NCBI RefSeq assembly: GCF_027942865.1 | Contig: NC_134527.1 | Span: 5,124,976-5,188,975 of the forward strand | Origin: Odontesthes bonariensis | Lineage: Eukaryota; Chordata; Actinopteri; Atheriniformes; Atherinopsidae | DNA length: 64,000 nt | Direction of reading: 5' to 3' | Shown: positions 1 to 64,000 of the stretch, piece after piece | How positions within the stretch are numbered: the first letter of the stretch is position 1 | Layout of the letters: the number at the start of each line of letters is the position of its first letter | Translations under genes and position numbers: made by a program | The notes under the pieces: model-generated | What the model saw: only the letters and a program-made list of their open reading frames with translations | Told to the model about the DNA's origin: nothing | The model's database searches: none

Positions 1-628
1 CAACCATTAAAATGTTTAATCTAATTAATCACATGATTTCCCTGATTAATCACGATTAATCGCATTTCTACGCACAAAATCCAAAAATGAATCCAAAAGT
101 AGTGTATAGCTTTTAGCATTTAGCTTTATTTTAAATGTGCTGCCATATGAATGAAAGTGCCATAACATTTGTTGTGCAAACACACTTTTAACATCAGCAT
201 CTTTCTGTAGTTTTTATGTAGAAGCCTCGCTCCACTGTCTGTTTCCTTGAATGACTTGCTGCTATCAGTTGTGTGTTTTGCCTTTAAGTGATATTTTAGA
301 CTGGAACTACTACGCTGAGAAGACAATTCAACTTGGCTGTAAATGCAGGATTTTTTTTATTTATTTATTTTGAAATACGTGCTTTTATGTTGAAACAAGT
401 AAAACAGGAAGTAGCGCCGGTTAGCTCCTGTAGCGGTGATGTTACCTGCTAGTTTATCTTTATTTTATTACTCCATCTTTCGTGGTGTTTGCTGTAACTG
501 TGTGAATGTGATGCATTCAACAGACTTTTACAATAATAAAACCTGCGTTGATGCGCGATAAAATATTTATCGGCGTTAAATAATTAACAAGTTAACGCGA
601 TAATAACGAGTTAACTCGCCCAGCCTTA
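1..628 (-). mobile_element. hAT-like element copy 1 (left end cut by window), with BED zinc-finger ORF remnant
   Basis: The first bases match the interior of the element that recurs at 37.9, 53.9, 57.2, 60.4 and 63.7 kb, so its left terminus lies outside the window. The right end shows the terminal inverted repeat ending in GCCCAGCCTTA, the counterpart of the TAGGGCTGGGC left end seen in other copies. On the minus strand (126-326) there is a remnant of a BED-type zinc-finger frame: the HLKAKH motif remains, but the upstream CKHC cysteines seen in other copies are replaced here by unrelated sequence (about 345-520). No DDE transposase core is visible, so it is non-autonomous. The hAT assignment rests on the BED domain and terminus style and is an inference. 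Confidence 0.7.
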
Positions 629-678
629 AAATATAACGTGAAGCCCTGAGCCGGATGCTATTGGTGCTGCAGACTCAC

Positions 679-7069
<6,391 letters not shown>

Positions 7070-8398
7070 GATGAAAAATAATAAACACCTGTCCTCCGAG
7101 TCCCGTGTGCGTCCGGTCTGCTCTGCCTCGGCTCCCCGCCAGCACCCAACTCAGGTATCTGACGGTCCCGTCACCATGGCGACAGCTGCCTCTGACAGCA
7201 GGGGTTCTGGGGTGGGTGCAGTAAATTCTGGAAAGCAAAGGTGATCATCCGCCCCCCCCTCCGTGACCTTCCAAACCTTTTTGTGTTGTTTGAATTTCAT
7301 TTTCGCCACACGAAGGTGATGATATCACAGCAGTGGGTCACACCAGGGGAGGATATCAGACCTAAAGTGTCTGAATAAAACAGCATTCACCGGGGCTCTG
7401 ATGTATTTAGCTTTGTTTTGCTTTGCTTTTCTTAAATAGCCAAATATCCAAACATTAAAGTAAAGTGCCTCGAAACACTCTCACTCGTCTTGTTATTGGA
7501 GACCAAACACATGAGAACTCCAGACGTCCTGAAGATTTAATGAAGGTTTGGGTTTCTTTATGCGAGGCCCATTAGGCGAGCTCTAAACGCCCTTTAATGT
7601 GCAGTTTATTTTACAATATTCTTCTTTTTGCCTTTGCGTTGGTAGAAACTACAACAGATGCAGAGTCGAACCAGCAGGAACAGACACCGACAGCGGAGCG
7701 CTCTGGTGTGCAGTGGAGTGAGCCATGCAGCCTAACATCTCAGAGCCATTAAATAATACAGTAGAGCTCACTTTTCACATCTATAATGATTCCATTACAC
7801 GGTCGTTCGGTTTCCACAGGTGAGATCCATACCTATACCACACCTCTAAAGACTCGAGGTAAAGCGTCTGCTGTATTCCTGCTGCTTCAAAGAATTCGTA
7901 CACGGGTCATGTCAACAAAGCCGTAGATTGTTGTGACTACAGAGCTCATGACATGGCATTTTATAGCCGTTTGCAGCATTATTATCTGTGTATATTTCAG
8001 TATATATCAGGTGGAAACAGAGTTTACCTTCTTTTAGTTCTAAGGCTCGACGTATCAGTAGATACTAAGATAAACCAGGCCTTGAAATTAGTTGATAGGA
8101 CCTCAAATGAACAGAACATGGTCGTAATTACACTGTGTTATAATTTATCGAACAGAAGCTGAGCCAAAAGGCAGAAAACAATCATCTGAGGTTGTATTTT
8201 CTACGGAAGCCCAGAGGTGCGTATAAACTTTTTTTTGATGGTCTTCCCTAATTTCCCTCATTTTAAGACCTGGTAATCTGTCCTGATACCTAAACATTTA
8301 GAACTGAAAGAGGACGTGCTTTTTTTTAATTTTTATATACATATTTTAAAAAACATTAAAGCTCTTAATGACCGAGCTCCATCATATCTTAACCCATT
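7070..8398. other. Upstream region of tmc2; no gene recognised
   Basis: The first few hundred bases hold the presumed tmc2 5' UTR and promoter, including a GC-richer stretch around 7090-7260. No TATA box or splice-supported 5' exon could be established. Open frames here are short and show no domain. I see no gene or clear repeat in the remainder. Confidence 0.4.
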
Positions 8399-8468
8399 GA
8401 GGCCGGGAAAGCATTGCCGCATTTCTACCTTTAAAGCCGGGGGCGCTGTTGCTTTATTCTACCTTTAA

Positions 8469-9800
8469 CCCTCTAACCGCCAAAGTCGCAGAATTGCGAC
8501 ATGACGTCACCATAAACAAAACAGTCTGTAGATAAAATAAACGGGCTTTAAGGTGTTCAGTCCTCGTACCACTAGTTGGCAAACATGTTACTCTTTCAAA
8601 CAAGACCAAGCTCACGTCATTTTGTAGTTCACAGTGTTTTTATAAGGCAGTGCAAAAAAGCCGCGCTAGCTCAGACACGGAAGCAGTTATTCAGAGCTTT
8701 TCTGTAGAGACGTGCGAGTCGAATTTTTATTGTCAGCGAACTATTAGTGAGTTTTTAACACCATGGCTTGTAAGAAGTTGAACCGTGCGGAAGCATTGAG
8801 CATGCTATTTGCCGATTCCGACTCCGAAGGAGAGTTTTTACCTCGTGAGGAGGAGGATCGGACGAGCGCTCATGCTTCTCACCGTGAAACTTCCGAAGGC
8901 AATGGTGCCGGCATGCGAAGCGAGGCTGTTCTCCAAGCACACACACACACTCCAACTCATTCGGTGCCGTTATCCAACCTCAATGGAGTGGGTGGTAGTG
9001 GGGAACGCGGTCGCACTGTCCGTAGAGGTGTTGGTCGAGGAATCGGGGGTGGGAGAAGTGGGTCTGGTATCTTTAGCATGCGCTCTCTCCATCCAGCCCC
9101 CGGTGCCGCGGCGCGCCTATCCGCCAGCGCAATGATCCTGACATTTTACCACTTGTTTTATTATTGTATTCCTCATTCCTGATCATTATGAATAAGGTTG
9201 AACAGGTTAAAAAAAAAAATCAATTCAATGTCTTCCACTTCTTGCATGTGTTTTCCTACCCTATGGTAGCCTAATGATGACAGTATTTTACCACTTTCTC
9301 CTGTTTTATTGTTGGTTTCCTCCTTATGAATTATGGTAAAAGACAGAAAAATGAAAATAAGTTCAAACATCAAGTCAATATCCACCATTTCCTGAAAAAA
9401 TATAGGCAACTTTTCGCATGTGTTTTCCTACTATATGGTAATGATGATATAGTAATATTTTACTACATTATTCTGTTTTATTGTTGCTTTCCTGTTCCCT
9501 GATCATTATAGATGATGATAAATAGACAAAAAGAAAAAAAAGTTTAAAAAAAACAAGTTCATAATCACTCAATTCCAATATTTCCTGAACATAATGAGAT
9601 TCAAAATGGCTGCCACCTGATGACGTCATAATATGCAAATTAGATCAATAATTTCATACCCCACATAAACTATGGATCATGGGCAACATTTTTCTAATGT
9701 ACAGTAGGCATCTATCTTTAACCCCCTTTCAGCCACCAGCTTTGGAAATATTAATGTCAAAATCCAGTATTTTCAAAAAACAATCTTGGCGCCTAAAGGG
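8469..9800 (+). mobile_element. Nested piggyBac-like element with TTAA target duplication
   Basis: TTAA at 8465-8468 and 9801-9804 flank an element beginning CCCTCTAACCGCCAA and ending TTGGCGCCTAAAGGG, which are imperfect inverted repeats. A TTAA duplication and CCC ends are standard for piggyBac-type transposons. It contains an open frame at 8763-9182 and otherwise AT-rich non-coding DNA, so it is a non-autonomous derivative. Confidence 0.72.
8763..9182 (+). pseudogene. piggyBac transposase N-terminal fragment (139 codons)
   Basis: The frame starts MACKKLNRAEALSMLFADSD and continues with acidic residues (DSEGEF, REEEDR). This is the usual look of the disordered, acidic N-terminus of piggyBac-family transposases, which often have an AEAL...DSDSE pattern. 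The rest turns into low-complexity Gly/Arg sequence and stops with no catalytic domain. A functional protein is unlikely. Only the first 45 residues are convincing. Confidence 0.5.
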
Positions 9801-9968
9801 TTAAGGCCGGGAAAGCATACACGTCTTTTTTCATGTATAAGGTTGTTTTGCACCAATTATTGACCTCTGCGCCAATTAAATTAATTATAATAGACACGTG
9901 AGAGTGTCGTCATGTTCCTCGTGTCATTGTTTTGAAGTTAAGTTACATCGAAAAAAAAAAAAAAAGTT

Positions 9969-10409
9969 AAGGACTTTCAGTGGGAAGACATTTCAGCCGG
10001 GAGCGATTGTGAGGAGTTTCTTGGCTTTGATGATGCTGAAGAACGTGCTGACCCAATTGATGGAGATTTATGGCCAGCGCATATGTTTGAGGATGATTTT
10101 GAAGGGTTTGAATGTGAGTGGAAGACTGACAATTACCACCGTAATCGACGGAGAGATTTCAACCGCACACCAGCGGTGGAAGTCGATTTACCTGCAGATG
10201 CCACACCGTTGCAGGCATTTAATCATATTTTTACTGAGGAGCTTTGGGCGCATCTCGTTTCTGAGATGAATAGATACAGTGAGCAGGTACTTCAGACTCC
10301 TGCTCGAGCAAAGATGGCGAGGTGGTCACACTGTGCCGGAGATGAAAAGGTTTATTGGAATGTGTATGGGCTCCTTGTGCTGCCAGTACGAAGAGATTAC
10401 TGGCGATAA
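9969..10409 (+). pseudogene. piggyBac transposase remnant (start of DDE_Tnp_1_7 domain), truncated
   Basis: The frame is open from just after a poly-A run at about 9950-9965 to the stop at 10407-10409. An acidic leader (DFQWEDIS, CEEFLGFDD) is followed by TPAVEVDLPADATPLQAF, IFTEELWAHLVSEMNRYSEQ and a final GLLVLPVRRDYW. This matches the entry of the piggyBac transposase domain (DxP-DATPLQxF, FTEELW, ETNRYAEQ, RDYW in family members). It stops before the catalytic aspartates, and the stretch before RDYW is shortened, so it cannot be an active transposase. Confidence 0.75.
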
Positions 10410-10559
10410 AATAAATAGATAAATAAATAATTTAATTTAAAAAATTTATTTTATTACTGTTTTTTTTATTGAAAATAGTGCTGTTCCTGCACTTTACTTT
10501 TTACATTTTCTATTTTCGTGAAGGTGTATGTAAATAAACTCAATTTCCAAAGAAAGCCA

Positions 10560-11515
10560 CAGGTGTAAGCTCAAACCCCAGCTGGTGGAGGCGGATGGCC
10601 ACCCTTCCTGGTTCTGGTTCTGCCAGAGGTTTCTTCCTGTTCAAAGGGAGTCGTTCCTCTCCACAGTCGCCTCAGGCACGCTCAGGACGGGAGATTGGAC
10701 TGAAGACAAGTTTCGGTGCAATCTGTTGGTTTCCTTAGCTGGGAAACTGTTTTTGAATTGGCTCTATATGAATGAATTGGATTATTTTGTAAATAATTAT
10801 GATTACAATGAATTGAATTCCAATTGGCTTGAATTGGACTTTATTATTTAACCCTCATACCTGATTTAAAACAACTTAATTTCTGAAAAGGGACATTTTT
10901 GTCCCCTTTTAAAACGACCTAAATACATCATATGTTAATATTTTTTCCCGCTTTTTTTTCCGTAGATCTTTTATTCCACTTCAGTTCTGATCATAACTAC
11001 CAAGTTTTCAATTATTTTCAAAAATTTAACCCTTTGAATACTGGTTTATTTGATGTAAACGCCAATTTCTGTAAAAAAAAACACAAAAAAACCCCACAAA
11101 AACTGCTATATTTTCAATATACAGAAAGCAAAATGGAATTGTTGAACAGGGATAATTATGGTCTGCTGGGGTATGTCGATGATCAGCAACAACATTGATT
11201 TTTAGGGATTTTTAATTTTTTTGCTATGTCTGATTTAAACAAAAAAACTGCTTAATTTCTGAAAAGGGACATTTTTGTCCCCTTTTAAAACGACCTATAA
11301 ACATCATATATTAGTATTTTTTCCCCACTTTTTTTTTCATAGATCTTTTATTCCACTTCAGTTCTGATCATAACTACCAAGTTTTCAATTATTTTCAAAA
11401 AAATTAACCCTTTAGATGCCGATTTGAACTTTTTAGCCCAAATTTTAAGTGCCTTGAGATGATATTTGTTGTATTTGGCGCTATATAAATAAACTGAATT
11501 GAATTAAATTGAATT
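10560..11515 (+). repeat. Teleost dispersed repeat (GGCGCTATATAAATAAA tail), split by a TTAA-flanked insertion
   Basis: Sequence at 10560-10847 (TTCTGCCAGAGGTTTCTTCC, GAATTCCAATTGGCTTGAAT) and at 11449-11515 (GTGCCTTGAGATGA, GGCGCTATATAAATAAA) are the two halves of one common fish repeat. The copy at 45222-45342, reverse strand, has the same two parts joined directly. The 597 bp between them (10852-11448) lie between TTAA sites at 10848-10851 and 11445-11448, as expected of an insertion at TTAA. Confidence 0.75.
10860..11444. repeat. Tandem repeat of about 370 bp inside the TTAA insertion
   Basis: The block starting CTGATTTAAAACAACTTAAT at 10860 recurs, diverged, from 11230. Both copies carry the small palindrome AAAAGGGACATTTTTGTCCC and the shared stretch TTTATTCCACTTCAGTTCTG. 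The second copy is incomplete. Confidence 0.75.
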
Positions 11516-13224
11516 TAGTTTTGTATCCGAACACCGAGCGACTTTGGCATTAACGTCAGAACAACGTTACCTTTATTGTACATTAATTTGATATGTGTAT
11601 TGCAGTTTTTTGTGTTAATGTCGTGCTTTCTGTTTGCTAAAACGACAGATGTTTAGCAAAGTAAACGGTCAGTGCAGTGGCAGAGAGAACTTTCAGCTTA
11701 AAAAAAAGATAGCGACAGGAACCCACTGTCCTTAAACGTGTTTAACTAAGAAAATAAAACAGCTTATTATTTAAATATGTCCTTGTTTGAGTTAAATCTT
11801 TTTTTTTCACACCAATTCTGCAGTATATTTATGATAAAATATGGAGTTTGCTTCCATGTTAGAGTTTATTTGGTGTTATAGCAGGTGTGTCATGCCACCT
11901 AGTGGTCACTCATAGTACTGAAAACAATTTAAATCCTCTGAATTCTGACCAACATGTAATGATGGAAGGAATCGATAACATTTTAGAGGTTTAATGGGTC
12001 GATGTTTACAACTCTGTAACACTTCATCAGAGATTGTAAAACCTAAAAAATAAATAAATAGCTGGTATGTTGTGTAAAGTGTTAATGATTTTCATGTCTC
12101 ATAAACAAATATTCACTTCACAAAAGAACATAGAAAACATATTACATAATTTTTAGATCTTGGGTCAGTCTACTCCTTCAATATGTGTTATTTCAAAACA
12201 TAAATTAAAATGTTTATTTCATCACATTTTGTTTAATTGCGGCAGTACGTTTTGCCCAAATTTACCAAAATGAATTCCCCTATTTCAATCTTTAAATGCC
12301 GTTTTCTCAAAAATCAGTTTTTTGTATTTTTCGAGTATCAATATCTCAGCCTATGGAGCACCTACTAACACCAAACTTTCCAGTTATACACTTAACAGTA
12401 TTCCGAAGATATTTATAGAAGGATTTGTTGATAAATCATTCCTGGCCTGATTTATGTGACATTATAATAAAAAAATATGGCGAAAATTGATGTTTTTTAG
12501 GCTATGGACAGTATATTTTGATTTCCTAGGAAATTAAAGCAGATGTCCTGAAATCCCTCTGTAATTTTCTTTTCATTTTGTGTGTAAACAAAATGAAAAA
12601 AGAATTTTGCACCTGGCTTTATCATATGTTCAGATCTAGCTTTCGGAAATATATGCAAATGTGCGCATATTTAATGAGATAATGCCTAATTTGCATAATT
12701 AAACATACAAATTTCTAAAACTTGTAATACATTTTTTTTCCATACTTGTATAAGTGATCAACTGAGGAAGTTTCATGGTGATATCTAGTATTTTAAAATA
12801 TTACCCTATTCACCTGGAGTGTCCACACATGACTATTTGGGACCCATTTCAACTATTTCCAGCTCTTGTAGGAATGACAGACTGTTGGGTAAACGCAGGC
12901 CCTCATAGTGCGGCGTGCACGTGGAGTCACGGTGAGACGAGGGAGCAGGTGTGATAACATGACACGAGGCCACACTTGCTGTGTCAGCTCCAGTTTCCCC
13001 TTCCAGACACCAAAGTCACGTGGAAACAGAGCTTCAGTGTAGACAGACAGAAGTGTGTAGATATCAGCTGGTTGTTGTGCCAAATGTTTTCAGCTTTTCA
13101 TGGAATCCTGCATTTCGTCGACAACGTCATTCCAGTAGAAGCGTCTGTAGAAAGCACCCGATAACAACAACATGGCAGCAATGAGCTAAAAGTGGAATAG
13201 TACGCGTTCATTCATTCATTGGTC
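11516..13224. other. AT-rich intergenic DNA, no gene recognised
   Basis: The stretch 12240-12820 has the look of an old transposon interior, but I find no termini. A 76-codon minus frame at 12853-13083 shows no known motif and no splice context. Nothing here can be called. Confidence 0.35.
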
Positions 13225-14319
13225 TTAAAGGGATAGTTCGCCTCTTTTGACATGAAGCTGTATGACATCCCATATCAGCAACATCATTTATGAACATCTT
13301 CTTACCCCCTGCTGCGTCCTGTGAGCAGAGTTCCAGCCTCGTTTTGGTGTTGATGAAAGTAGTTCCGGCTAGTTGGCTGGGGTTTAAAAAATAAAGCGTT
13401 TTGCTTCTCAAAACAATATGCGTTCAAAAGAGTAATACATTTGCATCACAAAATCGTTCTCCAGGAAAAAGTCAGACCTCACAATCGCTTGGCCCTATTT
13501 TCTCTCGATTGGTATCACTGCCTGCTGTCTAGACCGTGCAGACCGAAGTGCAGACCGAGCAGCAAACACCGTAACAGGCGAGGCTGCACGCAGTGATACG
13601 AAGGTAGAGAAAATAGGGCCAGTGGGAGAAGTATGCGGTCAATCGAAACCGCATACTTCTCCTACTACTCCTACTAACTTTTTGAGTTAGTATGCGAGTT
13701 TGAGTAAGCGAGAAGTTCCCGGATGCATACTAGAGTCTCCGAAATGTTGGGTATGCATCATGAGGTTACTACTCATACTCAAACGACCCAAGATGCAACG
13801 TAACGTGACGTCGCCGATCGTCATTTCCTGTCAAAACGGCAGTTTCAAGCTAGCTACAACGAGGGTAGGTTCACTTCTTGTTTTCAAAACAAAAGCACCA
13901 ATTGTATCGTAATGGCTTTCCCTATGATAAAAGGCAACGGGTATTTTATTTTGTGAAAATAACCGGAAGTGCGTTGCTCACTGCGGCTAGCTTTAGTAGC
14001 GCCGAATTCGTGGGAACAAAATTGTAAATAGCCGGTATTTTGTCAGATTTTCAACACGTTGGGGATCTAAACGACTACTTTCTCACCTGAAAATGTTTCA
14101 AATGTTGCTAAAGTTTACAGAGTTTAGAGCTTAAGGGAAATCAGCTTCAGGCCGGCTGATTTCAGCTCGGGCAGGAGCGAAATGCATTGTGGGTAAACAC
14201 TCTGCATACTGTCTGATCGATGAGTATGCAGTTTCGAACACAGCCAATGTTCACAAATGATGTTGCTAATATGAGATTTCATACAGCTTCATGTCAAAAG
14301 AGGCGAACTATCCCTTTAA
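13225..14319. mobile_element. Foldback element (TTAAAGGGATAGTTCGCC family), copy 1, interrupted
   Basis: The element begins TTAAAGGGATAGTTCGCCTC and ends with the reverse complement GGCGAACTATCCCTTTAA. The left arm of nearly 400 bp is intact to about 13620. The right arm has largely been replaced by a second MITE (13643-14246), leaving only its outermost 70 bases. Full copies at 34.8 and 43.1 kb show the uninterrupted form. TTAA at both ends suggests a Kolobok- or piggyBac-type origin; the superfamily is uncertain. Confidence 0.82.
13643..14246. mobile_element. PIF/Harbinger-like MITE, copy 1 (inside foldback element)
   Basis: The ends read TCGAAACCGCATACTTCTCC and, on the other side, GTATGCAGTTTCGAACACAG. 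The interior matches the copy at 18.2-18.75 kb in the opposite orientation. Its left terminus is damaged. The family call depends on the cleaner copy at 18178, which has a 3-bp CAG target duplication. Confidence 0.65.
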
Positions 14320-14554
14320 AGTATTGGTGAAATAAAGACAGATAATGCCTTATTTAGAGGCTGTATTGTCTCTGCCCTGTTCTCTCCCGTTATATGGATA
14401 TACGCCGATCTCCAGTGATCTAAATATCTTCCGAAGGACGCCGACTTTCAAACTGTTATCGGTGAGTAGATGAACGTGTTTTGTCCCGGTTTAATAAAAA
14501 ACAAACAAAAAAAAAAAACAACTTAACCCAAAAGGACCAAACATCCCTCATTAT

Positions 14555-15832
14555 TACATTTGTGAACATAATTTATTTACATCATACAGTTTATTATTGG
14601 AAGATTACACACACGGCACTATATAAATACAAAGGTTTGTACAAACTTGTTTAACTAAAAGGGTTTAAAAGAAAGAAAAACACAGCCAAAGCAACCAGAT
14701 CAAAAAAAAGGAAAAAATTTCATCTCAAACTCAGATCTTACCAAGTCACCGCAGCACACAACCATTTATCCTCAAAAAAAAAAAAATTAAAAAAAAAAAA
14801 ATACTCATCCATGCAACAGGCCATCATCCCCAACACTGTGATTTAAACTCACATTAAATCAACAGAAGAAAACATTCAACCAGGAGGTGAAAAATGAACA
14901 TTTTAGTGGAGCTAAACCCTTCCAAAAGCTACCTGTTATACAACAATAAAACAAAAAGCAAAGTAAGGGTAACAATGAGGAACAGAATCCGATAAACAGT
15001 CACAGGACTGAATCTTCATGTGAATTAGTGGACGGTTAAAAAACAAAAAAAACAAAACAAAACAAGCACATGTATGCCATTCAAATCAGGGGCACAGAGA
15101 GGGTCACAACATCAACCCGAGATCAGCGGCGGAGAAAACGGAAACCAACGAGCTCGTGGTTCTAAAGCAGCACACTCACAGGAGGGAGGGAGGGAACACG
15201 AGCCAAGTCTCTTTCTCAAAGTCTCCACAAAATGCTTTCGTTTTTTTGTTAAACGGGTAAAGCGTGGGCAGAATTCTGACGGGGCGGCACAGAGAAGCAT
15301 TTCAGAGTCACAAAGTCTAACATGGCAGGAGGGTTCCACTCAAAAGAAGAAGAAAAATTCACTTTGCTACTCAAGCCAGCAGAGAGCAAGCACAGCTGAG
15401 GAGGAAACGTGAGCCGACAGCAGAACAGTCCGAGAGTCCAAACGGGCCCAAAGCGTCCAAAACCGTTGAGATTCTTAAGCTATTTTCAGGACGATTGCAG
15501 AAAACAGACATAAAAAGCTTCTTTTTTTCTCTCTCTTTTTTTTTTTAAGGGCAATAACATGTTCTTCAGTGATCTCTGTGGTCACATCACATGACAAATG
15601 GCCATCCCAACATCCGCATATACAGTATTTCTCTGTTCAAAACCAAAAAAAAGCGTTAAACCTCAGACACAAAAACAAAAAAAAGCCCAAAAACATGAAC
15701 ACTTTTATGCACTGGGAGGGATAAATCCTGAAGGAAAAAAAGCAAAAAACAACAACCTTCATATGAAAAGGTTCGGCTCAGGTCCGTTGGGAAAGATGAT
15801 CACTCAGTATTCAAAGTCAAACAGAGTCCTCC
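14555..15832 (-). other. zfand5: zfand5 3' UTR with poly(A) signals
   Basis: About 1.25 kb of non-coding sequence follow the zfand5 stop codon. AATAAA signals on the minus strand lie at 14590-14595 and 14572-14577. Unlike its surroundings this stretch contains none of the mobile elements recognised in the window, which fits a transcribed and constrained 3' UTR. The exact cleavage site is not visible. Small ORFs here are not convincing. Confidence 0.65.
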
Positions 15833-18800
15833 TCATATTCTCTGGATCTTGTCAGCAACTACCATGGGGTTTTCTTTGCGAATCTTGGCGGCGGCTTCAG
15901 ATTTGTAGTCGTACGGACAGTTGTGCTTATCAGAGTAACGGTGAATTCCACAGAAAAGGTTCCCACAGCGACAGTCGAAACCTGAAATGCCAAAACAGAG
16001 GATAGAGTGGTGTCAAAAGTGAAAGCTAATCTTTTTTGTGTTGGTATTCAATCTGGCGTTACGCAACGACGAGTTCTATTCAAGCGCAAGCAACCCGCTG
16101 CTCTACGGCGGCCAGCGAGATGCGTCATCGCTTTCACCCAGAGATCTAACCCGTTGAGTTCTGCAGGATGGTTTCAGCTGAAACTTTCCATAGAAATGAG
16201 CTGCTCCTCCAGAAAGAAATGACTGAAACGGATCACGTGACCGACTTGTTTATATGTACCGCTCTCAGTTTCCTGAGTCAGCTGCAAAACCCGGAGCCCA
16301 AAACACTTGTAAAACGTGACAGCAGCAGCATGGTGTATGAACTACGAAGAAGACGCTAATTGACAGCTAACTGTTAGCTGCAGACTGATGCAGACATAAG
16401 AGCCAAACGTTAGCCAACTGTTTAGCCAAACGTTAGCCAACTGCTTAGCCAAACGTTAGCCAACTGTTTAGCCAAACGTTAGCCAACTGTTTAGCCAAAC
16501 GTTAGCCAACTGTTTAGCCAAACGTTAGCCAACTGTTTAGCCAAACGTTAGCCAACTGTTTAGCCAAACGTTAGCCAACTGTTTAGCCAAACGTTAGCCA
16601 ACTCAGAGCCAAACGTTAGCCAACTCAGAGCCAAACGTTAGCCAACTCAGAGCCAATCGTTAGCCAACTCAGAGCCAATCGTTAGCCAACTCAGAGCCAA
16701 TCGTTAGCCAACTCAGAGCCAAACGTTAGCCAACTGTTTAGCCAAACGTTAGCCAACTGTTTAGCCAAACGTTAGCCAACTGTTTAGCCAAACGTTAGCC
16801 AACTCAGAGCCAAACGTTAGCCAACTCAGAGCCAATCGTTAGCCAACTCAGAGCCAATCGTTAGCCAACTCAGAGCCAATCGTTAGCCAACTCAGAGCCA
16901 AACGTTAGCCAACTGTTTAGCCAAACGTTAGCCAACTGTTTAGCCAAACGTTAGCCAACTGTTTAGCCAAACGTTAGCCAACTCAGAGCCAAACGTTAGC
17001 CAACTCAGAGCCAATCGTTAGCCAACTCAGAGCCAATCGTTAGCCAACTCAGAGCCAATCGTTAGCCAACTCAGAGCCAAACGTTAGCCAACTCAGAGCC
17101 AAACGTTAGCCAACTCAGAGCCAAACGTTAGCCAACTCAGAGCCAAACGTTAGCCAACTCAGAGCCAAACGTTAGCCAACTCAGAGCCAAACGTTAGCCA
17201 ACTCAGAGCCAAACGTTAGCCAAACGTCAGAGCCAAACGTTAGCCAAACGTCAGAGCCAAACGTTAGCCAAACGTCAGCCAAACGTTAGCCAACCGAGAG
17301 CCAACTGTTAGCTTTTATGTCTGCATCAGTCATACGGTTAAGACCAGAAGAAGAAGAAAAAATGTGGTACACTAAATATTAGTTGAAGTGGAACTTCTGG
17401 AGCTCTTACCTGTAAGGCCAAGCTTTTTGCGACACATAGAGCAACGGTTCTTCTTGGGTTTTGGGGGCTCTGGGTCTTTGACCTCCTCACTGCCAGCAGT
17501 GGAGGGACTGGAGACTGAGAAAGTGGGCTGACTCACCACTGGGGACACACCAGGAAAATTGTACATTTGCCTTCCTTTTCTAAAATTAAATGGACTGATT
17601 TAAAATGATCCGTCGGAAAAATTGTTTTTAACCAACTTAATGCATTTAATCATCAGTAAAACCATGGCACCGAGGTCCCAAAACATCTTCTTTATATGTC
17701 AAAGAATGGAGACATTCTGGTTTTGTTACACTACACGGGCTGCACCCGAATAAACTAATAACTCAATCTACATCGGTAAATAAGTCCATTTTAGCCCACC
17801 TGGCTCTGTGATTTCTACTTTGCTCCCCGATGCTCCTTTCTCCTCCGAGGAAATACTCATTTCAGTCATCTGTTGTGTGACGGAGGCGGCACTTGAAATC
17901 CCACTGTGAGGAATAAAAGGAAAGAGATGACTAAGCAAGAACATTTAAAGGAATAATTCACTCCTGAATGACTGTATTCCACACCCAAACTTCTTCCCAC
18001 AGAATGAGAACAACGGCATCTTACAGCGCAATTTCTGCTGATAAATATTTTCATTCATTGCTATTCAAGTTCCAACAGAAGGCCTGTCAGCTGCTGTGTG
18101 GTCTTAGCTCTATGAAGCTATTTTAGGTCAGGCAAAGAGGAGCTGAAAATGGGTCTAAAAGACTGCATCTTGACCAGGGCTGTGTTCGAAACCGCATACT
18201 TTTTAAAAAATACATAAATATATATATTTTTTTAAATTAATTAGACACTTATTATTATTAGTTAGTAGTATTTTTATTAGAATTGGTATTATTATTGTTG
18301 TTGTTAATATACAATCATTGTAAATATTAACAACATTTGAAACATTTTCAGGCGAGAAAGTAGTCGTTTAGATCCCACGAATTCGGTGCTACTAAAGCTA
18401 GCCGCAGTGAGCAACGCACTTCCGGTTATTTTCACAAAATAAAATACCCGTTGCCTTTTATCACAGGGAAAGCCGTTACGGTACAATTGGTGCTTTTGTT
18501 TTGAAAACAGGAAGTGAACCTACCCTCGTTGTAGCTAGCTTGAAACTGTCGTTTTGACAGGAAATGACGATTGGCAACGTCACGTTACGTTGCATCTTGG
18601 GTAGTTTGAGTATGAGTAGTAACCTCATGATGCATACCCAACATTTCGGAGAATCTAGTATGCATCCGGGAACTTCTCGCTTACTCAAACTCGCATACTA
18701 ACTCAAAAAGTTAGTATGAGTAGTAGGAGAAGTATGCGGTTTCGAACACAGCCCAGGTGTGTTTGTATTAAGTAGAGAAGGACTGATATATTGTGCGTGT

Positions 18801-19504
18801 GAGAGAGCAGGAGGGGTGGACGGCTGAATCGAAGCAATGCAAGTAGCTTTACATAAGTACATTTAATTCATTTGAACCGTAAAAAAAAGTTGGTGCATCC
18901 AAATTTACGCCGCTTCTCGACTGAAATCACAAATATTGTTCATTCACAACATGTTCCCACAAGAGTAAAGATGCTCCGTGTCTTCTAAAGTAATAAAGAG
19001 TGAGTACCACAAACAAATATCCCCAATACTAAATATAGGATAGTGAATCAATCCCAATTTTTTTTTTTTTTACTCTGTGAAAGCCCAGTTATCTGAACTC
19101 AACTCACCTGAAAGCATTTGCAGCATCAGAGGCGGCGGCGGCAGCCTCAGCCGCCACCTCCGCAGCAGCGGCGGCGGCGGCGGCTGCTGCATTATTCAAG
19201 GTGGCCTCCAACCTCTGGATGGCGGAGGCCTCAGGTGTGGAGCCACTGCTGCTGCCTGAGGGAGAACATTAAAACAACAGATCAAAGTCAGATACTGAGG
19301 ACTAAAGTTAGAGCTGCTGCAGACGGAGCAAAAACAAAAGCAGGTCTTACCCACGACACTTAGAGAGCCGACTCCCCCGTTGTTCTGTCTGGATAGGTGC
19401 TCCTTGTGGCAAACAGAGCACATGCCATTGGTCCTGGGGTTGCCATAGAAACCACAGCCAGTGGCACAGAGCATCGGGACTGCCTGATTGGTTTCCTGGG
19501 CCAT
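15833..19504 (-). CDS. zfand5: AN1-type zinc finger protein 5 (A20 + AN1 fingers), 227 aa, 5 coding exons
   Basis: ZFAND5 binds ubiquitin and the 26S proteasome and promotes protein breakdown (family knowledge). Coding exons: 19351-19504, 19108-19255, 17800-17903, 17410-17538, 15833-15981, all GT-AG with matching phases. The A20 finger is at residues 13-32 (C13, C17, C29, C32, in [17 protein letters not shown]). The conserved middle block is [11 protein letters not shown]. The AN1 finger spans about 168-200: C168, C171, C182, C184, C189, H192, H198, C200. The C-terminus reads [19 protein letters not shown], as in vertebrate ZFAND5. Exon 2 encodes unusual alanine runs (10 Ala at residues 74-83, then 5 at 89-93). 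The usual vertebrate Phe after the first AN1 cysteine is Ser here. ZFAND6 is the nearest alternative, but the middle and C-terminus favour ZFAND5. Confidence 0.95.
16384..17330. repeat. Minisatellite (22/23-bp units) with 179-bp higher-order repeat, bounded by 15-bp inverted repeats (zfand5 intron)
   Basis: About 40 units run from about 16405 to 17300. Three main types share GTTAGCCAACT: A (23 bp, GTTTAGCCAAACG start), B (22 bp, CAGAGCCAAACG start) and C (22 bp, CAGAGCCAATCG start). The order B-C-C-C-B-A-A-A repeats with a period of exactly 179 bp around 16621, 16800 and 16979. Perfect inverted 15-mers ACTGATGCAGACATA lie at 16384-16398 and, reversed, at 17316-17330. The array lies in the intron between exons 17410-17538 and 15833-15981. 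Confidence 0.92.
18178..18754. mobile_element. PIF/Harbinger-like MITE, copy 2, CAG target duplication (zfand5 intron)
   Basis: Inverted ends GGCTGTGTTCGAAACCGCAT and its reverse complement are flanked by CAG on both sides (18175-18177, 18755-18757). A 3-bp CWG duplication is typical of PIF/Harbinger insertions. An AT-rich stretch at about 18200-18310 looks like secondary change near the left end. The open frame 18476-18688 is carried by the repeat, since it also occurs in the 13.6-kb copy. Confidence 0.75.
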
Positions 19505-20325
19505 AGCAATGTCTGCCACCTGCTGAGTTAACCTGGAGACGAAACAAAGGCACACACTGTTGAGCAAAACCAAAACTCTGCCCCTCACGGTCGCTCGTTT
19601 TTCAAACGCCGATTCAGAAATATCATCAATAAAGATGTTAAACCATGTACACTCAAACTCTGATTCAACTTTACATAACACGCCGATCCAGTAAGGAATC
19701 ACAACATGGCAAATTGATAGTGACAGCTCATAACCGTCTGAAAGTAAAGATTTTCTCATTTGAGCAAGCTTCTAAAAACAGTCGCTGACAGATGCAACTC
19801 TAATCGGGCAGTAATTAATTTGTGTCTTCCTGTGATCCTGCATTACTCAATATTTATCAAAACTTCACCGACGCGAGGTGTTAAAAGCTCCAGTTTCACC
19901 TGAACTGCTACTTAAACATTTGTAGTCAGCGCTCAGTCAGTAAAATCCACCCTCCCACAGATTAGCTATTTTGGATCTCACATTTCTCATGAGCTGAAAA
20001 GACTGTCGGCACAAGACTTGAATGTTAGTCACAAGTTTGTCACAGTCGGGGGAGTGAGTTTGGTTTAAGGTGGTATCCATTGAGTGATGCACATTCTTTC
20101 TTCATGGAGGACAGATTAATTAAAGCAAAGGTTTTTCTAAATGGGGAGCTTTCTAAAACCATATTAAAACTCATCTCTTAACAGTACTGAAAGTCAGGTT
20201 CTCTGTTTTTTAAAGAAAAAATTCAATGTTACTGGTATGATTAATCTAAATCAGGACTTTAAAGAAAGTATTGGAACAAAGCTCCTGCTATTAAAGCTAA
20301 TGATCACAAAAATCATCATGACTAG

Positions 20326-20777
20326 TAGAGGTGGGACGATATGCTTTGGTCACAATTCAATTGTATCACGCTGCTTGATAATTGGGATTTGATATAATCA
20401 GTAATTGCAATTTTCTTCCTCCTTAAAAAACAAACAAGTTGAATCATACACTTCTAGAATGAATGTTGTTCCCATAAACAACGTAAATCAGTCTGTGTCA
20501 GTCAAGCAGCCGACATTTATTTCAACTGAGACAAAAAGAGGCATTATTTAAAAAAGTTTACAGTTACAAAATGAATTGAAATGTCCACACAGCACAAATG
20601 TGGGCTAGTTTTAACATAACTTAATGTAATTAATTGGTGAAGTTTTTCTGGACAAGGATATGACGTAATATAAACGATTCAGGGGTGAAAAATTGTTTTT
20701 TTAAAACCATCCCATTTAAAAAAAAATTAATAAAAATGAATGATATGTACATGAATAGATTATTTCGCCTGCCCCTA
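20326..20777. mobile_element. hAT-type MITE with 8-bp target duplication (zfand5 intron 1)
   Basis: The left end TAGAGGTGGGACGAT and the right end TTCGCCTGCCCCTA are imperfect inverted repeats. The flanks ATGACTAG (20318-20325) and ATGACGAG (20778-20785) agree at 7 of 8 bases, fitting the 8-bp target duplication of hAT transposons. No coding sequence is present. Confidence 0.72.
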
Positions 20778-23483
20778 ATGACGAGCATTTCTACAAGAGG
20801 CTGTGAGGAGCTTCTTTGACGGAGACGTAAAAAATGTTTAAGTTCAGAGTTGGAACTAGTAGGAAAACTTAAAAAAAAAGTTCCCGTTCTTCCACCTCTT
20901 ACTAAAATGTCAACATACCAGCAGCCAATGTTCTCATTTGTGCCGGCATGACTCCGTGCAGCTCACATGTACCAGAGTATGACAGCTTTCCGCTGTCACA
21001 GGAGTGTAACGTGATCTTAAAGTCACACACTCACGCGTTACCTAAATGGAGTAAAGCTTCGAATAAGTCTATTTACAGACGACCTCCAGACTATTCCAGT
21101 TCGGCATCATGCCAAAAAAATCTGGATCCTCGTCAGTAATTCCTCAAAAGACACCACGAGCCTTCTGAACGACGTCAGAAATACAGTACAGAGCGTTCTG
21201 TTTGATGACACCCGTTCCCTTCAGTTGCTGTTTACACGTCTACTTCACAGCTGGAGGTTTTTCTAGTTGTTCAACTCGACATTCGAGGAAGGAGGTGTGT
21301 GCAACATGGAGAAAAACACATGCATGATGCAAGAAGTATTCAGTGGAAACGTATTCGATTATGCTACTCGTTTCCCCAACAGTGAGGAACACGTGAAAAG
21401 CAACACACCAGTCAGCAGAAAAGAGAATGAAACAGGAACATCTACCGGCTCCGTCACTTACAGTAAATGTTTTGGGGATTTGCTGCTACGTAAACACATC
21501 GTTTCATCATCTTCTGGATATTTTACAAAGCGCCACTCCTCCAGAACATCTCCAGAGCGTTTCAGGATGGTGGGATGTGTGTGAATTGTTTAGCTTAGAT
21601 GGCCAGTTTTGATCCCTGTTAAACCAGCTTTATAGTTTCCATAGATCTGCTAAGTAACTGGGACCTTCAGCTACGCCCAAAAGTTGGATAACACCAAATT
21701 TCACCACAAAAACCAGCATTCTTGCAGTTCCTCTCCTTGTCTGGGGTGTTTTTGTGGCACCTTCAGAACCGATCGTTGACCCAAGCGCGTCCGTAGTTTG
21801 CGTGCAAGCAGTAGGGATAGCGCACAAAATTCTGGGCAGTATTAGGGCCGCAGCAGAAGGACCCCGTGGATCCTTAGGGCACACATTTTGCTCAAGAGAG
21901 AAGACAGAAACCATGAAGTGACCTTTAAGTTGGTTAACTTGTTCGGAGTGTGAAAAGAAAAATGCTAAATTGCAAGTTGCAGTAGATCTAAAGTGCTAAA
22001 AAACAACAACAACTCTAGACTAACTCATGGGAATACACTTAAACACCAGTTCATCAGAAGAAAATCAATGCAGATTAATAAAACAGTTATTTAACACAAG
22101 GTGTTTTCTGTTTTTACAGCCTGGCCACACTGATTGAAATGGGAGTGTTCAAAACACTACAGGACAACAAGGGACAGGCTCCAAAAATACACACAGCATG
22201 TTTATTTCTACATGTTGTTGTAAACAAAACGAGTTACTTTCACAATCACGAAGGCTTATTGCAGGACTGGAGTGTCCAACCTCATTAATCTCTGCTCAGT
22301 GTTCCAGTGTACATATAAAAATTGTCAAATGGCCCCACTCTTTTTCCCCATTGGTGTAAGTATGAATAAGATTGGTTGTCCTAGATTCCTTAATCCCAAC
22401 ACCAGTAGATTACAAGTATATAGCTCCAGGACAAAAGCCAGTATCCCTCCTCTGACCCACAACCATACTAGTTTCTACCCCACTAACGCAGAACTAGCTT
22501 ACACCACATTACAGAGACTCAAAGCCGAATACAAATCGAGCTATTACGACATTCTTAATAAAAGGACAGCCAAGCAAACAATATTACTTGCCTCGACTAG
22601 AATCCCCAATTGCTTCCTGGCCCATTACCCGGCCCACAGCCGTGTTAAATCTACAGATCCACTGAGTCATGCTAGCAAGCTAGTGGTGCTAACGCACAGA
22701 ACCACATCACACTGAACTGGTTAGCTCTGGGGGCTACTACGCGTCAGCAGTCTTAGAAAAGTTTGCCATGATGTTTCAAATAGAGTCTCAAATACAGACA
22801 GATTAAAGATAATCCTTGCCATTTAGTTCAAATTGTGTGCAAGCTTCCGATAGTTAGCCATAGCAGTCGTTAGAGATCGTCTATTATGTTAGCTTAGCAT
22901 GCTAAAGGTTTTCTACAACTGTTAGCTTTAGGGTATGCTTTGTTTGTCCTTTGTTTTTCACCCAAAGCACAGATGAACTGCATATTTTTTACAATTAAGG
23001 CAACTTAAAGTATCATTATCGTAAATGGCTGTGTAAGTAAAAGCCACCCAGTCGGCACAAATAATCGCCAAATTAGTAAAAAAAAAAGTTAGCCAACAAC
23101 TTACAGTAAACTTGGGCAAAGCTAACAGCTACCAAACGAAGCTGCTAGCAGATTAACATTAGCCAGTGTAAATATATATGGTCTTCTCCCTTTAGTCAAT
23201 GGAAAATGTGTTTAAATTGTCATGTTCTGTAGTTTAAAAACCATCTTGGAGCGATATGAGGAGATTTCACGGAAAACCTCCCCAAAAAAAAAAAAAAAAA
23301 AAAAGTAAAAGTTTTCAGCGACACGTGTTTGTTAACCAAACATTTCCTGCTCGTACAAGTGAACAAAACCTTCACAACGTCGAATATATTTTGCTTTGGG
23401 AGAATCTTAAATCGTTTGAGGTGCTGTTTTCCTGTACGTTAACCTGAGCTGGAAATGGTTTAAACTAGGTCGCGTCAACTTAC
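20778..23483. other. Remainder of zfand5 first intron; no exon recognised
   Basis: This is non-coding DNA between the 5' non-coding exon and the first coding exon. Around 22.7-23.2 kb it carries scattered GTTAGC motifs, and a poly-A run lies near 23284. Open frames of up to 147 codons (22272-22715) show no recognisable domain. Confidence 0.45.
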
Positions 23484-23740
23484 CTGAAATGTCAGAGAAG
23501 CTTTTTCTTCTGGCTGAGTTGTTTCGACTGATGACGAAATGACCAAAATTAATGTTGGAACTCACAAACTAGGGCCGTCTAGGTTAGCCGCAGGTTGTAC
23601 TTTTCTTATCGGTCTCTTCTTCTCTTCCAGCTTTTTGGAGAAACACAGTGATCCGATTTTCGTGGACGACGACGTCCTCTGACGCGCTTGTGGTGGCATC
23701 TGTTTTATTTTACGTGCTGCGTTTTACCTCCACTCCACTT
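23484..23740 (-). other. zfand5: zfand5 5' non-coding exon (approximate)
   Basis: A strong donor site (CAG|GTAAGTTGAC on the minus strand) sits at 23483/23484, preceded by sequence rich in purines and CpG that has no good start codon in frame. The next acceptor would be the CTCAG just upstream of the coding ATG at 19502-19504. The outer boundary is a guess from promoter motifs. Confidence 0.5.
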
Positions 23741-23754
23741 CCGGGATACGTCAC
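23737..23754 (-). promoter_or_regulatory. Putative zfand5 core promoter: ETS and CRE-like sites
   Basis: ACTTCCGG (23737-23744; CCGGAAGT on the minus strand) matches an ETS-family site. TACGTCA (23747-23753; TGACGTA on the minus strand) resembles a CRE. The pair is common in TATA-less housekeeping promoters and lies just upstream of the presumed first exon. Function is inferred. Confidence 0.45.
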
Positions 23755-23769
23755 GGAAACTGTGATTTT

Positions 23770-24425
23770 TTTTTTTTTAACTTTATTTATCTTCACAATA
23801 TCACAGAAACAGTAGTCATGAAAGAAATAGTGTACAGTAATGAACAAAGGACATAAAATGAAAGAAGAACATTGTTAAAAAAATACAACGATAGAAAACT
23901 GTTAAAACAGAAGAGAGAAAAAAAATGAAAAAAAATTACACAATACGAGTTACAAAAATAAGTTATAGTCTTTCCAAATACTTATTGTTTTTATAGCCTT
24001 TTTGTTAATCGAATTCGAGATTGAGTCAAGATACAATTTTACATCTATTTACGAAGAGGTCAAAAAGTGGTTTCCTGTGCATTATTTTACTTTTATGAAT
24101 ATGAAATTTAGCAAGCAACAATATTAGATTGATAAGGTATGTGGGAGAGGAATCTTTCGCCTTGAAATCTGTGATACCAAACAAAAAATTTTCAAAGAAA
24201 AGAAGGAAATCTGGTTGGATTTAGTTGGATATCAGAGCAACAATGTCTTTCCAGAACTTCTTCGAGCATGTACAGTTCCAAAACAGATGAGCAGATGTTT
24301 CTGGGTAAAGCTTACAAAAAGAACAGGAAACATCAATATCAGCTCTATATTTCTGAAGAAAGTGCTTAATTGGATGAAAATTTATGACTCAATTTAAAAG
24401 AGACTTCTTTGACTTTATTAGTGAG
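23770..24425 (-). mobile_element. L1-type LINE, 3' end of ORF2, frameshifted
   Basis: On the minus strand the tail of an L1-like ORF2 can be read: KHFLQKYRADIDVSCSFC, then ETSAHLFWNC and KKFWKDIVALISN before a stop. The CxxC...ET..HLFW pattern is the familiar C-terminal zinc knuckle of fish L1 elements. Upstream, LTNKVKEVSFKLSHKF continues in another frame, so there is a one-base shift near 24380. It is 5'-truncated, as most LINE copies are, and ends beside the zfand5 promoter. Confidence 0.78.
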
Positions 24426-25084
24426 AAAAAAACTTGTGTGGGAGATTGAAAGGCAGGAGTGCTGGAGTACAGCCACTAAAGATTACAAGGCATTGCAAAA
24501 CACCAAAGCTTCTTTTCCGCGGTGCAGTTATCTGACGATGAGCTGTTTGTCTCTTGGAGTCAGAGAGACGTGTTGCTTTTAAATTAATTAAAGGAATTCT
24601 GACCTGTAGTTCATTCTTTCTGCTCTTTTTCAGCATATCAAACCGTAATATCTGGGAATGTTATTGCACGGGGTCAAGGGCTAAATGTTCAGTGGCCTTA
24701 ACCCTCCTGTTGTCTTGTGGGTAAAAAGTGAGCCACTACCATGTTTAGCTGTAGAAAAAATACCTTAAACTATCTTTTTCCAACTCGAAGTTTTATGACT
24801 TTTCCTAAAGGGACCCCATCATTAGAAAGAGTCATACTTTATTTATGTTTATGTTTCCATGTGGGCTGTACACCACAAGGGTACAAAGATTGTCTTTTGG
24901 GTCATTTTTGAGCCGTGAATTATAAAAACATTTAAACACCAGAAAAAAGTTCACTGTTTTTTTCCCTTTCAATATAATAAAGTAAACAGAATGTTAAAAC
25001 CGCACAAGTGTTAAAGAATACAAATGGCTGTCCTAAAGTGTGTTTTTACTGTCTTTTATTGCCCCATCTAGCTCAGAGCTAAAC

Positions 25085-25086
<2 letters not shown>

Positions 25087-25162
<76 letters not shown>

Positions 25163-25163
25163 C
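25087..25163. repeat. (GATA)n microsatellite
   Basis: About 19 uninterrupted GATA units are followed by TACTTTATTGATCCCGAAGG, a fish repeat tail that often follows such arrays. Likely polymorphic. Confidence 0.95.
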
Positions 25164-25589
25164 TTTATTGATCCCGAAGGAAATTCAAGCATCCAGTAGC
25201 AAGACATAATAAAGCAATTCAAATGTTTATACAATTATATACACTTTAAAAACAATCTAAGAATTTGAAAAACTGTTTAAAAATCAGTTTAAAAACCTAA
25301 AGTGACCAGTGAAGTAAGACGAAAGTGAAAGAAGCCTTTCAGACGAGAGGTGAAGCGTCTTCAAGATGCAAGAAGAAGTCTCCAGTTGCGTTTATTCAAG
25401 CTCTCATGATTACCACGACCTGGATGACTGAGAATCTTCTTCAGCTTAATGTTGTATAGTTACTGCGTAACTGTAGTAGGAATGTCATCTTTTTAATTGG
25501 TGTTATACGCTCAGCAAATAGGAGCCTTAAGTGAACCTTATAGGAGCGTTTCCTAATTGTTCCTTAGGATAGAAAACCTAGAGGGAGAG

Positions 25590-26110
25590 CACATGAAATG
25601 TAAATGTAAATGTACTCTATTTATACAGCCCTTTACAGACAATCCTTACGGTGTACCAAAGGGCTTTACAGCAGGTAATAAATAAAGAGAAGAATAAGTA
25701 AAAACAATAAAAGAACAGTGAAAGCAATAAAATACAACAAAATCGATTAAGATAAAATAAGATAATAGTGTCATCATAGAAATAGAATAGAAATAGAATA
25801 GAAAAATACTTTATTTATCCCCCAATGGGGGAAATTCAAATTCGTCAAGTAGCTCAACCTTTTTCTTAAATGTAAATACTACTGGGTATTAAAAGCAATC
25901 CTAAATAAGTAGGTTTTTAGCCTATTTGAAGAGGCCCAGGTCAGAAATAAGACGCAGCTCGGAGGCAGCGATGGAAAAGGCTCGCTCACCCCAGGGTTTG
26001 TATTCTGACCTGGGCACTTCCAGCAGAAACTGATCTGTTGACCTCAGAGCTCTACCAGGACTGTTAAAAGCTCAGATAAATACGACGGGGCGAGGCCGTT
26101 AAGATCTATT
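25590..26110. repeat. LINE 3'-tail-type dispersed repeat with AATAG-rich insertion
   Basis: Phrases such as CCAAAGGGCTTTACAGCAGG and GCTCGCTCACCCCAGGGTTT, and the stretch on aggregated LINE tail sequence up to 26110, resemble the 3' regions of fish L2/CR1-like LINEs. A block at about 25780-25860 (TAGAATAGAAAAATACTTTA then TTTATCCCCC) looks like a separate insertion. Strand and exact family are not settled. Confidence 0.5.
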
Positions 26111-26713
26111 ATTATAATTATTATTATTAATATAGTTAAATAATGAGCTATTTATTTACAAGCAAGCAGACAAGTAGCACTGCCCAGGTCACAAGAACCG
26201 GAATACATTATGTGGGGAAAAAAGGAAACTTTGAAACTAAGTATATGGTCAATGTTTGATAACATTAGACAAAAATAGCTTAATTAGCAACTATAAAGTA
26301 AAATTAATTTACCCAAAGCTCCCGCAAAAGTAAGCAAGAATGGAATATTGGTTGATTAAGGAACTTCGAGTCTAAAATTAATTTGTTTTTTTTATTTCTT
26401 TAGCAGATTTTAAATTCATATACCTCCTGGGATTTAACGAAAGAGCAAGAATATATGTCGCTATACACTAAGTAAGACGTACACTGTTTATATTTTCAAA
26501 TATGTTGGTTGAATGTACAAAATTTTATTGAAAAGAAAACTGGACAGTCAGTACATTTGCAAGAAAAGGACATTTTTCTTTACTTTGAATTTTTTTTTAA
26601 ATTGTTTTGTACAACTTGTTTTATTTTAAAAACAAACTTTATTTTGGAAAAAGTTTTATTTAAATAATATGTTTTTCTTTACAGTGATGCAATTTATATG
26701 CATGATGTTTCTA

Positions 26714-26800
26714 GAATAGAATAGAATAGAATAGAATAGAATAGAATAGAATAGAAGTACTTTATTCATCCCAGCTGGGCAGCGTACAGACAAGTAAAAA
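26714..26800. repeat. (AATAG)n microsatellite with repeat tail
   Basis: About eight AGAAT/ATAGA pentamers precede TACTTTATTCATCCCAGC. The same array-plus-tail arrangement occurs at 25087 with a GATA array. Confidence 0.85.
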
Positions 26801-27026
26801 TAAAAATAAATTTAAAAATTCTATACGTTTCTTTGTACATTTATACTTTTATATATATTTTTTCTTCCCCTGGCTAAATAGTTTTGTTATGTATATAATT
26901 GTTAATAAAATAAAAAATAAATTAAAACTAAGTAAGACGTAACCGGAAAAGGAAGTGGATGGAAAAGAAGCTAAATCACGTGACCAGGGGTTGTCCGGGG
27001 AACGCATCTACCACAGATGCGTGCGG

Positions 27027-27089
27027 CCAATCAGGTGCTCGGAGCATTCGGGGCGCAGCGAATCAGCTTGCAGTGAGCGAGGATTTAAA
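27027..27089 (+). promoter_or_regulatory. Putative ccnb1 promoter: CCAAT box and CHR-like element
   Basis: A CCAAT box (27027-27031) lies about 150 bp before the ATG. A TTTAAA (27084-27089) in the context GCGAGGATTTAAACC resembles the cell-cycle homology region that, with CCAAT boxes bound by NF-Y, drives G2/M-specific cyclin B expression. Spacing is plausible, but the assignment is an inference. Confidence 0.45.
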
Positions 27090-27175
27090 CCAAAACTCTG
27101 AGCTCTCTACAACCAAATCATACCAAACGCCATTACGACTCTTCTGGTGGTTGTTGAAGCGTCGCATATTTTGAA

Positions 27176-30100
27176 ATGGCTCTTCGAGTGACAAGAGTAA
27201 GTATTTATAGCTTTAATTTATTTAGCGTTTTGCTTTGGAAAGCTGTTTCAAGAAAATGTGCATTTAATTGACTTATTATTTATTATTAAAGCTAGTTAAA
27301 TGTCCTCGTGTCTATCTTGTGTGGAGGTGGGGTGGCTGTTTCCTTCCGTGATATAAGTTCCTATGAAAGCTCGTTATCCTGGCATAAATTGATATGCACA
27401 ATGACTCAAATGCTTTAATTTTTTTTGCTTTTTGCAGAATCGCTTGGCCTCTACCAGGGCTGACCTCGGTGGAAAGGCATGCTCCATGAACGGGCCCACG
27501 CAGAAACCTCGAGCTGCTCTTGGCGAAATCGGAAACATCGCAGCGAACAAAGAGGCTCAGAAAAAGGCAAGTTTGTGCTTTAAAACGTGCAACTTTATGA
27601 GCTGTTTAAAGTGTAATTTAAGAAAAAAGCCTACCATGCATTTCGATTTGAGTTGCATTTAATGTTCAAAATGGCTTCTGTCCTCAGCTTACGAATACTT
27701 TGTGCATATATTTTTACATTTATTACTCTATTTTTGTTTTTATGGCAACAAACAGACCAGGCCAAATTCCTCGTGATGTAAAAATTACTTGGCAATAAAA
27801 CCTTTTCTGATTGTAAAATAGTAGGTCTGAAGATAGGGAGGTGCCCCAAATGTCCACCTAAACAGATTGTTTGCAGTATAAGCTGCATGAGCTAGCTTTT
27901 CAATTAGATTTTTTTAAATAATGACCATCTTGTGCAGAGTAGTAAAGTAAGCTGCCACTTCACGTGTTTTATGAGCCCAAGCCCAAAGGTTTTAACTGTC
28001 TTTAACACAATCTGCTGCATGAATCTGTGCTTTCTTAAACTAGTCTTGGACTGAACAACTGCTGTACATTTTGCTATGTAAATAACATCACTTTTGACGT
28101 GGAACTTGCATAGTTCTTAGATATATTCACTCTATTTTTATTTATTTTTAAATTTTATAGACTGTCAAGACGGAGGCTGCAAAGAAGACTAAAGTCGTCC
28201 CCAAAATTGAAAAGGCAGTGCAACCAATCTCTAATGTTGTCTCGGTTAAACCAGTTCCCGAGGTGCAGGTGAGTTGTAAACGAGCTGAAATGTTGTCCGG
28301 GCGTGTTGCGTCTGGTTACTTAAACATGTTTGCGTTGCCACAGTTGCCGGCTCAGCCTGAACCAGCGTCCCCCACTCCAATGGAGACGTCCGGCTGTGAG
28401 CCCGCCGACCTCTGCCAAGCGTTTTCAGATGTCATCCTGAACACGGCTATCAGGGATGTGGACGCTGATGACTACGACAACCCCATGCTCTGCAGTGAAT
28501 ATGTGAAGGATATCTACAAGTATCTCCGTCAACTCGAGGTGAGCGACTGGAACGGGGGGGGTGGAAGTTTGTAATTCCTGGTTTTGTCTAGGGGTGGGTA
28601 TTGGCAAAGAAGTCACGATTCACATGCCACAATGCAATACTATCACGATACTTGACTTATTGTGATATTTTCACTGAACATACTTTAAAAAATTAAAATC
28701 CAGCCATTACCAGTGGCTGACTGGCTGTGTATGATCTGGATGGTGTCTTCAATTGATACATAAATCAATTCATAACTGTATTTATTGAAATAACTTTTGG
28801 AGGTATTTCCATTAAAACAAATATTACTATTACTGGACACACTCATCACAAAAAGTGCATAGGATTTATAAAACTTAAAATAACAAAATGGGGATGATCA
28901 GTACAGACAGAAAGTGCATAGGCTTTATAAAACTATAAAAAAAATAAATATTGCAAACATCCCTTGCAGCGAAATGCATCAATTGCATGTGTCCTGTCAT
29001 TAAAGGCATAAAAAGCCCCCCCAAAAAATATCGATACTTGGCATCAAGAATCGATGCAGTAGATTACGAAAATTAGAATCGCAATGCATCGTCGTGACGA
29101 TTATTTTGCACACCCCTAGTTTTGTCTGACAACCAATCTGACTGACGGACCTCTCGCCTCAGGTTGAGCAGGATATCAAGCCCAACTATCTGGAAAGTCG
29201 GGAGATCACCGGTAACATGAGGGCCATCCTCATTGACTGGCTGGTGCAAGTGAACCTCAAGTTCCGTCTCCTGCAGGAGACGATGTACATGACTGTAGGA
29301 ATAATCGACCGCTTTCTTCAGGTGAGTATAATCACCTTTGTGTTGCCCTGCAGCTTTCAGCCGCCCTCTTTGTTTAATTTTTCTCTCACTTTCCCCTCTG
29401 ACAGGATCACCCAGTCCCCAAGAAGCAGCTGCAGCTGGTTGGAGTGACCGCCATGTTCCTTGCCTCCAAATACGAGGAAATGTATCCTCCAGAGATCTCA
29501 GACTTTGCCTATGTGACGGATCGGGCCTACACTACAGCTCAAATCAGAGACATGGAGATGACCATCCTGCGGGTGCTCAAGTTTCAGCTCGGCCGCCCCC
29601 TTCCCTTGCAGTTCCTCAGAAGGGCCTCAAAGATCTACGAGGTTTGTAGCGGGTTTTATTTCATCTGAACGTGCACCTCAGTGACTGCTACTCCTGCTAA
29701 TGACATCAGCCGTGACTTTCCTTTCTCCAGGTAACTGCTGAGCAGCACACCCTGGCAAAATACCTCCTCGAGCTCACCATGGTTGACTACGAGATGGTTC
29801 ATTTCCCACCCTCTATGGTGGCGAGTGCTTCTTTGGCACTTGCCCTGAAAATCCTGGATGCAGGTGAATGGGTGAGTATGGATCTAAAGATTCAGGCCAC
29901 ATTTACACATAGCCGGGTATTTAGAGAAACAAATATTTCCCCCCCCCCCTCCGTTTTCAATAACATCGTGCACACAACAACGCTTCAAAAAACTTGTCAT
30001 TTACATCAACCTGCATAAATGCGCCATAACTATGCCAAACCTATTGGCGGCAGTGTAGGGAAAGGAATAAAGCCAATCAAAATCCTCATAATCGAGGACT

Positions 30101-31097
30101 TTCTTCATGTGAAGGAGGAGATAACGTGAGCAAATATCACAACAAAACTGAAGGCAATAAGAGGGAAATATAGACGGTCAGTGGATACTGGACGCAGGAG
30201 CGGCCACGGAAGAGTGGTGCTCCTCTATTTGGAACTGTGCGAGCAGGTTTGGGTGGCATATGCAATAAGGCCAGAATCGTTTGCACAAAGGTAAAAATTA
30301 GAACTTTAACATCATCCATGATAATCCTGATCAGTAGCCAAACAAACTGTAAACATAAGGCGCTCGCATGACATTAAGCATTTTCTGGCGCATAATGTGA
30401 CGTTTAAGAACCTAAAACGCCGTTTCTCCCAGTTGACACGGCAACACATGGCGTTATCAGAAGTCTCCACTTTGGCCGGAGGTTTTAGAAATAATCGTTT
30501 TCTGTGATTAAAAACGGGGTTTTGGTGTAAATGAGAGGCCAAACCGCAGGAAAATATCTGCGTCTTTCTATCGTGTAAACGGGGCCTTAAAGTGACTCTG
30601 TAGCCCAAACCTGGATTTAAAGGTCAAGGAAAAGGAAGGAGTTCACGTGACTTGTTGGAATATTTAGAGATGCCAGCCTCTGCACAGATGTTGGGCAAAG
30701 TTTTATTGGCCTCTAAATCTAACTTCAAAGATTGACTAGTGGTCGATATGCTGAGCCATGATTGAGTCTTGTTTATGGTCTGAATCCCTCTCAGGATGTG
30801 ACGCTGCAGCACTACATGGACTACACGGCAGAGAGTTTGATTCCTGTTATGGCACACATTGCCAAGAACGTCGTTAAGGTGACCGACGGGCTGACCAAGC
30901 ACATGGTAAGCTGAAACGATCCGTTATTTATCCACATTTCGAGAATACAGATGCCCAACTGAGACGCTAACGAAAAACGAACCTTCTTGCAGGCCATCAA
31001 AGGTAAATACTCCACATCGAAGCAGATGAGGATCGCCACCATCGCTCAGCTCAAATCTTCAGTGGTTAAAGATTTCGCGAAGCAGCTCACCCAGTGA
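27176..31097 (+). CDS. ccnb1: G2/mitotic-specific cyclin B1, 401 aa, 9 coding exons, complete
   Basis: Regulatory subunit of CDK1 that controls entry into mitosis (family knowledge). Exons: 27176-27196, 27438-27566, 28161-28268, 28344-28538, 29163-29321, 29405-29641, 29731-29871, 30795-30905, 30993-31097. All junctions are in phase 0. The protein starts MALRVTR like other cyclin B1 proteins. The destruction box is RAALGEIGN (residues about 35-43). [10 protein letters not shown] and [11 protein letters not shown] are the conserved link to the cyclin box. The N-terminal cyclin box includes [22 protein letters not shown] and [10 protein letters not shown]; the C-terminal cyclin fold has [14 protein letters not shown] and MVHFPPS. 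Intron 2 uses a GC donor (AAAAAG|GCAAGT); the other introns are GT-AG. The short first exon and the MALRVTR start exclude cyclin B2 and B3. Confidence 0.97.
28589..29118. mobile_element. hAT-type MITE with perfect 8-bp target duplication (ccnb1 intron 4)
   Basis: Ends TAGGGGTGGGTATTGG and GCACACCCCTA are inverted. GTTTTGTC is present on both sides (28581-28588 and 29119-29126), an exact 8-bp duplication. The interior carries ATCGAT / CACGATTC motifs common in fish hAT MITEs. No coding sequence. Confidence 0.88.
29895..30586. mobile_element. MITE with GGCCCCGTTTACAC-type ends (ccnb1 intron 7)
   Basis: The left end GGCCACATTTACACATAGCC and the right end, reversed, GGCCCCGTTTACACGATAG are imperfect inverted repeats about 690 bp apart. 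The interior has no recognisable coding sequence. No clear target duplication was found, so the superfamily is left open. Confidence 0.55.
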
Positions 31098-31645
31098 GAC
31101 GGATAATCTTCAGCACCATGTGCTGATTTGTACAGATGTAACTTAAAATTTAACATGACTGGGATGTGGGCTAAGTCGGCGGTTTGCATGTCTAACCGAC
31201 TGTCGTTTTTACTGGGAGGGGGGGTTTCTCTAAAATCTTAAGTCACAAAATATCTTTATTCTCATCTGGTTGTTTGACTTGAACTATTAGAATTACTCAA
31301 AAGATTCAGTTGGCTATCATAGTGACTCTAATGCACGTTTTAACTTTCCCATCTACACCCTGATTCCTGCACCGTTTGTTGACCAACTGAAATTTTGAGT
31401 AACCTTGTTCACCATTTAAGAAGTTACCCCCACATAACTTTATGTGCAACAGCGTCAAAGAGGTTGTTTACAGGTCTTGAGGCACAACCTCAAAATGGCC
31501 AGTCGTGTAGGCGGATCGCCGCCTTTTGACTCTTTAATGGGATTTTTTTTCATGTATGGGAGTGACTTTGAAATGTACAGTAATGCTTTTAAATGATTTT
31601 TATGACCGTTTTATCACTTCTAATAAATGGTCTTGACCAGAAAGC
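31098..31645 (+). other. ccnb1: ccnb1 3' UTR
   Basis: Sequence from the stop codon to just past the AATAAA at 31622-31627. A cleavage site is expected 10-25 bases downstream. Two U-rich elements close to the signal are annotated separately. Confidence 0.7.
31597..31627 (+). promoter_or_regulatory. CPE-like motifs next to the ccnb1 poly(A) signal
   Basis: TTTTTAT (31597-31603) and TTTTAT (31609-31614) lie 19 and 8 bases before AATAAA (31622-31627). This arrangement matches the cytoplasmic polyadenylation elements bound by CPEB in maternal cyclin B1 mRNAs (family knowledge). It would allow translation to be switched on during oocyte maturation. Confidence 0.6.
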
Positions 31646-33115
31646 TGCTTGTTGTCATGACTTAATTTTGCCACTAGAGGGTGCTGTAAGCCCATTTAAA
31701 ATGGTTTGCCCGAGTTTACGGGGCATGTTGACTTGCCCTTTGAATTTAGCATGCAAAGGTTATTGAACTGTGTTTAGGGTAAGAAGTTATCAATTTTTAC
31801 CCTTGTTAGCTATGCAACTATACTAAACCTGCCAGACTTTTGCTGTATATAGTAAATGTAGATGGTATTACGCCTCAGATGTTCATCAATGCTAAGATAC
31901 TGACTGTCATTAGTCAGCCTTTAATGTGCATGTCATTTAAGCTTCAGCTGCAGGCCCCATGTAGTTAAAGCTAATGGACAGGACAAAGAGGGCTTTTATC
32001 ACAGCTGGGACCCCATACCATCCTCCTCACCTCATGGGGATGTGCAAAGAGCTTGGTGGTACAAGACCACCTGCCATCTGTGCAACGTGAGTCACTTGTT
32101 TACATCATAGGGATCATAAGACCATCACTCCTAAAGGCCTTTGGGATAACAGCTTGACTACATCTGTTAAATAGTCCAAGACCAGAAATCCAAAGGGAGG
32201 ACAAGGGGGTTTTTGACTCATTTGGGTTTATTGTAGTTCAAGCACTGAAGTATTTAACTTGTATCGCGCTTACGGGGCATCTGTTACCTGACGATCTATA
32301 GACTGCTGCCACCTTCAGAGCTCAGCCTTTTCTGTTCTGCACCGGGTCAAATGATAATTAGTCCGTCATATTTTTAAAGCCTGGCTTTTAAATCCCCCCA
32401 AGATCAAAACTGAGAATTCATTCTTGAGTGCTGAGGTCACGACTGGGCAGCCATATCGGTTTACAAGACGGATTCCTGCTGTGCTGAGCTCCAAAGCATA
32501 CACTTGCAGCTGCCTGGAACAGCACCGGACCTTTCTGACAAAGTCAGCTGTGTGACATTTATTAGGATGGAAAATCCAACCTGGAGGCTGCACACTTTGA
32601 GACGGCTCAGCAACTGGAACTCACGCTTCCAAATAACCTTAAAATTCCCTTCACCTGGATTACAAAAACACATGTCACCACTCAGGACTTGTGGTTTGAA
32701 AATAGTTCTGACTTTATGTGAGTGGCCCCTAATGTCACTGACATTACTACATGAAGAAAAAAAAAAAAGGGAATTCTTCAACCTGAGCCAATTACTTTTC
32801 CTCATATTTGTGTAATTTGTCAGTAGTTACAGAAACTTTTGTAATTGGCCTGTTATATTGAAATAGATCACATGACAATGAAGATTTTTATGCCAATCAG
32901 TAAAGTATAAAGCAGTTAAAATGTCGTTTTTCCTGTGCTCAACACTTTAAATGTCTGGCCGAGACGTCATGTTTTCTCCAGCAATTACTGTGAATGTAGA
33001 ATTAGATATTATGACCGGTGACATCAGCTCACTTTGGTGCACCGCCTGGCCCAATTAGAAGAAATCTATCATTTTTTTTCACCTTTAGGATTTAGGACTT
33101 AATAAGAAAGCTGGT
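31646..33115. other. Intergenic, no gene recognised
   Basis: Unique-looking sequence without splice-supported coding segments. The overlapping frames near 32366-32815 occur on both strands and show no domain. Confidence 0.35.
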
Positions 33116-33286
33116 TTAAAGGGATAGTTCGCCTCTTTTGACATGAAGCTGTATGACATCCCATATCAGCAACATCATTTGTGAACATCTTCTTACCCCC
33201 TGCTGCGTCCTGTGAGCAGAGTTCCAGCCTCGTTTTGGCGTTGATGAAGGTAGTCCGGCTAGTTGGCCGGGGTTTAAAAAATAAAC
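33116..33286. mobile_element. Foldback-element arm, copy 2 (left arm only)
   Basis: It starts TTAAAGGGATAGTTCGCCTC and matches the other copies to about 33286. It then departs into sequence not shared by the other copies (33287-33410), with no returning right arm. It may be a truncated copy or a different subfamily with another interior. Confidence 0.75.
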
Positions 33287-33546
33287 TGTCTTCCTTCTGG
33301 CCTGGCTTTTCACAGCACATGTTCCCATTGTGTGAAAGTCCATCCCAGATGCCTCCGAGCGCAAAGAAGACGACGACGCTGCCTCTGGACGAGGTTAACA
33401 TAGGGCTTCGTATTTATTTGTATGGTAAAGCTTTTAATGGCATCATCTTCGCTTACCTCAGCCATCCTGGGTGCCGTTATGGATGCTTACATCACTCCTT
33501 AGCAGCCCATAAGGCAAGGCAAGATTATTGACAGCACAATTCAAGC

Positions 33547-33975
33547 ACAAGGTGATTCAAAGTGCTTTACAGATACATTAAAACAGTAGAAATAAAAAGC
33601 ATGATTTCAAATTTAAACAAGAAAGAAAGAAATAAGAACAATAGAGTTAAAATGTGATTAAGTTTTGAAACACAAGCTTCATCCTGGACTTAAACACACT
33701 GAGTGTTTCAGCTGATCTGAGGCTTTCTGGGAGTTTGTTCCAGACATGTGGAGCATAGAAGCTGAATGCAGCTCCTCCATGTCTGGTTCTGACTCTGGGA
33801 ACTGAGAGAAGACCGGATCCAGATGACCTGAGGGGTCTGGAAGGTTCATACTGGGTCAGGAGGTCCCTGATGCGTTCTGGTCCTGGACCATTCAGAGCTT
33901 TAAAGTCTATCCTCTGATGGACAGGCAGCCGGTGTAAAGACCTCAGAGCTGGACTGATGTGCTCCACTTTTTAGG
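33547..33975 (-). mobile_element. LINE (L2/CR1-like) ORF2 C-terminus and 3' tail
   Basis: The minus frame (33647-33967) includes LHRLPVHQRIDFKALNGPGP, LLTQYEPSRPLRSSGSGLL, FSFYAPHVWNKLPESLRSAE and FKSRMKLVF. This is the characteristic end of reverse-transcriptase ORFs of fish non-LTR LINEs. The first part lacks several residues usually found after RIDFK, so it has an internal deletion. The sequence before 33647 (CAAAGTGCTTTACAG) is the untranslated tail. Confidence 0.78.
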
Positions 33976-34842
33976 TCTTCGTGAGGACTCGAGCAGCAGA
34001 TTTCTGAATGAGCTGCAGTTGCATAACCCCCCCCAACCAACTTCTTTGTATGCCTTAAATGCAAAATTTGTAAAATTGAATTAAGTTTGTATTTAGCATG
34101 CCATTTCCATACCACATTTTTCTGATTTGGGGCTGTAAAACTATCCACTTCGCTTACAGCCATGTAGAATCACTCAGACTTGATGGCCTTACAAGATCTC
34201 CAGAGACATTTAACCCACATTTTGTGACAACAGTTTGTGTATTTTTGCTCCTTTCAGAGTCCTTCCAGCTCAGATGTTATGTCCTTTCTCATGTTTATTC
34301 ATGCGCTTTCAGTTTTATGAATTTGCCAGTCAGCACTGAGGTCCAGAAAGAATGCAACGCTTGGCTTCAGATGTCTACATACTCCAGCAACTCAGCTCTC
34401 ACCCACATGTGGATCATCCAAGACTTTTAGAGTCAGAAGCTTGGAACTCCGTCTCAGTCTAAACATCGTCCAAGATGGCCCGCGATTTAACAAGTGCACC
34501 CTTCAAAAACGAGTCAATGCCCATTCTCACCTCCCATCCACCAAAGGCCGCGCGTCTCAATTCAATAATGAGTAAGTCAAACAAACAGCCGGCCCGTGGC
34601 AGAGCTGCTACGGTTTCTGCGGGGTGCTAATAGGTTGACAGCTGGCAGGCAGAATCAGGCCTCTGCACTTGAGAGAGGAGTGAAGCACAAATAAATACGA
34701 GGACGTCCAATTTCACAATTTACAGATTTTCAAATAAAAATCATGTGCTTCCTGAACTTTATTGACCTTTGACGCTAATGTCACACTGAGGAAAGAAAGG
34801 CTCCCATTGTAGCCTGAGGTGGAGTGTATGAGCAGGATTTTC

Positions 34843-35469
34843 TTAAAGGGATAGTTCGCCTCTTTTGACATGAAGCTGTATGATATCCCATATCAGCAAC
34901 ATCATTTATGAACATCTTCTTACCCCCTGCTGCGTCCTGTGAGCCGAGTTCCAGCCTCGTTTTGGTGTTGATGAAGGTAGTCCGGCTAGTTGGCTGGGGT
35001 TTAAAAAATAAAGCGTTTTGCTTCTCAAAACAATATGCGTTCAAAAGAGTAATACATTTGCATCACAAAATCGTTCTCCAGGAAAAAGTCAGACCTCACA
35101 ATCGCTTGGCGCTATTTTCTCTCCCTTCGTATCACTGCCTGCTGTGCAGACCGAGCAGCAAACACCGTAACAAGCGGTGATACGAAGGGAGAGAAAATAG
35201 GGCCAAGCGATTGTGAGGTCAGACTTTTCCTGGAGAACGATTTTGTGATGCAAATGTATTACTCTTTTGAACGCATATTGTTCTGAGAAGCAAGACGCTT
35301 TATTTTTTAAACCCCAGCCAACTAGCCGGAACTACTTTCGTCAACACCAAAACGAGGCTGGACCTCTGCTCACAGGACGCAGCAGGGGGTAAGAAGATGT
35401 TCATAAATGATGTTGCTAATATGGGATGTCATACAGCTTCATGTCAAAAGAGGCGAACTATCCCTTTAA
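34843..35469. mobile_element. Foldback element, copy 3, full-length 627 bp palindrome
   Basis: TTAA at 34843-34846 and 35466-35469. The two arms of nearly 300 bp are near-perfect reverse complements meeting at about 35150-35180, with a small centre (CTGCTGTGCAGACCGAGCAG). The minus-strand frame ending at the TIR is found in several copies and simply reflects their similarity. Confidence 0.9.
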
Positions 35470-37919
35470 CATCCTCGCGTACAGTTTGACTGGTGAGCAG
35501 GACGCTATCTTCCCCTCACGATCAAGGAGTTGAGTGTTTGTTGAAGTGTTGCAGACGGTAGACTTTTCTTTTTAAAGACGCCGCATTGCTGCGTTGTTCC
35601 AGAGCACGAAAACATTTCAAAGCTCGAAAACTTGCTGAAACTGCACATTGAAAAACAATTCATGGAAAGCTGCATAGACATAGGATGCGTTCATCTAATC
35701 ATTTAGTAATGGTTGTGGAGCTTTTTTTTCCATGTTCCTCAAAGTCCTCAAAGTTCAGATGGTGATTGTGGGATGGGTATGAACAGCAAAAATGCATGCA
35801 CCAGGGTGGAAGTTACATCCAGTAATACTAATTAAAGCAGCAGTGGGAGGCCAGGACCTTATTCCACTTTATTGCCTGGGAGAGACTAAATATGTTTTGG
35901 GTCGGCAGAAAGGAATTATCATCTTGTTTCAGCTCTCAGAGATTATTTCTGGCATCCGAGCAGCACCCCTGGATCAGCTCAGAGTGGTGTGGTTGCTGAG
36001 AGGCATGGGCTCTTTTGTTGTTCGCTTCCCCCAACTGAGAGTTTTCCACTGGCCCGCTCTCCACAAAATTCGAAAGGATTAATAAGTTTGGTCCAGCAGA
36101 CTTTTTACAGGAAGGAACCAGCCAATTGCATTCTTTGCAAAGAGGGACTTTCTTGCTGGCAAGAGTGTTTTTTTGAGGCACTGAGGTCAGATTTGCATTT
36201 CAATGAAGGGGTCTAATATCGAACAGATGCATCCTAAACTTGTGCAGACAAAACCGATGACTAATCGCCAATGTGTTTGTGGTTGTCCCCATTGTCAGCT
36301 GTTTTCTTTGTGTTTGCAATCGATCAATCATCTGTCTTCTTCCAACCCAGCTCGCTAACTACCAAGCTGCCTGTAAAAAATGCAATCCACTCTGAAAACA
36401 ACAGCAATGGGAGCATCCACACTGCTAACTAACCAATAAAACCAGCTAAAAATGGCCGTTTTTTAACCCCGTTTTTAGAAAGACACGGTGGCGTCTTTGT
36501 CTGATTTTTTTTTTCAAGAGAGAACCAATAAAAACTGAGCTTCGACAACGGATACGAACCCCTGTTGTCATTGTCCCCCTCATTTTCTAGCCATGTAATG
36601 TTTTTAATATTGCCAAAATTTGAAGGTAAACCCTCTATTAAAGCAGCAGTTTGGGGGAGCTCATTTACATCTTGGCTCCTCAGATGGAAACACCAGCAGA
36701 GAAAGATCCTTAAAAAATTGTTCTGGGTCCTCGGGGAGATCCCTAAAAGTTGGATGTAGGATGATTTGGCAGCGTTTGCCAAATCAGTTGAGAGTCTTTC
36801 AGACCTTTCGTCTTCTGAGAATGAAAATTGTCCCTGTGAACACAGCATTATAGCAAAAGTTCTGAGCAAACTAATGGACTCATATGAAACAAGCCTTTGT
36901 CTAGTATTTTACGATATCCTCCTTTCTTCGCCAGAGGTTTCTTGTATCCAACTTTACATTTCATCATCCCGACCGAGGCCCCTGGATTCAACCTAACGTC
37001 ATTGTGCAAGAAAAGGCATCACCAAAGGGTCGTAAAGTAAACGCTGCCATGCACAGTGATTATCAGAAGTTATATCACACTGTTTTACTTGGAGGAAACA
37101 ATGCCAGTGTTTGTGTTTTGATTTACGAGATCAGTAATAATGAGAACAAGACGGCCCAGGAAACTGGTACTTACTTTGTCCTGTGATTAGTTTTTCTTTC
37201 TTAAATACATTACTCACTTCAACGATGACAAGACTTATGTGCTGGTTTATGAGCCATGTAATTTGATGATGTTGTTTTTAGGTCAAATATGTTGACAGTT
37301 TTTTTTTCTTGTACATTTTTGTCTAATAATGTTGGAGGTAATTATTGTAGGGGGGGAAAAAACAACAACTTTACAGCTGTGACATGTTTTTTCCACATAA
37401 ATCAGCAGTGGCACCCTTAAGTTTAAAGTGTGGTAAACACTCAGCATGACTGATCTTTAAAGATATCTTCTGGTATCTACTGTAATCCGACCTGTCTGGT
37501 GACTCAGCCTGCCTGGAAAACGTCAGGTCTGATCTGAGATAAATCCTTACAGAGTGTTTGGGAAGAGGCAAAGGGAGACTCGGCAGCTCCCGCTGACACG
37601 TTGTAAATCAACCTCTGGGGTCACTTGGCCATCTCTGTTGTCCGCGTTCGACACCGGGATTGACAGCGAACATCCGGTGCTGGGCTTTTGGACCTCTGCT
37701 GCTTGTTTGCACACAATCTGTGCACGATAAAAACACTTCAACTAAACAGAAATATACCAAACTTGTCCAAATATATAGATTGATGGATGTGCATTTTCTC
37801 CAGCAACACTAAAAATTTGAAACAACAATAAATGACGGTCCAAATATATTCATAACGACCTTCAAACTTTGTTTTGGTGCCCAACTTCATAAGTTATTGT
37901 AACATATTTGACTTTAAAA
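35470..37919. other. Intergenic, no gene recognised
   Basis: No conserved domain, RNA gene or clear transposon end was seen. The 146-codon minus frame at 36429-36869 has no recognisable motif and plus-strand frames overlap it. Confidence 0.35.
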
Positions 37920-38480
37920 TAGGGCTGGGCAACGATTAAAATGTTAAATCTAATTAATCACATGATTTCCCTGATTAATCACGATTAATCGCATTTGTAC
38001 GTAAAATCCAAAAATGAATCCAAAAGTAGTGTATAGCTTTTAGCATTTAGCTTTATTTTAAATGTGCTGCCATATGAATGAAAGTGCCATAACATTTGTT
38101 GTGCAAACACACTTTTAACATCAGCATCTTTCTGTAGTTTTTATGTAGAAGCCTCGCTCCACTGTCTGTTTCCTTGAATGACTTGCTGCTATCAGTTGTG
38201 TGTTTTGCCTTTAAGTGATATTTTAGACTGGAACTACTACGCTGAGAAGACAATTCAACTTGGCAGTGTTTACAGATGACTTTGGTTCTGTCCACTCCGC
38301 CGTCTGGAAGAACTTTAAAATGAAAATGGCCGAGTAAAAGTTCCGTACCCTTCTCCATGTTTGGTGGATCCGCCGATTACTTTTCCTGTTCCACAGCAGA
38401 CAGCAACAGACTTTTACAAAATAAAAGCCTGTGAGCAACAGACTTTTACAAAATAAAAGCCTGGGAGCAACAAACTTTTA
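37920..38480 (-). mobile_element. hAT-like element copy 2 with ATG-started BED zinc-finger ORF
   Basis: The left terminus TAGGGCTGGGCAACG starts at 37920. The minus frame 38053-38358 (101 codons) begins with a true ATG (MEKGTELLLGHFHF) and holds a BED finger: VICKHC, then YHLKAKH (C-x2-C...H-x4-H). The region 38396-38470 contains three copies of AGCAACAGACTTTTACAA-type sequence. The right end is degraded and no transposase follows. Confidence 0.8.
38053..38358 (-). CDS. BED-type zinc-finger mini-ORF of hAT-like element (101 aa)
   Basis: BED fingers are DNA-binding domains of hAT transposases and ZBED genes. Here only this domain remains, with Cys pair CKHC near residue 34 and His pair in HLKAKH near residue 56, followed by an unrelated tail ending IHMAAHLK. 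This is the only copy in the window that keeps an ATG. The tandem copies at 57.3 and 60.6 kb have GTG there and the 54.0-kb copy has CTG. Expression is unknown, and decay of the start codon argues against selection. Confidence 0.45.
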   Translation of the reverse strand: MEKGTELLLGHFHFKVLPDGGVDRTKVICKHCQVELSSQRSSSSLKYHLKAKHTTDSSKSFKETDSGARLLHKNYRKMLMLKVCLHNKCYGTFIHMAAHLK

Positions 38481-41160
38481 CAATAATCATCAAAATGTTA
38501 TGGGTGAATAAATTAACGCATCTAATGCTAGAAATAAGGTCCAGGTTGAAAAAAACAGAATTTATCGTCACATTTTTTTACTCATTCCAACTAAAGTCAC
38601 ATTACTTTTTGAATAATTTTAATAACAGGGAAATTGACTATCATCTTTGTCGACTCTGTACATGTTTTTAATGTTAGATAACTCCCCCAAATAAGTTAAA
38701 TTATACATTCATACTTTGATTAGATGGGCAATTTTGCTCGTACTCGCTATAATAATGGTAGAACTTTTGATAGGCATTGCCACCCCAAGCAAAGCCACTC
38801 ACCATCCAACATCATCGTGGTTGGCCTGACTTTGGACTCTCAACTCCTCACATAACACTCATCCCCATATGTTTCTTATTTCTGTTGATAGTACTGACGT
38901 ATAGGAGTGTTTCAAGTACGATAGCAACACAGTCTGCGAAAGAAGCAGGACTTTTTAGAGATGGTGCCATTCTGTCTCAGTTTAGGCACCAAAACTACTC
39001 GTTTAGGTTCAGGAATAGAGCAAACTTGGTTTTGGGATAAATCCTTTCACAACCACCTCATTTGACAGTTCTTTTTTTATTCTGCGGCAATAGTAAACAG
39101 CTACGGGAAAACTTCATTCTATGGTGCACGCTTATCAACAAGTAACATGGTTTGTATAAAAAGTCCAACCTTGAACTGATGTTTTTCACTGTACTTCTGT
39201 TGCACCACCACATATCCAAAAGAGTTAGGACGCTTGAGTAAAATGTAAATAAAAACAACTCAAGTATGCAGATCTCATGAACCATTATTTTATTCTTAAT
39301 CAAACTTGGTGCCATTTCAAACGCTGAAAGTGAGGCATTTTATTTTTTCACCAAAAGTACAGCAAACAATTTGATGACAGATTGCAAAGTCAGAACATTT
39401 ATTTCCATCCAGAGATCTCATATTGATGATGGGAGAGTCGGATTGCTGCTTAAAGTCTTCTCCAGCTAATCCCAAAGATTCTCAATGGGTGGCCACTCTG
39501 TGGCGGTCGATTCAAAGATGATGATGAGTCCTGACATCATCTCAGGGATTGCTCTGGGACCTGATTACACTGACAGCTGTTTCATCCCAATACATTGCAG
39601 GTCAGTCCAATGAAAAACCAGACGGTCATGAAATCGAATCTATTGACTCTTGTCCACCAACACACCATCACGCTACTTCGTAAAATAGGAACCTACTGAC
39701 TGTTGCATGATTTTAAAATGGGCTCAAAAGTCCACATTTAAAGGCTGGAAAGGATGGGGAGTCAAGATGGAGTCCCATAATGACAGCTGGTGTCTATAAC
39801 TGTACTTTGAAATGTTGTTTTTGCATTCAGTTGCTTTTTCGTCACATAAAAAAAAAGTTAGATGGTTTAATTAGATGTAAAAATGACTTGGTTTAGGTAA
39901 AGTGTTTAAAACAAGCTGGTTGAGGAAAGGAAAACGTGGTTTGCTTTAAAAGTGACCCTGTAATAAGTCCTGCCCCCCCCTCGGCTAAACACACAAAACG
40001 TGCTGGAAATACAAACCAGGCGTCTCGAAAATCGGGGTTCACCATTATCCTTCCCGGTTTTAATATGTCGCACAACTTTGAACAACTTAGACCCTTCTGA
40101 AACATCTTTTGTATGGCCACAGAATGAGTCTTCTGACAGGGTCGTTTAAGAAATTAGAAGCTACTTGCTGCATCAGTGGGGATTAAGTAACTTGTTGTCA
40201 GCTAAAACATTCAGCACTTTTCCTGTGGGAGTCTCTTACCTGTTTGTTTAGCTCTTGTTATACCAACTTAGCATGGAGATTGGTAATGTACTTGCAAGAA
40301 AATGAAGAAGAAGAGATAAAGGGGTACGGATCTTTTTCAGCACGGATGGAATTGGAGTACGTCCAGCAGTGACGTAGCGATAGGGGAGCTATCTCTTGGA
40401 AACCTGAATGGTTTAGTTCTCCGACTCAATTTTCCACAGATGGCTTCTCACTAAGCAACATAAGGAGATTAATGAAAGAATACAATTACCTCAGCTGCTC
40501 GTTTTCAGACTAAATCTGCTCATTAATTGCTTTAAAATCAGTGATAAGCCAGTTTCCCCTCAAAGCATGATTAAGCTGCTTTTTGAGGTTGTTCTTAGTA
40601 GTTGGATTCATCATCACACGAAGACAGAAAAACCTCGGGGGGACTCAACAGCGCACAACTGGCACAGTTATTGATTATATTCGCCAATAGAGGCGAGTTT
40701 CCTCCCCGACTATTACACTAATGCACTTAGGGCAAATGTCCCAGCTAGCATTGCAGCCCAGGTTATAGAGTGCACCAGAGCTCTTAAATTATTCACAAAG
40801 ACCCTCACCAGCACCATGCATCCATTAGACTAAGCAGGACAGGAGGAGGGATCGGAGGGGTTGGGTGACGATGATGTCATCCAGCCACATGGAGCCAGAC
40901 AAGGGCACCTGGGAGTGAATGATGGAGTCAGCTGTGGAGGACCAGAAGCTTCTGCCAGAAGCTTCCGCCTGAAGCTACGAGTGCTCTGCCTCTGCAAGCT
41001 CCTGCCAGTCAGGAGGGGAACACCGTAAATACTGTGCATGTGTGCTTTGGTGAATACAAGCTTATGCAATCACAGCAGATAATGACTAATCACTGCAGAC
41101 TGTGAAGAGAAATGAAAAAGTGAGGGAAGCATCAGGAAAAATAGGCCTCAGGTCAAAAAA
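38481..41160. other. Intergenic; possible old repeat at 39.3-39.7 kb
   Basis: The region near 39450-39560 (CCCAAAGATTCTCAATGGG and following) resembles a widespread but degraded fish repeat. The stretch 40460-40560 looks complex and unrepetitive, but conservation cannot be judged from one sequence. No gene recognised. Confidence 0.3.
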
Positions 41161-41167
41161 TGGTTAC

Positions 41168-41270
41168 AGCCAGAGGTGGAAAGAGTTCTGAAAATTTGTA
41201 CTAGAGTACAAGTAAAAGTACTAGTGTTCAAAAAATACTTAAGGAAAAGTAATCTAGTGTAACAAGTGTT
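41168..41270. mobile_element. hAT-type MITE fragment (CAGAGGTGGAAAGAG end)
   Basis: CAGAGGTGGAAAGAGTTCTG followed by GTACTAGAGTACAAGTAAAA resembles the end of a very common fish hAT MITE. The opposite terminus is missing. Confidence 0.5.
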
Positions 41271-41282
41271 AATTTGGCTTGT

Positions 41283-41525
41283 TTATCAAATCAAAATCAA
41301 ATCAAATTTATTTATATAGCACATTTCATGTGCAAACAGTTCAAAGTGCTTTACATAAAATAAAAGCATTGCAGCAGGGAGTGGAAGAAGCATTAAAAAT
41401 ACACAAAAGAATATAAAGAGAAACAAATAAAATCATTTAAATGAATTTAAAAACAAGCAACAGTCTAGATAAGTTAAAAGATATTTCATGCATAGACACA
41501 TGAGAACAGAAATGTTTTTAAACTG
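41283..41525. repeat. LINE 3'-tail repeat, copy 1 (TTTATTTATATAGCACATTT)
   Basis: Nearly identical to 49909-50165. Both include CAAAGTGCTTTACATAAAAT or its variant and AGCATTGCAGCAGG. Such tails belong to fish non-LTR elements, with the 5' part missing. Confidence 0.7.
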
Positions 41526-43087
41526 CTTAAAAATGTCTATAAAATGTTTATAATTCCACAAAATTATTGTTTTTAACCTGACATTTATAAGACTAGTCAG
41601 GTGGAACTTTTGTTTTCTTTTTCTGTTTCTGTACATTCTTTTATGGGGGAGCAACATTCGGGACAAAAGTCTGTTGGAAACCACATACTTCTCCTACTAC
41701 TCCCACTACTCATACTAATATACTCATAGCAGTATGACACGCTTTGTGCCTCTGATCCGATTCATTCACCGCCGTATATATACAAAGATAATTACCCTTG
41801 CTCAACTCATTCTTATTGTAATTTAACCAATAATCCGATCCTTTCAGTGCCATGTAACCCCACTGAGTGTCTCCTTTTGGGATTTAATCACTCCCTACAG
41901 TTCAATACTTTCTGTGTCCTGGCTCCTCATAAACTCTGACATTTGGTCAGGAGCCCTTTGAGCCTCGACATTACAGTCCAATCACTTACATTTTAGCTTT
42001 AATGCTGTTCTCAGCCACTGTTTGGTTAGGTTTAGGAATGGTGCCGGTTAAAGAGATACCTGAGATGTAAATCAATGATGGCACGGAAGTCTTCAGTTCA
42101 ATGCAAACACTTATTATTGCGAGATAGAGACCAGTCTAAAACAAAAGTACGTCTGCATGTGGACTCCACTGCACGCTGTAAAAGACACGAAGAAGTCTGA
42201 CTTTTGAGAAGATTGAGTTGCACTGACGTTTTGATTGGTTCCTGACAAAGATCTGAATGTCATCATCAAAGCGAGCGACGTAAGAAATAGTCTGAATTCA
42301 TTTAAAGAGAGTTCTTCTGTGAAATGCACACATCATATAAGCTGGCTCCTCAAGGAAGGTGGGAGCTTATTGTCGTGTTTGAACAACTTGACCTCAAATG
42401 TATTTCCCCCTTACACCTGTCTTTATTATACTCTGAACTCAACAAAATCTTCTGAGAAGCTGTGAAAATGGAAAAGAATTTGACTTAAGCAACAATGTCA
42501 AAATGCAAGCGACACCCTGCGGCTAATCAAAATTTTAAAGCACGTGAAAGAAGGGCCCGTCGTGTTTTCTCTGTGGTGTGAGGTATTTCTGCTCTCCTGC
42601 TGCTCTCCTTCTGTGTCATTTCTGGGAAGTTCACGAAGTTCAGTGGTATACACAGCAAAAACACTAAAACGCTGTGGAAAATCAACACAGACAGCAACAA
42701 AGTCATGAGAGACCAAAGCAACCCAGATGCCAAGAGTCATCTTTCTTTCCCCCCTCTCTGCCTCCTTGAAACTCTCTGCCTCTCACCATCTGGGCAATAG
42801 GCTGTAAGAGGCCTGAAAAGGTCTTCAGTTCACTGACACAAGCCAACAAGACCTTAAATTTATATAGTGAGTAAAGCTTAATAAACAACCATGCCATGTT
42901 GCATCACCTATTAATAGTTTAAAATTACACCGGTTTGCTGTCCTTTCTGATTCCAGTTCAAATTAGAGATTTTAATGTTAGCGTTAAAGCTAAATATTGT
43001 TGGCTAACATGTTCTGACTAGTGCTAAAGCTATAGCTGATGGCAAAGGCAAAAGTATCACACTTGGCAAGGTAAATTACTACAGGCC
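41526..43087. other. Intergenic; fragment of the PIF/Harbinger-like MITE near 41680
   Basis: GGAAACCACATACTTCTCC and the following CTACTACTC at about 41677-41720 match one end of the MITE at 13.6 and 18.2 kb. Nothing else in this stretch could be assigned. Confidence 0.4.
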
Positions 43088-43696
43088 TTAAAGGGATAGT
43101 TTGCCTCTTTTGACATGAAGCTGTGTGACATCCCATACTAGCAATATCATTTATTAAATTTAACTTACCCCCTGCTGTGTCCTGTAGTCCGGCTAGTTGG
43201 CTGGGGTTTAAAAAATAAAGCGTTTTGCTTCTCAAAACAATATGCGTTCAACAGAGTAATACATTTGCATCACAAAATCGTTCTCCAGGAAAAAGTTAGA
43301 CCTCACAATCGCTTGGCACTATTTTCTCTCCCTTTGTATCACTGCCTGCTGCCGCCTGCCGTGCCTGTTACAGTGTTTGCTGCTTGGTCTACACAGCAGG
43401 CAGTGATACGAAGGGAGAGAAAATAGCACCAAGCGATTGTGAGGTCTGACTTTTTCCTGGAGAACGATTTTGTGATGCAAATGTATTACTCTTTTGAACG
43501 CATATTGTTTTGAGAAGCTTGACGCTTTATTTTTTAAACCCCAGCCAACTAGCCGGAACTACCTTCATCAACACCAAAACGAGGCTGGAACTCTGCTCAC
43601 AGGACGCAGCAGGGGGTAAGAAAATGTTCATAAATGATGTTGCTGATATGGGATGTCATACAGCTTCATGTCAAAAAAGGCGAACTATCCCTTTAA
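43088..43696. mobile_element. Foldback element, copy 4, full-length 609 bp
   Basis: TTAA at 43088-43091 and 43693-43696, with the family termini (one base differs: GATAGTTTGCC). The left arm lacks a segment present in the right arm around CCTGTAGTCCGGC (about 43180), so the palindrome is slightly asymmetric. Confidence 0.88.
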
Positions 43697-45026
43697 GGTT
43701 CTGAACAAACTACACAGAGATGTTTCAGCTTTGACTGAAGGGGGGATTGACACAACAGCACAGCTAATCTCTTGCACCTGATATTCACACATTTGACACT
43801 AAAGTGTCTGGAATATAGATGTGCAAATCATGAATCTGTCTGCTGACTCAGATGGTTCCGTTAAAAGGTTTCCAGATGCTCCCGTTCAGCCAACTCCACA
43901 CATCACCGATTCAGCAACAACGGATGATGTTCCTTGGGACTAGACAAGTTTACAAGGTATGCAGCTCAATGGGCACTAAGTGCAAATTTGTGAAATCTGT
44001 TTACAAAAACATTGATGGAAAACAAATTTATTAAAGCTGCAGCCTCACTTCCATTAATAAAAAAGGAAAGTGGAACCTTCCACCTGCTCAGGTAAATGCA
44101 GATGGTCCTGAACAGCAGCAACAAGGCGTCGAACAGAGATGATATGGCTAAAAGAAGAGTGAACGATTAGATTGAAAGGGTAAAGAACAGTCCAGCATAG
44201 TGTTCATCCATCCATGTTGTCCAATTATCACTTTGGGGCTTTATACTAAAACTGCATTATTGTATCATTTCATCATGCATTTCTGTATTTAATGGATCAC
44301 CTGCCCAATAAACAACTTCTCTCTGGCATTTTTCTTGTGTCTTTGTTCCCCTTTTCCCTGTTATTTCCTGTTTGTTCATTTCTTAGACGGGCCTAACTGA
44401 CGTTTAGTAAAGAGAGGCTGTTTATTACACATTATTGTTGATTTTAGGTATGATCCATGACATATAGTCTAAAAATGCATGGCCAAAATAACGGCAGCAT
44501 ACAAACAAAATGGTTAAAAGCAGCAAAAAAAGCGCTTAATCTCTTGTGCAAACTGTTGTACTGTGTAACCTCCCCCCCACTAAGGCCACTGTGGGGGCTC
44601 CGTGTTTAAGCACTTTACTCTGTCAGTGCAGTCCATTTAAAAATAGTCTCCTAAAAATACAACTCTTCAAGTCTATCTCTCTTAAAACCGCCACAACAGC
44701 CCTTGACACTTTATCTGATGCCTTCGGTCTGTGTCTTGACTTAAAAAGCTCATCATCCTCAAAGATGTTGAGCCGTTTTGCTGATTATCTGAAGTGACTG
44801 CGACCAATTCAATTAGCACAGGACACCAGAGAGCCGTTTGGCGCCATATGCCGTGTAACTGGTTGGGTAAACTACTACGCTGACCATATCAGGGAACAAA
44901 GAGTTCAACGGGACCAAAATTAGGTTTTGGTATTGGGTTTCGTGCACTCATTGACCCCACACTTCCTGCAATAAATCTGCAGGTTAAATATAATATTCAT
45001 GGCTTGAGACAGATGGCAGAGCAGAT
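43697..45026. other. Intergenic, no gene recognised
   Basis: No feature could be supported here. Open frames are short and lack motifs. Confidence 0.35.
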
Positions 45027-45560
45027 GTTCAAAAAATCAAAGTCTTACCAAGTATATTTGTCTCATTTCTAGTCCAAATATCTCATTACACTTAATATAA
45101 GACACAACTGCCTAACAAGTACCATTTCAGCCAGATATAGGGACTTGTTTTAATACAATACATCTGGAATATCTTGTTAAATGAAAAAGTCTTGAAAACA
45201 AATTGTTTTGAGTCACACATTCAATTCATTTTTATTTATATAGCGCCAAATACAACAAATGTCATCTCAAGGCACTTAGACAATAAAGTCCAATTCAAGC
45301 CAATTGGAATTCAATTAATTGTAATCATAATTATACATATCATATGAAACAAGCTTTTTTTGACATTTGAAGAGGTTTTTAGGCTAATTTCAAGATCACT
45401 TTTATCTCAAAAGTCCTAAATATCACATTTTATATCAAGAAATCTTGACGAGCCGATTTTCACTAGTTCCATTGGCAGATTTTGTTGCTTATTTCAAGCA
45501 AAAACGTCTTTTATTTGTTGTTTTTTTAAACTTATTTTTGGAGGGGCATTTTTTCCAGTG
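45027..45560. mobile_element. CACTG MITE copy B, with a nested repeat insertion
   Basis: The reverse-orientation copy ends GGGGCATTTTTTCCAGTG. The left terminus is eroded (TTCAAAAAATCAAAGTC). At 45222-45342 it is split by a reverse-strand copy of the repeat tail also seen at 10.7-11.5 kb (TTTATATAGCGCCAAATACA). Confidence 0.8.
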
Positions 45561-46483
45561 TAATCTCTGTGGCAAGTATATGCACAAGTGTAGAAATTAT
45601 GATCAGACTGGAAACCTTTAGAGGATGATCTACGAATCACCTACTGCTGGTCTTAAGTGGCGACGCTAAGGCTAATGGTCGAACCCCCTCTGGAGTCTCA
45701 GCTTTTTATCCCACATGGGGGAGAGGAAGTAGAGTTCCTCCTCTGGGATCAGTAAACGGTATTAGAGATAACTCCACAGTGACTACAGTTTTTCCACTTT
45801 CAGCAGTGGCAATTCTCCTTATTTAAGTACAATTCTAACTGGGCTAAATTAAGCACAGACTACACGATCACATCATTAACTTGTTTGCGTCCATAACGAT
45901 TACCAGGCACTTACAGAAATCATTTTGGGAGATAGTTTGGGAAAACAAGTGGATAAATGAATGTCTGATCCCCAAAGCAGCATAACGCGCCCCTCTGTGG
46001 TGATGCTACAGGGTAGATAATGAAACATATGCAGTTGGGAGTGTTCAGGTTTGGAAAGGAGGGCGTTATAAATGACTGTGCATCGGTACACGGGCCACTG
46101 AAACATGCACGTACGCTGCAATGGAACACCCACTTACTTTCAGTGTTTACAAGATGGAGAAATAGGCTGTAACCATAGCGAAAAAAACAACATTTACAAA
46201 AACGGCCCGTGGGAGTTCTAAAGACACAGTCCAGTTTTAGCGGTGAACTCATGCTGCACCGGTCTACATAACCGAGAAATATCGACGCTATCGCAAATTG
46301 TTTTCCTCTTACATCAAACTCTCCTTTTTTTTTTCCATAGAAGACAGCTCAGCTGTTTTAACATTCCCTTTAAGGAAGCATTTTTAACATCTTATTTGAT
46401 CTTTAATGTAAATTAAGTCGTGCATCTTATAACAATTTAGACTTCAAACTGTTCCCAGCATAGTCATCCTCCAATGTCACATG

Positions 46484-46892
46484 CACTGGACAAAATGCCC
46501 CTCCAAAAATAAGTTAAAAAAACAACAAATAAGAGACGTTTTTGCTTGAAATAAGCAAATAAATCTGCCAATGGAACTAGTGAAAATCGGCTTGTCGAGA
46601 TTTCTTGAAATAAAATGTGATATTTAGGACTTTTGAGTTAAAAGTGATCTTGAAATTAGCTTAAAAACCTCTTCAAATGAAAAAAAAAAAGCTTGTTTCA
46701 TGTGAAATATGACTCAAAACAATTTGTTTTCAAGACTTTTTCATTTAACAAGATATTCCAGATGTATTGTATTAAAACAAGTCCCTATATCTGGCTGAAA
46801 TGGTACTTGTTAGGCAGTTGTGTCGTATATCAAGTGTAATGAGATACTCAATGAGACAAATATACTTGGTAAGATTTAGATTTTTTCCAGTG
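46484..46892. mobile_element. CACTG MITE copy C, between two copies of a local duplication
   Basis: It runs from CACTGGACAAAATGCCCC to TTTTTTCCAGTG. Sequence immediately left (46365-46483) is repeated immediately right (46895-47002), including TTTAATGTAAATTAAGTCGT and CATCCTCCAATGTCACATG. Confidence 0.87.
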
Positions 46893-47676
46893 AGTCCCTT
46901 TAAGGAAGCATTTTATTTGATCTTTAATGTAAATTAAGTCGTGCATCTTATTACAGTAGACTTCAAACTGTTCCCAGCATAGTCATCCTCCAATGTCACA
47001 TGTGAAAAATACAAGGTTTATGTTATTATTACCTCACAAATAAGTTAGGCAAAATATTTCAGGGGCATTAATGAAAAAAAAAGAAACTCCTTAGGAGCAT
47101 TTTGTTAAAACACTGCAGAGATTGTTATCTCCACAGCCCAGACAGGATAATCACTTTGCCAAAAATGGGTTCCAGATGCTCACCCCCCCCCACCTAAAAG
47201 GTACCCCACTGACGGCGAACACCATTAGTTGTAAACTGCGCAAATCGAGGACTGTTGAACAAACAAAAAGGGCAAAGAAAGCATCCACAGAGGGCTCTTT
47301 TCCTGCTGTAATCAGCTGTTCACCTCCCTTCACCTCTAAGCTGTTTCTGTCCCTGCAGACGTCCACAGGCCCTCTCTGTCACATCGTGAGCAGCCGCTCT
47401 GTCCAACACATTAGCAAGTTAAACCCACCCCCGCGCTCTTGTGTAATAATAAAATACCACTAATTCTGCTTTCTGCATCAGAGAGCCACATCAGGAATTG
47501 ATTGAGATTTAAAACATGCTGCAGACTTTCGTAATGATGCTTTTTTTTTTGGCTTGCAGTGGTTTATTTCCAGTCTGTTATTTTTTTTTTTACCGCTGTG
47601 GAGAATGTATTTAAGTATTTTAAGTGTTTGTGTGCTTGTCTGTCTTTCTTTCTTTTTTTTCCAACTTTATCTCTTA

Positions 47677-48081
47677 CACTGGAAAAAATCAAAATCTTAC
47701 CAAGTATATTTTTCTCATTGAGTCTCTCATTACACTTAATATAAGACACAACTGCCTAACAAGTACTATTTCAGACAGATATAGGGACTTGTTTTAATAC
47801 AATACATCTGGAATATCTTGTTAAATGAAAAAGTCTTGAAAACAAATTGTTTTAAGTCACATATCATATGAAACAAGCTTTTTTTGACATTTGAAGAGGT
47901 TTTTAAGCTAATTTCAAGATCACTTTTATCTCAAAAGTCCTAAATATCACATCTTATTTCAAGAAATCATGACAAGCCGATTTTCACTAGTTCCATTGGC
48001 AGATTTTTTTGCTTATTTCAAGCAAAAACGTCTCGTATTTGTTGTTTTCTTACTCATTTTTGGAGGGGCATTTTTCCAGTG
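47677..48081. mobile_element. CACTG MITE copy D
   Basis: Reverse orientation, from CACTGGAAAAAATCAAAATC to GGGGCATTTTTCCAGTG, with TA on both sides. Confidence 0.88.
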
Positions 48082-48224
48082 TATTTCATCTCGTGATCTC
48101 ATGCACATGAATTATTCTGTGCACTCAAGACCAGAGACAAGAAATAAGAAATGAAATGTGGCAAATATTAAAGAACACAAGTAAACGCTGAAGCACCTAA
48201 GTAGAATGGCATTCTTCAGGCTTT

Positions 48225-48643
48225 CACTGGAAAAAATCTAAATCTTACCAAGTATATTTGTCTCATTTCTAGTTAAAATATCTCATTACACTTAATATAA
48301 GACACAACTGCCTAACAAGTACCATTTCAGCCAGATATAGGGACTTGTTTGAAGACAATACATCTGGAATATCTTGTTAAATGAAAAAGTCTTGAAAACA
48401 AATTGTTTTGAGTCGGATTTCATATGAAACAAGCTTTTTTTTTTTACATTTAAAGAGGTTTTTAAGCTAATTTCAAGATCACTTTTATCTCAAATGTCCT
48501 AAATATCACATCTTATTTCAAGAAATCTTGACAAGCCGATTTTCACTAGTTCCATTGGCAGATTTGTTTTGCTTATTTCAAGTAAAAACGTCTTGTATTT
48601 GTTGTTTTTCTTACTTATTTTTGGAGGGGCATTTTTTCCAGTG
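48225..48643. mobile_element. CACTG MITE copy E
   Basis: Reverse orientation, complete. The 25 bases before it (GAATGGCATTCTTCAGGCTT) recur just after it at 48647, leading into copy F. Confidence 0.88.
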
Positions 48644-48666
48644 TAGAGTGGCATTCTTCAGGCTTT

Positions 48667-48948
48667 CAATGGAAAAAAATCTAAATCTTACCAAGTATAT
48701 TTGTCTCATTTCTAGTGAAAATATGTCATTACACTTAATATAAGACACAACTGCCTAACAAGTACCATTTCAGCCAGATATAGGGACTTGTTTTAATACA
48801 ATACATCTTGAATATCTTATTAAATGAAATCTTGACAAGCCGATTTTCACTCTTTCCGTTGGCAGATGTTTTTGCTTATTTTAAGCAAAAACATCTTGTA
48901 TTTGGTTTTTTTTTAAAACTTATTTTAGGAGGGGCTTTTTTTCCAGTG
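48667..48948. mobile_element. CACTG MITE copy F, internally deleted
   Basis: Same orientation as copy E, 282 bp. The central part between about TTAAATGAAA and TCTTGACAAGC is missing. Its left flank duplicates that of copy E, which suggests that the pair arose by tandem duplication. Confidence 0.85.
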
Positions 48949-49291
48949 TATAAGATCCGGAACCCTTGTCCCAGGTTAATAAAACTCTAGAATAAGATGA
49001 AAGTCCACGTGTCCAAGCGGTGGGAGCCTCAGCTTGGAAGCTGCAGCTTCTGTTTAAAAGGACTAATAGTTGTGAGATGACTCAGGGAAGCAGCAGACGA
49101 CAACCTCTCTGCATTCAGAGACCTGTTCATGTCTGCAATGGAAAATGTTCTGGATCTCATCAAGTCAACACATTGCTGAAGTGGGTTTTTGGCGGCTCTT
49201 CACTTTGATCTATTATCATGACTAATATATAGTAAGTCACCTCACTATTACTGTCGAGGCATTAAATCAACCAATTTCTCGTATTTCTTTG

Positions 49292-49711
49292 CACTGGAAA
49301 AAATGCTCCTCCAAAAATAAGTAAGAAAAACAACAAATACGAGAGGTTTTTGCTTGAAATAAGCAAAAAAAATCTGCCAATGGAACTAGTGAAAATCGGC
49401 TTGTCAAGATTTCTTGAAATAAAATTTGATATTTGGGACTTTTGAGTTAAAAGTGATCTTGAAATTAGCTTAAAAACCTCTTCAAATGTAAAAAAAAAAA
49501 GCTTGTTTCATATGAAATCCGACTCAAAACAATTTGTTTTCAAGACTTTTTCATTTAACAAGATATTCAAGATGTATTGTCTTCAAACAAGTCCCTATAT
49601 CTGGCTGAAATAGTACTTGTTAGGCAGTTGTGTCTTATATTAAGTGTAATGAGATATTTTGAATAGAAATGAGACAAATATACTTGGTAAGACTTTGATT
49701 TTTTTCCAGTG
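49292..49711. mobile_element. CACTG MITE copy G
   Basis: Forward orientation, CACTGGAAAAAATGCTCCTC to TTTTTTTCCAGTG, 420 bp, complete. Confidence 0.88.
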
Positions 49712-49908
49712 TGTGTCATTGTGGCACTCAGTTAAACCAAATCTGAGTTCCAACCGACCCAATATATTTTTCAACTTGACTACAATCATGTTTCTGAAAC
49801 AAAACTTTATCGTCTCACAGTATCTGCACCTTTATTGTAACACGATTTGGGAACAAACTTACCCATTACATCAATTCTTGTCAATCTGGACTGCCCATCC
49901 AAACTGCA

Positions 49909-50165
49909 AAAAAAATCAAATCAGATTTATTTATATAGCACATTTCATGCACAAAACAATTCAAAGTGCTTCACATAAAATAAAAGCATTGCAGCAGGAA
50001 GTGGAAGCAGCATTAAAAATACATAAAAGAATATAAAGAGAAACCAATAAAATGAGTTAAATGAATTTAAAAACAAGCAACAGTCCAGATAAGTTCAAAG
50101 ATATCGTGCAGATTTCATGCATAGACACATGAGAAAAGAAATGTTTTTAACCTGGATTTAAAAAG
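49909..50165. repeat. LINE 3'-tail repeat, copy 2
   Basis: Nearly the same sequence as 41283-41525, including ACATAAAAGAATATAAAGAG and CAGATTTCATGCATAGACAC. Confidence 0.7.
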
Positions 50166-50817
50166 GTCTCCATTTGGTAAAAAACTGAGGTTATTTTGTT
50201 TAAATACCGACTCAAGAAGTATCATCACTCATACTCAGGCTTCTCGAGAATCTCATTGTGCTAAATAAGAAAGTTAAAGGGAAAACGAGACTGTAGCACT
50301 ACGAAGACAGCACCCTTTGATAATGAAATCTGAGCTCAGTTTGAAAATAAAAAGTAAAATAGGTTTGTTCACATCTCCGAAACATCAAAGAAATGAAGAG
50401 GTGGTAATGTTTCCCACTGGTGATGCAAACCTGTAAGCTTTAACATGTGTTTTTCCCCCGAACACTCACCATCTATTTATTGATATCTAACCCCAGCCAT
50501 GTGTTTTTAAAGTCTAGCTCTAGTCAACTGTGACAGTTTATTGTAGGCATGTAGCTATTTTTTTTTTGCCAGGGAAGTGCGGTAAGTTGAACATTTTTGA
50601 TCCCTGCAGTTGATCTAACCCTTCTCCTGTTGTTCTTCAGCTACTAATTGCGCAAGTCTTCCAGAGGTGAAGGCAGACGAGACAAGAAAGCTTTAAAATG
50701 TCTGCCAAAATGTCTGATTCCTTGAGGAACAATGGCTATTACAAGCTGTTGTAGGTGTTTATTAAGAGGTCCAGTGCAGAAAATTCAGTGGGAAACTGTC
50801 ATAATTTATTGACTGTT

Positions 50818-51011
50818 CACTGGAAAAAATGCCCCTCCAAAAATAAGTAAGAAAAACAACAAATAAAAGACGTTTTTGCTTGAAATAAGCAAAAAAATCT
50901 TCCAATGGAACTAGTGAAAATCGGCTTGTCAAGATATCTTGAAATAAGATGTGATATTTAGGACTAGAAATAAGACAAATATACTTGGTAAGACTTTGAT
51001 TTTTTCCAGTG
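50818..51011. mobile_element. CACTG MITE copy H, deleted to 194 bp
   Basis: Both termini are intact and flanked by TT, but the middle is lost: the sequence jumps from ATATTTAGGAC to TAGAAATAAGACAAATA. Confidence 0.87.
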
Positions 51012-51447
51012 TTAAAGGCAAAATAGATCAAAGTTTTTGTGGTGATTACATAACAATTGAAATTCACATTTTGTTTAACTTTACTTGTAGTTTAACTTTG
51101 GAGGCAGCACTGCAAATGTGCAGACCTGCACCCAAGAGAAAACCACTTTCAACAACACAGGGGGCGTCCATCATCCATCCAATAGCTGCCTAATCCAATT
51201 CAAAGGTCACAGGAGCCTTTTCCAGCTGCCATCGGGGTCCTAGGGTCAGTTTAGAGTCCCCAGCTAACCTAACGTGTGTTTGTAGATGGTGGGAGGAAGC
51301 CGGAGTACCTGGAGAGAACCCATGTATACACAGGGAGAACTGTACAGCCACATAGGGGGCCATGACAGCATATTTATGATGACTCAACTCTGAATTCACA
51401 GAAAAACTGTAAGAAAACAAGTCTAAAAGCAAAAGGAAAGAAAACTA

Positions 51448-51864
51448 CACTGGAAAAAATCAAAGTCTTACCAAGTATATTTGTCTCATTTCTCGTCAAA
51501 GTATCTCATTACACTTAATATAAGACACAACTGCCTAACAAGTACCATTTCAGCCAGATATAGGGACTTATTTGAAGACAATACATCTGGAATATCTTGT
51601 TAAGTGAAAAAGTCTTGAAAACATCTTGTTTTGAGTCACATATCACATGAAACAAGCTTTTTTTGACATTTGAAGAGGTTTTTAAGCTAATTTCAAGATC
51701 ACTTTTATCTCAAAAGTCCTAAATATCACATCTTATTTCAAGAAATCTAGACAAGCTGATTTTCAGTAGTTCCATTGGCAGATTTTTTTTTGCTTATTTC
51801 AAGCAAAAAAGTCTTGTATTTGCTGTTTTTCTTACTTATTTTTGGAGGGGCATTTTTTTCAGTG
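51448..51864. mobile_element. CACTG MITE copy I
   Basis: Reverse orientation, complete, TA on both sides. The terminal motif is slightly altered at the right end (TTTTTTTCAGTG). Confidence 0.88.
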
Positions 51865-52016
51865 TAGGGTCATCGAAAACCACATCGATTTCTTGATTCT
51901 CAGTGATTCTCTGACTGACAAAAACTGAGTAAAACATCAAATCTAACTGAATAATCTCCCATTTTACAACAGTTTTTCACAGTCTATTACAGAGTGAAAT
52001 AACACGAGCGCTCACA

Positions 52017-53223
52017 TTTTATAACCGAAACCTAAATGTTTTCTTTCAATAGTTACGAGCTGTAGGGGTTTTACTAAATAAAATCTTCTCTTATGTAGTC
52101 AAACGGGGCATTACACTGGGAAAAATGCCCCCTCCAAAAATAAGTAAAAAAACAACGAATAAAAGACGTTTTTGCTTGAAATAAGCAAAAAATCTGCCAA
52201 TGGAACTAGTGGAAATCAGCTTGTCAAGATTTCTTGAAATAAGATGTGATATTTAGGACTTTTGAGATAAAAGTGATCTTGAAATTAGCTTAAAAACCTC
52301 TTCAAATGAAAAAAAAAGCTTGTTTCATATGATATGTGACTTAAAACAATTTGTTTTCAAGACTTTTTCACTTAACAAGATATTCCAGATGTATTGTATT
52401 AAAACAAGTCCCTATATCTGGCTGAAATAGTACTTGTTAGGCAGTTGTGTCTTATATTAAGTGTAATGAGATATTTTGACTAGAAATGAGACAAATATAC
52501 TTGGTAAGACTTTGATTTTTTCCAGTGCAGGTCGTGTGTTTTGTTTGCACTGAATTCAGGAATCCTGGCAAACAACAGGAGTGAATGAGAGAGTTAGAGA
52601 TTTGTCAAACCAATAACGCTCGTGCTACTTTCAGCTAAAAACCAAACATAAGAAACTATTGTTTTAAACAAGTTGCATGGGCCCTTTTTTTGTTTAATGC
52701 TTTCCAGATGTTGCTCCCCACTGTTATCTGTAAAACAAAACACCTTCCCATAAAGCGTTTATCTGCAGTGCGTTAGGAGCTATGACAGAGCCAAAAAGGC
52801 TCCCCCCTTTTATAATTCAGAATTATAAAGGAGCATAGCATTTGGTAGTTAAAGCCAAGGACCTTTAGTGATACTTCTATCTGTTCTCTTAAAAATAAAG
52901 AGTGCTAACAGTTAAGTTTAGCTGTGTGATGCATGTCTGTTTGGGTCTGAGACGGATGCTGGGAGAGAAATCCAAAGGGTCTGAAAGTTATTACGGTTCA
53001 TCCTGAAGGGATCACCAACAGACTTATATGAGAATCCTTTAAACTCCTCATGGAAACGTTTCTGTCTTACCCAAGCATCATGGCGGACATCACTGAAAAC
53101 CATCAGTTTAACTCCCGTTCTCGTGATTTTATAACCGAAACCTAAATGTTTTCTTTCAATAGTTACGAGCTGTAGGGGTTTTACTAAATAAAATCTTCTC
53201 TTATGTAGTCCAGCGGGGCATTA
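52017..53223. repeat. 97-bp direct repeat flanking a MITE and about 600 bp
   Basis: Positions 52017-52113 and 53127-53223 share TTTTATAACCGAAACCTAAA through GGGGCATTA with about two mismatches. MITE copy J begins at the exact end of the first copy. The second copy continues into different DNA. No gene lies between. Confidence 0.88.
52114..52527. mobile_element. CACTG MITE copy J
   Basis: Forward orientation, CACTGGGAAAAATGCCCC to TTTTTTCCAGTG, 414 bp. Confidence 0.87.
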
Positions 53224-53864
53224 AATAGTCGATTATAGTACTTCAGTACCCCGGTTTTTCATAATTATAGCCCACAAGATGTTTTGTCAGAGTAAGCATT
53301 ACATTTTTCCCGTGCTGGATATCTGCCACCGCCTTTAGTGTAATTGTTTTTCCAACCAGAAGCTTACTCCCAAATGATAAAAAGGTGCAGACATTCCCAG
53401 AAACGCATCTGACTCATCCTGTGATCTGCAATTATAGCCCTTATTCTTTTATGGTAAGGCTCTGCAAACCATCCACACACACACACATGCATATATAAAC
53501 AACACCAAATATGCTGTATAAATCCATAGTGTCAACACACATTCATTCCAGCACAGCCAGGTCATCGTTTTGCAGCGATTGTGCTTGACTTCACCTCATG
53601 CTCCAACTCATCTACACCAGGCAAAGACCTCACCCGCCATCAGAATGATTCATTACTCTACAGTCTTTTAGCAAACCTTTTTCATCCAAGGCCACATACA
53701 GGTGAGGAACACACTGGGTAGCAATGAAAGGTTTAACATTTTGCCCAAGGATACTTCGACATGTTGCCTGAGGGAAGTTTGGGAACCTCAACTTAAAGGA
53801 CGAGCCCGACCTGCAGCAGATTCTATCCTCATGATGTGCAACTGACTAGATTAAACATATCAAC
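52528..53864. other. Intergenic DNA left of the TRIM array
   Basis: Apart from the second 97-bp direct repeat copy and a short (CA)n near 53475, nothing could be assigned. Confidence 0.35.
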
Positions 53865-54653
53865 TAGGGCTGGGCAACCATTAAAATGTTTAATCTTATT
53901 AATCACATGATTTCCCTGATTAATCACGATTAATCGCATTTGTATGCAAAATCCAAAAATGAATCCAAAAGTAGCGTATAGCTTTTAGCATTTAGCTTTA
54001 TTTTAAATGTGCTGCCATATGAATGAAAGTGCCATAACATTTGTTGTGCAAACACACTTTTAACATCAGCATCTTTCTGTAGTTTTTATGTAGAAGCCTC
54101 GCTCCACTGTCTGTTTCCTTGAATGACTTGCTGCTATCAGTTGTGTGTTTTGCCTTTAAGTGATATTTTAGACTGGAACTACTACGCTGAGAAGACAATT
54201 CAACTTGGCAGTGTTTACAGATGACTTTGGTTCTGTCGACTCCGCCGTCTGGAAGAACTTTAAAATGAAAATGGCCGAGTAAAAGTTCCGTACCCTTCTC
54301 CAGGTTTGGTGGATCCGCCGATTACTTTCTTTTCCTGTTCCACAGCAGACAGCAGCAGACTTTTACAAAATAAAAGCCTGTGAGCAACAGACTTTTACAA
54401 TAATAAAATAAATAATAAAACAGGGGGGGGTCTGTGGCGTAGTGGGTTGAGCAGGCGCCCCATGTACAGAGGCTATAGTCCTCGCTGCAGCTGGCCCACA
54501 TCGGACGCCCCTGTGCTGCATGTTGTTCCCCCTCTCTCTGCCCCCTGGTTCCTGTCTCTCTGAACTTTCCATTAAAGGCACAAAAGCCCCAACAAAAATG
54601 TTTCTTTTAAAAATGCGTTAATGTGTATCGGCGTTAAATAACTAGCGAGTTAA
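53865..54653 (-). mobile_element. hAT-like element in array unit 1, carrying a SINE
   Basis: The left end TAGGGCTGGGCAACC is at 53865. The BED frame on the minus strand is open, but the ATG of the 38-kb copy reads CTG here. A tRNA-derived SINE (54425-54612) is inserted before the right end (ATCGGCGTTAAATAACTAGC). The same nested structure is present in units 2 and 3, so element and SINE were in place before amplification. Confidence 0.82.
54425..54612 (+). mobile_element. tRNA-derived SINE (array unit 1)
   Basis: The head CTGTGGCGTAGTGGGTTGAG carries an A-box-like motif and GGCTATAGTCCTCGCTG follows in the B-box region. The tail CTGTCTCTCTGAACTTTCC then AAAGGCACAAAAGCCCC is that of a common percomorph SINE. 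Copies lie at 57697-57890 and 60973-61168. Confidence 0.75.
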
Positions 54654-54751
54654 CAGCTGCATTGATTCACTGAAACATGTTCAAACATGAATATAAACAC
54701 AGAATATGAGACAGAAACGGAGCTTTAAAGTGAATATTTGGCCTGAGCGCC

Positions 54752-54757
54752 TTTATT
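54752..54757 (-). terminator. Poly(A) signal of TRIM gene 1
   Basis: AATAAA on the minus strand about 370 bases after the stop codon. The same hexamer lies at the equivalent place in units 2 (58027-58032) and 3 (61305-61310). A nearer AATAAA overlaps the region just behind the stop. Confidence 0.5.
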
Positions 54758-55129
54758 CTCAAACACAGCCTGAACAAATGAACAAAACCAAAGTCAGCGT
54801 AACTCCAGGATTATTTTCCCATTTCCACAGTGATGAGATCTGAAAAGAGTCTGTGATAAAGGAAGGTCTGCTGACTCCTCTGCTGGGCTCCATGAAGTGG
54901 AAGAGAAACAACAACATACAGACACACCGACACCAGGATCCCACTGATGTTTAGAGCTCAGAGAAGTTTAGATTTTAATATTTCTGTGAATCAAACTCCT
55001 CATCAGCAGTGATATCCTCCATGGCTGCACAGACACAGGAAACAGCAGCAAATAAACAGCAGAACAGCAGCAGAGACATCCCAGCAACCAGCTGTCAGCA
55101 ACAAGCTGACTAAACACATTTATTTCACT

Positions 55130-56800
55130 TTACACAAACTCTGCTGAGGCTCCATAAGAAGAATAATAAAGCCTGATCCCAGCATAGAGAGGCTGAGTGA
55201 ATGTGGTCTGCACTCTGTGGAGGAGAGTCATGGTTCCAGAGACGCTGTAGAAGGACAGAATACCTGCTCTGTGATCCAGGTACACTCCCACTCTGGAGGC
55301 CCGAGGACCTGAGATGGAGGTTTCCTTGTTGTTGTACCTAAATGTAGAACTGTGTGGGCCACAATCTAATGACCAAGATTTGTCATTAAATCCAAATCCA
55401 CATTCATTCCACCCTCCTGCTCTGCGGATGTTCTTGTATGCGACTGCTACACCAACTCCTCTCCCTCCCATCTCCACCTCCCAGTAACAACGTCCAGTCA
55501 GACTCTCTCTGCTCAGGACCTGCTGACATCCAGTGAATCTGTCTGGATGATCAGAATAAGACTGAGGCTGTTCCATTCTTGTCACTTTTCTGTTCCCCTC
55601 TGACAGTAACAGATATCTGTGTGCTGTGTTTGGATCCAGTGTGATTTCACATGAATATCTTAAGAATCCAGCTCTGCTCGTTGGTTCTGGCTGTGGCAGT
55701 AAAACATCCACGTCAGCGACTCTCAGTGAGATGTTGGTCCATTCCTCTCTCAGGATGTCCTGTAGTTTCTCTCTGAGCTCTGACACAGCTGCTGTCACAT
55801 CCTCAAAGTGCCTCAGAGGACGGATCTGGATGCTGGATGAGTGTGTAGCCCCCCTGAGTGCTGCCACTGAGGGGCAGCTGTGCAGAAACTGGCTGTGATC
55901 CTCTGTGTGTGAGAGCTGCTTCAGCTCAGCATCTTTCCTCTTCAGCTCAGTGATCTCCTGCTCCAGCTTCTCCTGAAGCTCTTTGACTCGACTCCCTTCG
56001 GCTTCCTGCTGGGATCTGATCTGCTGCTTCACATCAGAGCTTCTTTTCTGGAGGAGACGGATCAGCTGGCTGAAGATCTTCTGGCTGTGCTCCTCTGTTT
56101 TATCAGCAGACCGATGGATGGCCTCCAGCTCCTGCTGAAGCAGCTTCACATCTTTCTCTGCGTCCTGGATTCTCTGCTGGATCTGCTGCCGACTCCCCTC
56201 CAGCTCTCTCTGCCTCTCAGTCCTTTCTGCTGCAGCTGACACTGTGTCGTGGCCTTTATGATCATCCATTAAGCAGAGATAACAGATGCACTTCTGATCG
56301 GTACGGCAGAAAATCTTCATCACCTCACCGTGATCAGAGCAGATGTTCTCCTGGAGCTTGTTGGAGGGCTCCACCAGCTTGTGTTTCCTGAATGGAGCCA
56401 CATCATAATGAGGCTGAAGGTGTTCCTCACAGTAAGAGGCCAGGCAGGATAAACAGGACTTAACGGCTTTCAGCTTCCTCCCAGAGCAGACATCACAGGC
56501 CACATCTTCAGCTCCAGCATAGCAGTGATCAGCAGGAGCAGCACGGAGTCCAGTCTTCTTCAGCTGCTCCACTAAATCAGCTAACATGGTGTTTTTCCCC
56601 AGGACAGGCCTCGGTATGAAGGTTTTCCTGCACTGAGGGCAGCTGTGGATCCCCTTCTGATCCTCTCCATCCCAGTGGCCTTTAATACAGCTCATGCAGT
56701 AGCTGTGTCCACAGGAAATAGTCACCGGATCCTTCAGCAGATCCAGGCAGATCGAACAGGAGAAGCGTTCTCGGTCCAGCTGAACTCCTTTCTGCGCCAT
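55130..56800 (-). CDS. finTRIM-type E3 ubiquitin ligase, array gene 1 (556 aa, single exon)
   Basis: RING, two B-boxes, coiled coil and PRY-SPRY in one open frame. RING: C15, C18, C30, H32, C35, C38, C54, C57 (complete C3HC4), so E3 activity is expected. B-box 1 about 102-140 and B-box 2 about 154-184 (CSDH...CRTDQKC...HKGH). Coiled coil about 190-305. PRY-SPRY about 375-550, with LDPNTAHRYLLLSEGNRKV, GRCYWEVE and YLDHRAGILSFYSV. This order and sequence fit the fish-specific finTRIM group related to TRIM25, mostly linked to antiviral defence (family knowledge). Compared with genes 2 and 3 it differs at H229, C309 and E341 outside the SPRY. One extra base near the stop changes the end from AELCKVK to AEFV. 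No intron interrupts the coding sequence. Confidence 0.92.
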   Translation of the reverse strand: MAQKGVQLDRERFSCSICLDLLKDPVTISCGHSYCMSCIKGHWDGEDQKGIHSCPQCRKTFIPRPVLGKNTMLADLVEQLKKTGLRAAPADHCYAGAEDVACDVCSGRKLKAVKSCLSCLASYCEEHLQPHYDVAPFRKHKLVEPSNKLQENICSDHGEVMKIFCRTDQKCICYLCLMDDHKGHDTVSAAAERTERQRELEGSRQQIQQRIQDAEKDVKLLQQELEAIHRSADKTEEHSQKIFSQLIRLLQKRSSDVKQQIRSQQEAEGSRVKELQEKLEQEITELKRKDAELKQLSHTEDHSQFLHSCPSVAALRGATHSSSIQIRPLRHFEDVTAAVSELREKLQDILREEWTNISLRVADVDVLLPQPEPTSRAGFLRYSCEITLDPNTAHRYLLLSEGNRKVTRMEQPQSYSDHPDRFTGCQQVLSRESLTGRCYWEVEMGGRGVGVAVAYKNIRRAGGWNECGFGFNDKSWSLDCGPHSSTFRYNNKETSISGPRASRVGVYLDHRAGILSFYSVSGTMTLLHRVQTTFTQPLYAGIRLYYSSYGASAEFV

Positions 56801-56827
56801 TTCTCCTCTCAGATCAGCGACTCAGTG

Positions 56828-56839
56828 AGTTTCACTTCC
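56828..56839 (-). promoter_or_regulatory. ETS/IRF composite (ISRE-like) site upstream of TRIM gene 1
   Basis: GGAAGTGAAACT on the minus strand, 28-39 bases before the ATG. It fits GGAANNGAAA exactly and the interferon-stimulated response element with one mismatch. Identical sites lie at 60101-60112 and 63373-63384. Position in promoter or 5' UTR is unknown. Confidence 0.5.
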
Positions 56840-57151
56840 TGAAAGCTGAAACTTATCTGAGCTCTGAGCTGTAAATGACGTGTCTGTGCAGATAACAGAG
56901 CCTATCAGCTCCCCTTCTGTTGGTTACACCCATCATGAGCTGCAGATCTGAAGGGGAGGGAACCAGGAAACATGTGGGCCGAGCGGAGCCGCTGTGTGTG
57001 AGCAGGAAGTGAATAAAAGCTGTGTCACAGCAGACTTCAAGGTGGAAATATGGGTCGATTCTTCTTTTAATCCCTTTGGAAAGAAGCTTCACTTTCACAG
57101 TAAATGCAGCAGAGTTTTGAGCCTGAAAAATCAGGAAGAACATTTAGAAAC

Positions 57152-57935
57152 TAGGGCCGGGCAACGATTAAAACTTTTAATCTAATTAATCACATGATTT
57201 CCCTGATTAATCACGATTAATCGTATTTGTACGCAAAATCCAAAAGTAGTGTATAGCTTTTAGCATTTAGCTTTATTTTAAATGTGCTGCCATATGAATG
57301 AAAGTGCCATAACATTTGCTGTGCAAACACACTTTTAACATCAGCATCTTTCTGTAGTTTTTATGTAGAAGCCTCGCTCCACTGTCTGTTTCCTTGAATG
57401 ACTTGCTGCTATCAGTTGTGTGTTTTGCCTTTAAGTGATATTTTAGACTGGAACTACTACGCTGAGAAGACAATTCAACTTGGCAGTGTTTACAGATGAC
57501 TTTGGTTCTGTCGACTCCGCCGTCTGGAAGAACTTTAAAATGAAAATGGCCGAGTAAAAGTTCCGTACCCTTCTCCACGTTTGGTGGATCCGCCGATTAC
57601 TTTCTTTTCCTGTTCCACAGCAGACGGCAACAGACTTTTACAAAATAAAAGCCTGTGAGCAGCAGACTTTTACAATAATAAAATAAATAATAAACAGGGG
57701 TGGTCTGTGGCGTAGTGGGTTGAGCAGGCGCCCCATGTACAGAGGCTACAGTCCTCGCTGCAGCTGGCCCCGCATCGGACGGCCCTGTGCTGCGTGTTGT
57801 TCCCCTTCTCTCTGCCCCCTGCTTCCTGTCTCTCTGAACCTTCCATTAAAGGCACAAAAGCCCCAACAAAAATGTTTCTTTTAAAAATGCGTTCATGTGT
57901 ATCGGCGTTAAATAACTAGCGAGTTAACAGCTGCA
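57152..57935 (-). mobile_element. hAT-like element in array unit 2, carrying a SINE
   Basis: The left end TAGGGCCGGGCAACG is at 57152. The BED frame 57273-57578 is open but starts with GTG, and one residue differs (HSKCYG for HNKCYG). The SINE is inserted at 57697-57890 as in unit 1. Confidence 0.85.
57697..57890 (+). mobile_element. tRNA-derived SINE (array unit 2)
   Basis: Same insertion point and sequence as in units 1 and 3, with minor changes (GGCTACAGTCCTCGCTG). Confidence 0.75.
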
Positions 57936-58393
57936 TTGATTCACTGAAACATGGTCAAACATGAATATAAACACAGAATATGAGACAGAAACGGAGCTTT
58001 AAAGTGAATATTTGGCCTGAGCGCCTTTATTCTCAAACACAGCCTGAACAAATGAACAAAACCAAAGTCAGCGTAACTCCAGGATTATTTTCCCATTTCC
58101 ACAGTGATGAGATCTGAAAAGAGTCTGTGATAAAGGAAGGTCTGCTGACTCCTCTGCTGGGCTCCATGAAGTGGAAGAGAAACAACAACATACAGACACA
58201 CCGACACCAGGATCCCACTGATGTTTAGAGCTCAGAGAAGTTTAGATTTTAATATTTCTGTGAATCAAACTCCTCATCAGCAGTGATATCCTCCATGGCT
58301 GCACAGACACAGGAAACAGCAGCAAATAAACAGCAGAACAGCAGCAGAGACATCCCAGCAACCAGCTGTCAGCAACAAGCTGACTAAACACAT

Positions 58394-60073
58394 TTATTTC
58401 ACTTTACACAACTCTGCTGAGGATCCATAAGAATCATAATTAAGCCAGATCCCAGCATAGAGCATCTGAGTGAATGTGGTCTGGACTCTGTGGAGGAGAG
58501 TCATGGTTCCAGAGACGCTGTAGAAGGACAGAATACCTGCTCTGTGATCCAGGTACACTCCCACTCTGGAGGCCCGGGGACCTGAGATGGAGGTTTTAAT
58601 GTTGTTGTACATAAATGTATAACTGTTTGAGGAACAATCTAATGCCCAAGATTTGTCATTAAATCCAAATCCACATTCAGTCCATCCTCCTGTTCTGCTG
58701 ATGTTCTTGTATGCGACTGCTACACCAACATATTCTCCTCTCATCTCCACCTCCCAGTAACAACGTCCAGTCAGACTCTCTCTGCTCAGGACCTGAGACC
58801 TGTTAGTGAATCTGTCTGGATAATCAGAATAAGACTGAAGATGTTTCATATATGTCACTTTTCTGTTCCCCTCTGACAGTAACAGATATCTGTGTGCTGT
58901 GTTTGGATCCAGTGTGATTTCACATGAATATCTTAAGAATCCAGCTCTGCTCGTTGGTTCTGGCTGTGGCAGTAAAACATCCACGTCAGCGACTCTCAGT
59001 GAGATGTTGGTCCATTCCTCTCTCAGGATGTCCTGTAGTTTCTCTCTGAGCTTTGACACAGCTGCTGTCACATCCTCAAAGTGCCTCAGAGGACGGATCT
59101 GGATGCTGGATGAGTGTGTAGCCCCCCTGAGTGCTGCCACTGAGGGCCAGCTGTGCAGAAACTGGCTGTGATCCTCTGTGTGTGAGAGCTGCTTCAGCTC
59201 AGCATCTTTCCTCTTCAGCTCAGTGATCTCCTGCTCCAGCTTCTCCTGAAGCTCTTTGACTCGACTCCCTTCGGCTTCCTGCTGGGATCTGATCTGCTGC
59301 TTCACATCAGAGCTTCTTTTCTGGAGGAGACGGATCAGCTGGCTGAAGATCTTCTGGCTGTGCTCCTCTGTTTTATCAGCAGAGCGATCGATGGCCTCCA
59401 GCTCCTGCTGAAGCAGCTTCACATCTTTCTCTGCGTCCTGGATTCTCTGCTGGATCTGCTGCCGACTCCCCTCCAGCTCTCTCTGCCTCTCAGTCCTTTC
59501 TGCTGCAGCTGACACTGTGTCGTGGCCTTTATGATCATCCATTAAGCAGAGATAACAGATGCACTTCTGATCGGTACGGCAGAAAATCTTCATCACCTCA
59601 CCGTGATCAGAGCAGATGTTCTCCTGGAGCTTGTTGGAGGGCTCCACCAGCTTGTGTTTCCTGAATGGAGCCACATCATAATGAGGCTGAAGGTGTTCCT
59701 CACAGTAAGAGGCCAGGCAGGATAAACAGGACTTAACGGCTTTCAGCTTCCTCCCAGAGCAGACATCACAGGCCACATCTTCAGCTCCAGCATAGCAGTG
59801 ATCAGCAGGAGCAGCACGGAGTCCAGTCTTCTTCAGCTGCTCCACTAAATCAGCTAACATGGTGTTTTTCCCCAGGACAGGCCTCGGTATGAAGGTTTTC
59901 CTGCACTGAGGGCAGCTGTGGATCCCCTTCTGATCCTCTCCATCCCAGTGGCCTTTAATACAGCTCATGCAGTAGCTGTGTCCACAGGAAATAGTCACCG
60001 GATCCTTCAGCAGATCCAGGCAGATCGAACAGGAGAAGCGTTCTCGGTCCAGCTGAACTCCTTTCTGCGCCAT
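58394..60073 (-). CDS. finTRIM-type E3 ubiquitin ligase, array gene 2 (559 aa, single exon)
   Basis: Same domain plan as gene 1 and all RING and B-box metal ligands kept. It has D229, W309 and K341, as gene 3 does. Residues 1-444 read the same as gene 3. From 445 on, the SPRY differs from both neighbours: RGEYVG at 445-450, SRTGGWTEC at 459-467, ALDCSSNSY at 477-485, and LYAGIWLNYDSYGSS near the end. It ends AELCKVK. Upstream sequence, 3' UTR and AATAAA signal match those of the other genes. Confidence 0.92.
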   Translation of the reverse strand: MAQKGVQLDRERFSCSICLDLLKDPVTISCGHSYCMSCIKGHWDGEDQKGIHSCPQCRKTFIPRPVLGKNTMLADLVEQLKKTGLRAAPADHCYAGAEDVACDVCSGRKLKAVKSCLSCLASYCEEHLQPHYDVAPFRKHKLVEPSNKLQENICSDHGEVMKIFCRTDQKCICYLCLMDDHKGHDTVSAAAERTERQRELEGSRQQIQQRIQDAEKDVKLLQQELEAIDRSADKTEEHSQKIFSQLIRLLQKRSSDVKQQIRSQQEAEGSRVKELQEKLEQEITELKRKDAELKQLSHTEDHSQFLHSWPSVAALRGATHSSSIQIRPLRHFEDVTAAVSKLREKLQDILREEWTNISLRVADVDVLLPQPEPTSRAGFLRYSCEITLDPNTAHRYLLLSEGNRKVTYMKHLQSYSDYPDRFTNRSQVLSRESLTGRCYWEVEMRGEYVGVAVAYKNISRTGGWTECGFGFNDKSWALDCSSNSYTFMYNNIKTSISGPRASRVGVYLDHRAGILSFYSVSGTMTLLHRVQTTFTQMLYAGIWLNYDSYGSSAELCKVK

Positions 60074-60100
60074 TTCTCCTCTCAGATCAGCGACTCAGTG

Positions 60101-60112
60101 AGTTTCACTTCC
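60101..60112 (-). promoter_or_regulatory. ETS/IRF composite (ISRE-like) site upstream of TRIM gene 2
   Basis: Same GGAAGTGAAACT at the same distance from the ATG as in unit 1. Confidence 0.5.
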
Positions 60113-60424
60113 TGAAAGCTGAAACTTATCTGAGCTCTGAGCTGTAAATGACGTGTCTGTGCAGATAACAGAGCCTATCAGCTCCCCTTCTGTTGGTTAC
60201 ACCCATCATGAGCTGCAGATCTGAAGGGGAGGGAACCAGGAAACATGTGGGCCGAGCGGAGCCGCTGTGTGTGAGCAGGAAGTGAATAAAAGCTGTGTCA
60301 CAGCAGACTTCAAGGTGGAAATATGGGTCGATTCTTCTTTTAATCCCTTTGGAAAGAAGCTTCACTTTCACAGTAAATGCAGCAGAGTTTTGAGCCTGAA
60401 AAATCAGGAAGAACATTTAGAAAC

Positions 60425-61211
60425 TAGGGCCGGGCAACGATTAAAACTTTTAATCTAATTAATCACATGATTTCCCTGATTAATCACGATTAATCGTATT
60501 TGTACGCAAAAATTTATCCAAAAGTAGTGTATAGCTTTTAGCATTTAGTTTTATTTTAAATGTGCTGCCATATGAATGAAAGTGCCATAACATTTGTTGT
60601 GCAAACACACTTTTAACATCAGCATCTTTCTGTAGTTTTTATGTAGAAGCCTCGCTCCACTGTCTGTTTCCTTGAATGACTTGCTGCTATCAGTTGTGTG
60701 TTTTGCCTTTAAGTGATATTTTAGACTGGAACTACTACGCTGAGAAGACAATTCAACTTGGCAGTGTTTACAGATGACTTTGGTTCTGTCGACTCCGCCG
60801 TCTGGAAGAACTTTAAAATGAAAATGGCCGAGTAAAAGTTCCGTACCCTTCTCCACGTTTGGTGGATCCGCCGATTACTTTCTTTTCCTGTTCCACAGCA
60901 GACGGCAACAGACTTTTACAAAATAAAAGCCTGTGAGCAGCAGACTTTTACAATAATAAAATAAATAATAAACAGGGGTGGTCTGTGGCGTAGTGGGTTG
61001 AGCAGGCGCCCCATGTACAGAGGCTATAGTCCTCGCTGCAGCTGGCCCCGCATCGGACGGCCCTGTGCTGCGTGTTGTTCCCCTTCTCTCTGCCCCCTGC
61101 TTCCTGTCTCTCTGAACCTTCCATTAAAGGCACAAAAGCCCCAACAAAAATGTTTCTTTTAAAAATGCGTTCATGTGTATCGGCGTTAAATAACTAGCGA
61201 GTTAACAGCTG
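60425..61211 (-). mobile_element. hAT-like element in array unit 3, carrying a SINE
   Basis: The left end is at 60425. The BED frame 60551-60856 is open with a GTG in place of ATG. The SINE lies at 60973-61168. Confidence 0.85.
60973..61168 (+). mobile_element. tRNA-derived SINE (array unit 3)
   Basis: Same insertion and flanks as unit 2, with GGCTATAGTCCTCGCTG as in unit 1. Confidence 0.75.
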
Positions 61212-61671
61212 CATTGATTCACTGAAACATGGTCAAACATGAATATAAACACAGAATATGAGACAGAAACGGAGCTTTAAAGTGAATATTTGGCCTGAGC
61301 GCCTTTATTCTCAAACACAGCCTGAACAAATGAACAAAACCAAAGTCAGCGTAACTCCAGGATTATTTTCCCATTTCCACAGTGATGAGATCTGAAAAGA
61401 GTCTGTGATAAAGGAAGGTCTGCTGACTCCTCTGCTGGGCTCCATGAAGTGGAAGAGAAACAACAACATACAGACACACCGACACCAGGATCCCACTGAT
61501 GTTTAGAGCTCAGAGAAGTTTAGATTTTAATATTTCTGTGAATCAAACTCCTCATCAGCAGTGATATCCTCCATGGCTGCACAGACACAGGAAACAGCAG
61601 CAAATAAACAGCAGAACAGCAGCAGAGACATCCCAGCAACCAGCTGTCAGCAACAAGCTGACTAAACACAT

Positions 61672-63345
61672 TTATTTCACTTTACACAACTCTGCTGAGG
61701 CTCCAGAATAAATCATCCTGATCCCAGCACAGAGCGGCTGAGTGAATGTGGTCTGCACTCTGTGGAGGAGAGTCATGGTTCCAGAGACGCTGTAGAAGGA
61801 CAGAATACCTGCTCTGTGATCCAGGTACACTCCCACTCTGGAGGCCAGAGGACCTGAGATGGAGGTTCCCTTGTTGTTGTACATAAATGTATACCTGCCT
61901 GAGTAACAATCTAATGACCAAGATTTGTCATTAAATCCAAATCCACATTCATACCCTCCTCCTGCTCTGCTGATGTTCTTGTATGCGACTGCTACAACAA
62001 CTCCTTTCTCTCCCATCTCCACCTCCCAGTAACAACGTCCAGTCAGACTCTCTCTGCTCAGGACCTGAGACCTGTTAGTGAATCTGTCTGGATAATCAGA
62101 ATAAGACTGAAGATGTTTCATATATGTCACTTTTCTGTTCCCCTCTGACAGTAACAGATATCTGTGTGCTGTGTTTGGATCCAGTGTGATTTCACATGAA
62201 TATCTTAAGAATCCAGCTCTGCTCGTTGGTTCTGGCTGTGGCAGTAAAACATCCACGTCAGCGACTCTCAGTGAGATGTTGGTCCATTCCTCTCTCAGGA
62301 TGTCCTGTAGTTTCTCTCTGAGCTTTGACACAGCTGCTGTCACATCCTCAAAGTGCCTCAGAGGACGGATCTGGATGCTGGATGAGTGTGTAGCCCCCCT
62401 GAGTGCTGCCACTGAGGGCCAGCTGTGCAGAAACTGGCTGTGATCCTCTGTGTGTGAGAGCTGCTTCAGCTCAGCATCTTTCCTCTTCAGCTCAGTGATC
62501 TCCTGCTCCAGCTTCTCCTGAAGCTCTTTGACTCGACTCCCTTCGGCTTCCTGCTGGGATCTGATCTGCTGCTTCACATCAGAGCTTCTTTTCTGGAGGA
62601 GACGGATCAGCTGGCTGAAGATCTTCTGGCTGTGCTCCTCTGTTTTATCAGCAGAGCGATCGATGGCCTCCAGCTCCTGCTGAAGCAGCTTCACATCTTT
62701 CTCTGCGTCCTGGATTCTCTGCTGGATCTGCTGCCGACTCCCCTCCAGCTCTCTCTGCCTCTCAGTCCTTTCTGCTGCAGCTGACACTGTGTCGTGGCCT
62801 TTATGATCATCCATTAAGCAGAGATAACAGATGCACTTCTGATCGGTACGGCAGAAAATCTTCATCACCTCACCGTGATCAGAGCAGATGTTCTCCTGGA
62901 GCTTGTTGGAGGGCTCCACCAGCTTGTGTTTCCTGAATGGAGCCACATCATAATGAGGCTGAAGGTGTTCCTCACAGTAAGAGGCCAGGCAGGATAAACA
63001 GGACTTAACGGCTTTCAGCTTCCTCCCAGAGCAGACATCACAGGCCACATCTTCAGCTCCAGCATAGCAGTGATCAGCAGGAGCAGCACGGAGTCCAGTC
63101 TTCTTCAGCTGCTCCACTAAATCAGCTAACATGGTGTTTTTCCCCAGGACAGGCCTCGGTATGAAGGTTTTCCTGCACTGAGGGCAGCTGTGGATCCCCT
63201 TCTGATCCTCTCCATCCCAGTGGCCTTTAATACAGCTCATGCAGTAGCTGTGTCCACAGGAAATAGTCACCGGATCCTTCAGCAGATCCAGGCAGATCGA
63301 ACAGGAGAAGCGTTCTCGGTCCAGCTGAACTCCTTTCTGCGCCAT
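61672..63345 (-). CDS. finTRIM-type E3 ubiquitin ligase, array gene 3 (557 aa, single exon)
   Basis: Complete RING, B-boxes, coiled coil and PRY-SPRY. The first 444 residues read the same as gene 2. Then the SPRY departs: GEKGVV at 445-450, SRAGGGYEC at 459-467, SLDCYSGRY at 477-485, L500 for R500, and LCAGIRMIYSGAS near the end, which is two residues shorter than gene 2. W464, kept in genes 1 and 2, is G here. It ends AELCKVK. A large number of changes in a stretch of about 110 codons, against none before it, is the main oddity. Confidence 0.92.
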   Translation of the reverse strand: MAQKGVQLDRERFSCSICLDLLKDPVTISCGHSYCMSCIKGHWDGEDQKGIHSCPQCRKTFIPRPVLGKNTMLADLVEQLKKTGLRAAPADHCYAGAEDVACDVCSGRKLKAVKSCLSCLASYCEEHLQPHYDVAPFRKHKLVEPSNKLQENICSDHGEVMKIFCRTDQKCICYLCLMDDHKGHDTVSAAAERTERQRELEGSRQQIQQRIQDAEKDVKLLQQELEAIDRSADKTEEHSQKIFSQLIRLLQKRSSDVKQQIRSQQEAEGSRVKELQEKLEQEITELKRKDAELKQLSHTEDHSQFLHSWPSVAALRGATHSSSIQIRPLRHFEDVTAAVSKLREKLQDILREEWTNISLRVADVDVLLPQPEPTSRAGFLRYSCEITLDPNTAHRYLLLSEGNRKVTYMKHLQSYSDYPDRFTNRSQVLSRESLTGRCYWEVEMGEKGVVVAVAYKNISRAGGGYECGFGFNDKSWSLDCYSGRYTFMYNNKGTSISGPLASRVGVYLDHRAGILSFYSVSGTMTLLHRVQTTFTQPLCAGIRMIYSGASAELCKVK

Positions 63346-63372
63346 TTCTCCTCTCAGATCAGCGACTCAGTG

Positions 63373-63384
63373 AGTTTCACTTCC
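63373..63384 (-). promoter_or_regulatory. ETS/IRF composite (ISRE-like) site upstream of TRIM gene 3
   Basis: Same GGAAGTGAAACT at the same distance from the ATG as in units 1 and 2. Confidence 0.5.
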
Positions 63385-63696
63385 TGAAAGCTGAAACTTA
63401 TCTGAGCTCTGAGCTGTAAATGACGTGTCTGTGCAGATAACAGAGCCTATCAGCTCCCCTTCTGTTGGTTACACCCATCATGAGCTGCAGATCTGAAGGG
63501 GAGGGAACCAGGAAACATGTGGGCCGAGCGGAGCCGCTGTGTGTGAGCAGGAAGTGAATAAAAGCTGTGTCACAGCAGACTTCAAGGTGGAAATATGGGT
63601 CGATTCTTCTTTTAATCCCTTTGGAAAGAAGCTTCACTTTCACAGTAAATGCAGCAGAGTTTTGAGCCTGAAAAATCAGGAAGAACATTTAGAAAC

Positions 63697-64000
63697 TAGG
63701 GCCGGGCAACGATTAAAACTTTTAATCTAATTAATCACATGATTTCCCTGATTAATCACGATTAATCGTATTTGTACGCAAAAATTTATCCAAAAGTAGT
63801 GTATAGCTTTTAGCATTTAGTTTTATTTTAAATGTGCTGCCATATGAATGAAAGTGCCATAACATTTGTTGTGCAAACACACTTTTAACATCAGCATCTT
63901 TCTGTAGTTTTTATGTAGAAGCCTCGCTCCACTGTCTGTTTCCTTGAATGACTTGCTGCTATCAGTTGTGTGTTTTGCCTTTAAGTGATATTTTAGACTG
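63697..64000 (-). mobile_element. hAT-like element in array unit 4 (cut by window edge)
   Basis: It begins TAGGGCCGGGCAACG at 63697 and matches unit 3 to the last base of the window, within the BED frame. The spacing from unit 3 (3272 bp) shows that the array continues to the right. Confidence 0.85.

Follow-up and report, generated by a model that had tools for sequence, protein, structure and literature searches.

How have three adjacent TRIM genes come to be nearly identical over most of their length and to differ mostly at one end, the B30.2 recognition domain? We analysed this question in a window of 64,000 nucleotides of Odontesthes bonariensis DNA (the whole stretch studied).

Three TRIM genes in tandem units

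A sequence-only reading had described three near-identical TRIM genes differing mostly at the B30.2 end; we found the open reading frames in place and the same pattern (Table 1). All three proteins match, above the Pfam cut-offs, zf-C3HC4_4 (PF15227), zf-B_box (PF00643), TRIM_CC (PF25600), PRY (PF13765) and SPRY (PF00622), and the order of RING, B-box, coiled coil and PRY-SPRY is that of TRIM (RBCC) proteins with a B30.2 domain. The tandem repeat is 3.27 kb long, with one intact TRIM gene in each of the three units. A tblastn search with the g2 protein (1e-10) found no fourth TRIM gene in the 98 kb past the window end, an Rfam scan gave zero matches at the gathering threshold, and in one scan of IMG/VR the protein had no relatives there.

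Table 1. Positions of the array's features in the window
Feature	Position	Strand	Remarks
Tandem unit 1	53862..57148	-	g1 with 5′ flank, 3′ flank and ZBED transposon fragment
Tandem unit 2	57149..60421	-	Sequence comparison of units
Tandem unit 3	60422..63693	-	Sequence comparison of units
TRIM gene 1 (g1)	55130..56800	-	Single ORF, 556 aa; RING, B-box, coiled coil, PRY, SPRY
TRIM gene 2 (g2)	58394..60073	-	Single ORF, 559 aa; RING, B-box, coiled coil, PRY, SPRY
TRIM gene 3 (g3)	61672..63345	-	Single ORF, 557 aa; RING, B-box, coiled coil, PRY, SPRY
g1 divergent island, codons 400–552	55145..55603	-	10.0% from unit 2, 8.6% from unit 3; 1.0–1.1% outside
g2 divergent island, codons 400–552	58418..58876	-	Unit alignment
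g3 divergent island, alignment codons 400–552	61696..62148	-	Unit alignment
ZBED (BED zinc finger) DNA transposon fragment, left array edge	53862..54408	-	
ZBED transposon fragment between g1 and g2	57143..57683	-	Reading frame 57273–57578 matches PF02892
ZBED transposon fragment between g2 and g3	60416..60961	-	
ZBED transposon fragment past g3, cut by window end	63688..64000	-	
Interferon-response-element-like site GGAAGTGAAACT, directly upstream of g1 ATG	56828..56839	-	Consensus match only
Interferon-response-element-like site GGAAGTGAAACT, g2 copy	60101..60112	-	Consensus match only
Interferon-response-element-like site GGAAGTGAAACT, g3 copy	63373..63384	-	Consensus match only

Among solved structures, the best chains for the array protein were TRIM25 (4cfg) and TRIM16 (7qs3, 6sjh), and for B30.2 alone TRIM16, TRIM16-like, stonustoxin and then TRIM25. 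TRIM25 and TRIM16 are, within solved structures only, the closest outside relatives, as they are for finTRIMs. The N-terminus, which we take to be finTRIM-like, has one B-box by Pfam (150–188), preceded by a Cys-rich stretch without a match; the finTRIM description has two B-boxes. The array genes and all 37 of the 37 retrieved paralogues are single open frames, and the six-exon structure of zebrafish finTRIM genes is absent from the array. One-exon forms are reported in medaka in the covered sections of the paper on this teleost (ftr) family (van der Aa 2009, PMC2657112). The array genes are probably finTRIM-type ubiquitin-ligase genes, both ligase activity and ligand binding being predicted from the domains.

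The copies differ in a sharply bounded island

Genes g2 and g3 had been said to read the same over codons 1–444 and to differ at roughly 20 residues thereafter; they are the same over that range, after which 24 alignment columns differ, 22 by substitution and the other two through a 2-residue gap. For g1 against g2, the three differences listed before codon 400 (at 229, 309 and 341) are all there. From codon 400 the changes are many, as had been claimed, but occupy 32 columns, 3 of them gaps at the C-terminus and 29 substitutions, rather than about 25; a one-base insertion gives g1 a different C-terminus. Across the three genes, amino acid changes fall in 34 of the 165 ungapped B30.2 codons. 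The proposed clusters are real: from one changed codon to the next the distance is at most 2 in 21 cases, a count reached in none of 10,000 shuffles, and the longest unchanged B30.2 stretch is 36 codons (26 of 10,000 shuffles). Their placement on SPRY loops was not borne out by the one predicted structure, a low-confidence model (mean pLDDT 52.5) in which 20 of 86 predicted loop columns and 14 of 79 predicted strand columns vary (Fisher P = 0.44).

Aligned, units 2 and 3 agree at 1,680 successive bases; codons 445–552 then bring 33 differences in 318 bases, followed by 674 bases without any. Their differences in the island are confined to these codons (58418–58741 in g2), and outside codons 400–552 only 3 of 2,814 sites differ. 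In each of the three pairs, codons 400–552 stand apart from the remainder of the unit (Fisher P from 4e-17 to 8e-26).

The site patterns, together with steps in the 3′ flank of units 1 and 2, show mosaic ages. Every one of the 15 changes in codons 400–444 is private to g1, against 9 private to g1 and 33 others in codons 445–552 (P = 6e-8 for the contrast). Units 1 and 2 differ at 0 of 439 sites of the 3′ flank near the gene and at 25 of 805 farther out (P = 2e-5). Within codons 445–552 no mosaic order was seen among the three genes (29 runs, 42 sites; 5,315 of 10,000 shuffles).

Identity in the noncoding flanks extends to the very edges of the genes, an observation absent from the sequence-only reading. 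Part of the identity in the 3′ flank may be that of a constrained 3′ UTR.

Replacement changes exceed silent changes in B30.2

An excess of replacement over silent change in B30.2, attributed earlier to diversifying selection, was upheld, and equal rates were not seen. The dN/dS of the domain was 2.0–3.3 in the array pairs. Star totals for B30.2 were 52.2 replacement and 6.8 silent changes, where 13.9–16.3 silent changes are expected under neutrality; silent counts as low as observed arose in 13, 6 and 2 of 2,000 neutral simulations at kappa 1, 2 and 4. Single-pair tests over codons 386–552 were weak (P = 0.062, 0.011 and 0.078). Among the 40 scored genes, dN exceeded dS in 748 of 780 pairs at codons 400–552, versus 151 of 780 at codons 1–385. 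These data support diversifying selection on B30.2, which is already published for finTRIMs in the covered part of PMC2657112.

The B30.2 heads look older than their chassis

Silent sites were also more diverged in the B30.2 heads than in the common remainder of the genes (the chassis), which the sequence-only reading had not mentioned either. Strict silent differences in the array number 8 of 261 in B30.2 and 2 of 744 in the chassis (16 of 5,000 codon permutations), the 8 being pairwise differences from pairs that are not independent; silent divergence is thus about ten times that of the chassis. For g2 and g3 the silent excess in the island had P = 0.013 when counted strictly and P = 6e-5 when counts were averaged over paths. 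Silent divergence in the array is raised only around the selected block, as in a peak of divergence. The B30.2 silent excess was not significant in the 12 scored genes of the array's chromosome (533 of 5,000 permutations; the array's three included) or in all 40 (838 of 5,000). A family-wide excess was rejected as evidence: path-averaged counts gave it in 648 of 780 pairs, probably because codons with multiple hits inflated the count, and the strict same-amino-acid count was not significant.

We compared the array with its relatives in the genome, recovering 37 paralogues (40 scored genes of 482 candidates, the array's three included). Mean differences in the array and in the 12 genes of its chromosome were, respectively, 0.0916 and 0.0813 in SPRY (9.2% and 8.1%), 0.0741 and 0.0753 in PRY, 0 and 0.0505 in the 5′ flank, and, in the chassis, 0 and 0.0048 versus 0.0235 and 0.0211. 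The array heads have diverged as is typical for the family, and the chassis identity is specific to the array. Since the B30.2 domains are about as far apart as an average family pair on this chromosome and their silent sites are raised, the heads look older than the common chassis and flanks. A caution follows for general use: dN/dS is wrong as a clock of recent selection when parts of a gene differ in age.

On this chromosome, 18 of 66 pairs had 3′ flanks at most 0.5% apart and B30.2 domains at least 5% apart, both thresholds being our choice. Chassis identity of at least 0.985 occurred in 12 of 780 pairs. Seven of these, the three array pairs and L024/L025, L037/L038, L024/L032 and L024/L029, have B30.2 identities of 0.90–0.94. 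The other five (L047/L048, L052/L055, L049/L053, L042/L043 and L049/L056) have no island and keep B30.2 at 0.98–1.00. These five pairs led us to reject the idea that duplication automatically brings B30.2 divergence.

Recombination, selection and the alternatives

The array joins a sharp island and flank identity on both sides to raised silent divergence and dN/dS above 1 inside the island. We consider it fairly probable that recombination spreads a common chassis and flanks and that diversifying selection keeps the B30.2 heads apart. The chassis (promoter region, RING, B-box, coiled coil and 3′ flank) would have been exchanged recently, the recognition domains having separated earlier. Unequal crossing-over, interlocus gene conversion between tandem units, or both would homogenise everything; pairing between the transposon fragments that border the units may have set off the exchange. 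Events copying one B30.2 onto another would be removed by selection that favours diversity in ligand binding, and the outcome would be a single effector with several different sensors. It counts against this reading that two-sided identity around an intact island needs at least two exchanges, or selection at its borders; the lack of a significant silent excess in the 12-gene and 40-gene sets, the absence of mosaic order within codons 445–552 and the five pairs of similar chassis that have no island speak against it too.

A single event suffices for the 100% identity on each side of the g2/g3 island if units 2 and 3 were duplicated very recently and conversion from the dispersed family afterwards replaced B30.2 sequence in one or more stretches, a history that we regard as unlikely but deserving some weight. 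Possible donors are many (253 candidates in the g2 SPRY search, 40 of them scored), and P was at most 0.01 in 15 of 174 run tests involving array B30.2 sequences. These tests ignore rate differences along the domain, with its conserved core, and are not proof; one of the 15 positives is g2/g3 itself and several involve related loci. No donor was found by the genome search with g2 SPRY, where the best non-self match among the 40 scored hits was 95% over 296 bases, or among 57 other B30.2 sequences, an incomplete coverage of the family, where the best reached 94.5% for g1, 92.5% for g2 and 92.2% for g3. In the g2 SPRY search g2 itself ranked first; g3 came only 31st, in favour of the main reading, whereas g1 was third (93%), and over codons 400–552 g2 and g3 are mutually nearest or joint-nearest of 60 sequences (0.925), because PRY is common to both; the heads are therefore not wholly unrelated to the array.

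A broader version, in which the dispersed single-frame TRIM genes serve as a pool of heads that germ-line recombination regularly joins to a homogenised chassis, like cassettes, seems to us doubtful. If it were true, new sensors would arise by shuffling rather than by point mutation. We find it less credible still that the heads are old balanced B30.2 alleles of one locus, kept in a recombining background and put in tandem by unequal crossing-over between haplotypes. Such an origin would account for flanks that are identical and for three heads at roughly equal distances from one another, as in the interleaved site patterns; the rank of g3, only 31st of the 40 hits though g1 is third, speaks against it.

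The sequence-only reading had attributed the strength of the contrast to the youth of the copies; on this view point mutation and positive selection were all that drove the B30.2 loops apart. The dN/dS values, the silent deficit relative to neutral simulations and the selection published for finTRIMs all agree with this. Youth and selection are insufficient, however, because B30.2 silent sites are themselves more diverged than those of the chassis, and selection alone would require for g2/g3 a dN about 83 times the neutral rate of outside sites; we reject this explanation as very improbable. Least credible of all is an assembly artefact, in which polishing made chimeras, or haplotypes or paralogues were wrongly set in tandem. 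Assemblies do fail at long identical stretches, but the array sits in a 33 Mb contig with clean unit edges, three open frames with distinct B30.2 sequences, and flank differences of its own in unit 1.

Relation to known systems

In the finTRIM paper (PMC2657112), GARD placed one breakpoint in B30.2 and one in the RING/B-box region. Its covered sections do not describe a divergent B30.2 island between noncoding flanks that are identical, as seen here, and the term gene conversion is absent from the text. We found no gene conversion analysis in finTRIMs in the open-licence PubMed Central literature, as far as its texts were covered: PMC4852459 treats gene conversion in NLR-B30.2 genes, and in the covered parts of PMC3944005 and PMC3137616 it appears only in the reference list. 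The zebrafish NLR-B30.2 genes, in the covered part of PMC4852459, likewise combine gene conversion with positive selection in B30.2 and have effector and recognition domains affected differently. Unlike the array genes, they belong to another protein family, in which conversion is reported to cross group borders for B30.2 and to stay within groups for NACHT. Human red and green opsins, in the passages covered of PMC3924837, also have low flank divergence kept by conversion and a sharp block of high divergence at a selected site, but there mainly two key residues are concerned, whereas here the three genes vary at 34 codons of a binding domain. Young primate TRIM genes are, in the covered passages of PMC3228819, recent duplicates under positive selection that may have undergone gene conversion among themselves; two entire copies there may owe their identity over 6 kb to conversion, and no head-only island like that of the array is described. 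The pattern of conversion plus selection is known elsewhere, in opsins, and the array is a sharp new example rather than a new kind of system.

The three units offer a clean natural test of recombination against selection in an immune gene family. Because the units hardly differ, if at all, in flanks, promoter region and effector domains, differences in binding or restriction would be assignable to B30.2, and a functional difference between g2 and g3 to codons 445–552 alone.

Unit borders and a shared upstream site

Unit homology begins at the edge of the leftmost ZBED fragment, and the reading frame that matches PF02892 in the unit 2 transposon copy is common to this left-edge copy. The stretch before the transposon fragment may be SINE-like, but ARAGORN found no tRNA that would support this. 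Upstream of each gene lies GGAAGTGAAACT, which we presume to be interferon-response-element-like; finTRIMs are characterised by induction through virus or interferon. This motif has three matches in the window, one per TRIM gene and all copies of a single site, where 0.63 are expected, and at least three occurred in 4 of 100 shuffles.

Tandem TRIM genes that differ mainly in one domain

Three units of 3287, 3273 and 3272 bases (units 1, 2 and 3) are arranged head-to-tail, each with one finTRIM-type gene in a single intronless frame and, downstream of it, a transposon fragment carrying a BED zinc finger frame (Pfam match in the unit 2 copy). RING, B-box, TRIM coiled coil, PRY and SPRY gave Pfam matches above cut-offs in all three genes. 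A further copy of the fragment lies beyond gene 3, and searching the following 98 kb and the remaining window revealed no fourth TRIM gene. As homology of unit 1 starts at the edge of the fragment, and copies of the fragment occur elsewhere in the window (94–98% identity to those of the array), pairing of transposon copies may have begun the duplication.

Positions of the TRIM genes and other features in the window
Feature	Position	Strand	Description
TRIM gene 1	55130-56800	-	ORF, 556 codons
TRIM gene 2	58394-60073	-	ORF, 559 codons
TRIM gene 3	61672-63345	-	ORF, 557 codons
ZBED transposon fragment copies	37913-38458; 1-337		
Tandem array	16399-17312		22-base unit, about 41 copies
Direct duplication	4908-5270		178 bases, 98% matches
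ORF pieces	28161-30018		which we take to resemble cyclin B gene exons
ORF	9942-10409		presumably resembles part of a piggyBac-type transposase

In whole-unit alignments, units 2 and 3 share 1680 identical columns (348 noncoding bases and codons 1–444), then show 33 differences over the 318 sites of codons 445–552, after which 674 columns are again identical; outside codons 400–552 (the 'island') only 3 of 2814 sites differ. Unit 1 differs from the other two by 8.6–10.0% in the island and by 1.0–1.1% outside it, where its differences from unit 2 are uneven: 0/348 in the 5′ flank, 4/1197 in codons 1–399, 0/439 in the near and 25/805 in the farther 3′ flank. All 15 changes in codons 400–444 are private to gene 1, whereas those in codons 445–552 involve all three genes (9 are private to gene 1 and 33 are not; P=6e-8 for the contrast). 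This patchiness, together with the gene 1-private block, indicates that separate parts of the units have separate histories.

Selection and age of the island

The sequence-only reading saw young copies whose SPRY loops had diverged under positive selection. Its selection part is upheld. For codons 386–552, dN/dS was 2.0, 3.3 and 2.2 in the three gene pairs (one-sided P=0.062, 0.011 and 0.078). On a star tree there were 52.2 replacement and 6.8 silent changes, against 13.9–16.3 silent changes expected in neutral simulations; 13, 6 and 2 of 2000 neutral runs (kappa 1, 2 and 4) were at or below the observed silent value. Changed codons fall in clusters, and among 40 family members dN exceeded dS in 748 of 780 pairs for codons 400–552, compared with 151 of 780 for codons 1–385.

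Were youth the whole explanation, silent divergence in the island should be as low as divergence in the flanks. In the array, a strict count (codons of the same amino acid only, summed over the three pairs) gave silent differences at 8 of 261 sites for codons 400–552 and at 2 of 744 for codons 1–385, a contrast matched in 16 of 5000 codon permutations. The same test gave 533/5000 for 12 genes of C27, the contig holding the window, and 838/5000 for all 40 genes; the silent excess is thus a property of the array, not demonstrated family-wide.

Placement of the changes in SPRY loops was unconfirmed: in a single structure prediction (12 strands; mean pLDDT 52.5, 96 of 194 residues below 50), variable codons made up 20/86 in loops and 14/79 in strands (P=0.44). 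The fixed SPRY core is real, since the unchanged stretch 501–536 spans three predicted strands.

Paralogues and possible mechanisms

We searched the 945 Mb genome (window at C27:5124976-5188975) with gene 2 DNA. Of 482 candidates, 40 were scored: the array genes and 37 paralogues of 89–95% identity on nine contigs, each with an open frame of 550–615 codons, the longest beginning farther upstream. Compared with the 12 C27 genes among the 40 (the array's three included), B30.2 divergence in the array is ordinary (mean difference 0.0741 versus 0.0753 in PRY, 0.0916 versus 0.0813 in SPRY), while elsewhere the array is extreme: 0 versus 0.0505 in the 5′ flank, and 0 and 0.0048 versus 0.0235 and 0.0211 in the chassis (the gene body outside B30.2). 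In 18 of 66 C27 pairs the 3′ flanks differ by no more than 0.5% and B30.2 by 5% or more, which makes the array the most pronounced observed example of a wider pattern. Duplication alone does not yield an island: where chassis identity reached 0.985 or more (12 pairs), B30.2 identity was 0.90–0.94 in 7 (3 from the array) and 0.98–1.00 in 5. Six C27 members 0.4–1.8 Mb from the array (L023, L024, L025, L026, L028 and L032) have noncoding 3′ flanks (about 430 bases compared) 98.8–99.8% identical to that of gene 2, and 5′ flanks just 81–95% identical. The TRIM genes L047 and L048, 93 kb apart on contig C19, are identical in codons 1–385 and 400–552, heads included; they are a recent duplication or an assembly duplicate.

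The most likely explanation of the array is exchange between units, which would homogenise promoter, chassis and 3′ flank, combined with selection for differing binding, which would hold the B30.2 domains apart. It is possible instead that B30.2 heads were replaced from the wider family. Among 40 scored genome matches to the gene 2 SPRY, gene 2 ranked 1st, gene 1 3rd and gene 3 31st; the top match by identity, gene 2 itself aside, reached 95% over 296 of 333 bases, so no direct donor for the gene 2 head was seen in this search. Over codons 400–552, shared PRY included, genes 2 and 3 have an identity of 0.925 and are each other's nearest or joint-nearest among 60 sequences. Capture of old alleles through unequal crossing-over is also possible, and the data do not choose confidently among the three.

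Earlier reports describe B30.2 selection, clusters and one-exon genes for finTRIMs (PMC2657112), gene conversion accompanied by selection in the B30.2 of zebrafish NLR genes (PMC4852459), and divergence peaks between converted duplicates for opsins (PMC3924837). The array brings these previously described elements together in notably sharp form. Upstream of all three genes lies one interferon-element-like site, in effect three copies of a single site (3 matches in 4 of 100 shuffles). This putative promoter element is in line with the virus-induced expression of trout finTRIMs described earlier (PMC2657112).
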